Assembly (NCBI GenBank): GCA_011634665.1
Contig: WAEK01000012.1
Coordinates: 620,001-684,000, forward strand
DNA: 64,000 nt
Source of the DNA: Mortierella sp. BCC40632
Taxonomy: Eukaryota > Mortierellomycota > Mortierellomycetes > Mortierellales > Mortierellaceae
Direction: 5' to 3'
Both the position numbers and the translations under genes were made by a program. Within the stretch, counting starts at the first letter, position 1. Every line of letters starts with the position of its first letter. This document shows positions 1 to 64,000 of the stretch, piece after piece. Below the pieces are notes generated by a model. That model had not been told where the DNA came from, did not search any database, and saw nothing but the letters and a program-made list of their open reading frames with translations.

Positions 1-558
1 GCCCTAAGGTTTCAGGATGGCCAAGGTCGATTCCAACTTTCCCTTCACAAGCGTGGACAGTTTTTTTTTTTTTTTTTTGTCCTTCATTTCAAGACAAAGG
101 GTCTGTGAGTCCGTCTCAGCGAAGTAAAGACTTGGGCTGTGTCATCTACCATAAATATCATATTACTGTCTCCGTTCATTTTCATCGTGTGTAGGTGCTG
201 TAGAAGCACAACCATTCAAAGACTCACGGAGTACTCCATGGTGAACTTGGAATAATAGGAGACTGGAAAATGCTTAGTGTGCTAGTATACCACAGGAAAC
301 AATGCGATACAGGCAACATTGGTGTGAAGTATAACACACGTCGTGATAACTGCAGACCCCAAGTAATCACCTGGTGGTGTTGCTATCTGAATTCTTTCAG
401 CAGGATACAACGCAATGGCCAGCCAAGAACAAAAGAAAATAGACAGCGGTCTAACTTTTCATTTTACAGTCGATGAAAGGTTCTCCGCTGTGTATTTTTT
501 TTTTTTTACTATCTACATATCCTAACCTATCCTACTACTACTACTATCATTTATCTTT
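1..558. other. Intergenic, no gene seen
   Basis: AT-rich sequence with a poly-T run (61-78) and a second T-run near 500. The only open frame (270-476) is short, lacks recognisable composition and has no splice context. The right end is the 3' flank of the minus-strand giant repeat gene; no clear AATAAA was found there. Confidence 0.6.
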
Positions 559-3500
559 CTACAATCCAAACTTGATGTTGCCAAGGGCCTTGGCAAGGAG
601 TGGCAAGATACTGTTATAAACCCGGTTAGGCACCTGGTTCAAGGCATCATGCAACCATGGCATCGGCTCTCCATTCGCCGTCTTGGTCACAAACACAAAC
701 TGGAAGTTATCCTTGGGGTTCGACAGAGCTCCCAAAATCGTCCAGAACTGCAAGAACGTGAACCTCAACGCAGAGTTCATCATGATCTGGTTGTTGCCTC
801 CATTCTGTTTATAATTGTTCAGATGCATCGGTCCTCCAATGTTGGTCAATTCGAGGACATTGGTGTTCTTGCCTTGCTTGATCATAATGTTTATGTTGCC
901 CATATCGATCTGCAAAGGTCCCTTGTTTGCAAAGACAACTGCAAAGTCCATACCCAAAGGTGACCACCGGACCTTGAGTTGACCAAAAGGAATCGTGATC
1001 GGTGACCAGAGCGTCACCTCAGGTGGAGTGAGCGACAGTCCACTGAAGGCTGTGAACGATCCCAAGGTCACTCCTCCGAGTGTCACATCCTGGAGAGCGT
1101 TCTTCCACTCAAAAGCATTGAGCAAGATCACACTCATGGCTTGACTGAATCCAGGCTGGACAAGGTTGATGTTGGCACCAAGAGACCAAGGCGTTTGAGC
1201 CAAGGACATGGTAGTCGCCTGAATAGCAACCATGGGCGTGCCCTTGTGGTAACCAGAGAGCGAGATCGGGAAGTTCAACTTGAAGGGAACCTTCATTGGA
1301 ATACCGGCAATCACCAACGAAGCCTGGATACCAGTAGCAGTCAAGACTGTGTTCATATCGTCGATGCGAAGAGGGTTGTTGGTATTGATGTACGTCTGAG
1401 CCTTCTGGAAAAGAGAGTTGAGTTGAACCTCAAGGCCAATCTTGGCCGCAATATCAAATGCTTGACCAGGGGAAGCACCAAACTTGATCGAGTTGACAGC
1501 CATCGAACCGGGTACGGGCTTGACAGTTGAGAATAGCAGCTGACTCACGGGGGTCGAGAGCGAGGCAATAATATCACGAGCGGCAGGCTGGAAGGGCAGG
1601 GCGAGTGTCAAGCTCACTTTACCATTCGCAAGCTGGAAGTTGTTGATCGCAGGATAGACGAGTCCCTTACCGCTTGAGGTGACCTGGAGACCGACATAGG
1701 GCATCTGGACAGAGACCTTTGAGCCAATGCCACCAATTGAAGCCGCAACAACGACCGAGAGATCATTCGCTCCTGGGGCATTGATCTCCAGTTGATCAAT
1801 GTTGACAGCTGGTGCTGCACCTCCTGCAGGCGCTGAACCTCCCAAGAGGCCGCCAACAATCGAAGTCAGTTGCTGAATGTAAGGAGCCATGGGAACAGAG
1901 ATCTGAACCTTGTCCAAGATATGGAACGTATTGCTCGAGGAACCACCAAAGGCAATCTTGGAGACGATCAAGTTCACCTCTTGTGTTCCGCCATTGCCCA
2001 TGATTTGAGCCGCAATCGCAGCCACCTTGGATTGGATCGCATCTCCGCTGGCCAGGTTGATAAGCGAGTTGACTTTGAGCGAGACTTGGTTGTTACCAGA
2101 GCTGAGCGAGATGCCAGGGACAGAGATGGTTGCTAGAGGGGTCGAGTCCAAGAAGGCACTGATGCTGACATAGTTAAGGAGTAACTGAGCATCAAACTGG
2201 AAGCCAAGGAGCGAGAATGCAACATCTGCGCCAATGCTAGGTGGGTTCTTCATATTGATGTCAGCGCTCTCGAGAGACAGGCGGTCAAGAAGCGATGCAC
2301 CAGGAGTGCCAGGAACGGTGGGCACAGTGGACAAAATCTGGGAGATGGGAATGGGAATCTGAACATCCTTAAGAATGGTGTAGACGTTGCTCTTGCTTGG
2401 ACCAAAGGAAATGCCCGAGATAACAATGGTTCCCTGAGGAGTCTGACCAGAGACGATAGAGTTGATGAGTCCCGCAACAACAGTCTGTGAAGCATCCGTT
2501 TCCTGGAGTTCGGCATTGATGCTGGTACCAATAGTCAAGTCACCGCCATTCTGGCCGAGCTCAATCTTGGGCAACGACACCTTCACGAGGGGCACGTTGC
2601 TGACACTAATATCCAATCCAACATAGCCGACGCTGAGCTTGGCAGGGAGCGAAATATTTCGAATGGCAATGTTGGCATCAATACCGACGACAGGTGCCTT
2701 GTTCAAGTCAATCGCAAGACCGGACAGACCGATTCTGTTGAGAAGAGAACCGGATCCACCGACTGCACCTCCAATCTGAGAAAGGTAAGACGAGATATCG
2801 ATTGGAATAACGATGCTTTGCAAAATGGTAAAGACGTTGGTCGACGATCCACCAAAAACTGTGCCCGAGATGACAAGTTCAGTCTTGGGAAGCTGCTGGT
2901 TTCCAAGAAGGCTGCTCACCATTCCAGAGATGGTCGAAGAAAGTTCTGAGCTGCTCAGAAGGGCAACCTCAACCCGAACCTTCATTGCCAGATCCGAACC
3001 TTGTGGAGTCAATGAGAATTGAGGAACACCAACTTGAGCAAGAGGGACAGCATTTAGTGCAGCATTGGCACCAACATAGTTGAGCTTGATCTGGGCTGGG
3101 AGTGTAACATTCTTGACCAGGACTGAGGCATCCAAACCAATGACTTGGGGCGAGTTTAGATCGAGGACGACACCGCTGACATCGATACGATTCAGAAGAG
3201 AGCCTGATCCTGCGCCCGTTGAACCAATGGCCTGGTTGATGAAAGAGGTGACATCCAATGGAATCTTGACTCCATGAAGGAATGTAAAGACACGTGATGG
3301 AGAACCACCGAATTCAGCTCCAGAGATAACCAACTTGGCGGAAGGAATGGGCTGACCACTCATGAGTGTTTGCACAAGACCATTGATGGTGCCTGTCAGA
3401 GCGGGGCTTTCTTGGAGGACGAGATTCATGCGGAGAGAAATATCCAAGTTGCCATTGTTGGGTACCATCGCAAACTCGGGGATGCCCAACTGGACCAAGG

Positions 3501-6500
3501 GGATCTCTCCAAGGGCAATGTTTGCGCCCACATAATTCAACTTGATCTGTGCTGGAAGTGTGATGTTCTTGACAGAGACCGAGGTTTCCACGCCGATGGT
3601 CTGGGGAGAGTTCAAGTCGACGACAAAGGCACCAAAGGCAAAACGGTCCAACAATGCACCAGAGCCATAAATCCAGGAAGGAATCTTGTTGATAAAAGGA
3701 GCGACGTTGAATGGAATGACAATATCTTGGAGGATGGTAAACAGGTTTGTCGAGGACCCACCAAATACTGCGCCCGAGACCACAAGATTGGTAGCAGGGG
3801 TGATCTGGTTGTTGATGATACCCGTTACTAGGTTGGAGATCGCATTCGTCAGAGGCTCACTCGTCAACAGAGAAATATCGACATGGGCCGTAATCGACAA
3901 CTCGCCATTGTTGGGCTGAAGTTTGAACGAGGGGACGGCAATCTGGGCAAAAGCGACGGTATCAATTGCAAGGTTCACGCCCACATAGTTCAGTCGAACC
4001 TCAGCAGGAAGTGTTATGTTCTTGAGAGAGAGTGCAGCATCGATGCCAATCGTCTGGGGAGAGTTCAAGTCTACTACCAGAGATCCAATGTCGAGCCCTG
4101 CCAACATGTTCGATCCACCTGCAATAGATCCGTTCAGCATTTCACTAATCTGTTGCAAGTAGGGAGCCAAGGCGACATCGATCTTGATTTGAGACAAAAT
4201 GTGGAACAAGCGGCTTTGGTCGCCGCCAAAAACGGGATTCGAGATGACTAGGTTGGTAGGAGGTGCGACCTGACCAGGGTAAATGAAAGATCCCACCAAT
4301 CTAGAAATCTGACCAGTCACTTCGGGATTTTGTTGAATATCGACTAGGGCCTTAAAGTTGGCATTGAGTGCATTATCGGCCGAGGTCAATGTGAACGAAG
4401 GGACAGTCAAACTGGCAAGAGGAGTGGAATCGAGCCCAATCGAGGCACCGATATAGCTAATGCGAATATCGGCGGGCAGGGTCAAGTTCTTGATCTGAAT
4501 ACCTCCTTCCACGCTGATCAGTGAGGGACTGTTCAAGTCAACAACAAGGCCAGAGAGGGCAATGTTATTAAGACTGAACCCTCCTGTAGTTCCAGCAATA
4601 AAATTCCTCACATAGGTACGAGCCTGGATCAGTAGTGACTGCAAGGCAACAGGGTACTGAATCAGGGCGAACGTATGAATGTTGTCTTGAGCAGAGACAC
4701 CCAGCGTGGGTTTTGAAATGATCAAGTTATTGATAGGAGTGGTAGTCGAGTTGCTCATGAAAAAGTTGAACAGATTAGCAACATCTGTCTGGATTTCTGG
4801 TGTATCTTGAATGGTTACAGCGGCCTGAACGGCGAGAGTCAACTTCCTGTCGGCAGTGGTGATGGTGATGGATGGAACGTCCACACGGGCAAATGCGTGG
4901 TTGTCCAAGGCGAGGTCGATTCCAAAATATCCAATGTTGACGGCAGCAGCCAGTGAGACATTGCTTACAGCGATGGAGGCGCCAAGCTCAAGCACTGGGG
5001 CCTTAGTCAGATCAGCAGAGACGGCACTGAGCGTCACTGAGTTCAACAAGTTGTCTGTAGTCTCAGTGGCATTGAGACCCAGTTGGCTCAGCAAGTAGTC
5101 GACATTGGGCTTGTTCAGGACATCCTTGGATGGCACGGCGATGTTAATCTGGGACAAAATGTCAAAATAATCGGAGGGGGAAGCACCGAGACGAAGACCA
5201 TGGACTGTCACCATCTCAGGGGTGTTGCCCAACTGGCCGCTAGCGATCTCACCGACAAATGTCGCAACCTTCTGTTGAGCGTTCAAGGCATTGTTGAACA
5301 AGAGATCGATTTGAGCCTGGAGGGCGTTGGGACCAGGGAGGAGAGCCAAGTTGTTGACACCGACATCAAGGATATCGACATTGTCGAAACCACCACTGAT
5401 ACCGATGAATGGAACAGTCAGCGTAATCGGGATTGGGTTCAAGAAGGTTGCTTGGGCGCCAGCACGGAGACCGGCGTTCTGGATTGTGGTCAGGGACATA
5501 TCGCTAAGCACCAGACCAAGCTTTGATAAAATGCCGTCTGCGGTACTAGGTGGAAGTGTAGGGGCTACAGTTAAGGGAAATTGCAACAATAGTAAAAAAA
5601 GTTAGGCATAGTTGTAAATAAGGAAGCGACAAGTAAAATTAAAGATCGTGCCTAGCATCACTCGAATTTTTTTTTAAAAAAAAAAAAAACCATTTCCTCC
5701 GAAAAAAGACCTCCAAGTGGAAGGTTGACCGAAATCTCCGAAAGAGCGTTAATAACATCCGTAGGGCTGTGTCCAACAACGATGCCATTAAAACCAAGCA
5801 TACTGTCCACGGGTTGCTTAGCAATGATAGCGTTGACCAATTTGGCTACCCTGGTAGCAATCTCGGAACCGGTACCGACATTAACATTAACGCCAGCATT
5901 CATCTGAGCAGTGCCTCCATTGTAATTCAGGCCAGTATTCAATCCAATACCCGCCAGATGAGCACCATCTAATGATAGCTGAACACCAAAGTATCCAATA
6001 TTCGCTGCAACGGGCAATCCAAGGAAGACATCCAGGTTGATTCCAGCAGTGACAAGGTTGTTGGGCAGGACACTAATCGCAGCCTGATGGATCGTCAACT
6101 CGGCCAAGGCACCAACCTTGACATTCACGGCATTGTTGACAATGGTCACATTGGTGTTGGCCATAATATCTTTTAGAAGGTCACCCGTGCCGATCGAACC
6201 CGTAACAAGGCTCGAAATTGGGACCGCCAAATTAACGTGGTTCAAAGAGTTGATAGCATCCGAGGGGGAAATACCAATCGCGACATTAGAGATTCCAGCA
6301 AGGATGTCGATAGGAGAACCGGTGGTCAATCCGTTGACCAGCTTGGCGACTGTTCCAGGGATATGGGGACTAGGTTCTCTAAAGACAATACCCAAACCGA
6401 GCGACACATCGACTTGGCCTTGACCAGATCCCATGAGGTTGGCTATGAATAACTGACCCAACACGACATTGTCGAGATTGATATCCAAAGCGAAGTAAGG

Positions 6501-8342
6501 AATATCCAACTCCAATTGGAAGTTAAATGGTAACAGAAGCTTGGGAGAGATCAACAACGTGCCCCCAGGTGCAGTCGAGACAGCGATGCTCTGAAGGAAT
6601 TTCATGGTGGTGCTCGGGTCAACACCACCAAGTTTGCCGATGTCGATAGGGAAGGGGACATAAGGGCTGAGGATGGGAATGAAGATTTCCTTGATAGAGA
6701 TCGTTGGAGTACCCATCATTGGAACATTCAAATTCAATGCCGCAAAGAGGTTATTCAAGACCTGACCAACGGCTGTCTGTTCGGTAGCCGTACCAAATTT
6801 GAGGTTGCTAATATTAAGCATCTGAGTCAATGTTCCTAAAAAAGAGAAATTCAGAGGAATAGGCGTAAAGGCATATTAGACTGGCGCTCAACACCATTGC
6901 CAATATCATCTCGAGAAAGAAAATAAAATAAAAGAAAAAATACTATGCTTACCAGCAACGAAATCGTTGATCAGAGTGCCGAGTTGGAGGGACGCCTCAG
7001 GAGAATTGTTAAACTTAAAGTCAACCAGCGTGTAGGCAGTCATCTTTCCTGGGGTGAGGTTGATAGCCTGGATGCCGACGGTGACGATATGCGTGCCATT
7101 CAGACCAAGGTCGACCGAGATATAAGGAAGATCAAGAGCAATACTGAATGGGTTATCCCAGGTAAATCCAAGTCCAGCTGTCAACTGACTGCCTGACACA
7201 GCCTTAACAACCACCTTGTCAAAGGTGGGCCATTGCATCTCTGCATCAGGATTAAGGAGGCCGTCCAAGCCAAAGATTGGAGGAGGCCAGGTAATTCCTG
7301 TGGAAGGTTCAGGTGTAACAGTCGGGACGGCAGAGTCCGTCGTAGTAGGGCTTGCGGTGACTTCGGTTGTGATTGAGCTCAAAATAGCATCGATAATGGA
7401 CGAGCTGAAAGCTGGATCGCTTGTAATCGAGCTCAAGATGGCCTCAGTTGTCGTCAAGGTTGGAACTGCCTCGGTTGTTTCCAAGATTGGATCGGTCGTT
7501 GTGGTCGTGGTTGTGGTTGTGGTTGTTGTGGTCGTAGTCGTAGTCGCGATAGTTGTCGCGATCCATGGGTTGACAAGTGGTGACGACGATACTGACGAAC
7601 TAAGAGTAGCGGAGGATGATCTCTGTGGTGTGGACGAAGGCTTGGCCAGAGATGACTTGACACTGGTCGTCGTTGTTTTGGAGTTCTTTGGCTTTGGCTT
7701 TGGCTTTGGCTTAGGCTTAGGCTTAGGCTTCCGCTGTGTGGGAACAACCACTGGGGGGATTTTCAGCTTGGTGCCCGAAATTATAATGTCGTCAATAATC
7801 AATTTTGGTGGTGGACCATTTGGAGTGTCAATGCCAAACAACGAAGAGGCGAGGTTGTTGATGGAGTCCTTGAGAATGGGGTTAGCATCGCCCTCAGCAA
7901 AATCAATTTTCGCAGTAATATCGACGGGGCCTTCACCTCCAGGAAGAGTCAGGCTGTTGGTGGTAATGTTGGCAAGATTGACTCCGTCGAGGTAGAGCGA
8001 CATGCCGACCTCACCAAGAGGAAGAGGAATGGGTCCAAAGGGATTCCTGAGGTTGGCACCCACGCTCACCACGACTCGTGTTGGGGATTCAATCGTGAGG
8101 TTGGCGTTGGTAACATTGGCCGTTCCAGGAACAAGATACTTGTCTATGAGACTCTCTGGTACAGGGATCAAAGGGCCAAGGCCTCCAAGAATAATAGAAC
8201 CTGGAGAGTCAATGCCTCCTAGAGTAATCGTGGCTGAGGCTGAGGGCATGAGCATGGCGCCAAAAATGGCCAAACCCACAAACCCTGCCGCTGCCATCAG
8301 GGGCCGAAAGGGACGGCCCTTTTGCGATAAGAACGACGACAT
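559..8342 (-). CDS. Giant secreted repeat protein (LEA-2/DUF3712-like), 2506 aa, 3 exons
   Basis: Exons 8342-6953, 6835-5711 and 5564-559 join in phase (7521 nt, 2506 aa). Donor 1 is GTAAGC and donor 2 the weaker GTCTTT. The start gives a basic N-terminus, a hydrophobic stretch and an ASA-type cleavage site, so a secretory signal or signal anchor is likely. Residues about 205-220 are a Lys-Pro repeat and 264-284 a Thr run, giving an extended wall-like linker. The rest is about ten degenerate repeats of 120-130 residues. Each has a VDLNSP..IG element, a KN(I/V)TLPA..LNYVG element and a V(I/V)SG..FGGS...(F)TIL element. The alternating beta-strand pattern and repeat length suit the fungal DUF3712 / LEA type 2 sandwich family, whose role is unknown; this assignment is by resemblance only. 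The protein could be extracellular or lipid-contacting. No function is proposed. Confidence 0.85.
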
Positions 8343-10896
8343 CCCTACGCACTCTGATGATTTTGTAGTTGAAGAAAATATACAAGGAATAACAAGGAGT
8401 GAGCTTGATAGAAGGTGGAGCTGAATCTAGCGCACGAAGGAGACTAGACCCAATTCGGAAAGGGGTATCGTGGAGTATTGGTTGTTGTGCGGAAATCAAA
8501 TGAAAGTGGTGCACAAGTTATGAACGAGTAGACGCCTCGAGTGGGTGGATGAGATTTGGTCGAGTAGAAGACATAATTTCGCTAACTTACAAGTGTGGCG
8601 AAAGGAGTAGTGTGGAGCAGATGCCTGTTGAAGGTGTGGGGAGGGGTAGCGGAAGAGTAGAAGGGGAAGGGAGTAAGCGGTAGGGTAGGAGAAAGGATGG
8701 GTGGGTGGAGGCGGTGGGGGAGGGGAGAGGGCGCGAGGTGGATGACGCGGATGAGAGAGGCGCAAGGAAGAAAGAAAGAAGAGAAAAAGAAAACTTTGCA
8801 AAGAAAGCAGAAGTTGTACTGTACATGGGCTGACGTGAGGCGCGAGGAAGACCCAGTCACCTCCAACATGGCGCCGGTGCATTCCAGAGGCGCAAGACAT
8901 TGTACCAGGGAAGGCAAACATCGCGCTCTCTCCCGCCCCTCACTTCACTCTCTTGCTCTCGCCCGAGCTTATGCATGGCTCTGCCCTCTGTTGGTTGATC
9001 TGTTCTGAAGAGAAACTTACAAGGCGCCCACCCTCACCTCTCCGCGTATCCTTGTAGTGCACCGTGGTGGTGCAAGAGTCACGCCCACGGAAACACCGCT
9101 TACTCGGCGACTGCTGTCCAATGAGGCAACCCAAGGAGCTGCAAGGCGTCTACGTTGAGAGCTTCAAAAAGATCGTGCAACAGGCGGGCGAGGAACAAAA
9201 AAATCGTCTCTCGTGTGAAGGCAGCAGTAGAGTCTCGACAAGGTTAATGTTCATTCTTTTGCGGTTGTTTGTTGGCCTTTTTGATTCTGAGAGCATACCA
9301 ACACTTTACTAGAAATATAGGATGAAAGGCCTGTGGCCCTCAGACACCTTATCCCAGCAGTGACTGTTGCATGCCTACTTTTGCTCATCGTACGACAAGC
9401 CTCGAGCAAACACTGGGAGCTGGCCTTATTTCCGTCCTGGCTTCATGGTTAGAATAACTCATGAATTACATAGTACCTCTTCTAGAATGCAGCACCCATT
9501 GGTACACAGCTAAACTCTCGCTCAAAGAAGGCATTCAGCACTTGCGTCTGAAGCGTCCTTTAGTTGAAAGGAATATAAATTCAGGTATAGATGATCCCAC
9601 CTACCTACCTGCCTGCCTACCTACCTACCTACAGTCTCTCAGGACAACCAAGCACATGTTTGTCTTTTCTGACCAACCTTTTCTCCCCTTGCATGGCCGA
9701 CAGAGACCGTTGCATGCGTCTGGAGTGTGAAGGGAACATGGTTGATTTAAGGTTAGCGTCTCCAACGACTAAACAAGGTTTGTGATTGGAAGGTCTAGAC
9801 TTGAGCCTCCGGCCGCCTGTCTTGCTCTCAACTCTCTACACGGGGCTGAGAGAGACACTAAGGCACAAACGAGTTGTCCCCAAATGCCACCTCTCAGTCT
9901 GCCCGATGTCGGATCGAACTTTTGGTCGTCCGAACACGAAGGAGATGAGAGGAGCTGTAGGGCGTAAGGAAGAGTGTGAGATTACTTCGATATCTCTCAA
10001 GAGCTAACCCGTCAGGAATATTATGTGGAGCAAAAAGGTAGAGGATGGACTCTCTATATCGAGCATGGCCCTTTTCCCTTTGTCGGGACTCTGATCACTT
10101 CGATGCTGCTACAGCAGCACTTACCGAAAGTGGGCAGCCGCTCTACAAAGCAGAAGGGCTCACATACTCGGTGCCTGCGCACTCTTCCTCTTTGATAGAA
10201 TCTTGTCTCTCGAGTAGGTAAACCGCTCAAGCAGCTGCGAATTTGCGAATAGCAGCGAGGCTTTCAACCCCACTCTCTAGTATGATAACAACGATAACAA
10301 TTATTAAAGAAGTAAAAGCTGATCATTAAGAGAAGGATGCTGGCTCACGACACCAACCGAGATCGTCTTTCAGTTCAGCACGAATAATGTCTGCGAAACC
10401 CTTTTTCAATACTGAGGAATGCGGACTTGAACTTTCATGCAAACCACACCTACCCATGTTGTGGAGAGCACTGTTTCTGACTTTTTTTTTTGGCTGCATT
10501 GTCATCGTTCTGCCGCGGTTGAAAGGCAAACGTTTCCAAATCAGTCCTCCGAAGTAAGTTCCGCTGGGAATGCTACCTTTTAGCTTGTAAATGAATACAG
10601 GATAGGCGCCACTCCACCTTGGATTCTTTCATGCTGGAAGATACAGAGGACCCATGTTGTCGTGCACGGTACCATTTTCTCCTCTAGTGTCCTTGCGGAT
10701 TCATTTAAGGACAAGAGCAGAGAAGTGGCGTGATATCACTTTTACACTCTACTGTATATCCCAAACCTGAAGCTTTCTAAAGCGTCTAAGAGCGACTTTA
10801 ATGTTCGAACGCATAGTCATCACTCTTATAGGCAGTTGCCAAGTTGCCACATAGTCTAACGTGCATTCTTATGGGTGAGATCGAAGGTGGCATCTA
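8343..10896. other. Intergenic and 5' flank of the giant repeat gene
   Basis: About 2.5 kb without a supported gene. 8590-8800 is strongly strand-biased (purine-rich on +), as is common in promoters and leaders in this genome. A CTAC/CTGC tandem tract lies at about 9598-9633. Open frames here are short and of biased composition, such as the pyrimidine-rich frames around 8500-8920. Nothing resembling an RNA gene was recognised. Confidence 0.5.
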
Positions 10897-11706
10897 TTAA
10901 AGTACCTTGTAGTAAAGCACTTTGCCATTTTCTCCACCAACCACTCGGTCGCCACCATGGAACCCTTTCTTTAACAGGAATTGGACCATTCCTGGGAATA
11001 CTTGTGGGATGGTATGAACAGAAATCACGCCAGATCCATCTCCTGACTCTTTCCACGCCAGGACATCCTTCTCTAGTTGCTCCAGACAACGGGTCATGAG
11101 TCGATGTCGCCGCTGCTCAAGATCCGATCCACAAAGCCAGATGTGCGTCAAACCTTTGGAGGCAATCAGGGCTTGCGTCTCTGAAGACAACGAATGGCCA
11201 TTGGAAGTACCCACGGGCGCAGAGGACACAGCTGTCGTGGGGAGCGACGGCTTGTGATGGGCAAAGAGGAATGAAGTAAAAGCCTCTTTTGCCGAACTCT
11301 CTCCAGAGGTGGTGGCATAGATCAGTCCAGCTTGCGAAGTTTGCTTTGCAGGCAAGGCCATAATATCGACGTCGTCATCCTCCTCTGGTCCTTTGCCGGC
11401 ATAGATCCTGCGCTGCCACTCGGACATGTTACAAGTTTTTGCAATGTCGACCGAATCGCCAAGGCCATGCTGTTGAAATTCGTCAATGAAGAGGATGGTC
11501 GAGAACATGGTCAAGTTGACCAGATTGATCTCGGAAGGAATGGCCACGGCATTGTTTTCCAAGCCGTCAATCGAGACTCTTGCCACCTCCCGATGAGTGA
11601 ACTTGTACATGTGAATCATCTGATGAAAAGGCCCACTGAGTTTCTTGTCAATGAGAAGAGCGCTTAGGTATTTCGAGATGCACAGGTAGGAAACGACTTG
11701 TATCAA
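10897..11706 (-). CDS. Hypothetical protein, 5' end uncertain
   Basis: An open frame of about 269 codons with balanced, non-repetitive amino-acid composition, so probably coding. I do not recognise the family. The codon at 11706 is TTG, not ATG. The frame stays open upstream to a stop near 11788 without an in-frame ATG, so the true first exon lies further upstream beyond an intron, or the gene is truncated. Visible features are a mixed hydrophobic N-terminal part, a short acidic stretch (EEDDDVD, about residue 105) and a C-terminal part ending LYYKVL before TAA. A GTACTT in the last codons could be a donor to a further small exon. No domain, signal peptide or membrane segment is clear. Confidence 0.5.
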   Translation of the reverse strand: MIQVVSYLCISKYLSALLIDKKLSGPFHQMIHMYKFTHREVARVSIDGLENNAVAIPSEINLVNLTMFSTILFIDEFQQHGLGDSVDIAKTCNMSEWQRRIYAGKGPEEDDDVDIMALPAKQTSQAGLIYATTSGESSAKEAFTSFLFAHHKPSLPTTAVSSAPVGTSNGHSLSSETQALIASKGLTHIWLCGSDLEQRRHRLMTRCLEQLEKDVLAWKESGDGSGVISVHTIPQVFPGMVQFLLKKGFHGGDRVVGGENGKVLYYKVL

Positions 11707-13638
11707 CTGGAGATGTCCTCGATTACAGTGAAAACCAAAAAGGACATGGAACCAAAAATATATTCGTACGTGTTCGGTGCATGGTCACGCAAACAAGACC
11801 AGGGGGAGATAGAGACCTATCCTACCCAAGGTATTTTTCAACGAGCTACTCTACCCGCTTGAATGAAGCAGTAAAAATAAATACCAGGTATTCGGGTCGT
11901 GCCCAGACAGGAAAGACGATCGCTGACCTGGTGTTCATGTAGTCTTCTCAGCCAGGCTTCATTAAATCGTGGGGGAAGCCAGTTTAGAAGTGATCCATGA
12001 GAGACCTGGCTAACATGACGAACCTTATTACCAATAGGAACGAAAAGAACAAAGGACTGAGGTCATTGCCACTAATCACGACTACCACGACAATTCCAAG
12101 GCAGAGCGAAGTATGAACCCTGTATCATTCGTCTAGATATGAGATCGATCTCGTGCAGCAGAAAAGATGAATTTCGGTAAGATGGATCTCAGATCTCGGG
12201 TAGGGTCGTCCGCTTGCGGTTGAGGAGAGTATGCAAACCTGATGCCCCAACTTTTGGATCATTCAAAGACTATCTCGAATAAGGTCCAGTCCAACAACAT
12301 TAGCAAGACAATAAACTGTCAGATCACTGTGTATTCCAGGTTATCAGAAATAAATGGGCTACTGTCCAAGGATCCGGTGTGTGTCAAAAACTCTTCAAAG
12401 AAAGTCCCTATTTGGATTCCCAAGTAGAATTTTCCTTCGGTTTGGAAGAAACATGTCAAACATTTATCAGATTCTTAGTAAGAGAGTCATCACAATGCAA
12501 CCAAGAGGCAAGTATCTCGAGTGACAAATAGGGGAGTCGTTGACCTTGTATCATTTTTAATTCGATGACAGTAGACTAAGATGGGATTTTTTGGCTAGCG
12601 AGCGATACCCCAAGCTCAATCTTATCGAACAGAGACAGGACTTTCTTGATATTTGTCAGTCAATGTCTTCTCCCTCGTCAGGTATACCAATAGCTCATTA
12701 GACTACCCTCTCACATTTCATAATCCAGGAAGATATTCCACAATGCCACCCTTTTGCAGGACAGTTCAATGCAGAGCTCGCTCTGGACTACGAAGTGACA
12801 ACCCTGGTCTTTATCCGCAACTACCTATAGATCGCCTACGATGCCCACCTTGATCCCGAGCCTAAAGAGTTCTAACTCATATCCATGTAGGTAGGTAACA
12901 GTCTTGCTTCTGGGCTCTATTTCTTTTATGACAAATGCATTTGTCCCTGCTGGAGGCTCTGTTTCTATGCAAATAAGTGTGCCTACAAGGATATCTGTGG
13001 TAAGGAGCACGCCGGCTGGTACATGGACAACCCTTTAACCTTACCCATGGCTACACTCAGAAGTTAAATTGGGTAAAGACAGAGCGGGATTGTAGAGTAT
13101 CCTGCAAGGAATGCTTCGACAAAAGAATGATAGCCAGCGATCTTCCAGAGAAGGTAGTGACAGAGCAACTGGTGAACAAGCCTCTCTCTCCCTGTCCATC
13201 TTTAGTTTCAACTCCTGTTCCTTAGTCAGATTCCATCCAAGCCACAACTCTACTAGCATTTTTTTATTTCTCAGCAGTGAGCGAAGACGAGCTTGTGGCG
13301 AATTGAGCGAATGAAGTACAGGTATTTTTCCGGCACAGACCAAGGTCCGTTTGTGAGCGATAGAGTGATTTCGAAGCAAAAAAAGGCCCTGGAGATAAGT
13401 CTCTGGAAGAGATAAAAGGACCCGTCTGCCCTCTCCAGCCAACCATCATTCCAACAGCACATCTCAACAATTACAGTCTCAGACAGGCTTCAGACACCAA
13501 TACTACCAAAACCACTAACAACACCACTACCACTACTACAAGCAACTTCTTGTTCTGAAGGCCCCCCAAAAACAACAACAATAACAACAGCAACAGCAAC
13601 ACCCTCGTTTTATACCAACCCGAATCCAATAACTCAAC
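11707..13638. other. Intergenic, no gene supported
   Basis: Mixed-composition DNA between the unrecognised gene and the LUD gene. A 61-codon minus frame at 12825-13010 has protein-like composition but no identifiable start context or splice partners, so it may be a relic. The last 200 bases are A/C-rich (CAACAG, ACAACA) and look like the promoter and leader of the LUD gene, with a GATAAAAG element near 13410 as a possible TATA-like site. Confidence 0.45.
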
Positions 13639-14610
13639 ATGCCTTCTCTTCTCAAGCAGATCAAGTCCGCCTTCAAGTCTTCGAAGGGAAAGAAGTCTAC
13701 CGCCACTCAGCCAACCAGTACCCCTACCTCAACTCCAAAGGCTGCTGCAAAGGCACCCGTCCTTCCTGCTGTGAAGGCCACCGCTTCGGCCCCTGCTGCC
13801 AAGACTCACCCTAAGAACGACCACGAGAATCACACCTTTGCTGCCTTGGCCAAGGCTGATTCCCAGCTCGCTTCTCTCGCCAACTCTCCTTACTCCAAGC
13901 CCGTTGCTGCTGAGCGTGTTGATAAGGCTAAGGCCGCTTTGGAGGCCAATGGATTCAAGGTCTACCTCGTCGACTCGAAGTACGAGGCCTTTGAGACCAT
14001 CAAGAAGTTGATCCCTAACGGAGCTTCGGTCAACAATGCTCACTCGACCTCGTTGGAAGAAATTGGATTCATTACCTATCTCAAGGGTCAGACGTAAGTA
14101 TAACAGGAAATGACTTTGCTCCTATAAAGAAAAAAAAAAGAAAAAGAAGAATAGCGACTTACCTATAATTACCGTCCTCTTTCTCTCTGTTTCTCTAGTC
14201 CTTGGAACAACGTTCATGCTACCATCCTTGCCGAGAAGGACATGGGCAAGCAGGCTGAGCTCCGCCGCACGATTGGTTCCACTGTCGATTACTACCTCAC
14301 TTCGATGAGCGCTGTGACCGAGGATGGCAAGTTGGCCCATGCTGATCTCTCTGGTTCCAAGGTCGGTGGTGTTGCCTTCGGAGCAGCCAATGTGATTGTT
14401 CTTGCTGGCAGCAACAAGATTGTCAAGGATGAGGAAGAGGCCTGGGAGCGTACCAATGGATTCGCTTTGGCTGCTGAGAGTGCTCGTGCTCGTGATGCTT
14501 ATGGTGTCCCTGCTTCGGCTATTGCGAACTACGAGGTGATCAAGAAGGCCAACCCTTTCGCTGCTGATAGGATCCAGGTCGTTCTTGTCCGTGAGGCCCT
14601 CGGATTCTAA
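13639..14610 (+). CDS. LUD-domain protein (LutC/YkgG-like), 288 aa
   Basis: Exons 13639-14093 and 14199-14610 join in phase (donor GTAAGT, acceptor CTCTAG). Residues 1-20 are basic and amphipathic (MPSLLKQIKSAFKSSKG), followed by a Thr/Pro/Ala/Lys-rich linker to about residue 60. The remainder matches the LUD fold of LutC-type proteins. It has a cofactor-binding-like stretch NNAHSTSLEEIGF, then DLSGSKVGGVAFGAANVIVLAG near the end of the fold. In bacteria LutC belongs to the LutABC lactate-oxidation complex; fungal LUD proteins are stand-alone and of uncertain role. No lutA/lutB partner is present nearby. Strong codon bias (few AT-ending codons) and a compact intron suggest high expression. 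The N-terminal extension could target membrane or mitochondrion (inference). Confidence 0.85.
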
Positions 14611-14764
14611 AAAAGAAAAAGAAGAAAAAAAAATAGCACCCGACATATACACATACTCTCTCGCACCTACTACCACTTATCCACTGTTATATCACTTGTA
14701 TTGTATTCCCCCTTCCCCCTTTACTCCCACCCTTCAATTCCATTCTTCTTTTTCTTTCTATATC

Positions 14765-14770
14765 AATAAA
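14765..14770 (+). terminator. Poly(A) signal of the LUD gene
   Basis: AATAAA 155 nt after the LUD stop, followed by T-rich sequence. A genomic A-run (about 14793-14819) starts 22 nt further on. The distance fits a cleavage signal. Confidence 0.6.
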
Positions 14771-15016
14771 CTAATGGCTAATTCCTTTCTATAAAAAAAA
14801 AAAAAAAAAAAAAAAAAAACCCTCTACTAATAAAGTGGCCAGAACAAGGAGCCACAGGGTCGGCGAACTCAACTTACCCCAGAAGAAGAGATAAGAGTCT
14901 CAAAAAAATTCGGTGACGTCTCAATTTTTTTTTTTTTTTTTTTTTTCGCCCCCTCATGCCCTTCCAATCATTGCCACCATTGTCATCGTTGTCCATCTTC
15001 GTTACCTATCTCCCTC

Positions 15017-15020
<4 letters not shown>

Positions 15021-15051
<31 letters not shown>
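15021..15051. repeat. CT dinucleotide microsatellite
   Basis: About 15 CT units directly visible, preceded by poly-T and poly-C-rich sequence. It is one of several CT/GA tracts in the window. Confidence 0.95.
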
Positions 15052-15052
<1 letters not shown>

Positions 15053-15155
15053 TTTTGCCAAAGGTAATGTATTTCAGCTTGAGCTGAATCCACTTCCTTT
15101 CCTTTGGATTGAGTATCAAAGCTATGATGATTATTCGGCTCAATGTGGCACTGGT

Positions 15156-15310
15156 TCTTTCTTAGCAAGCGGCCTGTTTAGTTCGCGGCAGGTGGGCGGA
15201 AAGTGGAGTGCGAGTTGGATGATTATTATAGTCTTTGATTGCTTTAAGATACTGTAGCTGCCTCTTTCTTAGCAAGCGGCCTGTTTAGTTCGCGGCAGGT
15301 GGGCGGAAAG
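15156..15310. repeat. Pair of 48-bp direct repeats
   Basis: Positions 15156-15203 and 15263-15310 are identical (48 of 48, starting TCTTTCTTAGCAAGC and ending GGTGGGCGGAAAG), with 59 bases between them. No flanking element was recognised. Confidence 0.9.
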
Positions 15311-16953
15311 AGAAGCAGTCTACAAGATCAAATACCCTTTTCCGCCTTAACTTGCAAATCACCTTGAAAAATCCAAATCATTGCACTTTATTGCTAGAGA
15401 CATGCCTTCAAGGAAGTGCGAAGGCGACAATGACGCTGTGGACTTTGCCAATAAAGGCTCTAATTGGCTATCCAGAGAGTCTAAACAATGGTTCTGGAGG
15501 AGACTAGATGCTAAAGAGGATATTGGTATGCCTGAATATTGTAACGAGTTTAACTTTACCAATGAGAAACATGCCCACGAGGCCTTCACCAAACCTTTAT
15601 CGACGAGCATTCTACCAAAACCACCAATGGTACAGCTCCTCAAAAGTACGACAAGTGGCGATCCAATGAAGGTGAAGCTTTCTGGAATCTCGAGTGGCGG
15701 ACTACAGGATCGATATTTCAACAAATAAGACAGTAGGGGACCTTGAGGAAAGAGGTCGGTACTTTGCGAGAGAGCGACTTAGATTACATCATCAAAACAT
15801 TTCTCAAGGTCATTATCATCTCAATCAGGTTTTAAATCTATCTTGATATGCGCAATATAAATTCTCTATTCGGGTCCCCAGGAAAACATTACATTGATCA
15901 AAATGATGACGATATCGCTCCTCGGCAGTCAAAGCAGCAGAAGTAAAAATTTCACAATTAAACAAATAAAGAATAGTAGGCTCTCTTCTACTTTTCTCGC
16001 GCTTTGTCATTGTCATCCTCTCGCCAGTCTCATTTGGCGAGAACCTTAGCCTGGCAGACTGTAAGTAGTCTTATCCAAACCAAGCTGCAGGGGTTCTAGT
16101 TAGCATTACTGAATGAATAGTTATTCTCTTTTTTTTTTTTTTTTTTTTTTTTTAGTAGCAACCCCAGGATACTCATCACCTAAAAGTGGCTACATTCGCA
16201 ATAAACCGATACCAGGAGATCTATAATTCTCAGTTGGCTCGAGCCTACCCTCAACCGATAAAGGCGACACAAGCTACTGTACGAATCAAGACCTTCGTGA
16301 ATCCACCAGCAAAGTTTATACTTGAAAGGCGGAGGAAGGCTAGATTCCCGCGTCGGCATTGCTGGGAAAATTAACGGCATAGATGCTGGTGGCGATTTAA
16401 TGGACTTCAGAGATCGTGTTGTGGAGGATGACGGAGGAGCGACAGAACCACATGAGAAACTGTGAGTGGATGAAGCTCCCTTGATACCTGCCGAATGAGT
16501 CGCCTTCCTTGACTGAACGAGTGAAGTGAATAACAACCTTTTTTTATTTGTGAATAAATGGCTGTATAGGGTAGTGAACTTCATATTCCTGGTAGAGGGG
16601 AACCACCACAATGGAAGGTCAGCTCAAATAAGGTTTTCTAAATTCGGGATGATAGGACGAAGTTAGGTGAGAGTTCTTTTCTTTAAGCTAGGAATGAGTT
16701 ACATTATGTCACCTCTGGATTTGAGCTTAGCTGAATCTTCATACATTTTACTAGGCCAAGAGATGAAGTTGGCAATAGACTTGATTTTAATGCTTCAACC
16801 GAAAGACAACCTTTGTGTGATTGGACTATTCGTTCGAGGTAGGGTTCGTGATTGGAATAATTCAACAAGCTGTATTGGGGATAATTTTTCTTTCTTGTCA
16901 TTCACGTTGTGCCTTGCTGTAACCCATATTGCGTAGAACCAATTCAGCGTTTT

Positions 16954-17073
16954 TCAAAAGTCGGATGATATCCGATCCGACTTTTTTTTCTGTGTTATCA
17001 AAAAAAAAAAAAAAAAAAAAAACTCCAATGGTTCTGCGTTGTTTCTCAAAAGTCGGATGATATCCGATCCGAC
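16954..17073. repeat. Duplicated 28-bp hairpin-forming motif
   Basis: Identical 28-mers at 16954-16981 and 17046-17073. Each contains GTCGGAT and ATCCGAC as 7-bp inverted arms around an 8-nt loop, followed by a T-run. A poly-A tract lies between them. They look like ends or solo remnants of a repeat family rather than a host gene feature. Confidence 0.7.
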
Positions 17074-17675
17074 ATTTTTTTTTCTGGATCCATCTGTTTG
17101 AGATAGAAGGCCCTGTATCGTCGCAAATTGTAAGTATTATCAGGTGTATACATGGATACTGGGTGTAAAAGCTTCTAGATTTGTAAGCAAACTCTGGTTC
17201 AATCAATTGAAGATTGACCGAGCCTGCTTTTCCACGTAGTTTGACATATATTACTTTGTGGTGAGTTACGAACCAGGAGACAGAAAAAAAAAAAGTTAGG
17301 CGCTGTATCATTGCTACTGCTGTCGAATGGATACCTCTGGCGTACGCAGCCACTTGTGTAGTCTTCTTGTTCTGCGTTGATTCCCAATCCCATCCACAAG
17401 TACTTGCTCAAGTCTCTCGTTCTTCTGCGTGGTTGGATGACAGCCTTTGGGACTCTGAGGATATGTTTGCGCTCCTTGGTGTACCAAGCATGGATAGTAG
17501 ACTTGGGGAGTCATCAAACTAGATTAAACAATGGAAAGTGCCATAGGAAACTACGCTCCCCAAAATCAACCCGTCTATAACAGAGATACTGGGCTTCTGG
17601 CTGCATTCCCAACCTGAACCGTCCAGACGCACTTCCCTAGCATGCAAGGTTTTCGGGTGGGCTCGCACCTATATA

Positions 17676-18122
17676 TTTTTTTTTTTTTTTTTTTTTTTAC
17701 AGGCCCCGTTAGGGGTTTTATTCGTCGGCGCGCACTCATACCACGGTCTGCGGACGTGGCCAGCTAGTTCACAAAAACTACACTATCCTACAACAGAAGA
17801 GTAGAGAGAAGAAGGAAAAGGTGGAGGGTGACCCAGAAACGATATAGCTACTAAAAATACAAATGCAGAGAAAGGGGAAAAGACCAGGTACAAAGAGCAC
17901 CCGCAGAGGGGCAAGTCAAAAGGCAGGATCTACAACTAGGGCAAAGGGTCCGAGGGGTCCAGGAGCTGCGAGAGCGGCTCCCAATCAAGCAGGTCTACGT
18001 CAGCGACGTTTGCTCGCCTGATGTCAGGCGGTTTCGGTCTTGCGCGCGAAGCTGGAGGAGTGTACTCCCCTGGCATGTCTAAAAAGGGACCATAGCCAGG
18101 GGTGGGCCACATCCAACCAAAT
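17676..18122 (-). mobile_element. 5'-truncated LINE insertion (copy B)
   Basis: A minus-strand element. The poly-A tail appears as poly-T 17676-17698; a 3' UTR follows, then the last 61 codons of an ORF. It is flanked by a direct repeat ACCTATATATTTTT at 17667-17680 and 18123-18136, taken as a 14-bp target-site duplication whose T's merge with the tail on one side. The 3' UTR block GTTAGGGGTTTT...CAAAAACTACACTA recurs at 19899-20034. Confidence 0.75.
17936..18122 (-). pseudogene. C-terminal fragment of a LINE ORF
   Basis: Reading the minus strand from the truncation point gives about 61 codons ending ...LDPSDPLP before TAG (17938-17936). The fragment is Pro/Asp-rich. It is cut at its 5' side exactly at the inferred target duplication, so it is a truncated retrocopy rather than a host exon. 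Which LINE ORF it belongs to cannot be told from the fragment. Confidence 0.55.
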
Positions 18123-18249
18123 ACCTATATATTTTTCGTTCCGATTGAATCATTTTCGCTGAGAGTTGTCCAGGAAAAAGAGACTGTACAACACTATTTT
18201 TCGCCCTATCTCCAAGCACCTGTCCTAACACTTGTCCTAACACTTGTCC

Positions 18250-19590
18250 TTTTTTTTTTTTTTTTTTTTTTTGTTAACAAAGACCCCACGTGGGCATGTA
18301 GAGTTTATAGAAGACCAGGGCGGCTCCGGCCGCCCTGTTGCCACTTGGTACCAAAACGGGATTACACCCGCGAATGAAAACTATCTAAACAGCCTCCAGA
18401 CACTCAACAGCCATCACCCACGTACGCATGAGTGGTCGTATTGCCAGCTCCCTACGTGGCCCCGTTGCGCTCATTCGTCGTCTATGGGCCTGAGTCCATC
18501 GCTAACACTTTTTTCCAGCTCCCTAACCTCTCCATTACGTCCAACTTTTTCTTTCCCAAGACATACGCCAACACCGTCTCGTCTGCTTCCCCATATGCCT
18601 CTCTGAGGTCTGGCTTCAACCGAAGTGGATTGTTCAAATCCGAGAAATCACCGTGGCTACGTTGGTGTCCTCCGTCACCGTTGCGTCTCTCAGCGCGTTT
18701 GCTCACCGCGGTGATTCCTATAGACTTTTCCCATTCCACTGTGGTCTCACACCTTTGACCCCAAATCTGCTTTCTACCATACTCCTCAATGGCCTCAAAG
18801 AACCGTGTCGCCATATACTTCGCTGTCTTGGTTGACGTCCTGTGCATCTGCTTCCACTTTTGGACCACCACGTCTACAACCAATCCCTGGTATGCTTCCC
18901 TAATCGTGTGTGGCCTGGTCACCTCTTCTTCCTCCTCCTGTTCTCTCTCGCGCTCCCCCGGACGGATGTCCTTGATGCCTTCAAAGATACCCTCCAATGA
19001 GTCCCACAAGTCTTCCTCATTCCTCTCCCTGAATCCCGGCTTCTTCGAATGGTCCGATCTTCCTGCTTTCCTCCTTCCTTGCTCTACCCATGCCTTCAAC
19101 TCCCTCCTGTACTGCGTACGTCCATACTCCTCGACCTTCTCTACTTCTCCTTTCCAATGCTCTCTCCTTGCTCCTTCACTGTTGCCTTGCATTCCCAAAC
19201 GTGCCTCGTCGTCTCTGTCTCTTCTCTACAGACCCTGCACTTGTCATCCTCGTAGAGTTCTGGGTGGCGCCTCTTCATTTCCGTCAGAGTTGGAAGCATC
19301 CCATGGAGTTTCTTGATCCCTGTGCGCCCTCCTCTTGCAGTCCCCCCTCGCTGGTATACAGACTTCTCGGTGGGTTCTTCTCGTGAAGTATATCCAGTGT
19401 GGCGCTCCATTCTACACGTCTCCAATCTTGGATGTTTTCCTTTGTTCTGTTTTGCCGTACCCAGTGTTGATGCATTCGTGACGCCGACTGCAGCTTCAAT
19501 ACCTGTCGCACATCGTCCTCCACTATTTGTCCAAGAAGGGTTGCCCTGCAGCCGTATCCCTCCTGGACCCTTTCTGGCAGAACCCAAATG
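18250..19590 (-). mobile_element. 5'-truncated LINE insertion (copy A)
   Basis: Poly-T 18250-18272 is the poly-A tail of a minus-strand insert of about 1.34 kb. The 18-mer TTGTCCTAACACTTGTCC occurs immediately outside both ends, at 18232-18249 and 19591-19608, which is a target-site duplication expected from target-primed reverse transcription. The pre-insertion site would be a short tandem of a 12-bp unit. The 3' UTR (18273-18481) resembles another truncated tail starting at 20060. Confidence 0.85.
18482..19590 (-). pseudogene. 3' part of LINE ORF2 with zinc knuckle, frame-broken
   Basis: Three overlapping frames read on from one another: 19590 to about 19290, then to about 19150, then to the stop at 18482. 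The middle piece contains KLHGMLPTLTEMKRRHPELY followed by a C-x2-C-x8-H-x4-C knuckle (CRVC...HVWEC). This is the usual arrangement after the reverse transcriptase/RNase H region of L1-type LINEs. The tail is a charged, Glu/Arg-rich domain of about 230 residues. At least two frame breaks and the missing 5' part make it non-functional. Family placement rests on this knuckle pattern only. Confidence 0.65.
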
Positions 19591-19750
19591 TTGTCCTAAC
19601 ACTTGTCCAAACATCTGCTCCAACAGTCCATTTGTCGCTCTATCTCTTCACCCTCTTGCTATTTTCCCTCCATTATCTCTCTCTTGTGTTTCCCCCTCCC
19701 ATGAGTCTCCGACTGTGTTGGCTCGAAAAAGTTCTCTCTCTCTCTCTCTC

Positions 19751-20160
19751 TTTTTTTTTTTTTTTTTTTAATCCGCAGTCTGTTTCTGCTGGAAATGCCA
19801 TGTAAGCAAAAGACTAAAAAAAAAAGAAACTAAGTTAACCCTGGCCACCTACGACTCTCGACATTTTTTTTTTTTTTTTTTTTTTAGCAATATCGGCCGC
19901 GTTAGGGGTTTTGTTGTCGGCGTGTGACCGTCCCTTTTTTTTTTTTTTATAACAATCTGTTTCTGCTGGAAAGTCGGCGTGCACCCGTCCCACGAGCTGC
20001 GGACGCAGCCAACTAGTTCTCAAAAACTACACTACCTTAATTTTTTTTTTTTTTTTTTTGTTAACGAGGGCCCCCATGTGGGCATGTAGAGTTTATGGAA
20101 TACCGGGGCCCCTGCCCCGTCGTCACTTGGGCCATATTAGGAGACCTGATACTTAAAAAA
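19751..20160. repeat. Nested poly-A-tailed retrotransposon ends
   Basis: Four T-runs (19751-19769, 19864-19885, 19935-19948, 20041-20059), each followed by a piece of LINE-like 3' UTR in minus orientation. The block after 19885 matches LINE copy B's 3' UTR; the block after 20059 matches copy A's. The phrase CTGTTTCTGCTGGAAA occurs after both 19769 and 19948. The stretch is a stack of very short, 5'-truncated tails. Confidence 0.65.
19925..19972 (-). mobile_element. 48-bp poly-A-tailed insert with 9-bp duplication
   Basis: GTCGGCGTG is repeated at 19916-19924 and 19973-19981. Removing the 48 bases between and one copy restores colinearity with the homologous LINE-B 3' UTR at 17716 onward. The insert contains a T14 run, so it is a minimal retroposed tail inside another tail. 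Confidence 0.6.
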
Positions 20161-20290
20161 ATGGCCCAAAAAGGGCTTTCATTCAAATCCTAATCCTTGT
20201 GAATGGCGAAAATCACGGATGTCATGTCACCGGGCGCCAGGTTTCCAACAGCAGCGAGCCAATCACCATTCATTGGTCTGGTTCCTCATT

Positions 20291-20362
20291 GCCCGCGTAG
20301 CTCATTGGTAGAGCGTTTGCCTAGTAAGCAAAAGGTAGTCGGTTCGATCCCGGCCGTGGGCA
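20291..20362 (+). tRNA. tRNA-Thr (anticodon AGT)
   Basis: A 72-nt cloverleaf without intron. The acceptor stem pairs GCCCGCG with CGTGGGC and has an A discriminator. The D arm includes TAGCTCATTGGTAGAGC (A box). The anticodon stem TTTGC/GCAAA encloses loop CTAGTAA, giving anticodon AGT. The T arm holds GGTTCGATCCC (B box). A T5 run about 15 nt downstream serves as Pol III terminator. AGT is read as IGU for Thr after A34 deamination. LINE tails lie about 230 bp upstream and the large MULE begins 66 bp downstream. Confidence 0.95.
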
Positions 20363-20428
20363 GTTGGTTCCTTTCCTTTTTGACTTTTTTTTGCATAAAG
20401 TACCATTCGAACGATCTTCAACTTGTCA

Positions 20429-20553
20429 GGACAAAGCTAAACTTCGGGACTCCCGAACGTTAGTTATCGTTCGGGACTGTCATTTTGCCACTTAAAATTC
20501 GGGACCCACAACCTCTTAAAATTCGGGATTGCGGTCGCTTAAAATTCGGGCTG
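20429..20553 (+). repeat. Left terminal inverted repeat of the MULE (125 bp)
   Basis: Matches the reverse complement of 34869-34992 nearly base for base. Visible differences are a C/T at position 4 and one extra T in a T-run. It carries three TTAAAATTCGGG-type repeats plus two TTCGGGA/TCCCGAA inverted pairs near the outer end; a related ATAAAATTCGGG copy continues just inside. Confidence 0.9.
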
Positions 20554-22520
20554 CCACGTCATAAAATTCGGGATTGTAAACTTCGGGAGCAATTTACATC
20601 TTTCGTGTCTACGTGTTCTTGCTTTCGTTATTTTTTTTTTTACGCGGGTTTCCTGCGATGCTCTGGCTGTCAGTGCGATGTTGTGCACTCCCAGGGTGAT
20701 AGTGCAGGTCCCAGGTAACGATTATGGGCTCTCAAACAAAAAAAAGTAACGGACAAAAAAAAAACAAACAAAAACAAAAAATAAATAAATAAATAAAAAA
20801 AAGATCATCAATCTTTTTGACCTACCACAACCACCCGCCCTGTCACATCCACCCGCCTAGCCACAACCACTTCCAAGAAAAAAGATGACCGCTATCGAGA
20901 TCAACGAGTCTGCCCCTGTTAGGGCTTATGACTACCAGAAGCTGTATGGCATGTCAGCAAAGATCTTCTATTCCAAGAAGTGGGCTCCTGGTCGACAGTC
21001 GTTCCAAGTGGCTCTGCTTGATTCAACCACTGTCGATCCTGCCGACGTTATGACAGACACGGCGATAAAGGATGCACCCACCATCCCGGACAACCTCGCA
21101 GTCAACAAGGCCTACATGCTACTCGGGGAAACGCAGAACAGAGCGCACCTCAAGTTCGCTTGCTTTTTGGTACTGTCGATGTCGCTGGGCTTGCAGCGTT
21201 ACAACGCGCCAATCATGCTCTGGACACCATCGAAGAAATGCAAGCCCTGATTGCTTGGCTCAAGAACAACCAAGAGAACCCTAGAACTGGCAAATTTTGT
21301 CGTCAGCTTTTGGAATTAATCCCCAAAAAAAAAAAAAACCCAATGTCGTTCAGGTTCACTTCGTTTTACAAGCATTCCAAGAGCCTCACGATGCACCAAG
21401 TTTCATTTTTCCGCCCAGGTGTGTGGCTCGGAGACGAGCAGATCGATACCATCCTCCACACCCTGGAAAAAAGCACGAGGGTACAAGCAAGTCCAAGTTC
21501 CTCATTCTGCCGCTAGAACTAGTACGAGCCCATGTCGACGCTATTGAGTGCAAGAGATCTGTAACCGTTGCCTGGGAAGAAGATCGCCGCAAGGTTATGC
21601 TCGACTTGCAAGACTATGCGGATGCCAACCCGGGCTGTAGTGCCAAGGCGTTCACAGTTCTAAACACTGTTAACCATTGGGCCGTTTTCGGTTTTGACCT
21701 TGCGCTCAAGAGACTTCTTTTCGGTGATTCATTGGACCGTGGACGCCTCCGCCGTGCGCGCCCAAGCTGGCTCGATGCTGCAAGACACTTGCTTCAATCC
21801 TGCTGCATTGGAGATCGACGCATCCGCTCCGAAGAGTGGAATTTTGAACCGGTTAGATTCCCAGTCTCGCAACAAACCGATAGCAGCTCTTGCGGCATTA
21901 TAGCGCTTAATGCTATTGAGCACTACGTGCAACCGTCAGTAGAGCGATGGACAAAAAAAGCGAAGCGACTTCCATCGACTGAAGTACTTAATGTACGCAA
22001 CATCAGTCTACCGCCCAGTAAGTTTTTGCTAGCAACCATTCACAAATTCATCCCCTATGTCTGCAAAATAATAAAAAAAAAAAAAAAAGTCTCCATACGC
22101 CAGATGCTGACACAAAATGGATTCTGTAGGCTACTTTCATCAAAAGTACCCCCAGGGAAAAGTCACGCCCAAGAATAAGGACTCGGTCACCGAGGAGTCT
22201 CATGAAAAAAAGAAGAACTTGTCGAGAAGAGCAAAGTTAAAGGGGAAAAATTAAACACTGGAGAAGAGGCCGCCGAAGAAGAACGCCAAGAGGTGCGTGA
22301 GGATGAACTCAGCACTTCCGAAAAGTCGCTTGAAAAGGAGGAAAGAATAGCCAAGAGTGATAAAAGCAAGCGCTGTAGAGGAGACCATCGAAGAGGAACG
22401 TCAAGAGACGAATGACGATCGATCAAATCTGACTCGGAGTATTCCGAGTCAGAACATGGCAACACAGAGACGCATGATACTCTCGCGAAGGTAGGCACTT
22501 TTTTTTTTTAATTCGCGTTT

Positions 22521-22555
<35 letters not shown>

Positions 22556-22832
22556 AGAAAGCTCAGGGCCAATGATCGACAGGACAACAGAGCATGTTAG
22601 TCTTAGTTCAAAGCTTCTTACCTTCAACTGATCTCTTCCACAAAATAGGACGGAATAAATGGTGACGAGGAGTATCCGTGGATAAACGATCAGTTCGTTG
22701 ACATTGACCATGCTCTTAAAGTCATTGGTGAATGGGCACTCAAGCGAGGCAACATACTTCGCAAAGGGAGCTCTAAGAGGTCTTTAAATTACAGTATGTC
22801 GACTTCTGGTACTCGCTGCAGGGTGTGTGGAT

Positions 22833-23091
22833 TGTTCGCCTTGGGATCTATGGCGAGCAGCCTACGCTAGAGGAGCAGTGCCTGAGGCACGTGCGCCTCA
22901 CAGTACTTACATTAGAGTTAGCTTCCTTTCTCTCAGGAGGCATGAATAAAAAAAACCCAACGTCCCTGGGCCAAGTGGCCAGGCATGTCTTTTTCTCACC
23001 GATTCTTATTCTTCCCTTTGCTGACCCCTCTATTGTCACTATGTCTATCCATGTCGAGGCGTCCTTTTAGGGTAAGTTCAATTATATCACA
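22833..23091 (+). repeat. 5' LTR of the gypsy element
   Basis: 259 bp, identical to 29510-29768 by eye, with TG...CA termini. It contains GAATAAAAAAAAC as a possible poly(A) signal. Confidence 0.95.
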
Positions 23092-23805
23092 TTTTTTTTC
23101 GGTGAAGAAGAATTGTCTGGACGTAATGGTCCAAGGACGGGGAATACTCCCGGAAAGATGTTCCCAATGTGGATCATGCGACTCATGCAACTGTGCAAGA
23201 GTACGCCCAGTCTTACTACAGACAATGAATAACTTGAAGGGTTGTGTACCCGAGTCACTACAGAAAAAGATCATGAGGTTAAAAGAACTGACCAATCACG
23301 AAGTGACACATGAAATTGCATGAATGGGGCATTCGACTGAAATGGGCGAATCAGAGGAGGCCATGGTTGCATGAATGCGCGGCCTCATCTGTCTCCTCAT
23401 TCGCATAAAAGTAACCCGTCTGCTCATGGTGAAAGGAAAGAAAAACATTTTATTCCATCTTTTCCCTTGTCACTACAACACACAAACACCTCCCTCATTC
23501 CCCCACCATGGCCCCCTCACACGATCGAGCAGTCGTTCATCGCTACGAGCATCGTCCCCAACGGCTCGTCCAGCAACACCAGAAGATAGGGATCGTTCGC
23601 CGAGCTGCGATATGGGCTTAATAGGTCACCCCCATGACTGTCCTGGTAGTCATCGGGTGGATCGTCTGTATAATGAGGAAGCTGATACCACGGCTATGAC
23701 AGAACCACATATCACATACAACAGCCCCACGCCACAAGCCGTTCCTGCGAAACAACCGCCGGCTCCAACCATGCCGTCACTTGGCAGACAAACCTTCCAT
23801 CACTA

Positions 23806-25929
23806 GTGGATGATATGCCCCCGACTGGGTATGTGTCGGCAGAAACAGTGGAGTTCCTGGGAAGAGTAAACGAGCAGAAAGCTGTTCTCCAGCGACAGAT
23901 TGAAGAGTGGGCGACTTATGCCCGTACGCTGGGCAACAGCCCTGATCCAGCAATCTTTCAAGTAGCAGTGAATCATCTCACCAAATTGCATACTCTGCTC
24001 GAAGAAAGAGAATACATGCACTTGGATCATTTGCGCTGGTTGCAACTGGTGGCCGCGTATAACAAGTCGAGGAGACATCAACACTTCCCGTAGTGTGTCA
24101 AGATAAGACAAAAAAAAAAAAAAAAAAAATATAATATAACATAAAATAAAAAGATGAAGTGTACTAGCGATAACGCTAAAAAGTATCAAATGTATCCGAA
24201 GGGATAATTGGATATGAGAGACGCTCTATGCAATAAGTGATAAAAGATATGTATACCAGACTAAGAGTACTGTCATCATTATATTTTGGTCGACTATGCG
24301 ACGTTTCAGACTTACTTGTCATGGTACCATGTCTCGTATGTCACAAAATATATTGAACGTGCTGACTGTAGGAAAAAAAAAAAAAAAAAAAAAAAAAACA
24401 ACAACAACAACATTTGACGCTCCTGCGAAGCACTTCCTGAAATCATCAATACTCCTCAACGTCCGATGTCATCCCCAGTCTCTGCCATTCCTGAACCTGT
24501 TCAATCAAGGGCTAATGAGCCAACGGAGAATTTGAACGTCCCCTCTTCCCCTTCGTTCAGTGAATGGGATATGGAGGTGGATAGACACCAAACCAACCTT
24601 GGTGGTGGAACCGCAAACGAAGGTCTTTCGCAAGGACCACGCCTCAATATAGTCAAACACGACTCTGCGACTGAGATAGCTCGCCTCAAAGACGCTGTCA
24701 AGTCACTTGGCGAGAGGCTGAGCAATCTGTACTCCAACGACGGGTACCAAGAGGGCCAAGCGAGACAAGATCTAGATGTCATGATTGCCGTGACTGAAAA
24801 AAGACTATGAAAAAGACCAAAATGATCCTCAAGAAGTTGCAAGATATTGCTGCAGACATTGCATCAGTCGAAGACAGTCCAAAATCGCAGACAGTCGCAG
24901 TGTTGGACAACATTCCCAAGCGTGTGGCTAGATACGACGGAAAGAAAATGACGGCCAGAACCTTCTTAAGCCAATTTTACCGTCTCGCTTACGGCCCACC
25001 TGGGCGAGGAACGATTTGAGCGACAATGTGAGCGACTCATGGTGTCCTGCATCGAGGTGGAGCACTTTGCCGTCCAGTTCCAGGAAGGTATTAAGCCATA
25101 TCCATCCGGCACTAGAGGATGGGAAACCTGCCGTCAAGTCTTCGTAAATGCCTGTTTGACACAAGATCAACGAGATGAAGAAGTGGAACGTCTAACCAAG
25201 ATCGGAATGCTTGAACGAGAGACATATCAGAACTTTGCAATCCGTATTGAAAGAGACTTGCATGTTTACGGTGTAAAGGATGACAATGATATTATCCTCA
25301 GTCAACTGGAGAAAGCCATTGGTCCCAATGCCTACAATATCATGCTGACTCGTTATAGCAGCTTCGACCCGAATGCAGCATCCTTCCAGTCTCTATCCTC
25401 ATTGTTAACTCAATGTAAGAGACTACGCGGTCCTGAAGGATCCGATGTCACCAAGATCTACGATGATCCACCCGCTGAAGGAAAGGGCAACGGCCAACCC
25501 TCATCCGTCAAACGCACGACGAGATCTCGAATGAACAACAATCGTTTTACCCCATTCCAGAAAAATAGGAGCTCTCCTAACCAATCGGGTAACAAAGGAA
25601 ATGGCTCATCGCTGTTTTGTGCTAAGTGTGGCGATAACTCGTCACATATAACGAAGGATCACAAGGAATGTACTTACAGACCTTGCCTCAAGATTGGTCA
25701 CGTTGAAAGTGAATGCCGAATGAAACAAAGGCACGCCGAAGGCAACAAAATTGGTATGCAATCTGTCAAAGAAGTAATTGCTAGTCTCAATGTTAAGACT
25801 TACACTGACCAAAATCTACTATGCTCTAAACCTCAGGTCATTAGTCAATCCTACTCGGACAGCAATATGACCCCCTTGGTCAGACACCGTTTGAACGAAG
25901 ATTCCTTCAATCTGTCAGGAAGGGTTTAA
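23806..25929 (+). pseudogene. gypsy gag region, frame-broken
   Basis: Pieces at 23806-24093, 24466-24810, 24807-25019 and 25039-25929 read as a helical capsid-like protein (for example VERLTKIGMLERETYQNFA) followed by a basic stretch. A Cys-rich knuckle follows: CAKCGDNSSH, then CLKIGHVESEC at about 25617-25711. Gaps coincide with A-runs (24107-24129, 24373-24398). The knuckle differs from a canonical CX2CX4HX4C (the second unit has lost a Cys), so nucleic-acid binding may be impaired. Confidence 0.7.
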
Positions 25930-26101
25930 AAGAAGAATAGCTCTTCGGCAACGAATAAAAAATAAAAAGAATGCCAGTTCTTTTTACTCTACCTTCAGAG
26001 AACATTCCTGACCTTGCTGCACAAGAGTGTGAAGACCCTAATGATCTTGAAAACTATTAAGGAAAAAATACTCAGCTTACTATGGACCTCCTGAAATTAA
26101 G

Positions 26102-26563
26102 TTGTCAGCATTTGCAATGCGTGATGATAATGCAGAACAGCGTATTGTTATTACCATTGAATTTGAGAAGTGTCAGTACAATGCACTGATCGATACTGGT
26201 GCTACTGTATCCTGTATAAGGCCAGATATCGTGGAAAAGCATGGGAAGGACATTCGGTCCATGAAAGGAACGATTACACTAGCAGATGAAGATACTACAA
26301 TAGAAAGGATCGGTCAAACAGAACCTATTGAGATCCATTACCAATCATGTATAGTGTTCTCTCCATTCGAAGTAGTGAAGCAAAAGTACCCATTCACAAT
26401 CGGCATGGACTTGTTCCATCGTATTGGTCTTGGTTTGACTGGACTACCCAATCCTGGTTTGAATGCCTCAGTCCTACCAGAACCGGAGCCGGATCAGCGT
26501 CCTTCGCTCATTCCATCTGAACGACCTGAAGAAGAAAGTCAACCGAGCTTTTCAGAATGCTAA
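26102..26563 (+). pseudogene. gypsy aspartic protease region
   Basis: Contains the retropepsin active-site signature NALIDTGATVSCI near residue 30 and, about 70 residues on, a hydrophobic stretch ending TIGMDLFHRIGLGL, typical of Ty3/gypsy proteases. It is the N-terminal part of Pol, separated from reverse transcriptase by frame breaks at 26564-26853. Confidence 0.75.
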
Positions 26564-26853
26564 GAAGGCTTTCTTACAGTCAATCAAAGACGTGATCGAA
26601 AAGAATACGCAAATTCCTAAGTCGAGTCACTGTCCCATTCCTGAAATGAAGGTATACCTTCCTGTGTCAAAGGGAACGGTCATCTTCAGACGGCCTAGAC
26701 CATTTGCTCAAAAGCAATTGTCCATTTTGACGAAGCTGTCGAGAAGTGGAAAAAGGACGATGTAATTACAGTCGCCCCTGTTGGTAATGTCCACAATAAT
26801 ACACTAACTCTTGCAGCTAAAAAGATCTGAAGGGTAACAAGACTCTTTGGAGA

Positions 26854-27960
26854 GTGTGTCTAGATCCACGACCACTCAATAAAGAAATACCAGATGATAA
26901 CTATCCTCTACCTTTAATATCTGACATCATTAACAAGTTGGCAGGTAATGCAATCTACTCGACCATTGATCTTTCTCAGGCGTACCATCGTCTACCAGTA
27001 CATGAAGAGGATCAACCTTTGACTGCATTTATGCACAGAGGTACGCAATACATGTTCAAGAAAGCTCCATTTGGGTTAAAACCGCTTTCCAGCATATTTC
27101 AACGAGGAATGGCTCGTATACTTGGCGATCTTCCGTTCGTCTGCAACTTCATTGATGACATCGTGATTTTCTCAAAGAACAGAGAAGAACACAGTGAGCA
27201 TGTGCAGATTGTGCTTGACAGGTTAAACAAAGCCAAGCTTATTGTGAATCCCGATAAGTGTCATTTCTACAGTACGCAAAATCTCATTGCTCGGGTTTGT
27301 GATTGGACTCCATGGGAGGAGTGTGGACCCTACTAAGTTTGTGAATATCGAACATTGGGCACCTCCAACCACGGAAAGCAAATCCAGTCATATCTCGGGA
27401 CGTTCAATTTCTTCCGCGAGTATATCCCTTTATTCAGTTCCGTTGCAGCACCGTTAGATGCGTTAAGACATCGAACCGACACGTTCACGTTGGACGCTGA
27501 GCAGTTGGAAGCATTTGAGACACTGAAGAAACTTCTATCAGCGGCTCCTGTGCTTGCTTTTTGCAGACTTTACTCTACCATTCTATGTGGCAACTGACGC
27601 ATCGAATGTGGGTATTGGAGTGGTACTTTATCAATTACCTGATGGGCCAAAAAAATCCAAAGAACATCCGATACATATCATTCATGGCGAGATCCCTTCA
27701 AGAAAGAGAAAAAAGAAAATATTCTGCGACAGGGAAAGAGCTGCTAGCGATCGTGTTTTGCGCTCAATAAGTTCCACTATTACCTTTGGGGCAGACACTT
27801 TGATCTCTACACTGATCACCGAGCCCTTGTATTCCTTCATTCGCAGCAAGACATGAATTCCATGATGGTCAATTGGCAAGACACGATCTTGAACTATAAC
27901 TTTACTGTTCACTATCGGCCTGGTATTCTAAACATTTTGCCTGATGCATTATCTCGTATC
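26854..27960 (+). pseudogene. gypsy reverse transcriptase and RNase H, frame-broken
   Basis: 26854-27336 holds RT core motifs: CLDPRPLNKEI, YSTIDLSQAYHRLPV, FGLKPLSSIFQRGM, and the catalytic box as FIDDIVIFS, with Phe where Tyr is usual. The frame then shifts. FNFFREYIPLFSSVAAPL (27400-27460) is the thumb/connection. RNase H follows in yet other frames: a catalytic-Asp segment VATDASNVGIGVVL near 27588, a KELLAIV-like stretch near 27738, then DTILNYNFTVHYRPG near 27880. At least four breaks make it inactive as read. Confidence 0.8.
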
Positions 27961-29469
27961 TTCCCTGATAAATTCCGGAAGGTTACTCCAGCTTCACTGC
28001 CTGCTATTCTTGCTTACGTGCATATCTTGCAAAATGAAGACACCGAGCGTACAATCGTTATGGAAAGTGATCGACAAGATGTACTCCATAGGACTCATGG
28101 TATGGGTCATATTGGTACTATTGCTATGGTGAACGCCATTCATAGCGAGGGTCAGACTTGGCCTCACTTGACAAAAAGATTGTTCTGATTTTATTAAAAG
28201 ATGTCGGGAATGTCAACGTACAAATATCGTTCGAAAAGGATACCATCCTTTGAAGGCAATCCATGCAAACCTGCCTGGCGATCACATTGCCATCGATCTG
28301 ACTGGTCCGTTCACAACGTCTACAAAAGGCAATGCGTACCTGATGGTTGTTGTGGATGTGTGCACCAGGTTTGTCTTCCTTGAGCCTTTACCGAACAAAA
28401 AGGTATCACCGTAGCAGAAAAGCTCTTCAAGCTGTTCTGCACTATTGGTTTCCCCGAGAGTTTTACAATCAGACAATGGTCGTGAATTTGTCAATGAAGC
28501 TATACGTACCATGACAACTCAAATGAATGTCGATCAACGTCTCATCACGCCGTATCATCCAAGAGCGAACGGAGTAGCAGAGAGCCATGTTAAAATAGCC
28601 AATAACATGGTGCGGAAGCATATCCAAGAGCGAAGCTCCACATGGGACTCTCACATACCATTCATCCAAATGTCAATGAACACGCGAGTTGTGTCTTTAC
28701 ACTCGTCATCACCTTTCTCACTCTTCTTTGCAAGAAAGGCGAATGGATTCAGCAACTACTTGAATGACAAAGAGCAATTGATGTCCCAAGAAGAGCTGCT
28801 CGAACGACTCGAGTATATGAACAAAATAGTATTCCCTGCTATCTCAGGTAAAGCCAAAGCTACACAGGAAAAAATGATAGAACGGTTCAACCGAACGGTA
28901 CTTCACAGCGAGTTCCCGGATGGTGCTAAGGTAATGGTCCTTGACCCTATCCAAGGAGACAAGCTCACCCCTCGGTACGAAGGTCCCTACACTGTTTCCG
29001 CAAAACGGCACAGGGAGCATATGTGTTGAAAGATGGAACGGAGGAAGTTCATCATAGGCAATATGCGCCGTCACAACTGAAGCTGGTTTTGGATGACCTT
29101 GACAGTGACCCTGCGTACGAGATAGAAACCATTCTCGAACATGAACCTCACCCAACTATTCCTGGCAAGCTGCAATATTTTGTTAAATGGAAAGGCTTTA
29201 CTGAAGACTATAATACATGGGAACCTGAGGAGTCCTTTGTGGAACGAACATGTCTCAAGGAATACTGGGACAAGCAGAAAGCGGCACTATCTATGGAGGC
29301 CACTCCTAAGAAAAAACTACCGCTAGGCGTTCCAGTGGCAAAGCTCCGAATAAAAAGTTCACCCCTGCGAGTCGTGTGCAACCAATCCGTGCGCGTGCTG
29401 CACGCAAACGGGACAAAAAATTTTTTTTTTTCTCCACCGACTTCTCACCATTTGATCCCGCGTCGTTAA
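27961..29469 (+). pseudogene. gypsy integrase with C-terminal chromodomain, frame-broken
   Basis: The zinc-binding part is split between HGMGHIGTIAMVNAI (about 28096) and the C-x2-C in another frame near 28205. The DDE core appears as AIDLTGPF, QSDNGREFVNEAI (about 28468) and a Glu in HPRANGVAESHVK (about 28557). After a break near 29010, residues at about 29137-29280 form a chromodomain (LQYFVKWKGFTEDYNTWEPE). The aromatic residues F/Y, W and Y/W are retained, marking the element as a chromovirus that may target marked chromatin. Confidence 0.8.
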
Positions 29470-29509
29470 TACCTACGAACTCATGCTCTTCGTTCTCCAT
29501 AAGGGGGGT

Positions 29510-29768
29510 TGTTCGCCTTGGGATCTATGGCGAGCAGCCTACGCTAGAGGAGCAGTGCCTGAGGCACGTGCGCCTCACAGTACTTACATTAGAGTTAGCT
29601 TCCTTTCTCTCAGGAGGCATGAATAAAAAAAACCCAACGTCCCTGGGCCAAGTGGCCAGGCATGTCTTTTTCTCACCGATTCTTATTCTTCCCTTTGCTG
29701 ACCCCTCTATTGTCACTATGTCTATCCATGTCGAGGCGTCCTTTTAGGGTAAGTTCAATTATATCACA
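29510..29768 (+). repeat. 3' LTR of the gypsy element
   Basis: 259 bp, identical to the 5' LTR, preceded by the purine tract and followed by the TGGAT duplication. Confidence 0.95.
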
Positions 29769-31469
29769 TGGATCAATTGCCGTGGACTAATGCAACCTCT
29801 TGCTCCCTTCTCTCCAGGGCAACTTGAATGTTCTAGGGCAGGGAAATGTGCTCCTGCGAAGGCTATCGACCCCAGAAAGCGACGCGACAGAGGATCCGAA
29901 CGATGTGGTTGCAAGTTTATGATCCAGCTGGTTCACGAAGGCTCGTTCACAGGGCCACTCTCTGTTGACAAGGTCAGGACTCACCCTGACGCCAGGCCAG
30001 AGGATGATGGCCATTGCCATCCTTCGGATCGACAAGCAAACGATCACAGCCGACAGGCACGGGCACTGAACGATGACCACAAAGATGAGATTCGGCGAAA
30101 TGCAACTAACAAAGCAGGCATGGCTGCAACCATGAATCTCAAAAAAGAACTTTTCCTGACAAAGTTTTCGATCGCAAAAGGGTTCAATACGTGTACAGAA
30201 ATGCTTGTGATGAGATATTGGATCAGGTTCGAACTCAAGCTGGGCTCAACGAGGCTCAAGCCGTCCTTGAACTGTTACTCGCAAAGCGGCGGCAAGATGG
30301 TGCGTGGTATGTCGCATGGGATCATGATAACGAGAACCGACTAACCCGGCTCTTCTGGATGAGTCCTTCACAGAGACTATTGTACCGAAGGTATGTGTTA
30401 GCAGTGTATCAGTACCGGGTTCTCATCGAACATTCGACACCGTGCTAGAGCCATGTAAAAAATTTTCGAATCGAATATTCGACGAGAAACAATTATTTCA
30501 GTACCAATAGAGCATTTTACATTTTGCAAAGACGGAATCTAATACGTTCATAATTCATCACACATACACACACTCAAGATACTACGATGTTGTTTGGAAT
30601 GACAGCACCTTCAATTCAAACCGGTTCAGGTTCTACCTTAACGCTACCGTCGTCGTTGACTGTGATGGCAAAACCCGCCTAACAGCTGTTGCTTTTAATC
30701 CAGCAAGAAACGACTGAGAGCTATACTTGGATCCTCGAACACCTCATTATTGCAGGCAATAACCAACGCCCAACGGTTATCATGGTCGACGAAGCTAGAG
30801 CTATGGAAGCCGCCATTTTGTCAGAGTTGCCCGATACTACTCTCATCAATTGCCTCTGGCATATTGAAGAGAATCTCAAGAAACATTGTCCAAGGGCTCG
30901 GCGACCAGAAGTGATGAAGATGTTCAGGAGAGCGCTAGCAAGTATTACTCCTGACGAGTTTCAAGGTGCATGGGACCTTTTGAAGAACCTGGCTGGAAGC
31001 AGTGGCCAACTTAAGGATCACCTCAAGAGGCTTCTCGAGAGACGCAAGAACTGGGCACGCGCTTTTGTGGGTTACCACTTTACAGCCGGCGCCAAGACTA
31101 CACAGAGGGTGGAGAAGATGCACGACCTCGTGAAAAAAAGACCTTGATACTAGATCCTCATTAGACCAGTGTCTTGCTGCGGCTGTCGAACGTGAACACA
31201 GTGAGTTCCTCAGGCGTGAGACGCTCCTGTACAAAAGGAGTATTATCCCAAGGCTACACTCCAAACACGCTGCTGAAGAATTTAAGGCAGTAGTTGATGA
31301 GAACTTTGAGTTCCTCGGAGATTTTGCCTGCTTCTCAATGATGGACGAGATCGCACTGTCCTACTTCTATGATGCGCGAGTTACTGATCTTGAAAGTCTT
31401 GAGGTAACGATTGGACATTTAATCTCAAAATCAAAAATGAGTACCATTCTGGAGTCTAAAAAAGTCTAA

Positions 31470-31503
<34 letters not shown>

Positions 31504-31567
31504 AAAGGATCGTCCAGTTGAGCTAGAGGAGCACAAGAAAGGTAGTACTGACAGTGAAATCACTGGG

Positions 31568-31747
31568 AACAGCGACAATGATGACAACAGTCTTGACAGC
31601 AGCGACAACGATGACAACAGTCTTGACAGCAGAGACAACGATAACAGCAGTCTTGACAGCAGCGACAATGATGAGAGCAGCCTTTACAACAACGACAATG
31701 ATGGCAGCAGTCTTAAAAGCAACGGCAGTGATGACGGCAGTCTTGAC
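31568..31747 (+). repeat. Six 30-bp tandem units coding an acidic decapeptide
   Basis: Units of 30 bp encode variants of NSDNDDNSLD within exon 6 of the transposase gene. The repeat length is a multiple of three, so copy-number change keeps the frame. The antisense frame here (31523-31825) is a shadow. Confidence 0.85.
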
Positions 31748-32678
31748 ACCAGCGGCAAGAACAAAGACGATGGAGGCGCCAACTGCAACAAGAATAACGA
31801 TTGCGAGAGCGATGAGGAAGATCATGGAGCATGTGACAAGTCCCTCTCAACAGCTCCGTGAGCATGCACAGAGGGTTATCCTAGCTACTCTAGGCAGAGA
31901 TAATGTCACGTCTGCCTATCATGTTGAGTGGCGCAAGAAAAAGTCGACAGCAGCTCCCTCTTCCTTTTGAAAGATGGGGAGCTACTTCTGTTGCTGTCTG
32001 CGCCTTCAGAAGGTTGGGATTGTCTGTCGCCTTTTTCAAGGTCATGAGAGAGACTCCTGAGGCGAGGTACCATGTCAGTCTTCTTCCTCAGAGGTGGTTT
32101 AAGGAGGATATGCAGAGTGACTCGATCGACCACCTCAGAGACCGCTCGTTTATCGGTTATGATGACGAGCAAGGCGATAGAGAGGATGCTGGGGAACCAG
32201 GCGCCAACTTTATGCAATGTCTGGAAAATATTTCGCCGACAAAGATCCAGGATATCTCAATGAGAAACCTGGAGCAAGTCAAGGATGAAAGCAGGCGCCA
32301 TTTATTGAAGCGCCAGGCCAACGCATTCATAGACGGAATAGACACGGTGTCTGCGGGTGATTCTGAGATGGTCTCCGGGTGGATTTCTGGGTTGGAAGAC
32401 AAGTACGATGCACACAAGCGCGGTGTCGTGCCTGTGAAAGACCCAAAAATTGCTACACCCAAAGTAGGAGGTCGGCCACGCTCTAAGAGACTTAAGTCAG
32501 TGTATGAGGTCCAGAGCGAACGGGCAGCCAGAAAAAATAGAAGAGATAGTCCTGATCAAGAAGCTTAAGTCCTGTTCTTTGTCCTGCCCTTGCCCTCTGT
32601 TGTGGATCACAACATTTTTCTTGGCTAAGTCGATAAATAGGAACCAAAATAGAGAGCCAGATGAGACGTTTATAGGAC

Positions 32679-32758
32679 GTCTGCAGCGAGAGCTGCAGAC
32701 AGGACCATTTTTATTCCCCTGGCGGGCGAAGAAGAAGGGCCAGTATAAATACTGGCCC
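32679..32758. promoter_or_regulatory. Two perfect palindromes after the transposase stop; one contains TATAAATA
   Basis: GTCTGCAGC-GAGA-GCTGCAGAC (32679-32700) has 9-bp arms and a GNRA-like loop. GGGCCAGTAT-AA-ATACTGGCCC (32737-32758) has 10-bp arms and contains TATAAATA. AATAAA follows at about 32769. They could mark the transposase 3' end, a promoter for the downstream gene, or both; no direct evidence decides. Confidence 0.5.
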
Positions 32759-32936
32759 CTAGCCCTTGAATAAACACACACACCAATCTCACCGACTTCT
32801 CTGACCCTACCCTCAAAATATATCACCCTCAATCAAAGACACGGCTAGTCTTGTTAATCCACATAATTCATCTCTCTCTCTTGTCGAAGATAACTTTAAT
32901 AAAAGAACTTATTGTCTCGTAACGTATCAGGTACCC

Positions 32937-32938
<2 letters not shown>

Positions 32939-32994
<56 letters not shown>
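32939..32994. repeat. 56-nt poly-T run
   Basis: The longest homopolymer in the window, between the transposase 3' region and the hairpin minisatellite. It could be a retroposed tail on the minus strand, but no flanking duplication was seen. Confidence 0.9.
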
Positions 32995-33070
32995 CGATGA
33001 TGGGTCCAGCTTCCACGCTGCTTCACTCTAGACACGCATGGGCCGCCCTTCCCAGACCTTTACGTTCTTG

Positions 33071-33510
33071 GCGCATTCAATGCTTCAATGCGGCCTTGTT
33101 CTTTTTTCCGCATTCAATGCTTCAATGCGGCCTTGTTCTTTCCGCATTCAATGCTTCAATGCGGCCTTTGTTCTTTTTCCGCATTCAATGCGACTTTGTG
33201 CTTCACGCATTCAATGCTTCAATGCGGCCTTGTTCTTTCCGCATTCAATGCTTCAATGCGACCCTTGCTCCTCCCGTATTCAATGTCTCAATGCGACCCA
33301 TGCCCCTATTCAATGTGGTTTTTATGCTTCCCGCATTCAATGTCTCAATGCGACCCATGCCCCTATTCAATGTGGTTTTTATGCTTCCCGCATTCAATGC
33401 CTCAATGTGGCTTTTTTTGCTTCCCGTATTCAATGTCTCAATGCGAGGTTGCCCCCTATTCAATGCTTCAATGTGGTTTTGTTCTTCCCTGCACTCAATG
33501 CCTCAATACA
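33071..33510 (+). repeat. Minisatellite of hairpin units (about 14 copies)
   Basis: Degenerate units of about 22-40 bp built around GCATTCAATGCTTCAATGC. In most, CGCATT pairs with AATGCG across a 9-nt loop; spacers are T/C-rich (CTTGTTCTTTC). Several arms vary on both sides. It lies just upstream of the second MULE gene. The long frames crossing it (from 32997) are a by-product of the repeat. Confidence 0.85.
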
Positions 33511-33682
33511 GCACATACTCCTCCCATCTCATCAGTCTTTTCTTAAGTCGAAGGCTTAAATACAAGATATTCAGCTCCTTGGTTCACTACACACACTCAC
33601 TCACTCACATTCTCTTTTTTCACACACTCTCCCCCAACTTATCTCTCGCCCTTCCTCTACTTCTCTTTCTCTCTCTCAAAAT

Positions 33683-34567
33683 ATGCCAAAAGGTCTCCCA
33701 GTGCTCCTTTCATAAATGTGCAAAAAATCTAAATGATGATAACAGGGAGAACTTTTGTACTTCTGAGGAATCTCATTGGAGAGCATGCCACACCAATGAA
33801 CCAGCCAAGTTCCCTTGTCCCTTTACGAATAAGACAGTTGAAATCCATCGAAATTCGGAGAAAGACTACAAGTTCACCTGCGTGTGCGAAAAATCATTTA
33901 TCCTTAACGCAGGGTCTGTAAGGCGTCACTATGAATCTTGTACAGTAGCCAAACGGCTGGCTCTCCAGGCTGCTTCAACAGTTCCAGATACACAGGCTGC
34001 TCTTGCAACCCCAGAAACACAGGTTGCACCAGCAGCGGCCCAGCCTCACCAAGCATCCAGCGAACTTCCAAGCCCATCTCAGGCTCAAGATAAGAGTCCT
34101 TCCCGAGAGACAAGTCCTGCAGCGATATCGTCACCAGGGACCATTGTTTTCCGGGATGGTATTCTTGACTGCTTCCTTAATAAATGCTGAGAATGAGAAT
34201 AACTCAATTATTGCACTGGAAGGTAGATACTAACAATAATCTACTTTAGGTGTTACGGAAACTTTAGATGATGTTCTGTGGTATGTCCGCCGAATGGACG
34301 AAAGACAAGAGCGAATAGAGGACTACCAGTTGTATTTGGGGCGTACTTTGGAACAATTAGTTGGATTTGTGAAAGGGAACCCAGCAGGCGCAAGTCCACG
34401 GACGCCTTGTGAGTTAACCATTTCGTCCATCATAGTGCAATCAGGATGAGTGTTGACCATTAGGCTAATGTGCTACTTTCTAGTAAGTCTCGTTCATAAT
34501 TATAGGCGTCCTACACCCATATCCGGCCCCACCGAAGGCAAGCGGTAGTGAAACAACAAGAAGATAG
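33683..34567 (+). CDS. Cys/His-rich coiled-coil protein inside the MULE
   Basis: Exons 33683-34158, 34250-34408 and 34506-34567 join in phase (donors GTATTC and GTGAGT; the first intron has CTAAC before its TAG). The ATG at 33683 is one base out of frame with the rest, at an AAAA run, so either one base is miscounted or the start differs. The N-terminal 90 residues hold Cys/His pairs (CSFHKC, CPF, CVC...HYESC), consistent with one or two C2HC-type fingers. Then comes an Ala/Gln/Pro/Ser-rich linker and a charged helix (DERQERIEDYQLYLGRTLEQL) likely to form a coiled coil. I do not recognise the family. Its place within the TIRs suggests an accessory protein of the element, possibly DNA-binding; it does not look like plant MURB. 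Confidence 0.55.
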
Positions 34568-34868
34568 GGGAACAGCTGAGATATTTAAACAAGTGTAGCA
34601 AAAAAAAAAAAAAAAAAAACAACAACAACAACAACACTGTGAAGAATAAACCAAAAAAGAGAAGACTAAAAAGCCATCAACCGATGGGTTTAGAAGCGAA
34701 AAGATAGGCTAGGGAGGTTGGAGAGACGCAGGTTAAAAAAAACTAGCAACCCATTGATGGACTCTGTTAGGCGAGGCGAGCCACAGGAGGAGCTGAGAAA
34801 GGTATTAGTGGTGCGAGTTACCGACCCTCGATCCCGAAGATTAAGGTTCCCGAATTTTAAATTTTGGC

Positions 34869-34992
34869 CAGCCCGAATTTTAAGCGACCGCAATCCCGAA
34901 TTTTAAGAGGTTGTGGGTCCCGAATTTTAAGTGGCAAATGACAGTCCCGAACGATAACTAACGTTCGGGAGTCCCGAAGTTTAGCTTTATCC
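34869..34992 (-). repeat. Right terminal inverted repeat of the MULE (124 bp)
   Basis: Inverted counterpart of the left TIR. It has the same order of CCCGAATTTTAA units and the same outer CCCGAACG...CGTTCGGG pair. The 10-bp TSD follows directly. Confidence 0.9.
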
Positions 34993-35221
34993 CAACTTGT
35001 CATGGTAGCGCCAGGAGGATCCTGGGCATCAAGGTGAGTAATTTTCTCCTTTTTTTTTGGCCATACTGTTGATGATTCTGTAGAACATCCTTCTCCCCTC
35101 AAAGAAGTCCCTTATACCAAAGGAGGAGATAGCCTTAGACATGATGTGGCCCACTCATGAATATGACTACCTAGTCACTCTTATGCATGCCAGGTAATTG
35201 GAAGCCTTTTTTTTTTGGATG

Positions 35222-35580
35222 AACTTATTCTCACATATGTGTGAGCGTCTTAATCTCACACACATCCACTTTTGCACGGAGTTAGTACGGAAATTTTTGC
35301 ACGGAGCTGAGTGCAGAAAATTCAGAGGGGTCTAGAAGTCAAATTGTGAGCTGGAAAATTACATGGAGTTAGTACGACCATTTTGGAATTTGGTTTTTGG
35401 GCTCCTGACGCACAAACCCAAGGCCCCATCTCCTGGAAATTCGTCAGGAGGCGTCGAGCGATCATCCCTACCAGATGATTTCAAAAAAATCGCAAGTTGA
35501 GGCACCCAACCCACTTTAATCGGCAAAAAAGGTGGTTATATGTGAGAATAAGCCGCTCACACTATATGTGAGAATAAGTT
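35222..35580. mobile_element. MITE-like element, about 359 bp
   Basis: AACTTATTCTCACATAT starts at 35222, and its inverted counterpart ATATGTGAGAATAAGTT ends at 35580; the TIRs extend to about 26 bp (GTGTGAGCG at the inner side). A second TATATGTGAGAATAAG lies at 35537-35552, and GCACGGAG-type repeats are internal. No coding capacity. A target duplication is not clear because both flanks are T-rich. Confidence 0.75.
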
Positions 35581-35660
35581 TTTTCTTTTTTTTTTTACAA
35601 AAGATAGTAAAGTGTTTATCAAAGAATATGAACATAAGAAATGGACGTACACATATTATT

Positions 35661-36653
35661 CTACTCTGCAAGCAAAAGAGGAGTAGGGGTAGCTATATTC
35701 ACCATCGTTACTGGGGGAGGAGGATGTGTGCCTTGAGTCAGTCCATTTGTATCTGTGGTAGACAGTGGCGATACAGAAGACTCATTTTCCTCCAAAGAAT
35801 GCAAACTCGAATCCTCTGCCGTTGCAAGAATCGCAAGTGGGGGGGCCGGGTCTGCAGAGACAGGAGCTGGGGCTGGTGCAGGGATCGTTGATGCTACGGG
35901 TGCTGCAGGGACGACTGGTAATATAGTCGAGTTGTCTGACATTGTGTTTGCGGTCAAGGCAAAAGATGGTTCCATCGTTGCATGAGTAGATAATGCAGAC
36001 TCTACTGTCGCCGCATACAACACTGGCTTGGATTCTGTTGTAGACAGTGTTACTGCAGATGCAGGTGGAACAACATCTGTTGGAAAAGCGGCTGTGTTGA
36101 GCAAACTCTGTTCTACGAGACTACTCTGTAGAGGAAGCGATTCTGAAAGGACCGTAGCAACCTCGGGCAATGGTCTTTCTTCGGGTCCAGGTTCTGGTTC
36201 CTTGAGTGATTCTAGAGCAGCATCCATCACTGCCGTGGATAGACCTTGATCATACCCATCGTCTTTTTTAGGATGGCTATTCTTTTCATGCACAGTGGTA
36301 CTCATCTCCACACCCGTAGGGCAGAATGCCGAGGAAAAGTTGGGCTCAGTAGAGTGGCCAAGGGTGTTGTGACCATTTGGTGTCTTTGCCAGCTGGTCTG
36401 CTTCTGCAAAGACTGGGGTGGGCGCTGGTGGCGGAGGTGGGATCTTGGCTTCTATGGGATCATCCGTTGGCTCGATCCTGGGTATCTTGAATGTTGGTGT
36501 GGGCGTGCCTTTTGCGGGAGTACCTTGAGAGCTAGTAATATCAAGTTGCTGTTGCTGTCGTCCACCTACTTTCCTGGCGCTTTTCTTGCGCTTGGCGGGT
36601 GTGATAGGTCCTGTTGGTGGAGTCGCGTTTGATTGTGAGCGGGTGAGTACCAT
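35661..36653 (-). CDS. Disordered Ser/Thr/Pro/Ala-rich protein, 330 aa
   Basis: Single exon. I place the start at the ATG at 36653 (MVLTRSQSN), since upstream codons only read the CT microsatellite of the leader. The N-terminal 35 residues are basic (PAKRKKSARK), a possible nuclear signal. The rest is low complexity with poly-Pro (PPPPPAP), Glu-Pro and Ala/Pro/Val stretches, no predicted fold, no membrane segment and a C-terminus PLLLAE. A TATA box and CT-rich leader support transcription on this strand. I do not recognise a family; it could be a chromatin or scaffold protein. Confidence 0.6.
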   Translation of the reverse strand: MVLTRSQSNATPPTGPITPAKRKKSARKVGGRQQQQLDITSSQGTPAKGTPTPTFKIPRIEPTDDPIEAKIPPPPPAPTPVFAEADQLAKTPNGHNTLGHSTEPNFSSAFCPTGVEMSTTVHEKNSHPKKDDGYDQGLSTAVMDAALESLKEPEPGPEERPLPEVATVLSESLPLQSSLVEQSLLNTAAFPTDVVPPASAVTLSTTESKPVLYAATVESALSTHATMEPSFALTANTMSDNSTILPVVPAAPVASTIPAPAPAPVSADPAPPLAILATAEDSSLHSLEENESSVSPLSTTDTNGLTQGTHPPPPVTMVNIATPTPLLLAE

Positions 36654-36662
36654 TTTGGCTGT

Positions 36663-36666
<4 letters not shown>

Positions 36667-36711
<45 letters not shown>
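36667..36711. repeat. GA/CT microsatellite in a 5' leader
   Basis: About 22 GA units on +, hence CT on the sense strand of the minus gene starting at 36653. It lies between that gene's TATA box and ATG. Confidence 0.95.
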
Positions 36712-36714
<3 letters not shown>

Positions 36715-36776
36715 TGAGTGATCTGGAGTGGAGAGGAGATAAAACTGGAGAAAAGTGAAGTTGTGCTGGCATGGTG

Positions 36777-36784
36777 TTTATATA
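36777..36784 (-). promoter_or_regulatory. TATA box of the 36.6-kb minus gene
   Basis: TATATAAA on the minus strand, 124 nt upstream of the ATG at 36653, with the CT leader in between. Confidence 0.6.
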
Positions 36785-37167
36785 GTGTGTGTGCGAGGAC
36801 GCTTATCCTTGAACACGTCATGTCTGTACGTAGTATTTTGGCGATCTGGCGCTAGCGTCCCCGATGCAACAGAGCAGGGAAAGAGTACTCGGCCAATAGG
36901 AGTACTATTGCCTGGGTCAGAAAACCGGACACGGATACAGACAGGGACATGGATACGAACATAGCATAGCTATAAAAATAAATGTTATACTAGACAAGGA
37001 CCCAGGTCAATCAACTCCATGGAGCTCTGTCCTCCGTGACTTTGCATGTGGTAGAACAAGCCCCCTGGGAATGAGAGCAGTAGAAGTGAACGCCGCTACC
37101 CCCCTCCCCTTTCCTCTCTTTTCATCTTGCGCTCATCCTATACGACACATATTCTCTCCTCTCCAGA
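36785..37167. other. Divergent intergenic region
   Basis: Lies between the minus disordered-protein gene and the plus Yip1-family gene, so probably a shared upstream region. The right end (37098-37140) is C/T-rich. No other gene seen. Confidence 0.5.
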
Positions 37168-37599
37168 ATGGCCAGCAAGGGCGCGTATAGTGCCATCGAA
37201 ATCGATGACGACGAGGTAGCCATAGCAGGAGAAAAGAAAAAAAGAAGGAAAGAGTGAGCGAGCGAGAGAGAGAAAAGTTCTATCAGTACATAATGACAGG
37301 GTACAAGAGGTCTTGGAAGACACGCTCCTCTAAATGAATGCATTTGTCTTGGCATCCATTCAGTTGTGGCATTCGACTCATCAGAACAGTGTGACAACAA
37401 AAACAAAAATGGAGAAAGAGAAAGACAGACACGGATACCATTGAATGAACAAGGCGGCACAAAAGCAGCAATACTGATTCAGGAAGGGATCCAGCTCCTG
37501 GCATGCCAAGGAGGATTGCTTTTTATCTTCATGGAAGAGATGTGAGGAGGCGCGAAACCCAAGAGGTTGTTTTTTTATCGGCTGACTCGTCCTTTTATG

Positions 37600-37630
<31 letters not shown>

Positions 37631-39185
37631 GCTGAGCATAGCTCCAGTTTCAGAGTAAGGACCAGAGTTCTTGAGGAAGAAGAAGAAGAATGGCCTGCAA
37701 ACCGATGTTTTATCTACACCATCTACTCTTATGTTGCAGTCGCGGCCATTTTTTTTTTTTTAAAAAAAACCTCCCAGCAAATGGCAACCAAAGTGTCGCG
37801 ATATCCTGGCAGCACCAACCTCTGTTCTTACGATACAACGACACACAGTGGATTGTCAGATACTTGATGTCTCGTTCCAGTAGCCAAGGCCTTTTATTTT
37901 ATTTTTATTTTTATAACAGCATCAGGACCCTCGACAAACCATATTTTAGGCATTCGTCGCTGTTGTATTAATATGTGCTTACTATCTACTATATTGTAAC
38001 ATAGGCTTCGAGTCGTCTTCCAACTCACCCAATGCCACAGGAAACATCTCTTCCAGCAGCAACACTCCACAGCAGCGACCAGCAGGTAAGGGAGAGAGGA
38101 AATTAGCCCGTCCTTCGAATGTAAATAAGCATGTATTTAGGGAGTCAGCAAAGGATTAACGCCCCTCATATGTACTCTTGGGTCTTGTAGGATTCAACTC
38201 TGGTGGTGCCTTTGATCCACACCGCACGATTCAGGATCAGGTCCTCTCAAAGCCTTTCTGGTCTGTTGAATACTACTCAAAGTTCTTTGATGTTGACACT
38301 ACCCAGGTATGTGGAGCGTCTTCGACACAATATGATAGGCGGACCAAATCGAATTCCTCATAATTGTTGTTACTATGACATGAGTTGAATTTGGCGAGCT
38401 TTATCCGATCAATCACTCTGCTTGAAAAAAAGGGAGAGAGATAGAGAAAAGAGAAACTAGGAGCCTAACATCCTGTTATGTTTTGCTTTGACAAAGGTGA
38501 TGGAGCGGTGCATGGCTAGCATTATTCCAAAAGAAAACTTTATCGATATCCTGGCGGGCAACCCAGATTTATATGGTATGTTGACTGTAAATTGAGGTGC
38601 CTACTGCTTTGGTTAGCGACGCCCTGTTCCTACTATCTAACATCCCCCCCCCCCATTTCTTTTCTTCCCAAAAAAGGTCCTTTCTGGGTTTCTACAACAG
38701 TGATTTTGGTCTTGTTTGTGACTTCGTCTATCGTTGAGTCCATCAATTCCTATATGAAGGGAGCTCCATATGTGTATGACTTTCGTCAACTCACGTTTGC
38801 CTTTGGCAGCATCTACTCGTACGCATTCTTGGTCCCTGCAATCATCTGGGGTGCCACCAAGTACTTTGGATGTCAGCCAGACCTACTTGAGCTCCTGGCT
38901 CTTTATGGATACGGTCTCACGATCTGGATTCCGGTCTCGGTCTTTATCATCGTCCCTATTGATTGGGTCCGATGGATCTTGGTCATTGCAGCGGCCGCGA
39001 GCTCGGGCGTGTTCCTGGTTCGGAATCTATACCCGGTTCTGAGTCGTGCTGAGGCTCAACTAAGCAAAGGAATTTTGATTCTGGTTGTTGTCCTCCATAT
39101 CATTTTGGCCCTTGTTCTCAAGTACCATTTCTTTGTGGTTGATGTCCTCAAAGCACCTTCTGAAGGCTCTTCAAAGACCAATTAG
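37168..39185 (+). CDS. Yip1-domain Golgi membrane protein (YIPF1/YIPF2 type)
   Basis: Exons 38005-38085, 38191-38306, 38497-38575 and 38677-39185 join in phase. They encode a Ser/Asn/Gln linker, then KPFWSVEYYSKFFDVDT, ENFIDILAGNPDLYGPFW and five hydrophobic segments (from about VSTTVILVLFVTSSIV to GILILVVVLHIILALVL). These match the YIPF1/2 group of Yip1 proteins, including FW..EYY..FFDVDT and NPDLYGPFW. The family acts with Rab GTPases in ER-Golgi trafficking. A first exon at 37168-37215 (MASKGAYSAIEIDDDE, donor GTAGCC) resembles the acidic N-terminus, but its phase (0) does not match exon 2, which needs one leading base. A short exon between 37216 and 38004 is therefore missing from this model. 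A T-run lies in the large first intron. Confidence 0.85.
37601..37631. repeat. TTTC microsatellite
   Basis: About seven CTTT units in the first intron of the Yip1-family gene. Confidence 0.9.
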
Positions 39186-39322
39186 CAAATCTTGTATTAG
39201 TAAAGATTGAAAATTTAAAAAGTCAAAAGTCCAAGGTGGGAAGGGAAAGACAATTTTCTTGAACGGCTTTTTTTTTTCGGTCCTTTCTCTATCGCCGCTC
39301 TTCACCTTTCTTGAAGTAACTG

Positions 39323-39601
39323 TCAAATTTTCGTTGTGTCTATGGATCGCTCGTATAGCTTGACCTCCACTTGACTGTGCCATCTAAATAGTTTCCGCAA
39401 AGGCAGCTCTTGTCCTGAAAAAAAAAAAAAAAAAAATCCCAAGAGGCCTGCTTTGGTATCTTCCAAGATGATCAGTCCAAGTGCCACAACAAATGTCAAT
39501 AAAAAAGTCAGACCTGAAAGATACTGTCTAAAGAATCCTGCGAGTTCAATAAGGTTGTAGCGCTCCGAGATTATTCGTTCGAATGTCCGTGGTTGTCCCA
39601 C
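39323..39601 (-). CDS. Possible small single-pass membrane protein, incomplete
   Basis: The minus frame reads PRTFERIISERYNLIELAGF, then a hydrophobic segment (LSGLTFLLTFVVALGLIIL) and EDTK before an A/T run. Composition is protein-like. The codon at 39601 is GTG, so a start must lie in an upstream exon (acceptor candidates near 39610-39616). An intron may begin after EDTK, because what follows is a poly-Phe run from poly-T. Family not recognised. It overlaps no other gene and lies in the 3' region of the Yip1 gene on the opposite strand. Confidence 0.35.
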   Translation of the reverse strand: MGQPRTFERIISERYNLIELAGFFRQYLSGLTFLLTFVVALGLIILEDTKAGLLGFFFFFFSGQELPLRKLFRWHSQVEVKLYERSIDTTKI

Positions 39602-39817
39602 TCGAGGCTGCGTCTGCTACCTTTCCTATACAAATGCAGGACAGTTCTACGATCCCAATGGTTTGCTTGGTAGTAAGAGGATATGTGAAGGATATCTTTT
39701 TTACCCAAGATGATCATTTTTTGATATGTTTTTTTTTTAATGGTTTTTGATCCTTGCTATTTCTAATGCGAAACAAGGCGTAACGACATAAGAATGAGCA
39801 AGCAGATAGACATGTTA

Positions 39818-39877
39818 GGGGAAGAGGGGAATGGGAGGGGGAGGGGGGGACAGAAAGAAGAGAGGGGAGGAGGGGAG
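39818..39877 (+). other. G-run cluster with quadruplex potential
   Basis: At least six runs of 3-7 G separated by 1-4 bases (GGGGAAGAGGGGAATGGGAG and on), in the 3' flank of the minus F-box gene. On that gene's mRNA this would be C-rich; the G-rich strand is the template. Confidence 0.5.
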
Positions 39878-40058
39878 ATTTTTTTTTTTTGATATTGAAT
39901 GCAAGAAAAGAAGTGATAATACAGGGGATTGAAATGGCTACGTTCTCCTCTCTTCCACTCTTGAAAGAAAGAAGAAAAGAAGAAGAAAAAAAGATATTCA
40001 CACGAAAAAAATAAAAAAAACTTCCTGGGCTACTCATGGACTAGATCCAATCCGCCAC

Positions 40059-43000
40059 CTATGCAATCACCTCAACAGGAACAGGAGCTACTACTCCCCC
40101 AGAGGTGTCCAAAGTCGAAGAGGCGGTTTCTTCGCTTGGCGTTGTCGTTCCATCACCAATATTGAGAGGGTTAGTACTATCGGTCGGCTCATTCTCCGAA
40201 CCCATGGCAAGCGAAATGACCATTGGTTCTGGTTGCTCCAATTCAACTTCAGTCTCACTGACAGATGAAATCAAAGCTTCCTCTTGAACGTCGGATGCTT
40301 CCTCCTCCATTGGTAGCTCTTCCACAGCCGTCACCTCCACAATAGGCGTAGTATCCTCTACCGATATAGCGGGTTCATCTCCTGGAACATTGGTTGGCTC
40401 TCGAAGGTTCAACTCTGCTGGTTCTGATCCACGTTCCATCGCTAGTCGCACCATCATCATGTCGTGTTCATTCTCGAACCACATCCGGCTCTTCACACGA
40501 CCTAGGCTTTTCAGCTGCTCCTGTTGCTGAGAGCTAAGACTCTTAATCTTGGATATCACCGCAGGCGAAATCAGGCTGCAGCACTCTACATTGACATATT
40601 CAAGTCGAGAATAAACCGTCCATGCCAGAGGATCCTCTTCATTAGGAACACTGCTCTTCTCTTGGATGTTTTTCGTGTCGGTCAATGGATTGGTACTGGT
40701 GGTAGTGGTCGTGCTTTCTGTGGCAATGATCCCGGGTTCAATTGGTTCCACCAAATTCGTTGGGTTAGACGCATCGCTGCTTGTACTACTGCTGGCTGCA
40801 GCCAGTTCTAGGGGCGTATCTTGAATGAATGACTTAGGCGACAGCAGAGGTGCTTGGAGCGGGGAATCACTTCCTACATTTGTAGACAGAAGCGCGACGG
40901 AATGGGTTGATGTCGTACCGAGCTGGCATTCTATGGTAACCGGCAAAGAGAGGCTTGTGACGAGCATTGCTGGCGCACTTTCAAACATCTTTTCAAAGAC
41001 GGTCAGTGACGAAGAGTAGCTGTTGGCGGGGTCTGTCAATCTCGGCAGTGATGATGACGACGATGAAGAGGACGAACTTGATGATATCGAGCCAAATGAG
41101 GATGAGTATGCTGGAGCAAAGTAAGCTGAAGAACCATGCATGCGAACACTCTCGTCATCATCTCGATCTTCATACTCTATATACACCTCTTTGCCCTTGG
41201 GCTCTTTGATACGCATGGTCATTTGCTCATCATCATCACGGTCTTCGTGGTTGTTGCCGTGGTACAGGTCCATGTCCATGTCCAAGTCCATATCCATCAT
41301 GTTGCTCCTATTGCTGATACTGAAGGTGGTACTAGTATCCCCATGGACGTTCTGATATTCTTCGCTTTCGTCTTCCTCCATCACATCAGGCTCTTCATCG
41401 TCATTGTCGCCTTTGCAAGAATTCCGAAGGTGATACCGACGCATATCGAGACTCATATCTAGATCCATTCCTGTATCCTCGTCCATTTTCATCGACAAAT
41501 CCATCTCAATGGTTTTGTCGACATCCAAATTCATGATCGTTCGTAGGTCCATGACATTGGAATAGTGGTGGACGAATCCGGATTGTAGCTGTTTCTTGTA
41601 TCCATGGCCACCTGTAGACAATACTGGCCCCTCCACCTCGCCGCTCTCCGTATCTTTATCCTCGTACATGTCTTGAGAACTTTCTCCATTCTCGTCTTCG
41701 CCATTTTGGCCATTATCCTCATCCTCACCGATGATGTCGCCGTCCTTGTTTCGAAGAACTTCAATTCCGCGCTTTCGTAGTAATTCCACACGGTCCTCCT
41801 CAGCAGGCTGCGGCACTTCCATCTCGACCTCCTCAGTTGACTCGATAATCTCCTGCGTGTGAGCGATATTCTCTAGAGAGCTTGTTGGCTGTTGTGGGTT
41901 GTTCTGGTCAAGCATGAGCGAACCTTCTGACACGGGGGCCTCATTTGTTGATTGATCATTTGTAAGGTTCCGAGTAACATCTTGTGGTTTGACATCTACA
42001 GTCACTTCTGCAGGTTCGGGTTCCAGTCTCTTGGCCTCTCCAAGGCATTGACAAATAACCGCCGCTGTGCTTTCTTCGATGTTGGTATAGCTGATATTCA
42101 GGTGCTTCAGCATACCGCAGGATCGCATCACCTTCTCGATCGCCTTGGCTGAGAATTGCCAATGGTTCACATCCAAAAACTCGACGTTTCTGCAGTTAAC
42201 TGCAATCTGCTCCAAGATATCATTTGCAAGTGCAGTATGGACTTCATGGCATCCCAATGTGAGGACTCGCAAGTTGACACCGCAGGCTCGACTCAGCATC
42301 AAACTCACATCTCTTGCCTCAGACTCTAGGATATCCAGTCGGAAGCAGTCCAGACCCAGTCCATGTTCTCCGATAGCCAAACAGGTCTCTGTGTCCAATG
42401 TGTCCTCCATGCCAAGTAAGATCAGTGCTTTGAGGACTCCTTTAGCTGGCCCAGGTGTAGATGTTCCTTTGAGGATACTCATCAAACATTCTGTCTCAAT
42501 GTCCGAGTTGGAAAAGTCCAGATGCTCTAGAGTCAATTTACAGCCTTCCGTCAGTTGGAGCACCTTTTCTCGTACCAAATGCATGCCTCCTGGAGCAGCA
42601 AATTTTTTGAGTCTTGAGCATGCTTTGCCAAGCGCAGCCAGGTTGCAGTTCTGAAAGTCATGAGATTTGAGTACCAGCGTCTCAAGAGTTGCACCCTGGT
42701 ATTTAGCAAGACTGTCGACTGTGGCAACAAGTTCATGACCCTGACTAATCTCTCGCAAGTTCTCGATATGGACAAGCTTCAGGCCCTCTTGAGCGGCAAT
42801 CAGTCGGGAGAGCGCGTGGTCTGTGACCGAGTAGGTATGGTAAAAGTGTTGCCAGTGAGCTGCCACTTTTAGGGATTCAATTTTGCGACAGGATTGCGAG
42901 AGTAGCAGGATCAACGTGTCGGACACAACAGCCGAGCGTAAGTCCAAGTATTTCAGACTTTGAGTTTGTGCCGTAGAGAGTGGCCATGTTGATGAGAGTG

Positions 43001-44381
43001 ACTGACAGTACGGCCCGTGGCCCGTGGAAGGGCCTGCTGCCGATGACGTAAGAGGGACTGTAGGTTGATCAGATAGAGAGTTGGTATTGGCAAGCACGGC
43101 AGTGATTGAATGGAAGTTGGCTGGAGTATTGCTGTTCGTAGGAGAAAGTGGTGCGGCTGTCACCTCAGTCATCATTTCAGTCTCGACTACTGGTAAGGTT
43201 TCTGCACCTTGACCCTCTTCCATTGGGTTATCTTGTACAACGCTCATCTCGGCGGTTATCTCTGTAGAATTTGTAGCATCGTTAGACATTGATACGATGG
43301 GTTCCGAGGCAGGGGTTGTTGGTGTGGTTTCTTCTGGCGCCTCTACAATACCCAGGAGAGGCGATCCCTGTTCTCCATTGTGCTCTCCACCATCAATTGC
43401 TTCGGCGATGGTAACTTCCGACACTGGCAGAGTAGTTGTCACCGGAGACACAGCCTCCGCTGGGGGCATGGCGGTAGCTATTGGGTGATGTGCCTGTAGT
43501 AGTGGCGAGGTAGTCGCGATACCATAGCCAGCTACCTCATCGATAATGTTCATTTGGCTTCCCTCCACATTTTGAGCAGAGCTTGATGCAGTGTCTGTGC
43601 TGCTGTGATCATGACTTGTACTGAATTCTCCGTCAGATCCAATAACAGTATTAGACGCGATAGCTACAGCGCCCCCTGAATTGTCCGAGGTGTCAGGTAT
43701 GGCGGCAATATCGCCTGGAGAAGGTCCAAGGGTATGAGCGACCATGGCGGCAGACTCTGTTGCTTCTTCCTCTTCTACTACTCCTATTGCTTCCACAACC
43801 GATTCAGCTGCATCTTCGTCCGCTCCTACTCCTTCCATGAGCTGCGGCAAGGTTGGGTCTGGAATTTGTGCAAAGAGGCAGCGCGAGAGGCGTGGAGGGT
43901 GAGAGTAGATAAAGTCGTTCAAATAGGGGCGACTGGCAAGTAGATGTCGAGTCAGGAAATCTTTTGGTGTCTCGCTCCGTGTCCAGCGACAGCCTGTCAA
44001 TGTCTGGATATCAAATTCGGCCAGGTCAAATGTGTCCTGGACCCACTTAAGGTTGATGCTCCGTGCAAAGCTTGCGTAGGGGAAAGCTGTACGCATTGGG
44101 TCCATGCATCCCAAGAACAAGGTTCGTAGAAGCAACATCGAGCCTTGTTTGTCCATGACGCGGCCTTCGATGTCAAACTGGTAACTAAACAGATACATCC
44201 AAGGATGTCGATAAAGCTGCTGGAGGGCAGGTAGTACCCAGTAACGCGAGGTGAGCGCGCAGTGGAGAAGGTCCTGAGGGTGTAAACTGAGATGCATAAA
44301 GACTTGGACCATCAAGTCCATCGGTAGAATCTGATTGCCACCGGCATGGTCAGAGAGGCTTTGTTGGGATGGTGTCGACAT
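40059..44381 (-). CDS. F-box/leucine-rich-repeat protein, 1440 aa
   Basis: Intronless frame. The ATG at 44381 (MSTPSQQSLSD) is preferred over the upstream GTG at 44414. Residues about 18-60 form an F-box (ILPMDLMVQVFMHL....CALTSRYWVLPAL), the Skp1-binding module of SCF ubiquitin ligases. A Ser/Thr/Glu-rich linker spans about 190-460. Residues about 470-780 are AMN1/GRR1-like leucine-rich repeats (LKYLDLRSAVVSD, LEHLDFSNSDIE, LKHLNISYTNIEE) that would bind substrate. From about 820 to 1060 the protein is acidic with Asp/Met repeats (MDMDLDMDMDL) and a poly-Ser run, then a further LRR-like element near 1265 (RLEYVNVECCSLISPAVISK) and an acidic tail. F-box/LRR families are expanded in Mortierella-type fungi. 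The substrate is unknown. Confidence 0.85.
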   Translation of the reverse strand: MSTPSQQSLSDHAGGNQILPMDLMVQVFMHLSLHPQDLLHCALTSRYWVLPALQQLYRHPWMYLFSYQFDIEGRVMDKQGSMLLLRTLFLGCMDPMRTAFPYASFARSINLKWVQDTFDLAEFDIQTLTGCRWTRSETPKDFLTRHLLASRPYLNDFIYSHPPRLSRCLFAQIPDPTLPQLMEGVGADEDAAESVVEAIGVVEEEEATESAAMVAHTLGPSPGDIAAIPDTSDNSGGAVAIASNTVIGSDGEFSTSHDHSSTDTASSSAQNVEGSQMNIIDEVAGYGIATTSPLLQAHHPIATAMPPAEAVSPVTTTLPVSEVTIAEAIDGGEHNGEQGSPLLGIVEAPEETTPTTPASEPIVSMSNDATNSTEITAEMSVVQDNPMEEGQGAETLPVVETEMMTEVTAAPLSPTNSNTPANFHSITAVLANTNSLSDQPTVPLTSSAAGPSTGHGPYCQSLSSTWPLSTAQTQSLKYLDLRSAVVSDTLILLLSQSCRKIESLKVAAHWQHFYHTYSVTDHALSRLIAAQEGLKLVHIENLREISQGHELVATVDSLAKYQGATLETLVLKSHDFQNCNLAALGKACSRLKKFAAPGGMHLVREKVLQLTEGCKLTLEHLDFSNSDIETECLMSILKGTSTPGPAKGVLKALILLGMEDTLDTETCLAIGEHGLGLDCFRLDILESEARDVSLMLSRACGVNLRVLTLGCHEVHTALANDILEQIAVNCRNVEFLDVNHWQFSAKAIEKVMRSCGMLKHLNISYTNIEESTAAVICQCLGEAKRLEPEPAEVTVDVKPQDVTRNLTNDQSTNEAPVSEGSLMLDQNNPQQPTSSLENIAHTQEIIESTEEVEMEVPQPAEEDRVELLRKRGIEVLRNKDGDIIGEDEDNGQNGEDENGESSQDMYEDKDTESGEVEGPVLSTGGHGYKKQLQSGFVHHYSNVMDLRTIMNLDVDKTIEMDLSMKMDEDTGMDLDMSLDMRRYHLRNSCKGDNDDEEPDVMEEDESEEYQNVHGDTSTTFSISNRSNMMDMDLDMDMDLYHGNNHEDRDDDEQMTMRIKEPKGKEVYIEYEDRDDDESVRMHGSSAYFAPAYSSSFGSISSSSSSSSSSSSLPRLTDPANSYSSSLTVFEKMFESAPAMLVTSLSLPVTIECQLGTTSTHSVALLSTNVGSDSPLQAPLLSPKSFIQDTPLELAAASSSTSSDASNPTNLVEPIEPGIIATESTTTTTSTNPLTDTKNIQEKSSVPNEEDPLAWTVYSRLEYVNVECCSLISPAVISKIKSLSSQQQEQLKSLGRVKSRMWFENEHDMMMVRLAMERGSEPAELNLREPTNVPGDEPAISVEDTTPIVEVTAVEELPMEEEASDVQEEALISSVSETEVELEQPEPMVISLAMGSENEPTDSTNPLNIGDGTTTPSEETASSTLDTSGGVVAPVPVEVIA

Positions 44382-44830
44382 TAATGGTCGATCTAAGCTT
44401 GATGTCTGAGACACGATGCTATTTTTGTGTCGAACGAGAGAGAGAGCGAGAAAGAAAGAATATGGGCATATGTGAGAGGCGAAGTCTGTAGTACCAAGGT
44501 CTGTGACTCAAGTCAGGGAACTTGGGGGGTACCTTCCCTCACGAGGGCGTAACTTACTCTGGTGTTTCATTATCCATTTCGGCCGTCATACTAGTATCCA
44601 TCGGCCTCTACTTGTTACTATACTCTCGCCTGATCTTTGATGTTCCCGCTAAGACTGGAGAGCATACCACTGCACACACGGCACGAAACGATAAAGGGCG
44701 TGAGTTTCTGGATCCGCTGCTGACGTCTACAAATTAACCGAGCATGAATCAACAGATTGGTTAGTCGAGCTCGCTCACGTTGATCGTGGGATAAGGGAAG
44801 AAAGTACAACTAGGGTGTTGTCTCTGTATC

Positions 44831-44895
44831 CATGTCCCATGTCCCATGTCCCATGTCCCATGTCCCATGTCCCATGTCCCATGTCCCATGTCCCA
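44831..44895. repeat. CATGTCC tandem repeat
   Basis: About nine copies of a 7-bp unit without variation, upstream of the F-box gene. Too short and regular for a CRISPR array. Confidence 0.95.
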
Positions 44896-46992
44896 CTTAT
44901 GCAAGTAAGGAAAAAAAAAAAAAAAGCTTCGGCTCAATATTCAACGAAGGACCCCTGCTTGTGTTGGCGCCCTTGATTCTCATGACATTGCCTTATGGCG
45001 GAATTTTGCCAGTTTGTGCATGGCAAGGCTCATTCGTAAGGCACTCCGTGGTGTATTGACTGCTCGGGATAGCAGAATGCACCATGCATTGACAGTAGTT
45101 CACACAAAGGTACTTGCCCAGTCACCGGGAGCAAAAAAAGGGGGGTGGGGAGGAGGAGGAGTGGGAGAAAGGAGAAAAGAATAATAATAAGAAAAAAAAA
45201 TGGTTGCTGGGAAAACAAAGAGGTAAGGACAATCCAACAAAGAAGGCTTCCGGCAGAAGTGAGTGAAAAGGAGACTTTCAAGAAAAGAAAAGGCAAAGAG
45301 ACGGCGGAAAAGAGGGGTTAGGGGGAGATGGAGAGAGAAAGTTAAGTAAGAAAGTAAGAAAGAGAGCAAGAAAGAAACAAAGAAAAGAAAAAGAAAGAAG
45401 GAAGGAAAGAGAGAAAGAGAAAGAGAAAGAAAGAAAAAGAGAAAAGACATGGGAAAGTTGATAAGACAAGGAGAGGACTAGAGCTGGCAGGGCGATCAAC
45501 TACAGTGTGCATGCTTTTTTCTTTTCTTTTTCTTTTTTTACACAGAGAAGAGACAGCGAGAGGGCTTCATCAGCAGTTGATTCTGATCAAGAGTACGGTT
45601 AGATGCTGACAGGAGAGGGGGCAGAGGGGGCAAGGAAGGGGATGAGCGAGGACCTAACCGGTCAAAGAACACAAAGGATTTGTCTCCGAGAGTGACAGAG
45701 AGGCCTCAACAGACATAATAAACTAAAATTGTATCTTTCTCTCTCTCTCTCTCTCTTTCTTTTCTCACACGGACAAACTGAGGCATAACCAAAGAAGGAG
45801 TGACAGTCTAAGTCAGCTCGGGCCTAACAATAGGAGCAGGAAATGGCGAAATAAAATACAACACGCAGGCCCCCGACTCGAGAGAGAAGAGGGACGCCTG
45901 AAAAAGAGAAATGCCTCGTCCTCCGTATTACTCGCTATTAAGCCAGAGTGGGCGGAATAGTATCCAGAGAAAGGTGAACTGGGAGCAAAAGGGGATGACG
46001 ATAGGTAGCTGCCCTCGCCCTACACAGGTCCTCACCTTTCCGACAGGTTATCTGGACACAGAAACGAGGGGTCGAAAGAAGGGAGAACGCAGGCAGGATC
46101 CAAGAATGGAGAGAGCAATCACGAAGCCTTTTTTTTTTTTACCTTTCTGTGCAAGGTTGCGGAACGGTGCGTGTGACAGCGGAGTGACTACTGGGACTGA
46201 CTTTTTTCCTTCTTCACAGGAAGGTGTGTCAGGAGAAGGTGTGATTCCGCGGTTCGTAGCTTGCTTTTGTGGCGGGTACTAGGTTGCTAGAGGTGTCCGA
46301 TGAGAAAAGAAGAAAAGAGAAGAACGTTCCTCCCTGCTTCCTCGCCTTTGCTGAGGCTGCAAGGAATCGGGCCTGTCTTGCTTGCTGGCTGACGACAAAC
46401 AGGTACGCGACTGGGAAAAAGGGAACAGAAGCGGTTGAGTCGAGTCGTCGCGGGGAGGTCAGGTTCAGTCGCTTAGCTAGGGTGTTCGCGTAGATATTGA
46501 GCAGAGCTGATAGAGAATGAAAGACGAAAAGGAAAAAGAAGGTCGGGGAAGCCTGAATCGTGGAGACGAGGGGGCGTGTAGTCAGGAGCACACCATGGAG
46601 AAGCGGTGCTAGACAACGAGACCGCGGTGGAACCAAGCAGGTGCCTGTGGGCCGGGAAGGGACCTGCAGGAGGAGGTCAGGGCTGGTGCCAAGATGAAGG
46701 CAGCGACCGACGTGTCGGGGGGTCGCGAGGAGAAAGAGAGTAGTGTGGGTGAATGGCGATAGAAGGGACGGGGGCAGCAGCGAACAGGGCGGTAGAGTGG
46801 TGGGTCTTTGAGTGAGTAAGAGGAAGAAGAGAAAGAGAGAAAGAGAGAGGAGAGAAAGCTGAAAAGGGGAAGCTGGACTGGCTTTTTTTTTTTTATGCAT
46901 CTGCTGGGCCGCTGGACCTGGCTGGCCACCAAAGAACCAACAGGTCTTCCACTTCATCGCCTTAATTCACTGTTCGAAATTTTGGGCATACA

Positions 46993-47008
46993 CCTCTCTC
47001 TCTCTCAC

Positions 47009-47055
<47 letters not shown>
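46993..47055. repeat. CT microsatellite
   Basis: About 30 CT units with two CA interruptions. Confidence 0.95.
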
Positions 47056-47059
<4 letters not shown>

Positions 47060-47579
47060 CCATCAGTCTCTCTTTGCCAACTCCACGCCACACCACTGGG
47101 CCTTACGGCAAGAAAGCAGTCCAGGAGTCAGCTCTCGTGACCTCTTGGCTAGGTCCTGGACCTGACTCGACGCAGCTTCGTATTGTATTCAAGAATGATA
47201 ACGCTGTGCAGTTGCTGCAAAGTATATCATTGGAAGCGTTCCTGCAGCTGTTGCACGGTGAAAAAGGCCACTTCCACTAAAGATGCATCCAAACGGACAC
47301 ATGCATGCTCCATTTAGCAATTAGTACAATCAAGCAATCGCCTGCTCAAGCTAATTTGCCTATGAAAGTTCCATTCTGGAAGTGAGATACATTTGTGAAG
47401 TATTCTGGAAAGACCCTTGAGGAAGAAGTGAGAGGAGGTTATTGCATTGAGCACTGAGGCCTGAGGGCAAAAAAAAAGGTCGTAGAGTACAGGCCAAGTA
47501 GACTAATGTATCTCTCCCATATCATTCAGGCCTCTGGTGCATGCAACTGCCCCCAACTATTCTGGTATGGAAAGTGAGA

Positions 47580-47585
47580 TTTATT
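47580..47585 (-). terminator. Poly(A) signal of the ERG1 gene
   Basis: AATAAA on the minus strand, 52 nt past the squalene epoxidase stop. Confidence 0.6.
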
Positions 47586-47636
47586 GGAAAGGGTGCAGAA
47601 AAAATTAATTTACATGAAGTGGAGGGCTGTTCTCGT

Positions 47637-49653
<2,017 letters not shown>

Positions 49654-49721
49654 TTTCCGGGCGACTTGGATGCGCTAACGGGGTAGAAAAGAATGAGCTT
49701 GGGGAGGGAGGGAGGTGGTAG

Positions 49722-49725
<4 letters not shown>

Positions 49726-49792
<67 letters not shown>
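49726..49792. repeat. GA/CT microsatellite upstream of ERG1
   Basis: About 33 GA units on +, that is CT on the ERG1 sense strand, 73 bases before its ATG. Confidence 0.95.
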
Positions 49793-49795
<3 letters not shown>

Positions 49796-51431
49796 GTTGG
49801 GTGGAGGAGAAGAGCGAGCGAGCGAGAAGAGAAAGAACGAGAACTGAAGAACAGGGGAGAAAAGATCCAGCCGCGGTATTTATTAAAGACCCCGTCCATG
49901 CTGGCTGAAGGAATCAGGCCACTCTTTTGGTCGAGCAAAGTAAGACATGCAGCGACAGCGGCAGCACAACCGCCGAGAGCGGTAGCGACACACAAGAAAA
50001 CGGCATTGAGTTCTGTAGGTCTGGGTGGGTGTGGCGTGGCAATTGTTTTACTTCAATTGGTGGTGGCCGCGGGGGCAAGAGGACACAGGAATGGCATGAT
50101 GCCTTGGAGCCATCAATTGGGAGAGACGATAATGCGTGTTGCCGCAGGGATGGCAACGCAGTGGTCTATATGGCCCTGTTTTCTCGAGAGCCTGCCCAGC
50201 CAGACGGTGCGGACATCCGTTCGACCGTCCCAGGTCCGAGACAGACCTGTCGAGTTTACAAGGCCAGCGAATGAGTGGCGTTGTTCGGATAGTGCTACTT
50301 TTGGTTCAACTCTGGAAGAATGCTACAAGCAGGTGCAGCATATATAAAATGGACCGGTCCTTTCACCCATATCTATCCATGCTCTTTTGGACACTATTAT
50401 TCCTCTCTACACCCTGGTTGCCTTGTCCAAGTACGGGATGAACACTAGGAATAGCCAAACCAAGCGAAGCTCAGTCCTCCCCGCACGATTATTCTTTCTC
50501 TGGCACATACCCAGTGCTCACGAGCCCTGAGGTAGTGACGCCGAAACTCTCGAGCTACTAAAGGGCTGTGGGTTTTGGCTGAGGCGAGGCAAAGGAGCCT
50601 CATGTTTTTCGTCCTCCTAGCCACGACTTGCCGTGTGGCCGAGTCTATTGCTATTGGTTGTGCTCTCGAGGACTAGAGAGATCGCGGATCGTGCGTCTAG
50701 ATCTTTGAGATGCGAAAGGGGCTGGTTCGGTGAAGACGACCGGCAAGACTGTGACGGGTAAGGTATGCTGCATGTCTGGGATGATGGGCGGAGGTAAAGG
50801 GCGAGCAAGGGTGGATGCACAATGCACAGGGGAAGGCGCGAGGATGGGTCGAAGGAGAGACGCGCACTGCATTCCACGGTCAGTAAGGGGAGAGAAAGAG
50901 GAGACGGCGCGGGATCAGGCAGCACAGCGATCCGCTGGGGAGACGAATCGCGCGCGCGTTCTTTTTTTTTTTTTTGCTGCTCATTCTCATTTCTCATTAG
51001 ACGGCAACTCGATCACACACACGCTCTCTCTAATTGACCGACCCCGCTCGAGAGGAGTAAAAGAGAAAGAAAGAGAGAGAGAGAGAGAGAGCGGCTGATT
51101 GTGCGGAAATGTATTTTTTGTTTCACGGTCCCCATCGTCCTCTTCTCATTCTCCCACTCGTCTCTCTTTCTTTCTTTCTCTCTCTCTCTCCCACCCCTCC
51201 TTCCCCACCCAGCCTATCCCCCCGCTGCCCATCCTTCTTCATCATCCCGCTCATCCTCGCCACCCCGGCCACCCCGTTTTCTCCATCGCCGCTGCATCCC
51301 GATCCGCTCGGCTCTCCTTCCCTCCCCCTTTCCCATCCATCCACCCACCCACGGCATCGAGTCGGCGCCTCGCCTGGTGATTTCTTTTCCTTCTCCACGC
51401 TCGGCTCCCGTATCCGCCTTCCGCCCCGGCG
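49793..51431. other. Divergent promoter region between ERG1 and the PUF gene
   Basis: Holds the ERG1 leader and upstream region and the long C/T-rich leader of the PUF gene (51120-51340), with a GA run at 51061-51091. Plus/minus frames of 100-150 codons here overlap each other and are low complexity. No additional gene supported. Confidence 0.5.
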
Positions 51432-52390
51432 ATGCCCCGCGTGCCGATGGATGACCAGTTTCTTCAGACGGCTACTGGCCATGGCAGCGGCCAACAGTCC
51501 TCTGGCGGCGCCATAGGCAGCCATGGACTTGCTCACGGGCTTCATCAGCCTACGACCATGAATCATCAAGGCCAGGTAGCGTTTCTCTTTCTCTTAAAAA
51601 AGCTATGCTCAGAAATCTCAAATGCAATCGCGTGGTCAATCCCAGATGATCGCTGCTTGGGCATCGACAAGGCCGATGCGCTCTTTGCTCCAAAGCATCA
51701 TCATGTACTTGTTCCTTTGTTCATTTCATTTCCTCTTCTCACGCTTTTTGACTTTTGGATGATGTCTTCTCGTGGTCGATTAGCAACTGGCAACGTTATT
51801 GCGAGGAAAGCTCAATGATTATGGCAGCGCCTTCCCAGGCAACAACGGGCTCGACATCTCGCGCTCGAGCTCTGCTCCACCAAACCAGGCCCAGTCTCGG
51901 TTTGGATTGGACCCAGGATTCGACTCGCAGCCGTCGTCCGACCTTCGGTCCGAGATCGATCACCTCAAGTTGTTCTCGTCGCCTTTGCGCCAGGATCCTC
52001 GCCATGCTCCGTCATCAGTGTATTCCCCGGGGCAACCATGGAACCAATGGACCACGCCTACATCGTCTGCTCCTGGTTTCGGCTCTGGATCTGACGATCC
52101 CAAGGGAGGCAACGTGGACGCAAGCAGCAGCAGTCGGGCTGGGAAAGGTAAATATACATTTAACTCCTTTTTATTGTACATGCTCTGTTCCCCGTCTCGT
52201 CCTTTTGTTCGCCCCATGTATTTCCTGCCGCCGGGCTAATCCAATCGTGAGCATTGGAGCGGGACGGTAGAGGTGGACAGAGATCGAGCGAATGATGAGC
52301 GTTAGACGGCGTATCTTTGGAGCAAGGTTTTTATACATGGGATATTGCCGCGCGCTATGCAGCTCTGCTCACCATCTGCACCCTTTCTTT

Positions 52391-52473
<83 letters not shown>

Positions 52474-53370
52474 TTCTCTCTCTTTCTTTCTCAATGAAAA
52501 TGCCATTTCCTTTAGACTTCGTCGACCTCGGGGCTGGTGCAGAGGACCTGACCATGCCTGTCTCATCTTCGTCGCTCTATCCAAGGAACACGGATCCGGC
52601 ATTTCCTTGGCGACAGGATCTGAAATCGCCCGAGCTTGCGCGTAGCGAGGTCCACTCTCCGCTCATACCTAGATATGGCCTGGATCCAGTTCGCAGTGTA
52701 GCTTCGATGCCTAGTTCTCCCTTATTTGGTGCGCACTCGACTGACCACATGAGCCATATCTGGGCACCTACCGTGACCACGCCCACCAGCGACTTTCCTC
52801 GGTCTCCGTCGCCTCTGCTAAACATGCCTCATCACACACATTTGTCGACTCAACAGCAGTCGCATCATCTTCTCAGCCACGGGCTGACTTCTACTCAGGC
52901 TATGCGATCGCCCCTTTCGAAATCATCCACGTTGCGACACGAAGTTTCCGACTCGTTGGACCTGGACGATCAATTGCAAGAGACAGGGTTAAGCACCGAT
53001 GAACTCGACGAGCGAAACGCGCACCTAAAGTCAGTCCTGAATGCTGCCTTGGATGGAGGTGACGAGGAGAGGATACCAGCTATGGGCATGGTCAAGTCAC
53101 CGCTTTTCCAGTCCAAGTTTGCACCGCCCCCACGGTCGTCCTCTACACCCCCGGGCCATGGTCGCAACTTTACTCGAAACCCTCCTCCTGGATTCTCCCT
53201 TGACAAGAACATGGACGCGCTCCAGGCTGACCTTGATTTTAGTATGCAGAGCCTACAGTTTGCGGATCCTGTAAGTGTTTTAGACAGGACTAGGATAGAT
53301 CTCGTCATATCGCATTTTGACTGCATGCACAATCCTGAAGTTGTACCACATTCTTTTGCGCATAACACTC

Positions 53371-53405
<35 letters not shown>

Positions 53406-56095
53406 GGAGGACGAGCTAGCCATTCAACAAGCTGATCTGCGAAGAAAACAGGCAGAGCTGAACAGACAACAATTAAAGATACAGCAATTGCAGCAACAGC
53501 GACAACAGCAGCATTTACAGCATCTTCAGAAGCAGCATTCCTTCCATGGATCCCACACCCCAGTCACTGCATACTCTCCGTACTTTGATAGTCAAACGAT
53601 GATCAAGGATCCGAGATCTATCAATCCTCAATATGGATTTGATTATAATATGATGACCCATCCCGGGTACTTGGCAAAGAAAGACCACTTTATGCCTACG
53701 CCCAATGGTATAGCCCTCCTCTTTTTTTATCGTCCACAATTGCTCTCTGCTCTCTACAACGGGACTAATGCTATGGATCTTTTTACTGTTATAGATTATC
53801 ACTCCTTACTTGAAGGACACGATGAGGCGTCTCTTGGGCTTCGAGCAAATGATTTAGCGTTCGATCCTCGTCGACTCCAGAACCCAATGCTTGGACTTGC
53901 CCCAGAATATCAAAAGGCAGCCCTAATGCAACTCCAGCAGCAAGGTGTTTATTCTCCTGGCCCTCAATCCGCTAGCTCGTTTTCCTCAGAATTTGGTGTT
54001 GCAGGTGGCTCTCGAAGCACAGCGATTGGTGCACCCACACTGGCTCAGATGGATGCTCGTCTTGCTGCCGCAAATGCTTCTGTTGAACAAAAGCTTCGAC
54101 TTCACTCTCAGCAGCTTATGCTTCAACAACAGCAGCTGCTAATGATGCAACAGCAACAACAACACCAGCACCAGCAGCAGCAACAACAACCGCAGCCACA
54201 ACAACAACAGCCCTCGACCCAACAGGCACAGCAGACTCAGGCTCCTCATTCCTCGAAGCAGCAGCATCACCACTCGTCAAAGCAACAGGGGCGATCAAAG
54301 CAGTCCCACACTCCCAAGAGTCACCACTCAAAGTCAGCCCATGCGCATAACGAGACTGACCAAGGCCCATCGTGGTCAAGTTCGAATGCAAGCCCGCCTA
54401 ATAGTAACCATAGACATCACCACAAGGATGATGATACCGATGCTGATCAAAGTCATGATGCAGGCCATGGCCAACGGAGCGCACTGCTTGAAGATTTTAG
54501 AGCCAACAAGAGCAACAAGAAATACGAGCTCAAGGTAAATATTGATGTTTCATGACCTCTGAGATCTGATAGATGATCCTGTTACTACTCTACGCTTCAA
54601 AGACATGACTTCTTATTTTACTGTTTTTATTTTTATTTGTGGCTCTAATTAGGATATTGTTGGATGTGTTGTCGAATTCAGCAGTGACCAACATGGCTCA
54701 CGCTTTATTCAGCAAAAGCTTGAGGCGGCCACTGACGAGGAAAAGCAAATGGTGTTTGAGGAGATCATGCCTCATGCACTTCAGCTGATGACAGATGTTT
54801 TCGGCAACTATGTCATTCAAAAGTTCTTTGAACATGGTAACCAAGAGCACAAGGCGGTCCTTGCTAGGCAGATGGAGGGTCATGTCTTGTCATTGGCTCT
54901 GCAGATGTATGGTTGCCGTGTGGTCCAGAAGGGATTAGAACATGTGCAGACAGGACAACAGGCGACCCTTGTGAAGGAACTGGATGGCAATGTGCTCAAG
55001 TGCGTCAAGGACCAGAATGGAAACCATGTTATCCAAAAGGCCATTGAGTGCGTGCCAGCTCAGCATATACAGTTCATTATCAGTGCCTTTACAGGTCAAG
55101 TCTATGTCCTTGCGACCCACCCGTATGGCTGCCGTGTTATTCAACGCATGTTTGAGCACTGTGCCGAAACCAAGGAGGTAACGATTCTTGTTTTAGTCCC
55201 TTCATTCTTTCATTCTTTCATTCTTTCTTTTACTTTGATTTATCGTAGAGCCAATTTAAGAGGAAAGAGTATAGCACTAACACAGATTCAACGATCTTTA
55301 TTTATGTAGCCGCTTATGGAAGAGCTCCACCGATACATTCCTAATCTTGTTCAGGACCAATATGGCAACTATGTGATTCAGCATATCCTCGAGCGAGGCA
55401 AGCCAGCCGAAAAGGCTCTTGTCGTCTCCAAGATCTTTGGGCAGGTTCTCCAGCTGAGCAAACACAAATTTGCAAGCAACGTCGTCGAAAAGTGTGTTGC
55501 CTATGGGTCTAAGGCAGACCGTCAGCGGTTGATTGAGGAGGTGATTGTCACCAAGCCCGATGGCACTTCCCCCTTGGCTCAGATGATGAAGGATCAATTT
55601 GCCAACTATGTTGTGCAAAAGATGCTCGATGTTGTGGACGGTGAACAAAGAGATGTCCTGATCGCCAAGATCAAGCCTCATATTGCCTCACTCAGGAAGT
55701 ATACCTATGGCAAACACCTTATCACCAGTAAGCATATCAAAACTTTGTCATGATTTACCTGTTTGTTTGCTTGTTTGTTTGTTTGCTTTGCTTTACTTTG
55801 CTTTTCCAGTTCCTGGTATGTGTCTTCTCTTGAACTAACTAAATAATAAACGTCCTGTTTCATCACCGACTTCCTTTTTTTTTTCTTCGCAGAGGTGGAC
55901 AAGTTAATTGCTCTGCAGGAGGCGCAATCTGGAAGTGTGGACAGCACTACTACATCATCAGGACAAGGATCGGCAACTGCAACAGCCGCACAGACATCGA
56001 GTGCTTCGGCCACTCCTACGACTTCTGCCGCCTCTACTACTGGTGGCTCTGTTTCTACTCCTGCTGCTGCTACTGCCCATGCCAGCGAGTCGTGA
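51432..56095 (+). CDS. Pumilio/PUF RNA-binding protein, 1149 aa, 8 exons
   Basis: Exons 51432-51575, 51784-52147, 52516-53270, 53407-53707, 53795-54534, 54653-55177, 55310-55727 and 55893-56095 join in phase (3450 nt). A start at 51447 is also possible. Residues 1-765 are largely disordered: Ser/Pro-rich, then a Gln-rich coiled segment, then poly-Gln/His ([20 protein letters not shown]). Residues about 768-1083 are eight PUM repeats. RNA-contact triplets read repeat 1 to 8: S-R-Q, N-Y-Q, C-R-Q, N-H-Q, C-R-Q, N-Y-Q, S-N-E, N-Y-Q. By the established PUF code these specify UGUAUAUA. Such proteins bind 3' UTRs and recruit deadenylase to repress translation. The C-terminal tail is Ser/Thr/Ala-rich. 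Closest in code to Pumilio and yeast Puf3. Confidence 0.95.
52395..52467. repeat. CT microsatellite acting as intron polypyrimidine tract
   Basis: More than 30 CT units inside PUF intron 2, about 50 bases before the acceptor at 52515. Confidence 0.95.
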
Positions 56096-56408
56096 GACTC
56101 TCTGGTCATTATGCAAGGCAGCTAGGCGTGGTTAGAGTGCGCTCCTGCAGGCAGAAGACTAATGTTGACGTCATCTAAGAAGGAATGTTACAGGATTCTC
56201 CTACCCCTCCTTCAACTTGCGCAATGCACTTTGTCTATTTTGGCAGGAATGAACAGGAGCCATCGAAAAGAAAGAAAAAAAAAAAAAAAAAAAAAAAAAA
56301 AAACAAACAAACAAACCAACAACAACCTTTATTCACGTCGGGCGACCTTTTTCCATCCCCATCCCCCTTTTTCTTTACATTTTTTTTTCTTTTCTTTTTG
56401 TACATAGC

Positions 56409-56424
56409 TGTATATATGTATATG
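56409..56424 (+). promoter_or_regulatory. Two PUF-type elements downstream of the PUF stop
   Basis: TGTATATA (56409-56416) is followed directly by TGTATATG (56417-56424), 314 nt past the PUF stop codon. The first is exactly the octamer predicted from the protein's repeats. Whether the mature 3' UTR reaches here is unknown; an A-run lies at 56276-56302 between. Confidence 0.45.
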
Positions 56425-59400
56425 AACAAATCCGCATTCCCGTTCTTTTTGTCGCTTAGCTCGAATCGTACTCTTTCCTATTATACAGCCATTGCAAATT
56501 CTCACACTATATTACTGAGTCGATCCGACACCGCCGCTTCTTTTTCCTTTTCTTCCTCATTTTCAAAGAGAACAAAAGGGGGAAAAAAAAAGAAAGAAAG
56601 AAAGAAAGAAAGAAAAAAGGTTCTCCCTCCTCCTTCTCTCAAGTTTATTGACCCGGCCGTTTTTACCTTTTGTTCTTTTTTTCGTTGTTGGCCAAGGGAT
56701 TGAATCGAGTGGGTATGGTAGGACAATGGCATTTTCTTTTCTTTTTCTTTCTTTTTCTTTTTTTTACTTTCTCCTTTTGTTCTTTTTTTGATTTGATTTT
56801 ATTTATTATAGGTAGCTAGTTTTTCATTCATAATACACTATTGGGTTTTGAGGGGCTTCCCCCTTTTTCTGAACGAGAAAACAGGGCAAAAAACAGGTGT
56901 CAAGACGCGTTGCCTAGGCAGAATGAACTTTTCCTCCCTAGACACGTCCTAGACATGTGAGGTAAGGTAGAGAAACTGATCGTGCCTCCTGGAGGCTTCG
57001 CAAAAAAGAGCAGGGGACGTAGTGTTCCGTCGCGTCGGGTCTCATCGTGTTGATCCAGAGAGTCATTGATTAGGGAGAGGAAAGGAAGAGGAGAGCAAAA
57101 GAAAAGGACGGGTCGGTCGGACCCTCTGAGCCAGATGAAGGAGGGAAGAAAGAAGAGACGCGATAAGCCAAATTGTATTACTTTGTTGTGCCAGGCCATT
57201 ATGAAAGAGCATGCAGTAGGAGAGGGAGGAAGAGGAGAGAGATGGTATTCTCCTGTTTGCGTTAGCTTTGGGTGGTGACCCAAAATTGGCTACTGTTGAA
57301 CACTAAACACGAGGATGCGGAGGAAAAGAAAGAAAGCTTGAATATGATTTTGTGTAATGCAATGGTCGGGTGTCTACTCTTTATCCCTTCCGCTGCTGAG
57401 GTGCAGCATTGAAAGGGCTGGGCGCAAAGAGCGATGAAAGGAAGGGAGGAAGGGAGAAGGGAGAAGGAATAGGAGAGCAGGGCAAGGAAAGAGATTAGGT
57501 TCCCTGCTCGAGTATTTCTTATTGAACAAGTCCCAGGAACTAGTAGAAATCCATACTCGGGGGGTTATTTTTCGGAAAAAGGAAAAGGAAACTGGTCTCT
57601 TCGGAGGGCGTTGAGTTGGTGTGTGCTCATACTACTGACCAACTCTTCTAGAATGATTAGGAGTTCCCATCCTACTGACGATTTACACTCTTGCTACTGA
57701 TCGCCAAACCGAACTTACTCTAGAGGATTTTAAAGTAACTCAAGCAGCCGATGGCAAGTGGTGCTGCACAGCTTCAGCTCTCGCCACACTTTCGTCCGCA
57801 GGCCCACAATCATTGTCGAGTCTCTGACGCCAATTGAGCTTTTGTTGTATTTGATCAGGGATCAGTGTTGGTGTTGCTTCAGTACAGATTGACCTCTTTT
57901 TAGAGTGTATACAGGAAAGAAATCGGGACCCCATTTCGCTCCCAAAAGCAAAGAGAAATGAATCATGCTCGATGTTCGTCCATTTCGCTTCTCAGTCCAA
58001 ACTGTTGGCCCTGGTAGGGGGAGAGTATATGTAGGAAATTAGGCAGTGAAAGTGTGGTCAGAACATGGAGCATTGTAGTGTTCAGTCTCCCAAGGATCCG
58101 GAGGCTAATCCACATTGTTGAAAAGATGATATGCCAAAGTAATGAAGAGAGGGGGAGGGGGACGAAAGAGAAGAGTCAAATGATGGGTTGGACATGGTGC
58201 GGTTAAAAAAGAAGAGTGTAGAGGTACAATGATAACCTAGGAAGCAAGGCGGATGTCAAGCAATGGAAAAGGCGCCCGCCGCACGCAGACGAGCAAAAGA
58301 CTTTGAGGAGTGTAGGACCAAAAGTTAGAAGGCGTAGCAATTAGCCAGGTAGGATATTTGAAGGATGGAGGAGTAGGATACTCATATCGTAGAACAAACG
58401 GAAGGGCCATATCTCGATATCGTTTAACGAGGATGCCCATGCAGTTCATGGAATGAGTGTAAACTGGGGTGTATCTTGAATGATAGGGCATTATCCGGCG
58501 GCTGCAAGGCGCGTAAATCAAGTGTTTATCCCCTCGCAGTACAGCTCATGACCAGAGACTGAGAGCATCCGAGATCTATCGCAGAGATACAACTAGGGTA
58601 TGCGACTACATGTTGGCAAAAGGGATGACCCTGAGCGTGTGGCGATACAAGAGATGGAGAGCATAGCAGGACAAACAACGTGGCATGTCCATGTGCATGT
58701 TTATCGGCGCCCAAGTTCAAGGTTGTGCGGAACAGAAGAGCGAGGAGCAAGAAAAAAAAAAAAAAAAAAAAAAAAAAAAGTGAGCGGTTGTGGTGGCTTT
58801 GACTCGAGGACTCCAATCCCGTGTTTGATACGAGAGAGAGTATCAGTCCCACATGAAAAGATAGCGCTATGGGACCCCTCCACTCCCTGCCACGCCTGCG
58901 ACAGCAGCCAGTGCCAGGCCGGCACCAGACTCACCCTCCAGTGATGCCATCACGGAGGAGGAGTCCGGCTGGCGACTAACATGCGCTGGTGATCCTTACA
59001 TGCACTTAGAGCAGACTGGCTGACTCTGCTTATCAGGCTACTGCCTCTAACATAACTGCCCCCTCTCCATGGCTCCTGACCTCCTATCTTTCTTCTAAAG
59101 CGAGATGGTTAGCCATGTGTCTGTTCTTTTCTTTTCTGTATTCCATAGAAACAGAGGGCTACGTAGGAAAAGAGGGAGGCCCGAATAACAGTTGTTCGCT
59201 AAACAGCCGCCTTGCTCATGTGAGGCCAAAGAGAGCACTTCTATACCCTATCGCCACCACCTCACCCTGTGAACCTAAACACGCGTGTGTCCGTCAGGCA
59301 AGCCCAACCCTATCTGTGACACTTAGTTTTCCTGTCCCTAATAATGCTGGCAAGGAGCGGCGCTGGAGATGCAACCTCAAGGAAGGGTGTCTGAGTTGAC

Positions 59401-59539
59401 TCTGTCAAGCCTGGGCCATGTTCTCCCAGTGTGTGGGCTGACCTAACGTTCTATCCAGGACATATCAGACACACTCATCATGGCAAGCTTGGGACACGGA
59501 CACACGCTCTGAGCAACAGAATCTCATTTCCCCCCTTCC

Positions 59540-59646
59540 CTATCCGATCGGTGAGCTCAGTTGTAGGACGGAGACGGCCCTTGGACAAAGCAAACGCAGA
59601 GACCACCCCTGGCAGGGATTTTTGCTCCGTTTATCCCCTTGGATAG
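59540..59646. promoter_or_regulatory. GATA-core sites upstream of the ammonium transporter
   Basis: CTATC (59540-59544), TTATC (59631-59635) and GATAG (59642-59646) are GATA-factor core sites about 260-360 bp before the TATA box. Fungal ammonium permeases are commonly under GATA-factor nitrogen control. Short sites occur by chance, so this is suggestive only. Confidence 0.3.
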
Positions 59647-59900
59647 AAAACAGGAAAGATGCATGCAGGCCTTAGAATTAAGGTATTTTCTCGGCAACGG
59701 TGACTCCAAGACTTTGTTCCGTATCTCTTGTCCGTTCGGCTCATCTGTAATGTGTGTATCCATGGACACTCTCAAATTGGCTCTGGTCTGACCGCATGTG
59801 CGTCTTGGTTTCCGGAGTTAGTCCGGGCCTGATATGCGTGAATGTACATTGTGGAGAGCTGACACTTTGATCCGAGGAACGAGGCAAAGAAAAGTCCCAA

Positions 59901-59908
59901 TATAAAAG
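59901..59908 (+). promoter_or_regulatory. TATA box of the ammonium transporter gene
   Basis: TATAAAAG 299 nt before the ATG, followed by a C/T-rich leader (59925-60190). Confidence 0.6.
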
Positions 59909-60199
59909 AACGCTGTCGATCCAGCAACTCTTTCTCTGCACACTCACTCAGTCCTTTGCTCTCTTCTGCTGACTTTCCGCTCGCCTGGCTATTTGCTTAT
60001 TCCAGTCTCGGCTGCTCAGCTCCCCCGCAACCATCCTTTCTTGACCTTTTCTCATCCTGCTTCCTCATCTCCCTTTATCCCTTTCATTGCTTTTTCACCA
60101 GTTACACATCATCAGTACCAACAGATCGACAATTGGCACAGAGTTCTCGTTCCAGCCTTCACTCCTTTCGCACATACGACTCACTCCCCTTATCGCACT

Positions 60200-61740
60200 A
60201 TGAACTCCACGGATCCATCTGCGGAGCCTCTCATCGGCTCCCAGTATCAGGCCGGCGATATCGCATGGACACTGACGTCCACAGGCCTAGTCTGGCTTAT
60301 GATCCCTGGCATTGGCTACTTCTACTCTGGCATGGCCCGCAGCAAGAATGCCCTTTCTCTGATCATGCTCAGCTGCTGTTCTATCGCCGTTGTCTCCTTC
60401 CAGGTACTGACTTACCACTGGCTTATGCACTAAAACTCAGTACCTTTCTGGGCAAAGGAACTCATTTTTCTCCCTTGGTGTATTCTGGCTATTAGTGGTT
60501 TTTGTTTGGCTACTCGCTGGCATTTAGCAAGTCTGGCAGCAAGTTCATCGGCAACTTTGAAAATGCTTTCCTTCAAGGTGTTCTGGATGCCCCCTCGGTC
60601 GGTTCGTCCAAAATCCCTGATGTGGTTTTCATGATCTACCAGTGCATGTTCGCATGCTTGACTCCTGCCTTGGCTATCGGCGCTGCTGCTGAACGTGGTC
60701 GTATTCTCCCAACACTGGTGTTCATCTTTCTCTGGACTACATTCGTCTACGATTTCTTGGCTTGTTGGACATGGAGTGGAAATGGTTGGAGCTATGTCAT
60801 GGGTGGATTAGATTTCGCAGGAGGAACGCCAGTTCACATTAGCTCCGGTGGCGCCGCTCTGGCATATGCTATCATCCTTGGACGTCGTGCGGGTGACAAG
60901 AGAGATTTCCGTCCGCACAGCATGAGCAACGTAGTGATTGGTACCTGCTTCATCTGGTTCGGCTGGTTCGGATTCAACGGTGGTTCGGCTCTCTCCGCAA
61001 ACTTGCGTGCTGCCATGGCCTGTGTAGTCACCAACTTGGCAGCATCCGTCGGAGGTCTGACCTGGGTCTTGCTTGATTACCGCCATGAACACAAACTCTC
61101 TGTACTCGGTTTCTGCTCAGGTGCTGTTGCTGGTTTGGTGGCCATCACCCCTGGATCCGGATATGTGTCGCCAGCCTCAAGTGTCGCCATCGGCTTCCTC
61201 GGTTCGCTCTCTTGCAACATGGCTGTCCGATTGAAGCACCACCTCAAGTACGACGATGCCTTTGATGTTTTTGCAGTCCATGGCGTTGGCGGAATCATCG
61301 GAAACATCCTGACAGGTGTTTTTGCACAAAGCTGGGTCGCCGCTCTGGATGGTACCACAGAGATCAAGGGAGGCTGGTTGGATCGAAACTGGATCCAGGT
61401 CGCATATCAGCTTGCAGATTCGGCAGCCGGATTGTCCTGGTCGTTCGTGGTCACTTTCCTGATTCTCTTTATCATGAACAAAATCCCAGGCCTGGCCTTG
61501 CGTGCTGACGCTCACCATGAACACCGTGGTTTGGATATTGCAGAACTGGGAGAGATGGCATACGGACATCTTGAGGAGAAGGCGGCCTCGATCCGAGGTG
61601 TCGAGAACTCGATGGAGGTCGGAGAGGCTATCTCTGGATCTCAGAGCTCTGGCAGTGTGCTTGAGGCTAAGCACTCGAATGGAAGCGTCACAACGCTGTC
61701 GCAGCAGCAGCATGCCGCTGCTGGTCCTGGATCTGCCTAA
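60200..61740 (+). CDS. Ammonium transporter (AMT/MEP family), 482 aa
   Basis: Exons 60200-60403 and 60496-61740 join in phase 0 (donor GTACTG, acceptor ATTAG). The start MNSTDPSAEP fits a short extracellular N-terminus. About eleven membrane segments follow. Family signatures are FYSGMARSKNALS, the pore segment GLDFAGGTPVHISSGGAALA with Asp and the first pore His, GWFGFNGGSA, and the second pore His in FAVHGVGGIIGNILTG. The cytosolic tail begins with HRGLDIAELGEMAYG, the regulatory CTR region that couples trimer subunits, and ends Ser/Gln-rich. It imports ammonium across the plasma membrane; some MEP proteins also sense nitrogen starvation for filamentation. Length matches fungal MEPs. Confidence 0.95.
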
Positions 61741-61920
61741 GAGCCAGTTCAGTCGGCTCCCTTTTCCCAGTGCTCCACACAATCATTTCTATACCTGCTG
61801 GCCCAATCCTGTCCAGTCATTGTTACCACTGTTACCATTGATAACGTTCTGGGACGACGATGCTTTTCCCTTCCCTACCCGCCCTGTAATATACTTCCGC
61901 AAACCACTCAGCGAAAAATG

Positions 61921-61926
61921 AATAAA
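61921..61926 (+). terminator. Poly(A) signal of the ammonium transporter gene
   Basis: AATAAA 181 nt after the stop, with TAAATAAAT just beyond. Confidence 0.6.
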
Positions 61927-61939
61927 ATAGATTAAATAA

Positions 61940-62927
61940 ATGGATCTCCTTTAGCAGTGTTCATAACAAGAAGTGATCCTGCCATGAATTGAATGAGTTC
62001 TCGTTTTTTCCAGAGCTCTATTTGTTACAAAGTGAGGAAATGTACTTGGACTGGAATATCCCTGCAGACCTGGATGGCTCCCACTGTCATGGAAGAATTC
62101 GGTATTTGCACTCTAAATCTATCTCTTCCTCATTACGGAAATCATGTGCGCGAAATATGCTGTCTCCTGTCCCCCAAGCGATAGTACTCCGTGCTCCTTT
62201 CGCGAAGCATCCGTCCTCTATCTGATGTTTGTGTAAACTCGATCCCAGTGCGCGTGTTCCCAAGAAGAATTAGAGTACTACCAAAGTAGTTTCTCGATGT
62301 ACCTGGTTTCACAGCGCTCCATGCAATCTGAGATGAGATTCCGTGCTTATTCCCTGCTGTAGATGTCTCACAGCAGAGTATCTCCAAGAATGTCCTTCTC
62401 CGCTGGCGTCTAAATGACCGTGTCATGGATGTGAAGTCAACTGGAAGTCAAAAAAAAAAAAAAAAAAAAACGAGGCGTTTCTATATTTGTCTTGGGCATC
62501 AGGATCACTATTTTCAACAGGAGTGTGCTATGGTGCAGAGTCAACTCTGAGTTACTCGAAGAATGACTTATTTATCGTCCATCCCAGAGTTGACCCCTTG
62601 CGGCATCCTATTCTCATCAGTAACCAGTGGCCAAAATGCTTTGTCGCCCTCGTCTCCCTCGTCTTGGAGAGTTCCCTATACAGATGCAAACTTTGAGATG
62701 GCTCGCAATTGCGCAGGTAACCAGCTTACAAGAGGCGTCTTTTGTGTGGCCTGAGTGAGCACGTGGTAAAAATTCCAAGCTTGATCGCCTTGAGAAGAGA
62801 AGAGAGAAAAGATATCACACTTCTTCTCTTTCCCTTATCGTCTCTCTCCCCCCCTTTGGTGACAACACTCAGCACAGCCAAAGCATCTCTCAAAACCTAC
62901 ACATATACAGCTATCCTTGGTTCCAAG
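61940..62927. other. Intergenic before DMC1
   Basis: Includes an A-run (62451-62470) and a short C/T-rich leader (62820-62860) before DMC1. Frames are below 105 codons and unrecognised. Confidence 0.5.
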
Positions 62928-64000
62928 ATGGATCAAGTCGTACGCGATCAAGACGACGTTTTGGAGGAGGAGGAAGAGGAGGAGGTAAATTTAGGAAGCT
63001 CGAGTAGCCGTCCATGGACCATTTCTTTAATTTTACTCGCAGTTGGCTAACATATTGCTTGGATGGTTGGCTGACTAGGAAATGTTTTTCACAGGTATCA
63101 CCACTTTCCACTGCATCGAGTCAATCCAGAAAACTCACTTTTGGTATTGTTTTTCCCAAGTTGCCACCAACTTTTTTTTTTTTTTGGCGAATGACTAGAA
63201 ATCGATGAGCTTCAGAGTCATGGAATCAACGTTGCGGATATTGTGAAATTGAAACAAGCAGGCGTCTGCACTGTCAGGGTAAAGAAAGAAAGAGAGAGAA
63301 AGAGAAAGTGTTGATTGAATGAGTCCACTCGTCAGAGGCATTTACAAACTACAATCTGTTTTTCTGACGGTGTCGCCCAAATTTCAGTGTGTCCAAATGA
63401 TGACTAGGAAGGCCCTGTGTCGAATCAAGGGATTCTCTGAGGTCTGTGAATCTCATAGGAAGAGCATACTTTTATTTTTTTTGACACAAGTGAAAGCTTC
63501 TCCCCCAAAGTGACTGAGACTGTCCCTTTGAATTAGGCCAAAGTTGACAAGCTCAAAGAAGCTGCCACGAAGCTCCAGAATGTCTCGTTTATCACTGGCT
63601 TGGAGTATTGTGCCCAGCGCAAGAAACTATTGGTTATATCGACAGGATCGAAGCAGCTGGACGGTCTACTTGGAGGTAAAAGCACGTGCAGTGGTAGAAC
63701 ACGATGGGGGCGTTTGAAAGGGCCAAGAAGCATTGACTCGTCTTATTTGTTTTGTTGTATATCGAAGGGGGTATTCAGTCTATGGCAATTACTGAAGCCT
63801 TTGGAGAGTTTCGAACTGGAAAGACTCAACTTGGTCACACGCTCTGTGTCATGGCACAACTTCCCACAGCCATGGGCGGAGGCAACGGAAAGGTAAACGT
63901 GCACACACTACGCCAAAGGACTAGGTGATATTTTTCGAAGCTCATTGCGGCATATTCGATTTCTAGGCCGCATACATCGACACCGAAGGCACATTCCGAC
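62928..64000 (+). CDS. DMC1: Meiotic RecA-family recombinase DMC1, N-terminal part
   Basis: Exons 62928-62984, 63095-63143, 63199-63278, 63388-63441, 63537-63675, 63768-63892 and 63965 to the window end join in phase. An acidic start ([19 protein letters not shown]) leads to [20 protein letters not shown] and [15 protein letters not shown], the helix-hairpin-helix N-terminal domain. [20 protein letters not shown] follows, then Walker [10 protein letters not shown] and YIDTEGTF at the window end. [22 protein letters not shown] and the long MAQLP..MGGGNGK loop favour DMC1 over RAD51. It forms filaments on single-stranded DNA for homologue pairing in meiosis. About two thirds of the protein is missing, so Walker B and L1/L2 cannot be checked. 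Confidence 0.9.

Follow-up and report, generated by a model that had tools for sequence, protein, structure and literature searches.

A young three-gene MULE family with long terminal inverted repeats in Mortierella and a retrotransposon nested in one of its copies

MULEs carrying more than a transposase

Mutator-like (MULE) transposons are normally recognized by a DDE transposase of their own type and a target-site duplication (TSD) of 8-11 bp; long terminal inverted repeats (TIRs) are usual among them, not universal, and a FAR1/WRKY-like part and a SWIM motif are frequent. Members of this group that carry a Ulp1 protease have been described for plants (PMC13317346, PMC2528002). These include the KI-MULEs and VANDALs, characterized by KIU or VANC genes, which resemble the element presented here in being multi-gene MULEs with a Ulp1-type protease domain (PMC13317346, PMC5735166, PMC10398659, PMC2528002). 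The VANC protein of Arabidopsis VANDALs binds private tandem motifs, which leads to escape from silencing (PMC13317346, PMC5735166, PMC10398659, PMC2528002). Its targets are tandem repeats in the noncoding DNA of the element that differ between related elements (PMC13317346, PMC5735166, PMC10398659), as also do the tandem-repeat arrays found here. KI-MULEs proper are described as non-TIR elements in which protease and transposase face opposite ways (PMC13317346, PMC5735166, PMC10398659, PMC2528002), whereas TIRs are present in our element. In melon, some of the MULEs with a Ulp1 gene do have TIRs, and both orientations are found in melon and rice (PMC2528002), as is the case here.

Among fungal elements, MULE-Mucorales has a 10-bp TSD, a SWIM motif, one ORF, and a 40-bp TIR (PMC6446971, Dupeyron et al. 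2019). This group and MULE-Ag share with our element a MULE transposase in Mucoromycota, and MULE-Mucorales also the 10-bp TSD and perhaps the SWIM motif; in contrast to its one ORF and 40-bp TIR, three genes and TIRs of ~125 bp are found here. A protease is in no row of Table 1 of that survey, and the word is absent from its main text. Mutyl, in the same source, is a fungal MULE with a 9-10-bp TSD, a C2H2 finger, and a second ORF, but its TIR measures 22 bp, the second ORF is antisense, and no protease is listed for it (PMC6446971). Another early-diverging fungus, Rhizophagus irregularis, holds expressed MULEs (PMC8647823, whose main text contains neither the word protease nor Ulp). Fungal TET/JBP dioxygenase transposons are likewise DNA transposons with a gene possibly acting on silencing, although the accessory enzyme is a different one from that found here (PMC12730594). 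The multi-gene MULE of this locus is real and young and belongs to an already known kind, its interest lying in a young multi-copy family from the lineage where the survey table lists a single-ORF MULE group (PMC6446971).

Borders of the element and the nested gypsy

The window, that is, the whole 64,000-nucleotide stretch analysed from contig WAEK01000012.1 of Mortierella sp. BCC40632, almost certainly holds one copy of a young 7.5-7.7-kb three-gene family of cut-and-paste MULEs with ~125-bp TIRs (family A), the genes being those of a Ulp1-like SUMO/ubiquitin-like protease, a MULE transposase, and a zinc-finger protein; this copy later received a gypsy insertion (Table 1).

Table 1. Features of the window copy of the family-A MULE and of the retrotransposon nested in it
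Feature	Position in the window	Strand	Basis or remark
Left target-site duplication CAACTTGTCA	20419..20428	.	sequence comparison
Left terminal inverted repeat	20429..20553	+	pairs with right arm
Ulp1-like (C48) cysteine protease gene	20861..22178	+	PF02902, alignment; ATG at 20885
Transposase exon 1, start of open frame, cut by gypsy	22777..22832	+	includes TSD TGGAT 22828-22832
Nested Ty3/gypsy chromodomain retrotransposon	22833..29768	+	TGGAT TSD on both sides (second at 29769-29773)
Gypsy 5' LTR, 259 bp	22833..23091	+	identical to 3' LTR
Gypsy 3' LTR, 259 bp	29510..29768	+	
Remainder of transposase exon 1, weakly FAR1-like	29769..30344	+	begins with second TGGAT
Transposase catalytic exon (MULE, PF10551)	30511..31460	+	profile match, conserved D, D, E
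Transposase C-terminal exon	31499..32568	+	30-bp coding repeat at 31570-31758
34-57-bp tandem-repeat array	33064..33507	+	~0.2 kb upstream of zinc-finger gene
Zinc-finger gene	33684..34446	+	start approximate; homology and motif reading
Right terminal inverted repeat	34869..34992	-	1 mismatch and 1-base indel vs left
Right target-site duplication CAACTTGTCA	34993..35002	.	sequence comparison

The preliminary description had claimed a 10-bp duplication at both ends and ~124-bp TIRs with about two differences, and both claims are borne out. The two copies of CAACTTGTCA are identical in 10/10 bases, and the TIRs pair over two blocks offset by a 1-base indel, one of 57 nt with a single mismatch (C vs T at position 4) and one of 70 nt that is perfect. 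A motif of the AAATTCGGG type is repeated within the left TIR, with a period of 23 bp and 3.7 copies in the sibling L037. A genome search with the 30-base left flank, allowing up to 3 mismatches, gave no second locus besides the window site.

The nested element is a Ty3/gypsy chromovirus of 6,936 bp, with LTRs, reverse transcriptase (RVT_1, E=8e-28), integrase (rve, E=2e-5, below its cut-off), chromodomain (Chromo, E=3.5e-12), and a 5-bp TSD. The genome contains 41 matches to its LTR; the two LTRs of the window copy account for two of these, and 39 lie elsewhere. The gypsy is missing in 8/8 other complete MULE copies, where the insertion site is uninterrupted (with a small indel beside it in the sibling L034), and among the nine complete copies compared TGGAT is duplicated only in that of the window. 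It thus entered the first transposase exon at a later time and is no part of the MULE family. Since this is a separate element, the MULE proper measures 7,623 bp, and the 14.6-kb MULE originally described is rejected as the unit of the family. The protease, transposase, and zinc-finger genes and the gypsy do lie within the borders, as had been stated, but the claim that the gypsy forms part of the mobile unit is not confirmed. The apparent 14.6-kb giant, a 7.6-kb element plus a nested retrotransposon, was a likely annotation trap.

The intact outer 10-bp TSD and TIRs round the composite fit either order of insertion, and the sequence holds no direct dating of one with respect to the other, so that the gypsy might have entered a donor copy first, the whole 14.6 kb then moving as one unit. 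This order of events is quite improbable when set against the absence of the gypsy from all eight other complete copies, the identity of its LTRs, and the fact that the insertion breaks a transposase exon. Two more incomplete copies (C10 and C11) also speak against it, with ~1.6 kb between their protease and transposase matches and no room for a gypsy; their left ends were not found in the short stretches searched.

Copies, mobility, and broken frames

The family is young, multi-copy, and recently active. A genome search with the TIR gave 41 matches, and besides the window copy there are eight further end-to-end copies of 7.53-7.69 kb. A perfect 9-10-bp TSD flanks 9/9 complete copies, all different, which supports the exact borders and the mobility claimed for the MULE and passes the test set in the preliminary description. 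Short derivatives of ~0.7 kb retain nothing but the two ends (about 374 bp on the left and 393 bp on the right), and 7/8 of those checked have a perfect 9-10-bp TSD, L042 being without a direct repeat at its ends. The window copy, the eight full-length, and the eight short elements make 17 for which both ends are available; 16 of them carry perfect 9-10-bp direct repeats, each different, so the TSD agreement is not chance. These 17 comprise 32/41 of the TIR matches, the remaining nine lying in eight places. The different flanks and TSDs also argue against the copies being assembly duplicates. Over six segments (1,357 codons, some ends overlapping) the nine copies differ by 7 synonymous changes, 10 nonsynonymous changes, and 1 stop, too few for a test of purifying selection.

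In the proposed mechanism, the transposase would bind the repeated TIR motifs, cut the element out, and join it to a staggered 9-10-bp target, and the ends-only elements would have been moved in trans. The gypsy later entered transposase exon 1 of the window copy, doubling its length. As it splits this exon, the window copy is not autonomous and would be at best a passenger of its sister copies. The most likely role of the zinc-finger protein would be to recognise repeats of the element itself; together with the protease, it would regulate or protect the element.

The whole protease is open in 0/9 complete copies, and the catalytic transposase exon and the zinc-finger exon are each open in 2/9. 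Because the indels differ between copies, the broken frames, including those of the protease, are perhaps an assembly error, though they may also reflect real decay: homopolymers of >=4 account for only 69/156 indel events, and 87/156 fall outside them. These same counts would suit a family in which every copy is a dead relic, its frames broken by real mutations. That is unlikely, however, as the copies are nearly identical in substitutions and broken at different places, nine perfect TSD sets persist, and the exon segments are covered by open stretches found in different copies.

The three genes and their conservation

The transposase, as read from its sequence, is of the DDE type of MULEs, with an RNase-H core. 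The identification as a MULE stands, with PF10551 matching a piece of the window copy at E=4e-11 and a sibling exon at 2e-19. The catalytic D (30601 on), D (30779-30805), and E (31097-31123) are invariant among families A, B, and C. The FAR1-like match is weak (E=0.01-0.02 overall, 0.013-0.021 in siblings, below the Pfam cut-off), and a SWIM-like CxC...CxH motif was read by eye in the C-terminal exon of the sibling L033, with no Pfam match. Searched against 5.8 billion proteins, a family-A transposase exon gave one match. There are 74 transposase relatives, of which 13 have an organism name and 12/13 are Glomeromycotina; Rhizophagus irregularis is among them. This lends indirect support to the early-diverging fungus of the preliminary description. 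Zisupton/KDZ transposons have SWIM and Ulp1-like parts. Membership in KDZ was rejected, given the match to PF10551 and no KDZ model in the Pfam scans.

Two further families of the same genome, B (L052, L053) and C (L058, L059), likewise carry the trio of Ulp1 protease, transposase, and zinc finger, in other orders and at 30-38% transposase protein identity. Family B has a TIR of ~135 bp; family C showed no clear TIR or TSD in the two copies compared. The three genes are real element components, and the proposal that they form a unit gains strength from these two other MULE families, in which the same trio is kept. That fungal MULEs of three families have retained it, together with family-private repeat arrays, suggests that accessory genes for coping with host control have also been kept by transposons of organisms other than plants.

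In families B and C the protease domain is uninterrupted in a single frame, and PF02902 is over the cut-off there (E=7e-5 and 1.9e-6); in family A the match falls just below the curated cut-off (E=6e-4 in L037). The catalytic H, D, Q, and C are conserved across the element proteases, with the active-site H near 21669-21695 and C near 21882-21908 by alignment. Element proteases score 50-72 bits with each other but 20-31 bits when matched to parts of the canonical Ulp1 gene of the host, a comparison in which introns handicap the host gene. A recent capture of the host Ulp1 was rejected on this greater distance.

Pack-MULEs carry fragments of ordinary host genes with no conserved association, whereas here the trio is kept in three diverged families. 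The possibility that protease and zinc-finger genes are recently captured host fragments of this style, useless to the element, draws on the gene capture known for MULEs, on the description of plant Ulp1-MULEs as transduplication (PMC2528002), on a gene with the same zinc-finger domain standing apart at C9 (L061), and on the protease frame, which is interrupted in every complete family-A copy. It is nevertheless very unlikely: the trio recurs in families of such low transposase identity, the catalytic residues are invariant, the protease domain is open in two families, and the element proteases are closer to one another than to the Ulp1 gene of the host.

The zinc-finger protein holds a C-x4-C...H-x4-H finger followed by C...CxC-x12-13-H-x3-4-C. 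A second coding exon is predicted from about 34250, after a 91-bp GT-AG intron (34159-34249), on sequence grounds only. Leave-one-out profiles recover the zinc-finger homology in five targets at E=1.3e-19 to 1.7e-31, with the best of 2000 shuffles per target at E=0.011 or worse. The zinc-finger proteins match no Pfam family over the cut-off, and that of family B has no match at E<=0.001 among 5.8 billion proteins. AlphaFold modelling of the window zinc-finger stretch alone gave a pLDDT of 41.

In families A, B, and C the zinc-finger gene is preceded by a tandem-repeat array, a different and private one in each family. These arrays recall those of Arabidopsis VANDALs, the role of the zinc-finger protein here being putative. 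By analogy, a three-gene fungal MULE lineage with self-protection that arose independently of plant VANDALs but in parallel to them can be tentatively put forward, though it is doubtful. The zinc-finger protein would bind the family-private array that precedes its own gene. At this array the Ulp1-like protease would strip a SUMO or ubiquitin-like tag from silencing factors, each family thereby lifting silencing only from itself. If so, protein and array would evolve together, accounting for an array present yet different in each family. The zinc-finger protein and its own family's array offer a directly testable protein-DNA pairing. Against this role of the arrays count the zinc-finger gene in L061, which lacks an array, and family D (L060), with a pyrimidine-rich 20-bp repeat only. 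The family-B motif was counted at 410 places, and of the 100 listed, 9 are near a contig end and without a zinc-finger match. Nor do arrays occur at the zinc-finger promoter only, since other tandem repeats lie inside the elements, namely a 30-bp coding repeat in family A and 24- and 138-bp repeats in family C.

Borders of the window MULE and its nested retrotransposon

The element is a real, exactly bounded and recently active MULE. Its terminal inverted repeats (TIRs) pair over about 125 bp, differing by one mismatch and one 1-base indel, and the target site duplication (TSD) CAACTTGTCA stands on each side, so that the near-identical TIRs and 10-bp duplication claimed in the preliminary description are both present. 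The length of 14.6 kb given there does not hold, since it included a Ty3/gypsy retrotransposon with a TSD of its own. The limits of this retrotransposon were fixed by comparison with the eight complete siblings of the MULE (L031-L038), all of which carry the site uninterrupted and gypsy-free, with a small adjoining indel in L034. The apparent length is thus due to nesting, and the MULE without its guest measures 7,623 bp. Of the single mobile unit proposed earlier, the protease, transposase and zinc-finger genes stand, as this trio recurs in three families, and the gypsy element drops out as a nested guest.

The gypsy insertion splits the first transposase exon of the window copy. Pieces of its ORF match RVP, RVT_1, rve and chromodomain in Pfam, and its LTR is matched at least 41 times across the genome (40 out of 96 candidates were scored); 26 of these matches reach ≥95% identity, and both counts include the window's own two. 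Just left of the MULE, two direct repeats (window 18253-18321 and 20041-20109, 83% identical, about 1.8 kb apart) enclose an ORF with a weak zf-RVT match under the cut-off (E=0.0055), possibly a decayed non-LTR element.

Coordinates of the window elements and of the host protease gene
Feature	Position	Basis or remark
Left inverted repeat	starts 20429	TIR pairing
Right inverted repeat	ends 34992	TIR pairing
MULE TSD CAACTTGTCA	20419-20428 and 34993-35002	both flanks of window MULE
Gypsy LTRs	22833-23091 and 29510-29768	259/259 identical
Gypsy TSD TGGAT	22828-22832 and 29769-29773	sibling comparison
Host canonical Ulp1 gene	C5:1349639-1350381	

Family-A copies, their age and their broken frames

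The genome (G000, 49.9 Mb in 62 contigs, with the window at C12:620001-684000) holds at least 41 matches to the left TIR, a lower bound because 40 of the 57 candidates were scored. Copies with different 9-11-bp TSDs had been named as the supporting result, and these were found: besides the window copy there are eight end-to-end elements of 7,534-7,685 bp, and all nine complete copies have perfect TSDs, eight of 10 bp and one of 9 bp, no two alike. Eight short elements of 691-736 bp (L039-L045, L049) consist of the two element ends only, with a perfect 9-10-bp TSD in seven. The TSD counts cover these complete and short elements; the other nine TIR matches, at eight places, stand outside them and include the copies on contigs C10 and C11, otherwise known through protein matches, whose left ends did not turn up in the short stretches taken there. 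A fragment lies at the end of contig C35.

Family A is young. Pairwise alignment of the complete copies gives 0.41-1.15% substitutions, many of them in repeat-holding bins, and the single-base variants number 18 (7 synonymous, 10 nonsynonymous, 1 stop) across six coding segments of 1,357 codons in total, some with overlapping ends. A decayed relative of this family, about 73-86% identical piecewise, was seen at L050 1395-4227, about 4 kb off a family-A end.

The whole protease is in one frame in none of the nine complete copies, the catalytic transposase exon is open in two (L032, L033) and the zinc-finger exon in two others (L038 and the window). The breaks are small indels that vary from copy to copy, and the aligned copies (L031-L038 and window 20429-34992) show numerous such indels and few coding substitutions. 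Of 156 indel events, 69 fall inside homopolymers of ≥4 and 87 outside. Uncorrected long-read assembly error, which fits this excess of indels over coding substitutions, is a likely, though not proven, source of the breaks and may have disrupted reading frames elsewhere in the assembly too.

The gene trio in three MULE families

Protein searches of the same genome revealed further MULE families bearing all three genes. In family B (L052, L053 with L056) the order is zinc finger (reverse), protease and transposase; its copy on contig C7 is about 9.4 kb long, with TIRs of about 135 bp and the 9-bp TSD CGCACCACT, and for the copy on C2, whose right end adjoins other sequence, no TSD was seen. In family C (L058, L059) transposase and protease share a strand and the zinc finger, its frame taken from L059, lies on the opposite one; a comparison of the two copies gave no clear TIR or TSD.

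The B and C transposases are 30-38% identical to that of family A. The D, D and E positions are invariant, and PF10551 is matched in sibling L033 (E=2e-19); a FAR1-like part is suggested by E-values of about 0.01-0.02, and a SWIM-like motif was spotted by eye. A search with the transposase alignment gave at least 74 relatives (among 7,991 scored candidates sharing most words), of which 13 carry organism names, 12 of them from Glomeromycotina (the genera Ambispora, Diversispora and Rhizophagus) and the last from a plant.

The proteases, 28-31% identical between families, match PF02902 above the cut-off in B (7e-5) and C (1.9e-6) and just below it in A (E=6e-4); among solved structures, yeast Ulp1 (1euv, E=2e-4) matches the family-B protein best. 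The active-site residues of C48 proteases, histidine, aspartate, glutamine and cysteine, are invariant across the three families.

The trio is probably old. Its families could each have captured the genes recently and repeatedly, yet the element proteases score higher with one another (50-72 bits) than with the host Ulp1 (20-31 bits, the host side being handicapped by introns). Joint descent, as judged from three families only, fits better than such repeated capture.

Zinc-finger proteins and tandem arrays

The zinc-finger proteins combine a C-x4-C...H-x4-H finger with a following C...C-x-C-x12-13-H-x3-4-C, and ten columns are invariant among five of them from this genome. A Pfam scan returned nothing at E≤1 for A and C and no match above the cut-off for the others; leave-one-out profiles recover them at E=1.3e-19 to 1.7e-31, the best shuffles reaching 0.011 or worse. 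The family-A gene is predicted to have a GT-AG intron followed by a charged second exon. A gene at L061 817-2103 (-) also encodes this MULE-type domain (profile E=9e-27), with no tandem array found within its 8-kb stretch, and is possibly a domesticated copy or source gene. Family D (L060) has an inverted, divergently read pair of copies of a further zinc-finger gene of this type, about 3 kb apart (1884-3569 (-) and 6391-8126 (+)), with a weak protease match between them, a fold-back or rearranged MULE; the sole repeat at the array position is pyrimidine-rich and of 20 bp.

Upstream of the zinc-finger gene lie tandem arrays: units of 34-57 bp about 0.2 kb from its start in family A, about 31 copies of a 20-bp unit in family B, where the closest array is about 0.27 kb from the start, and 17-bp and 20-bp units about 0.08 kb away in family C. 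The A and C arrays are private to their families, all 57 genome occurrences of the A motif lying inside 11 family-A copies and all eight of the C motif in two C copies. The B motif occurs 410 times; among 100 of these places listed, 91 are ≤1.5 kb from a zinc-finger match and nine (C1:1623-2104) are not. Non-element DNA of the window and flanks (91,416 bp) has no array with period ≥14 and score ≥100. The elements hold other repeats too, a coding one of 30 bp in A and others of 24 and 138 bp in C, and arrays are therefore not unique to the position upstream of the zinc finger.

MULEs are cut and pasted by a DDE transposase, with recognition of their TIRs, and short derivatives are moved in trans. 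The zinc-finger protein would bind the array and, together with the protease, would act in anti-silencing. The nearest precedent in the literature compared is VANC of the Arabidopsis VANDALs, which targets tandem repeats with family-specific motifs (PMC5735166, PMC10398659), Ulp1 being present in some VANDALs (PMC13317346). Relative to the papers compared, this combination of three genes and private arrays appears new. Many units of the window array (33064-33295) contain the inverted repeat CGCATT...AATGCG, which could fold into a hairpin or serve as a symmetric binding site.
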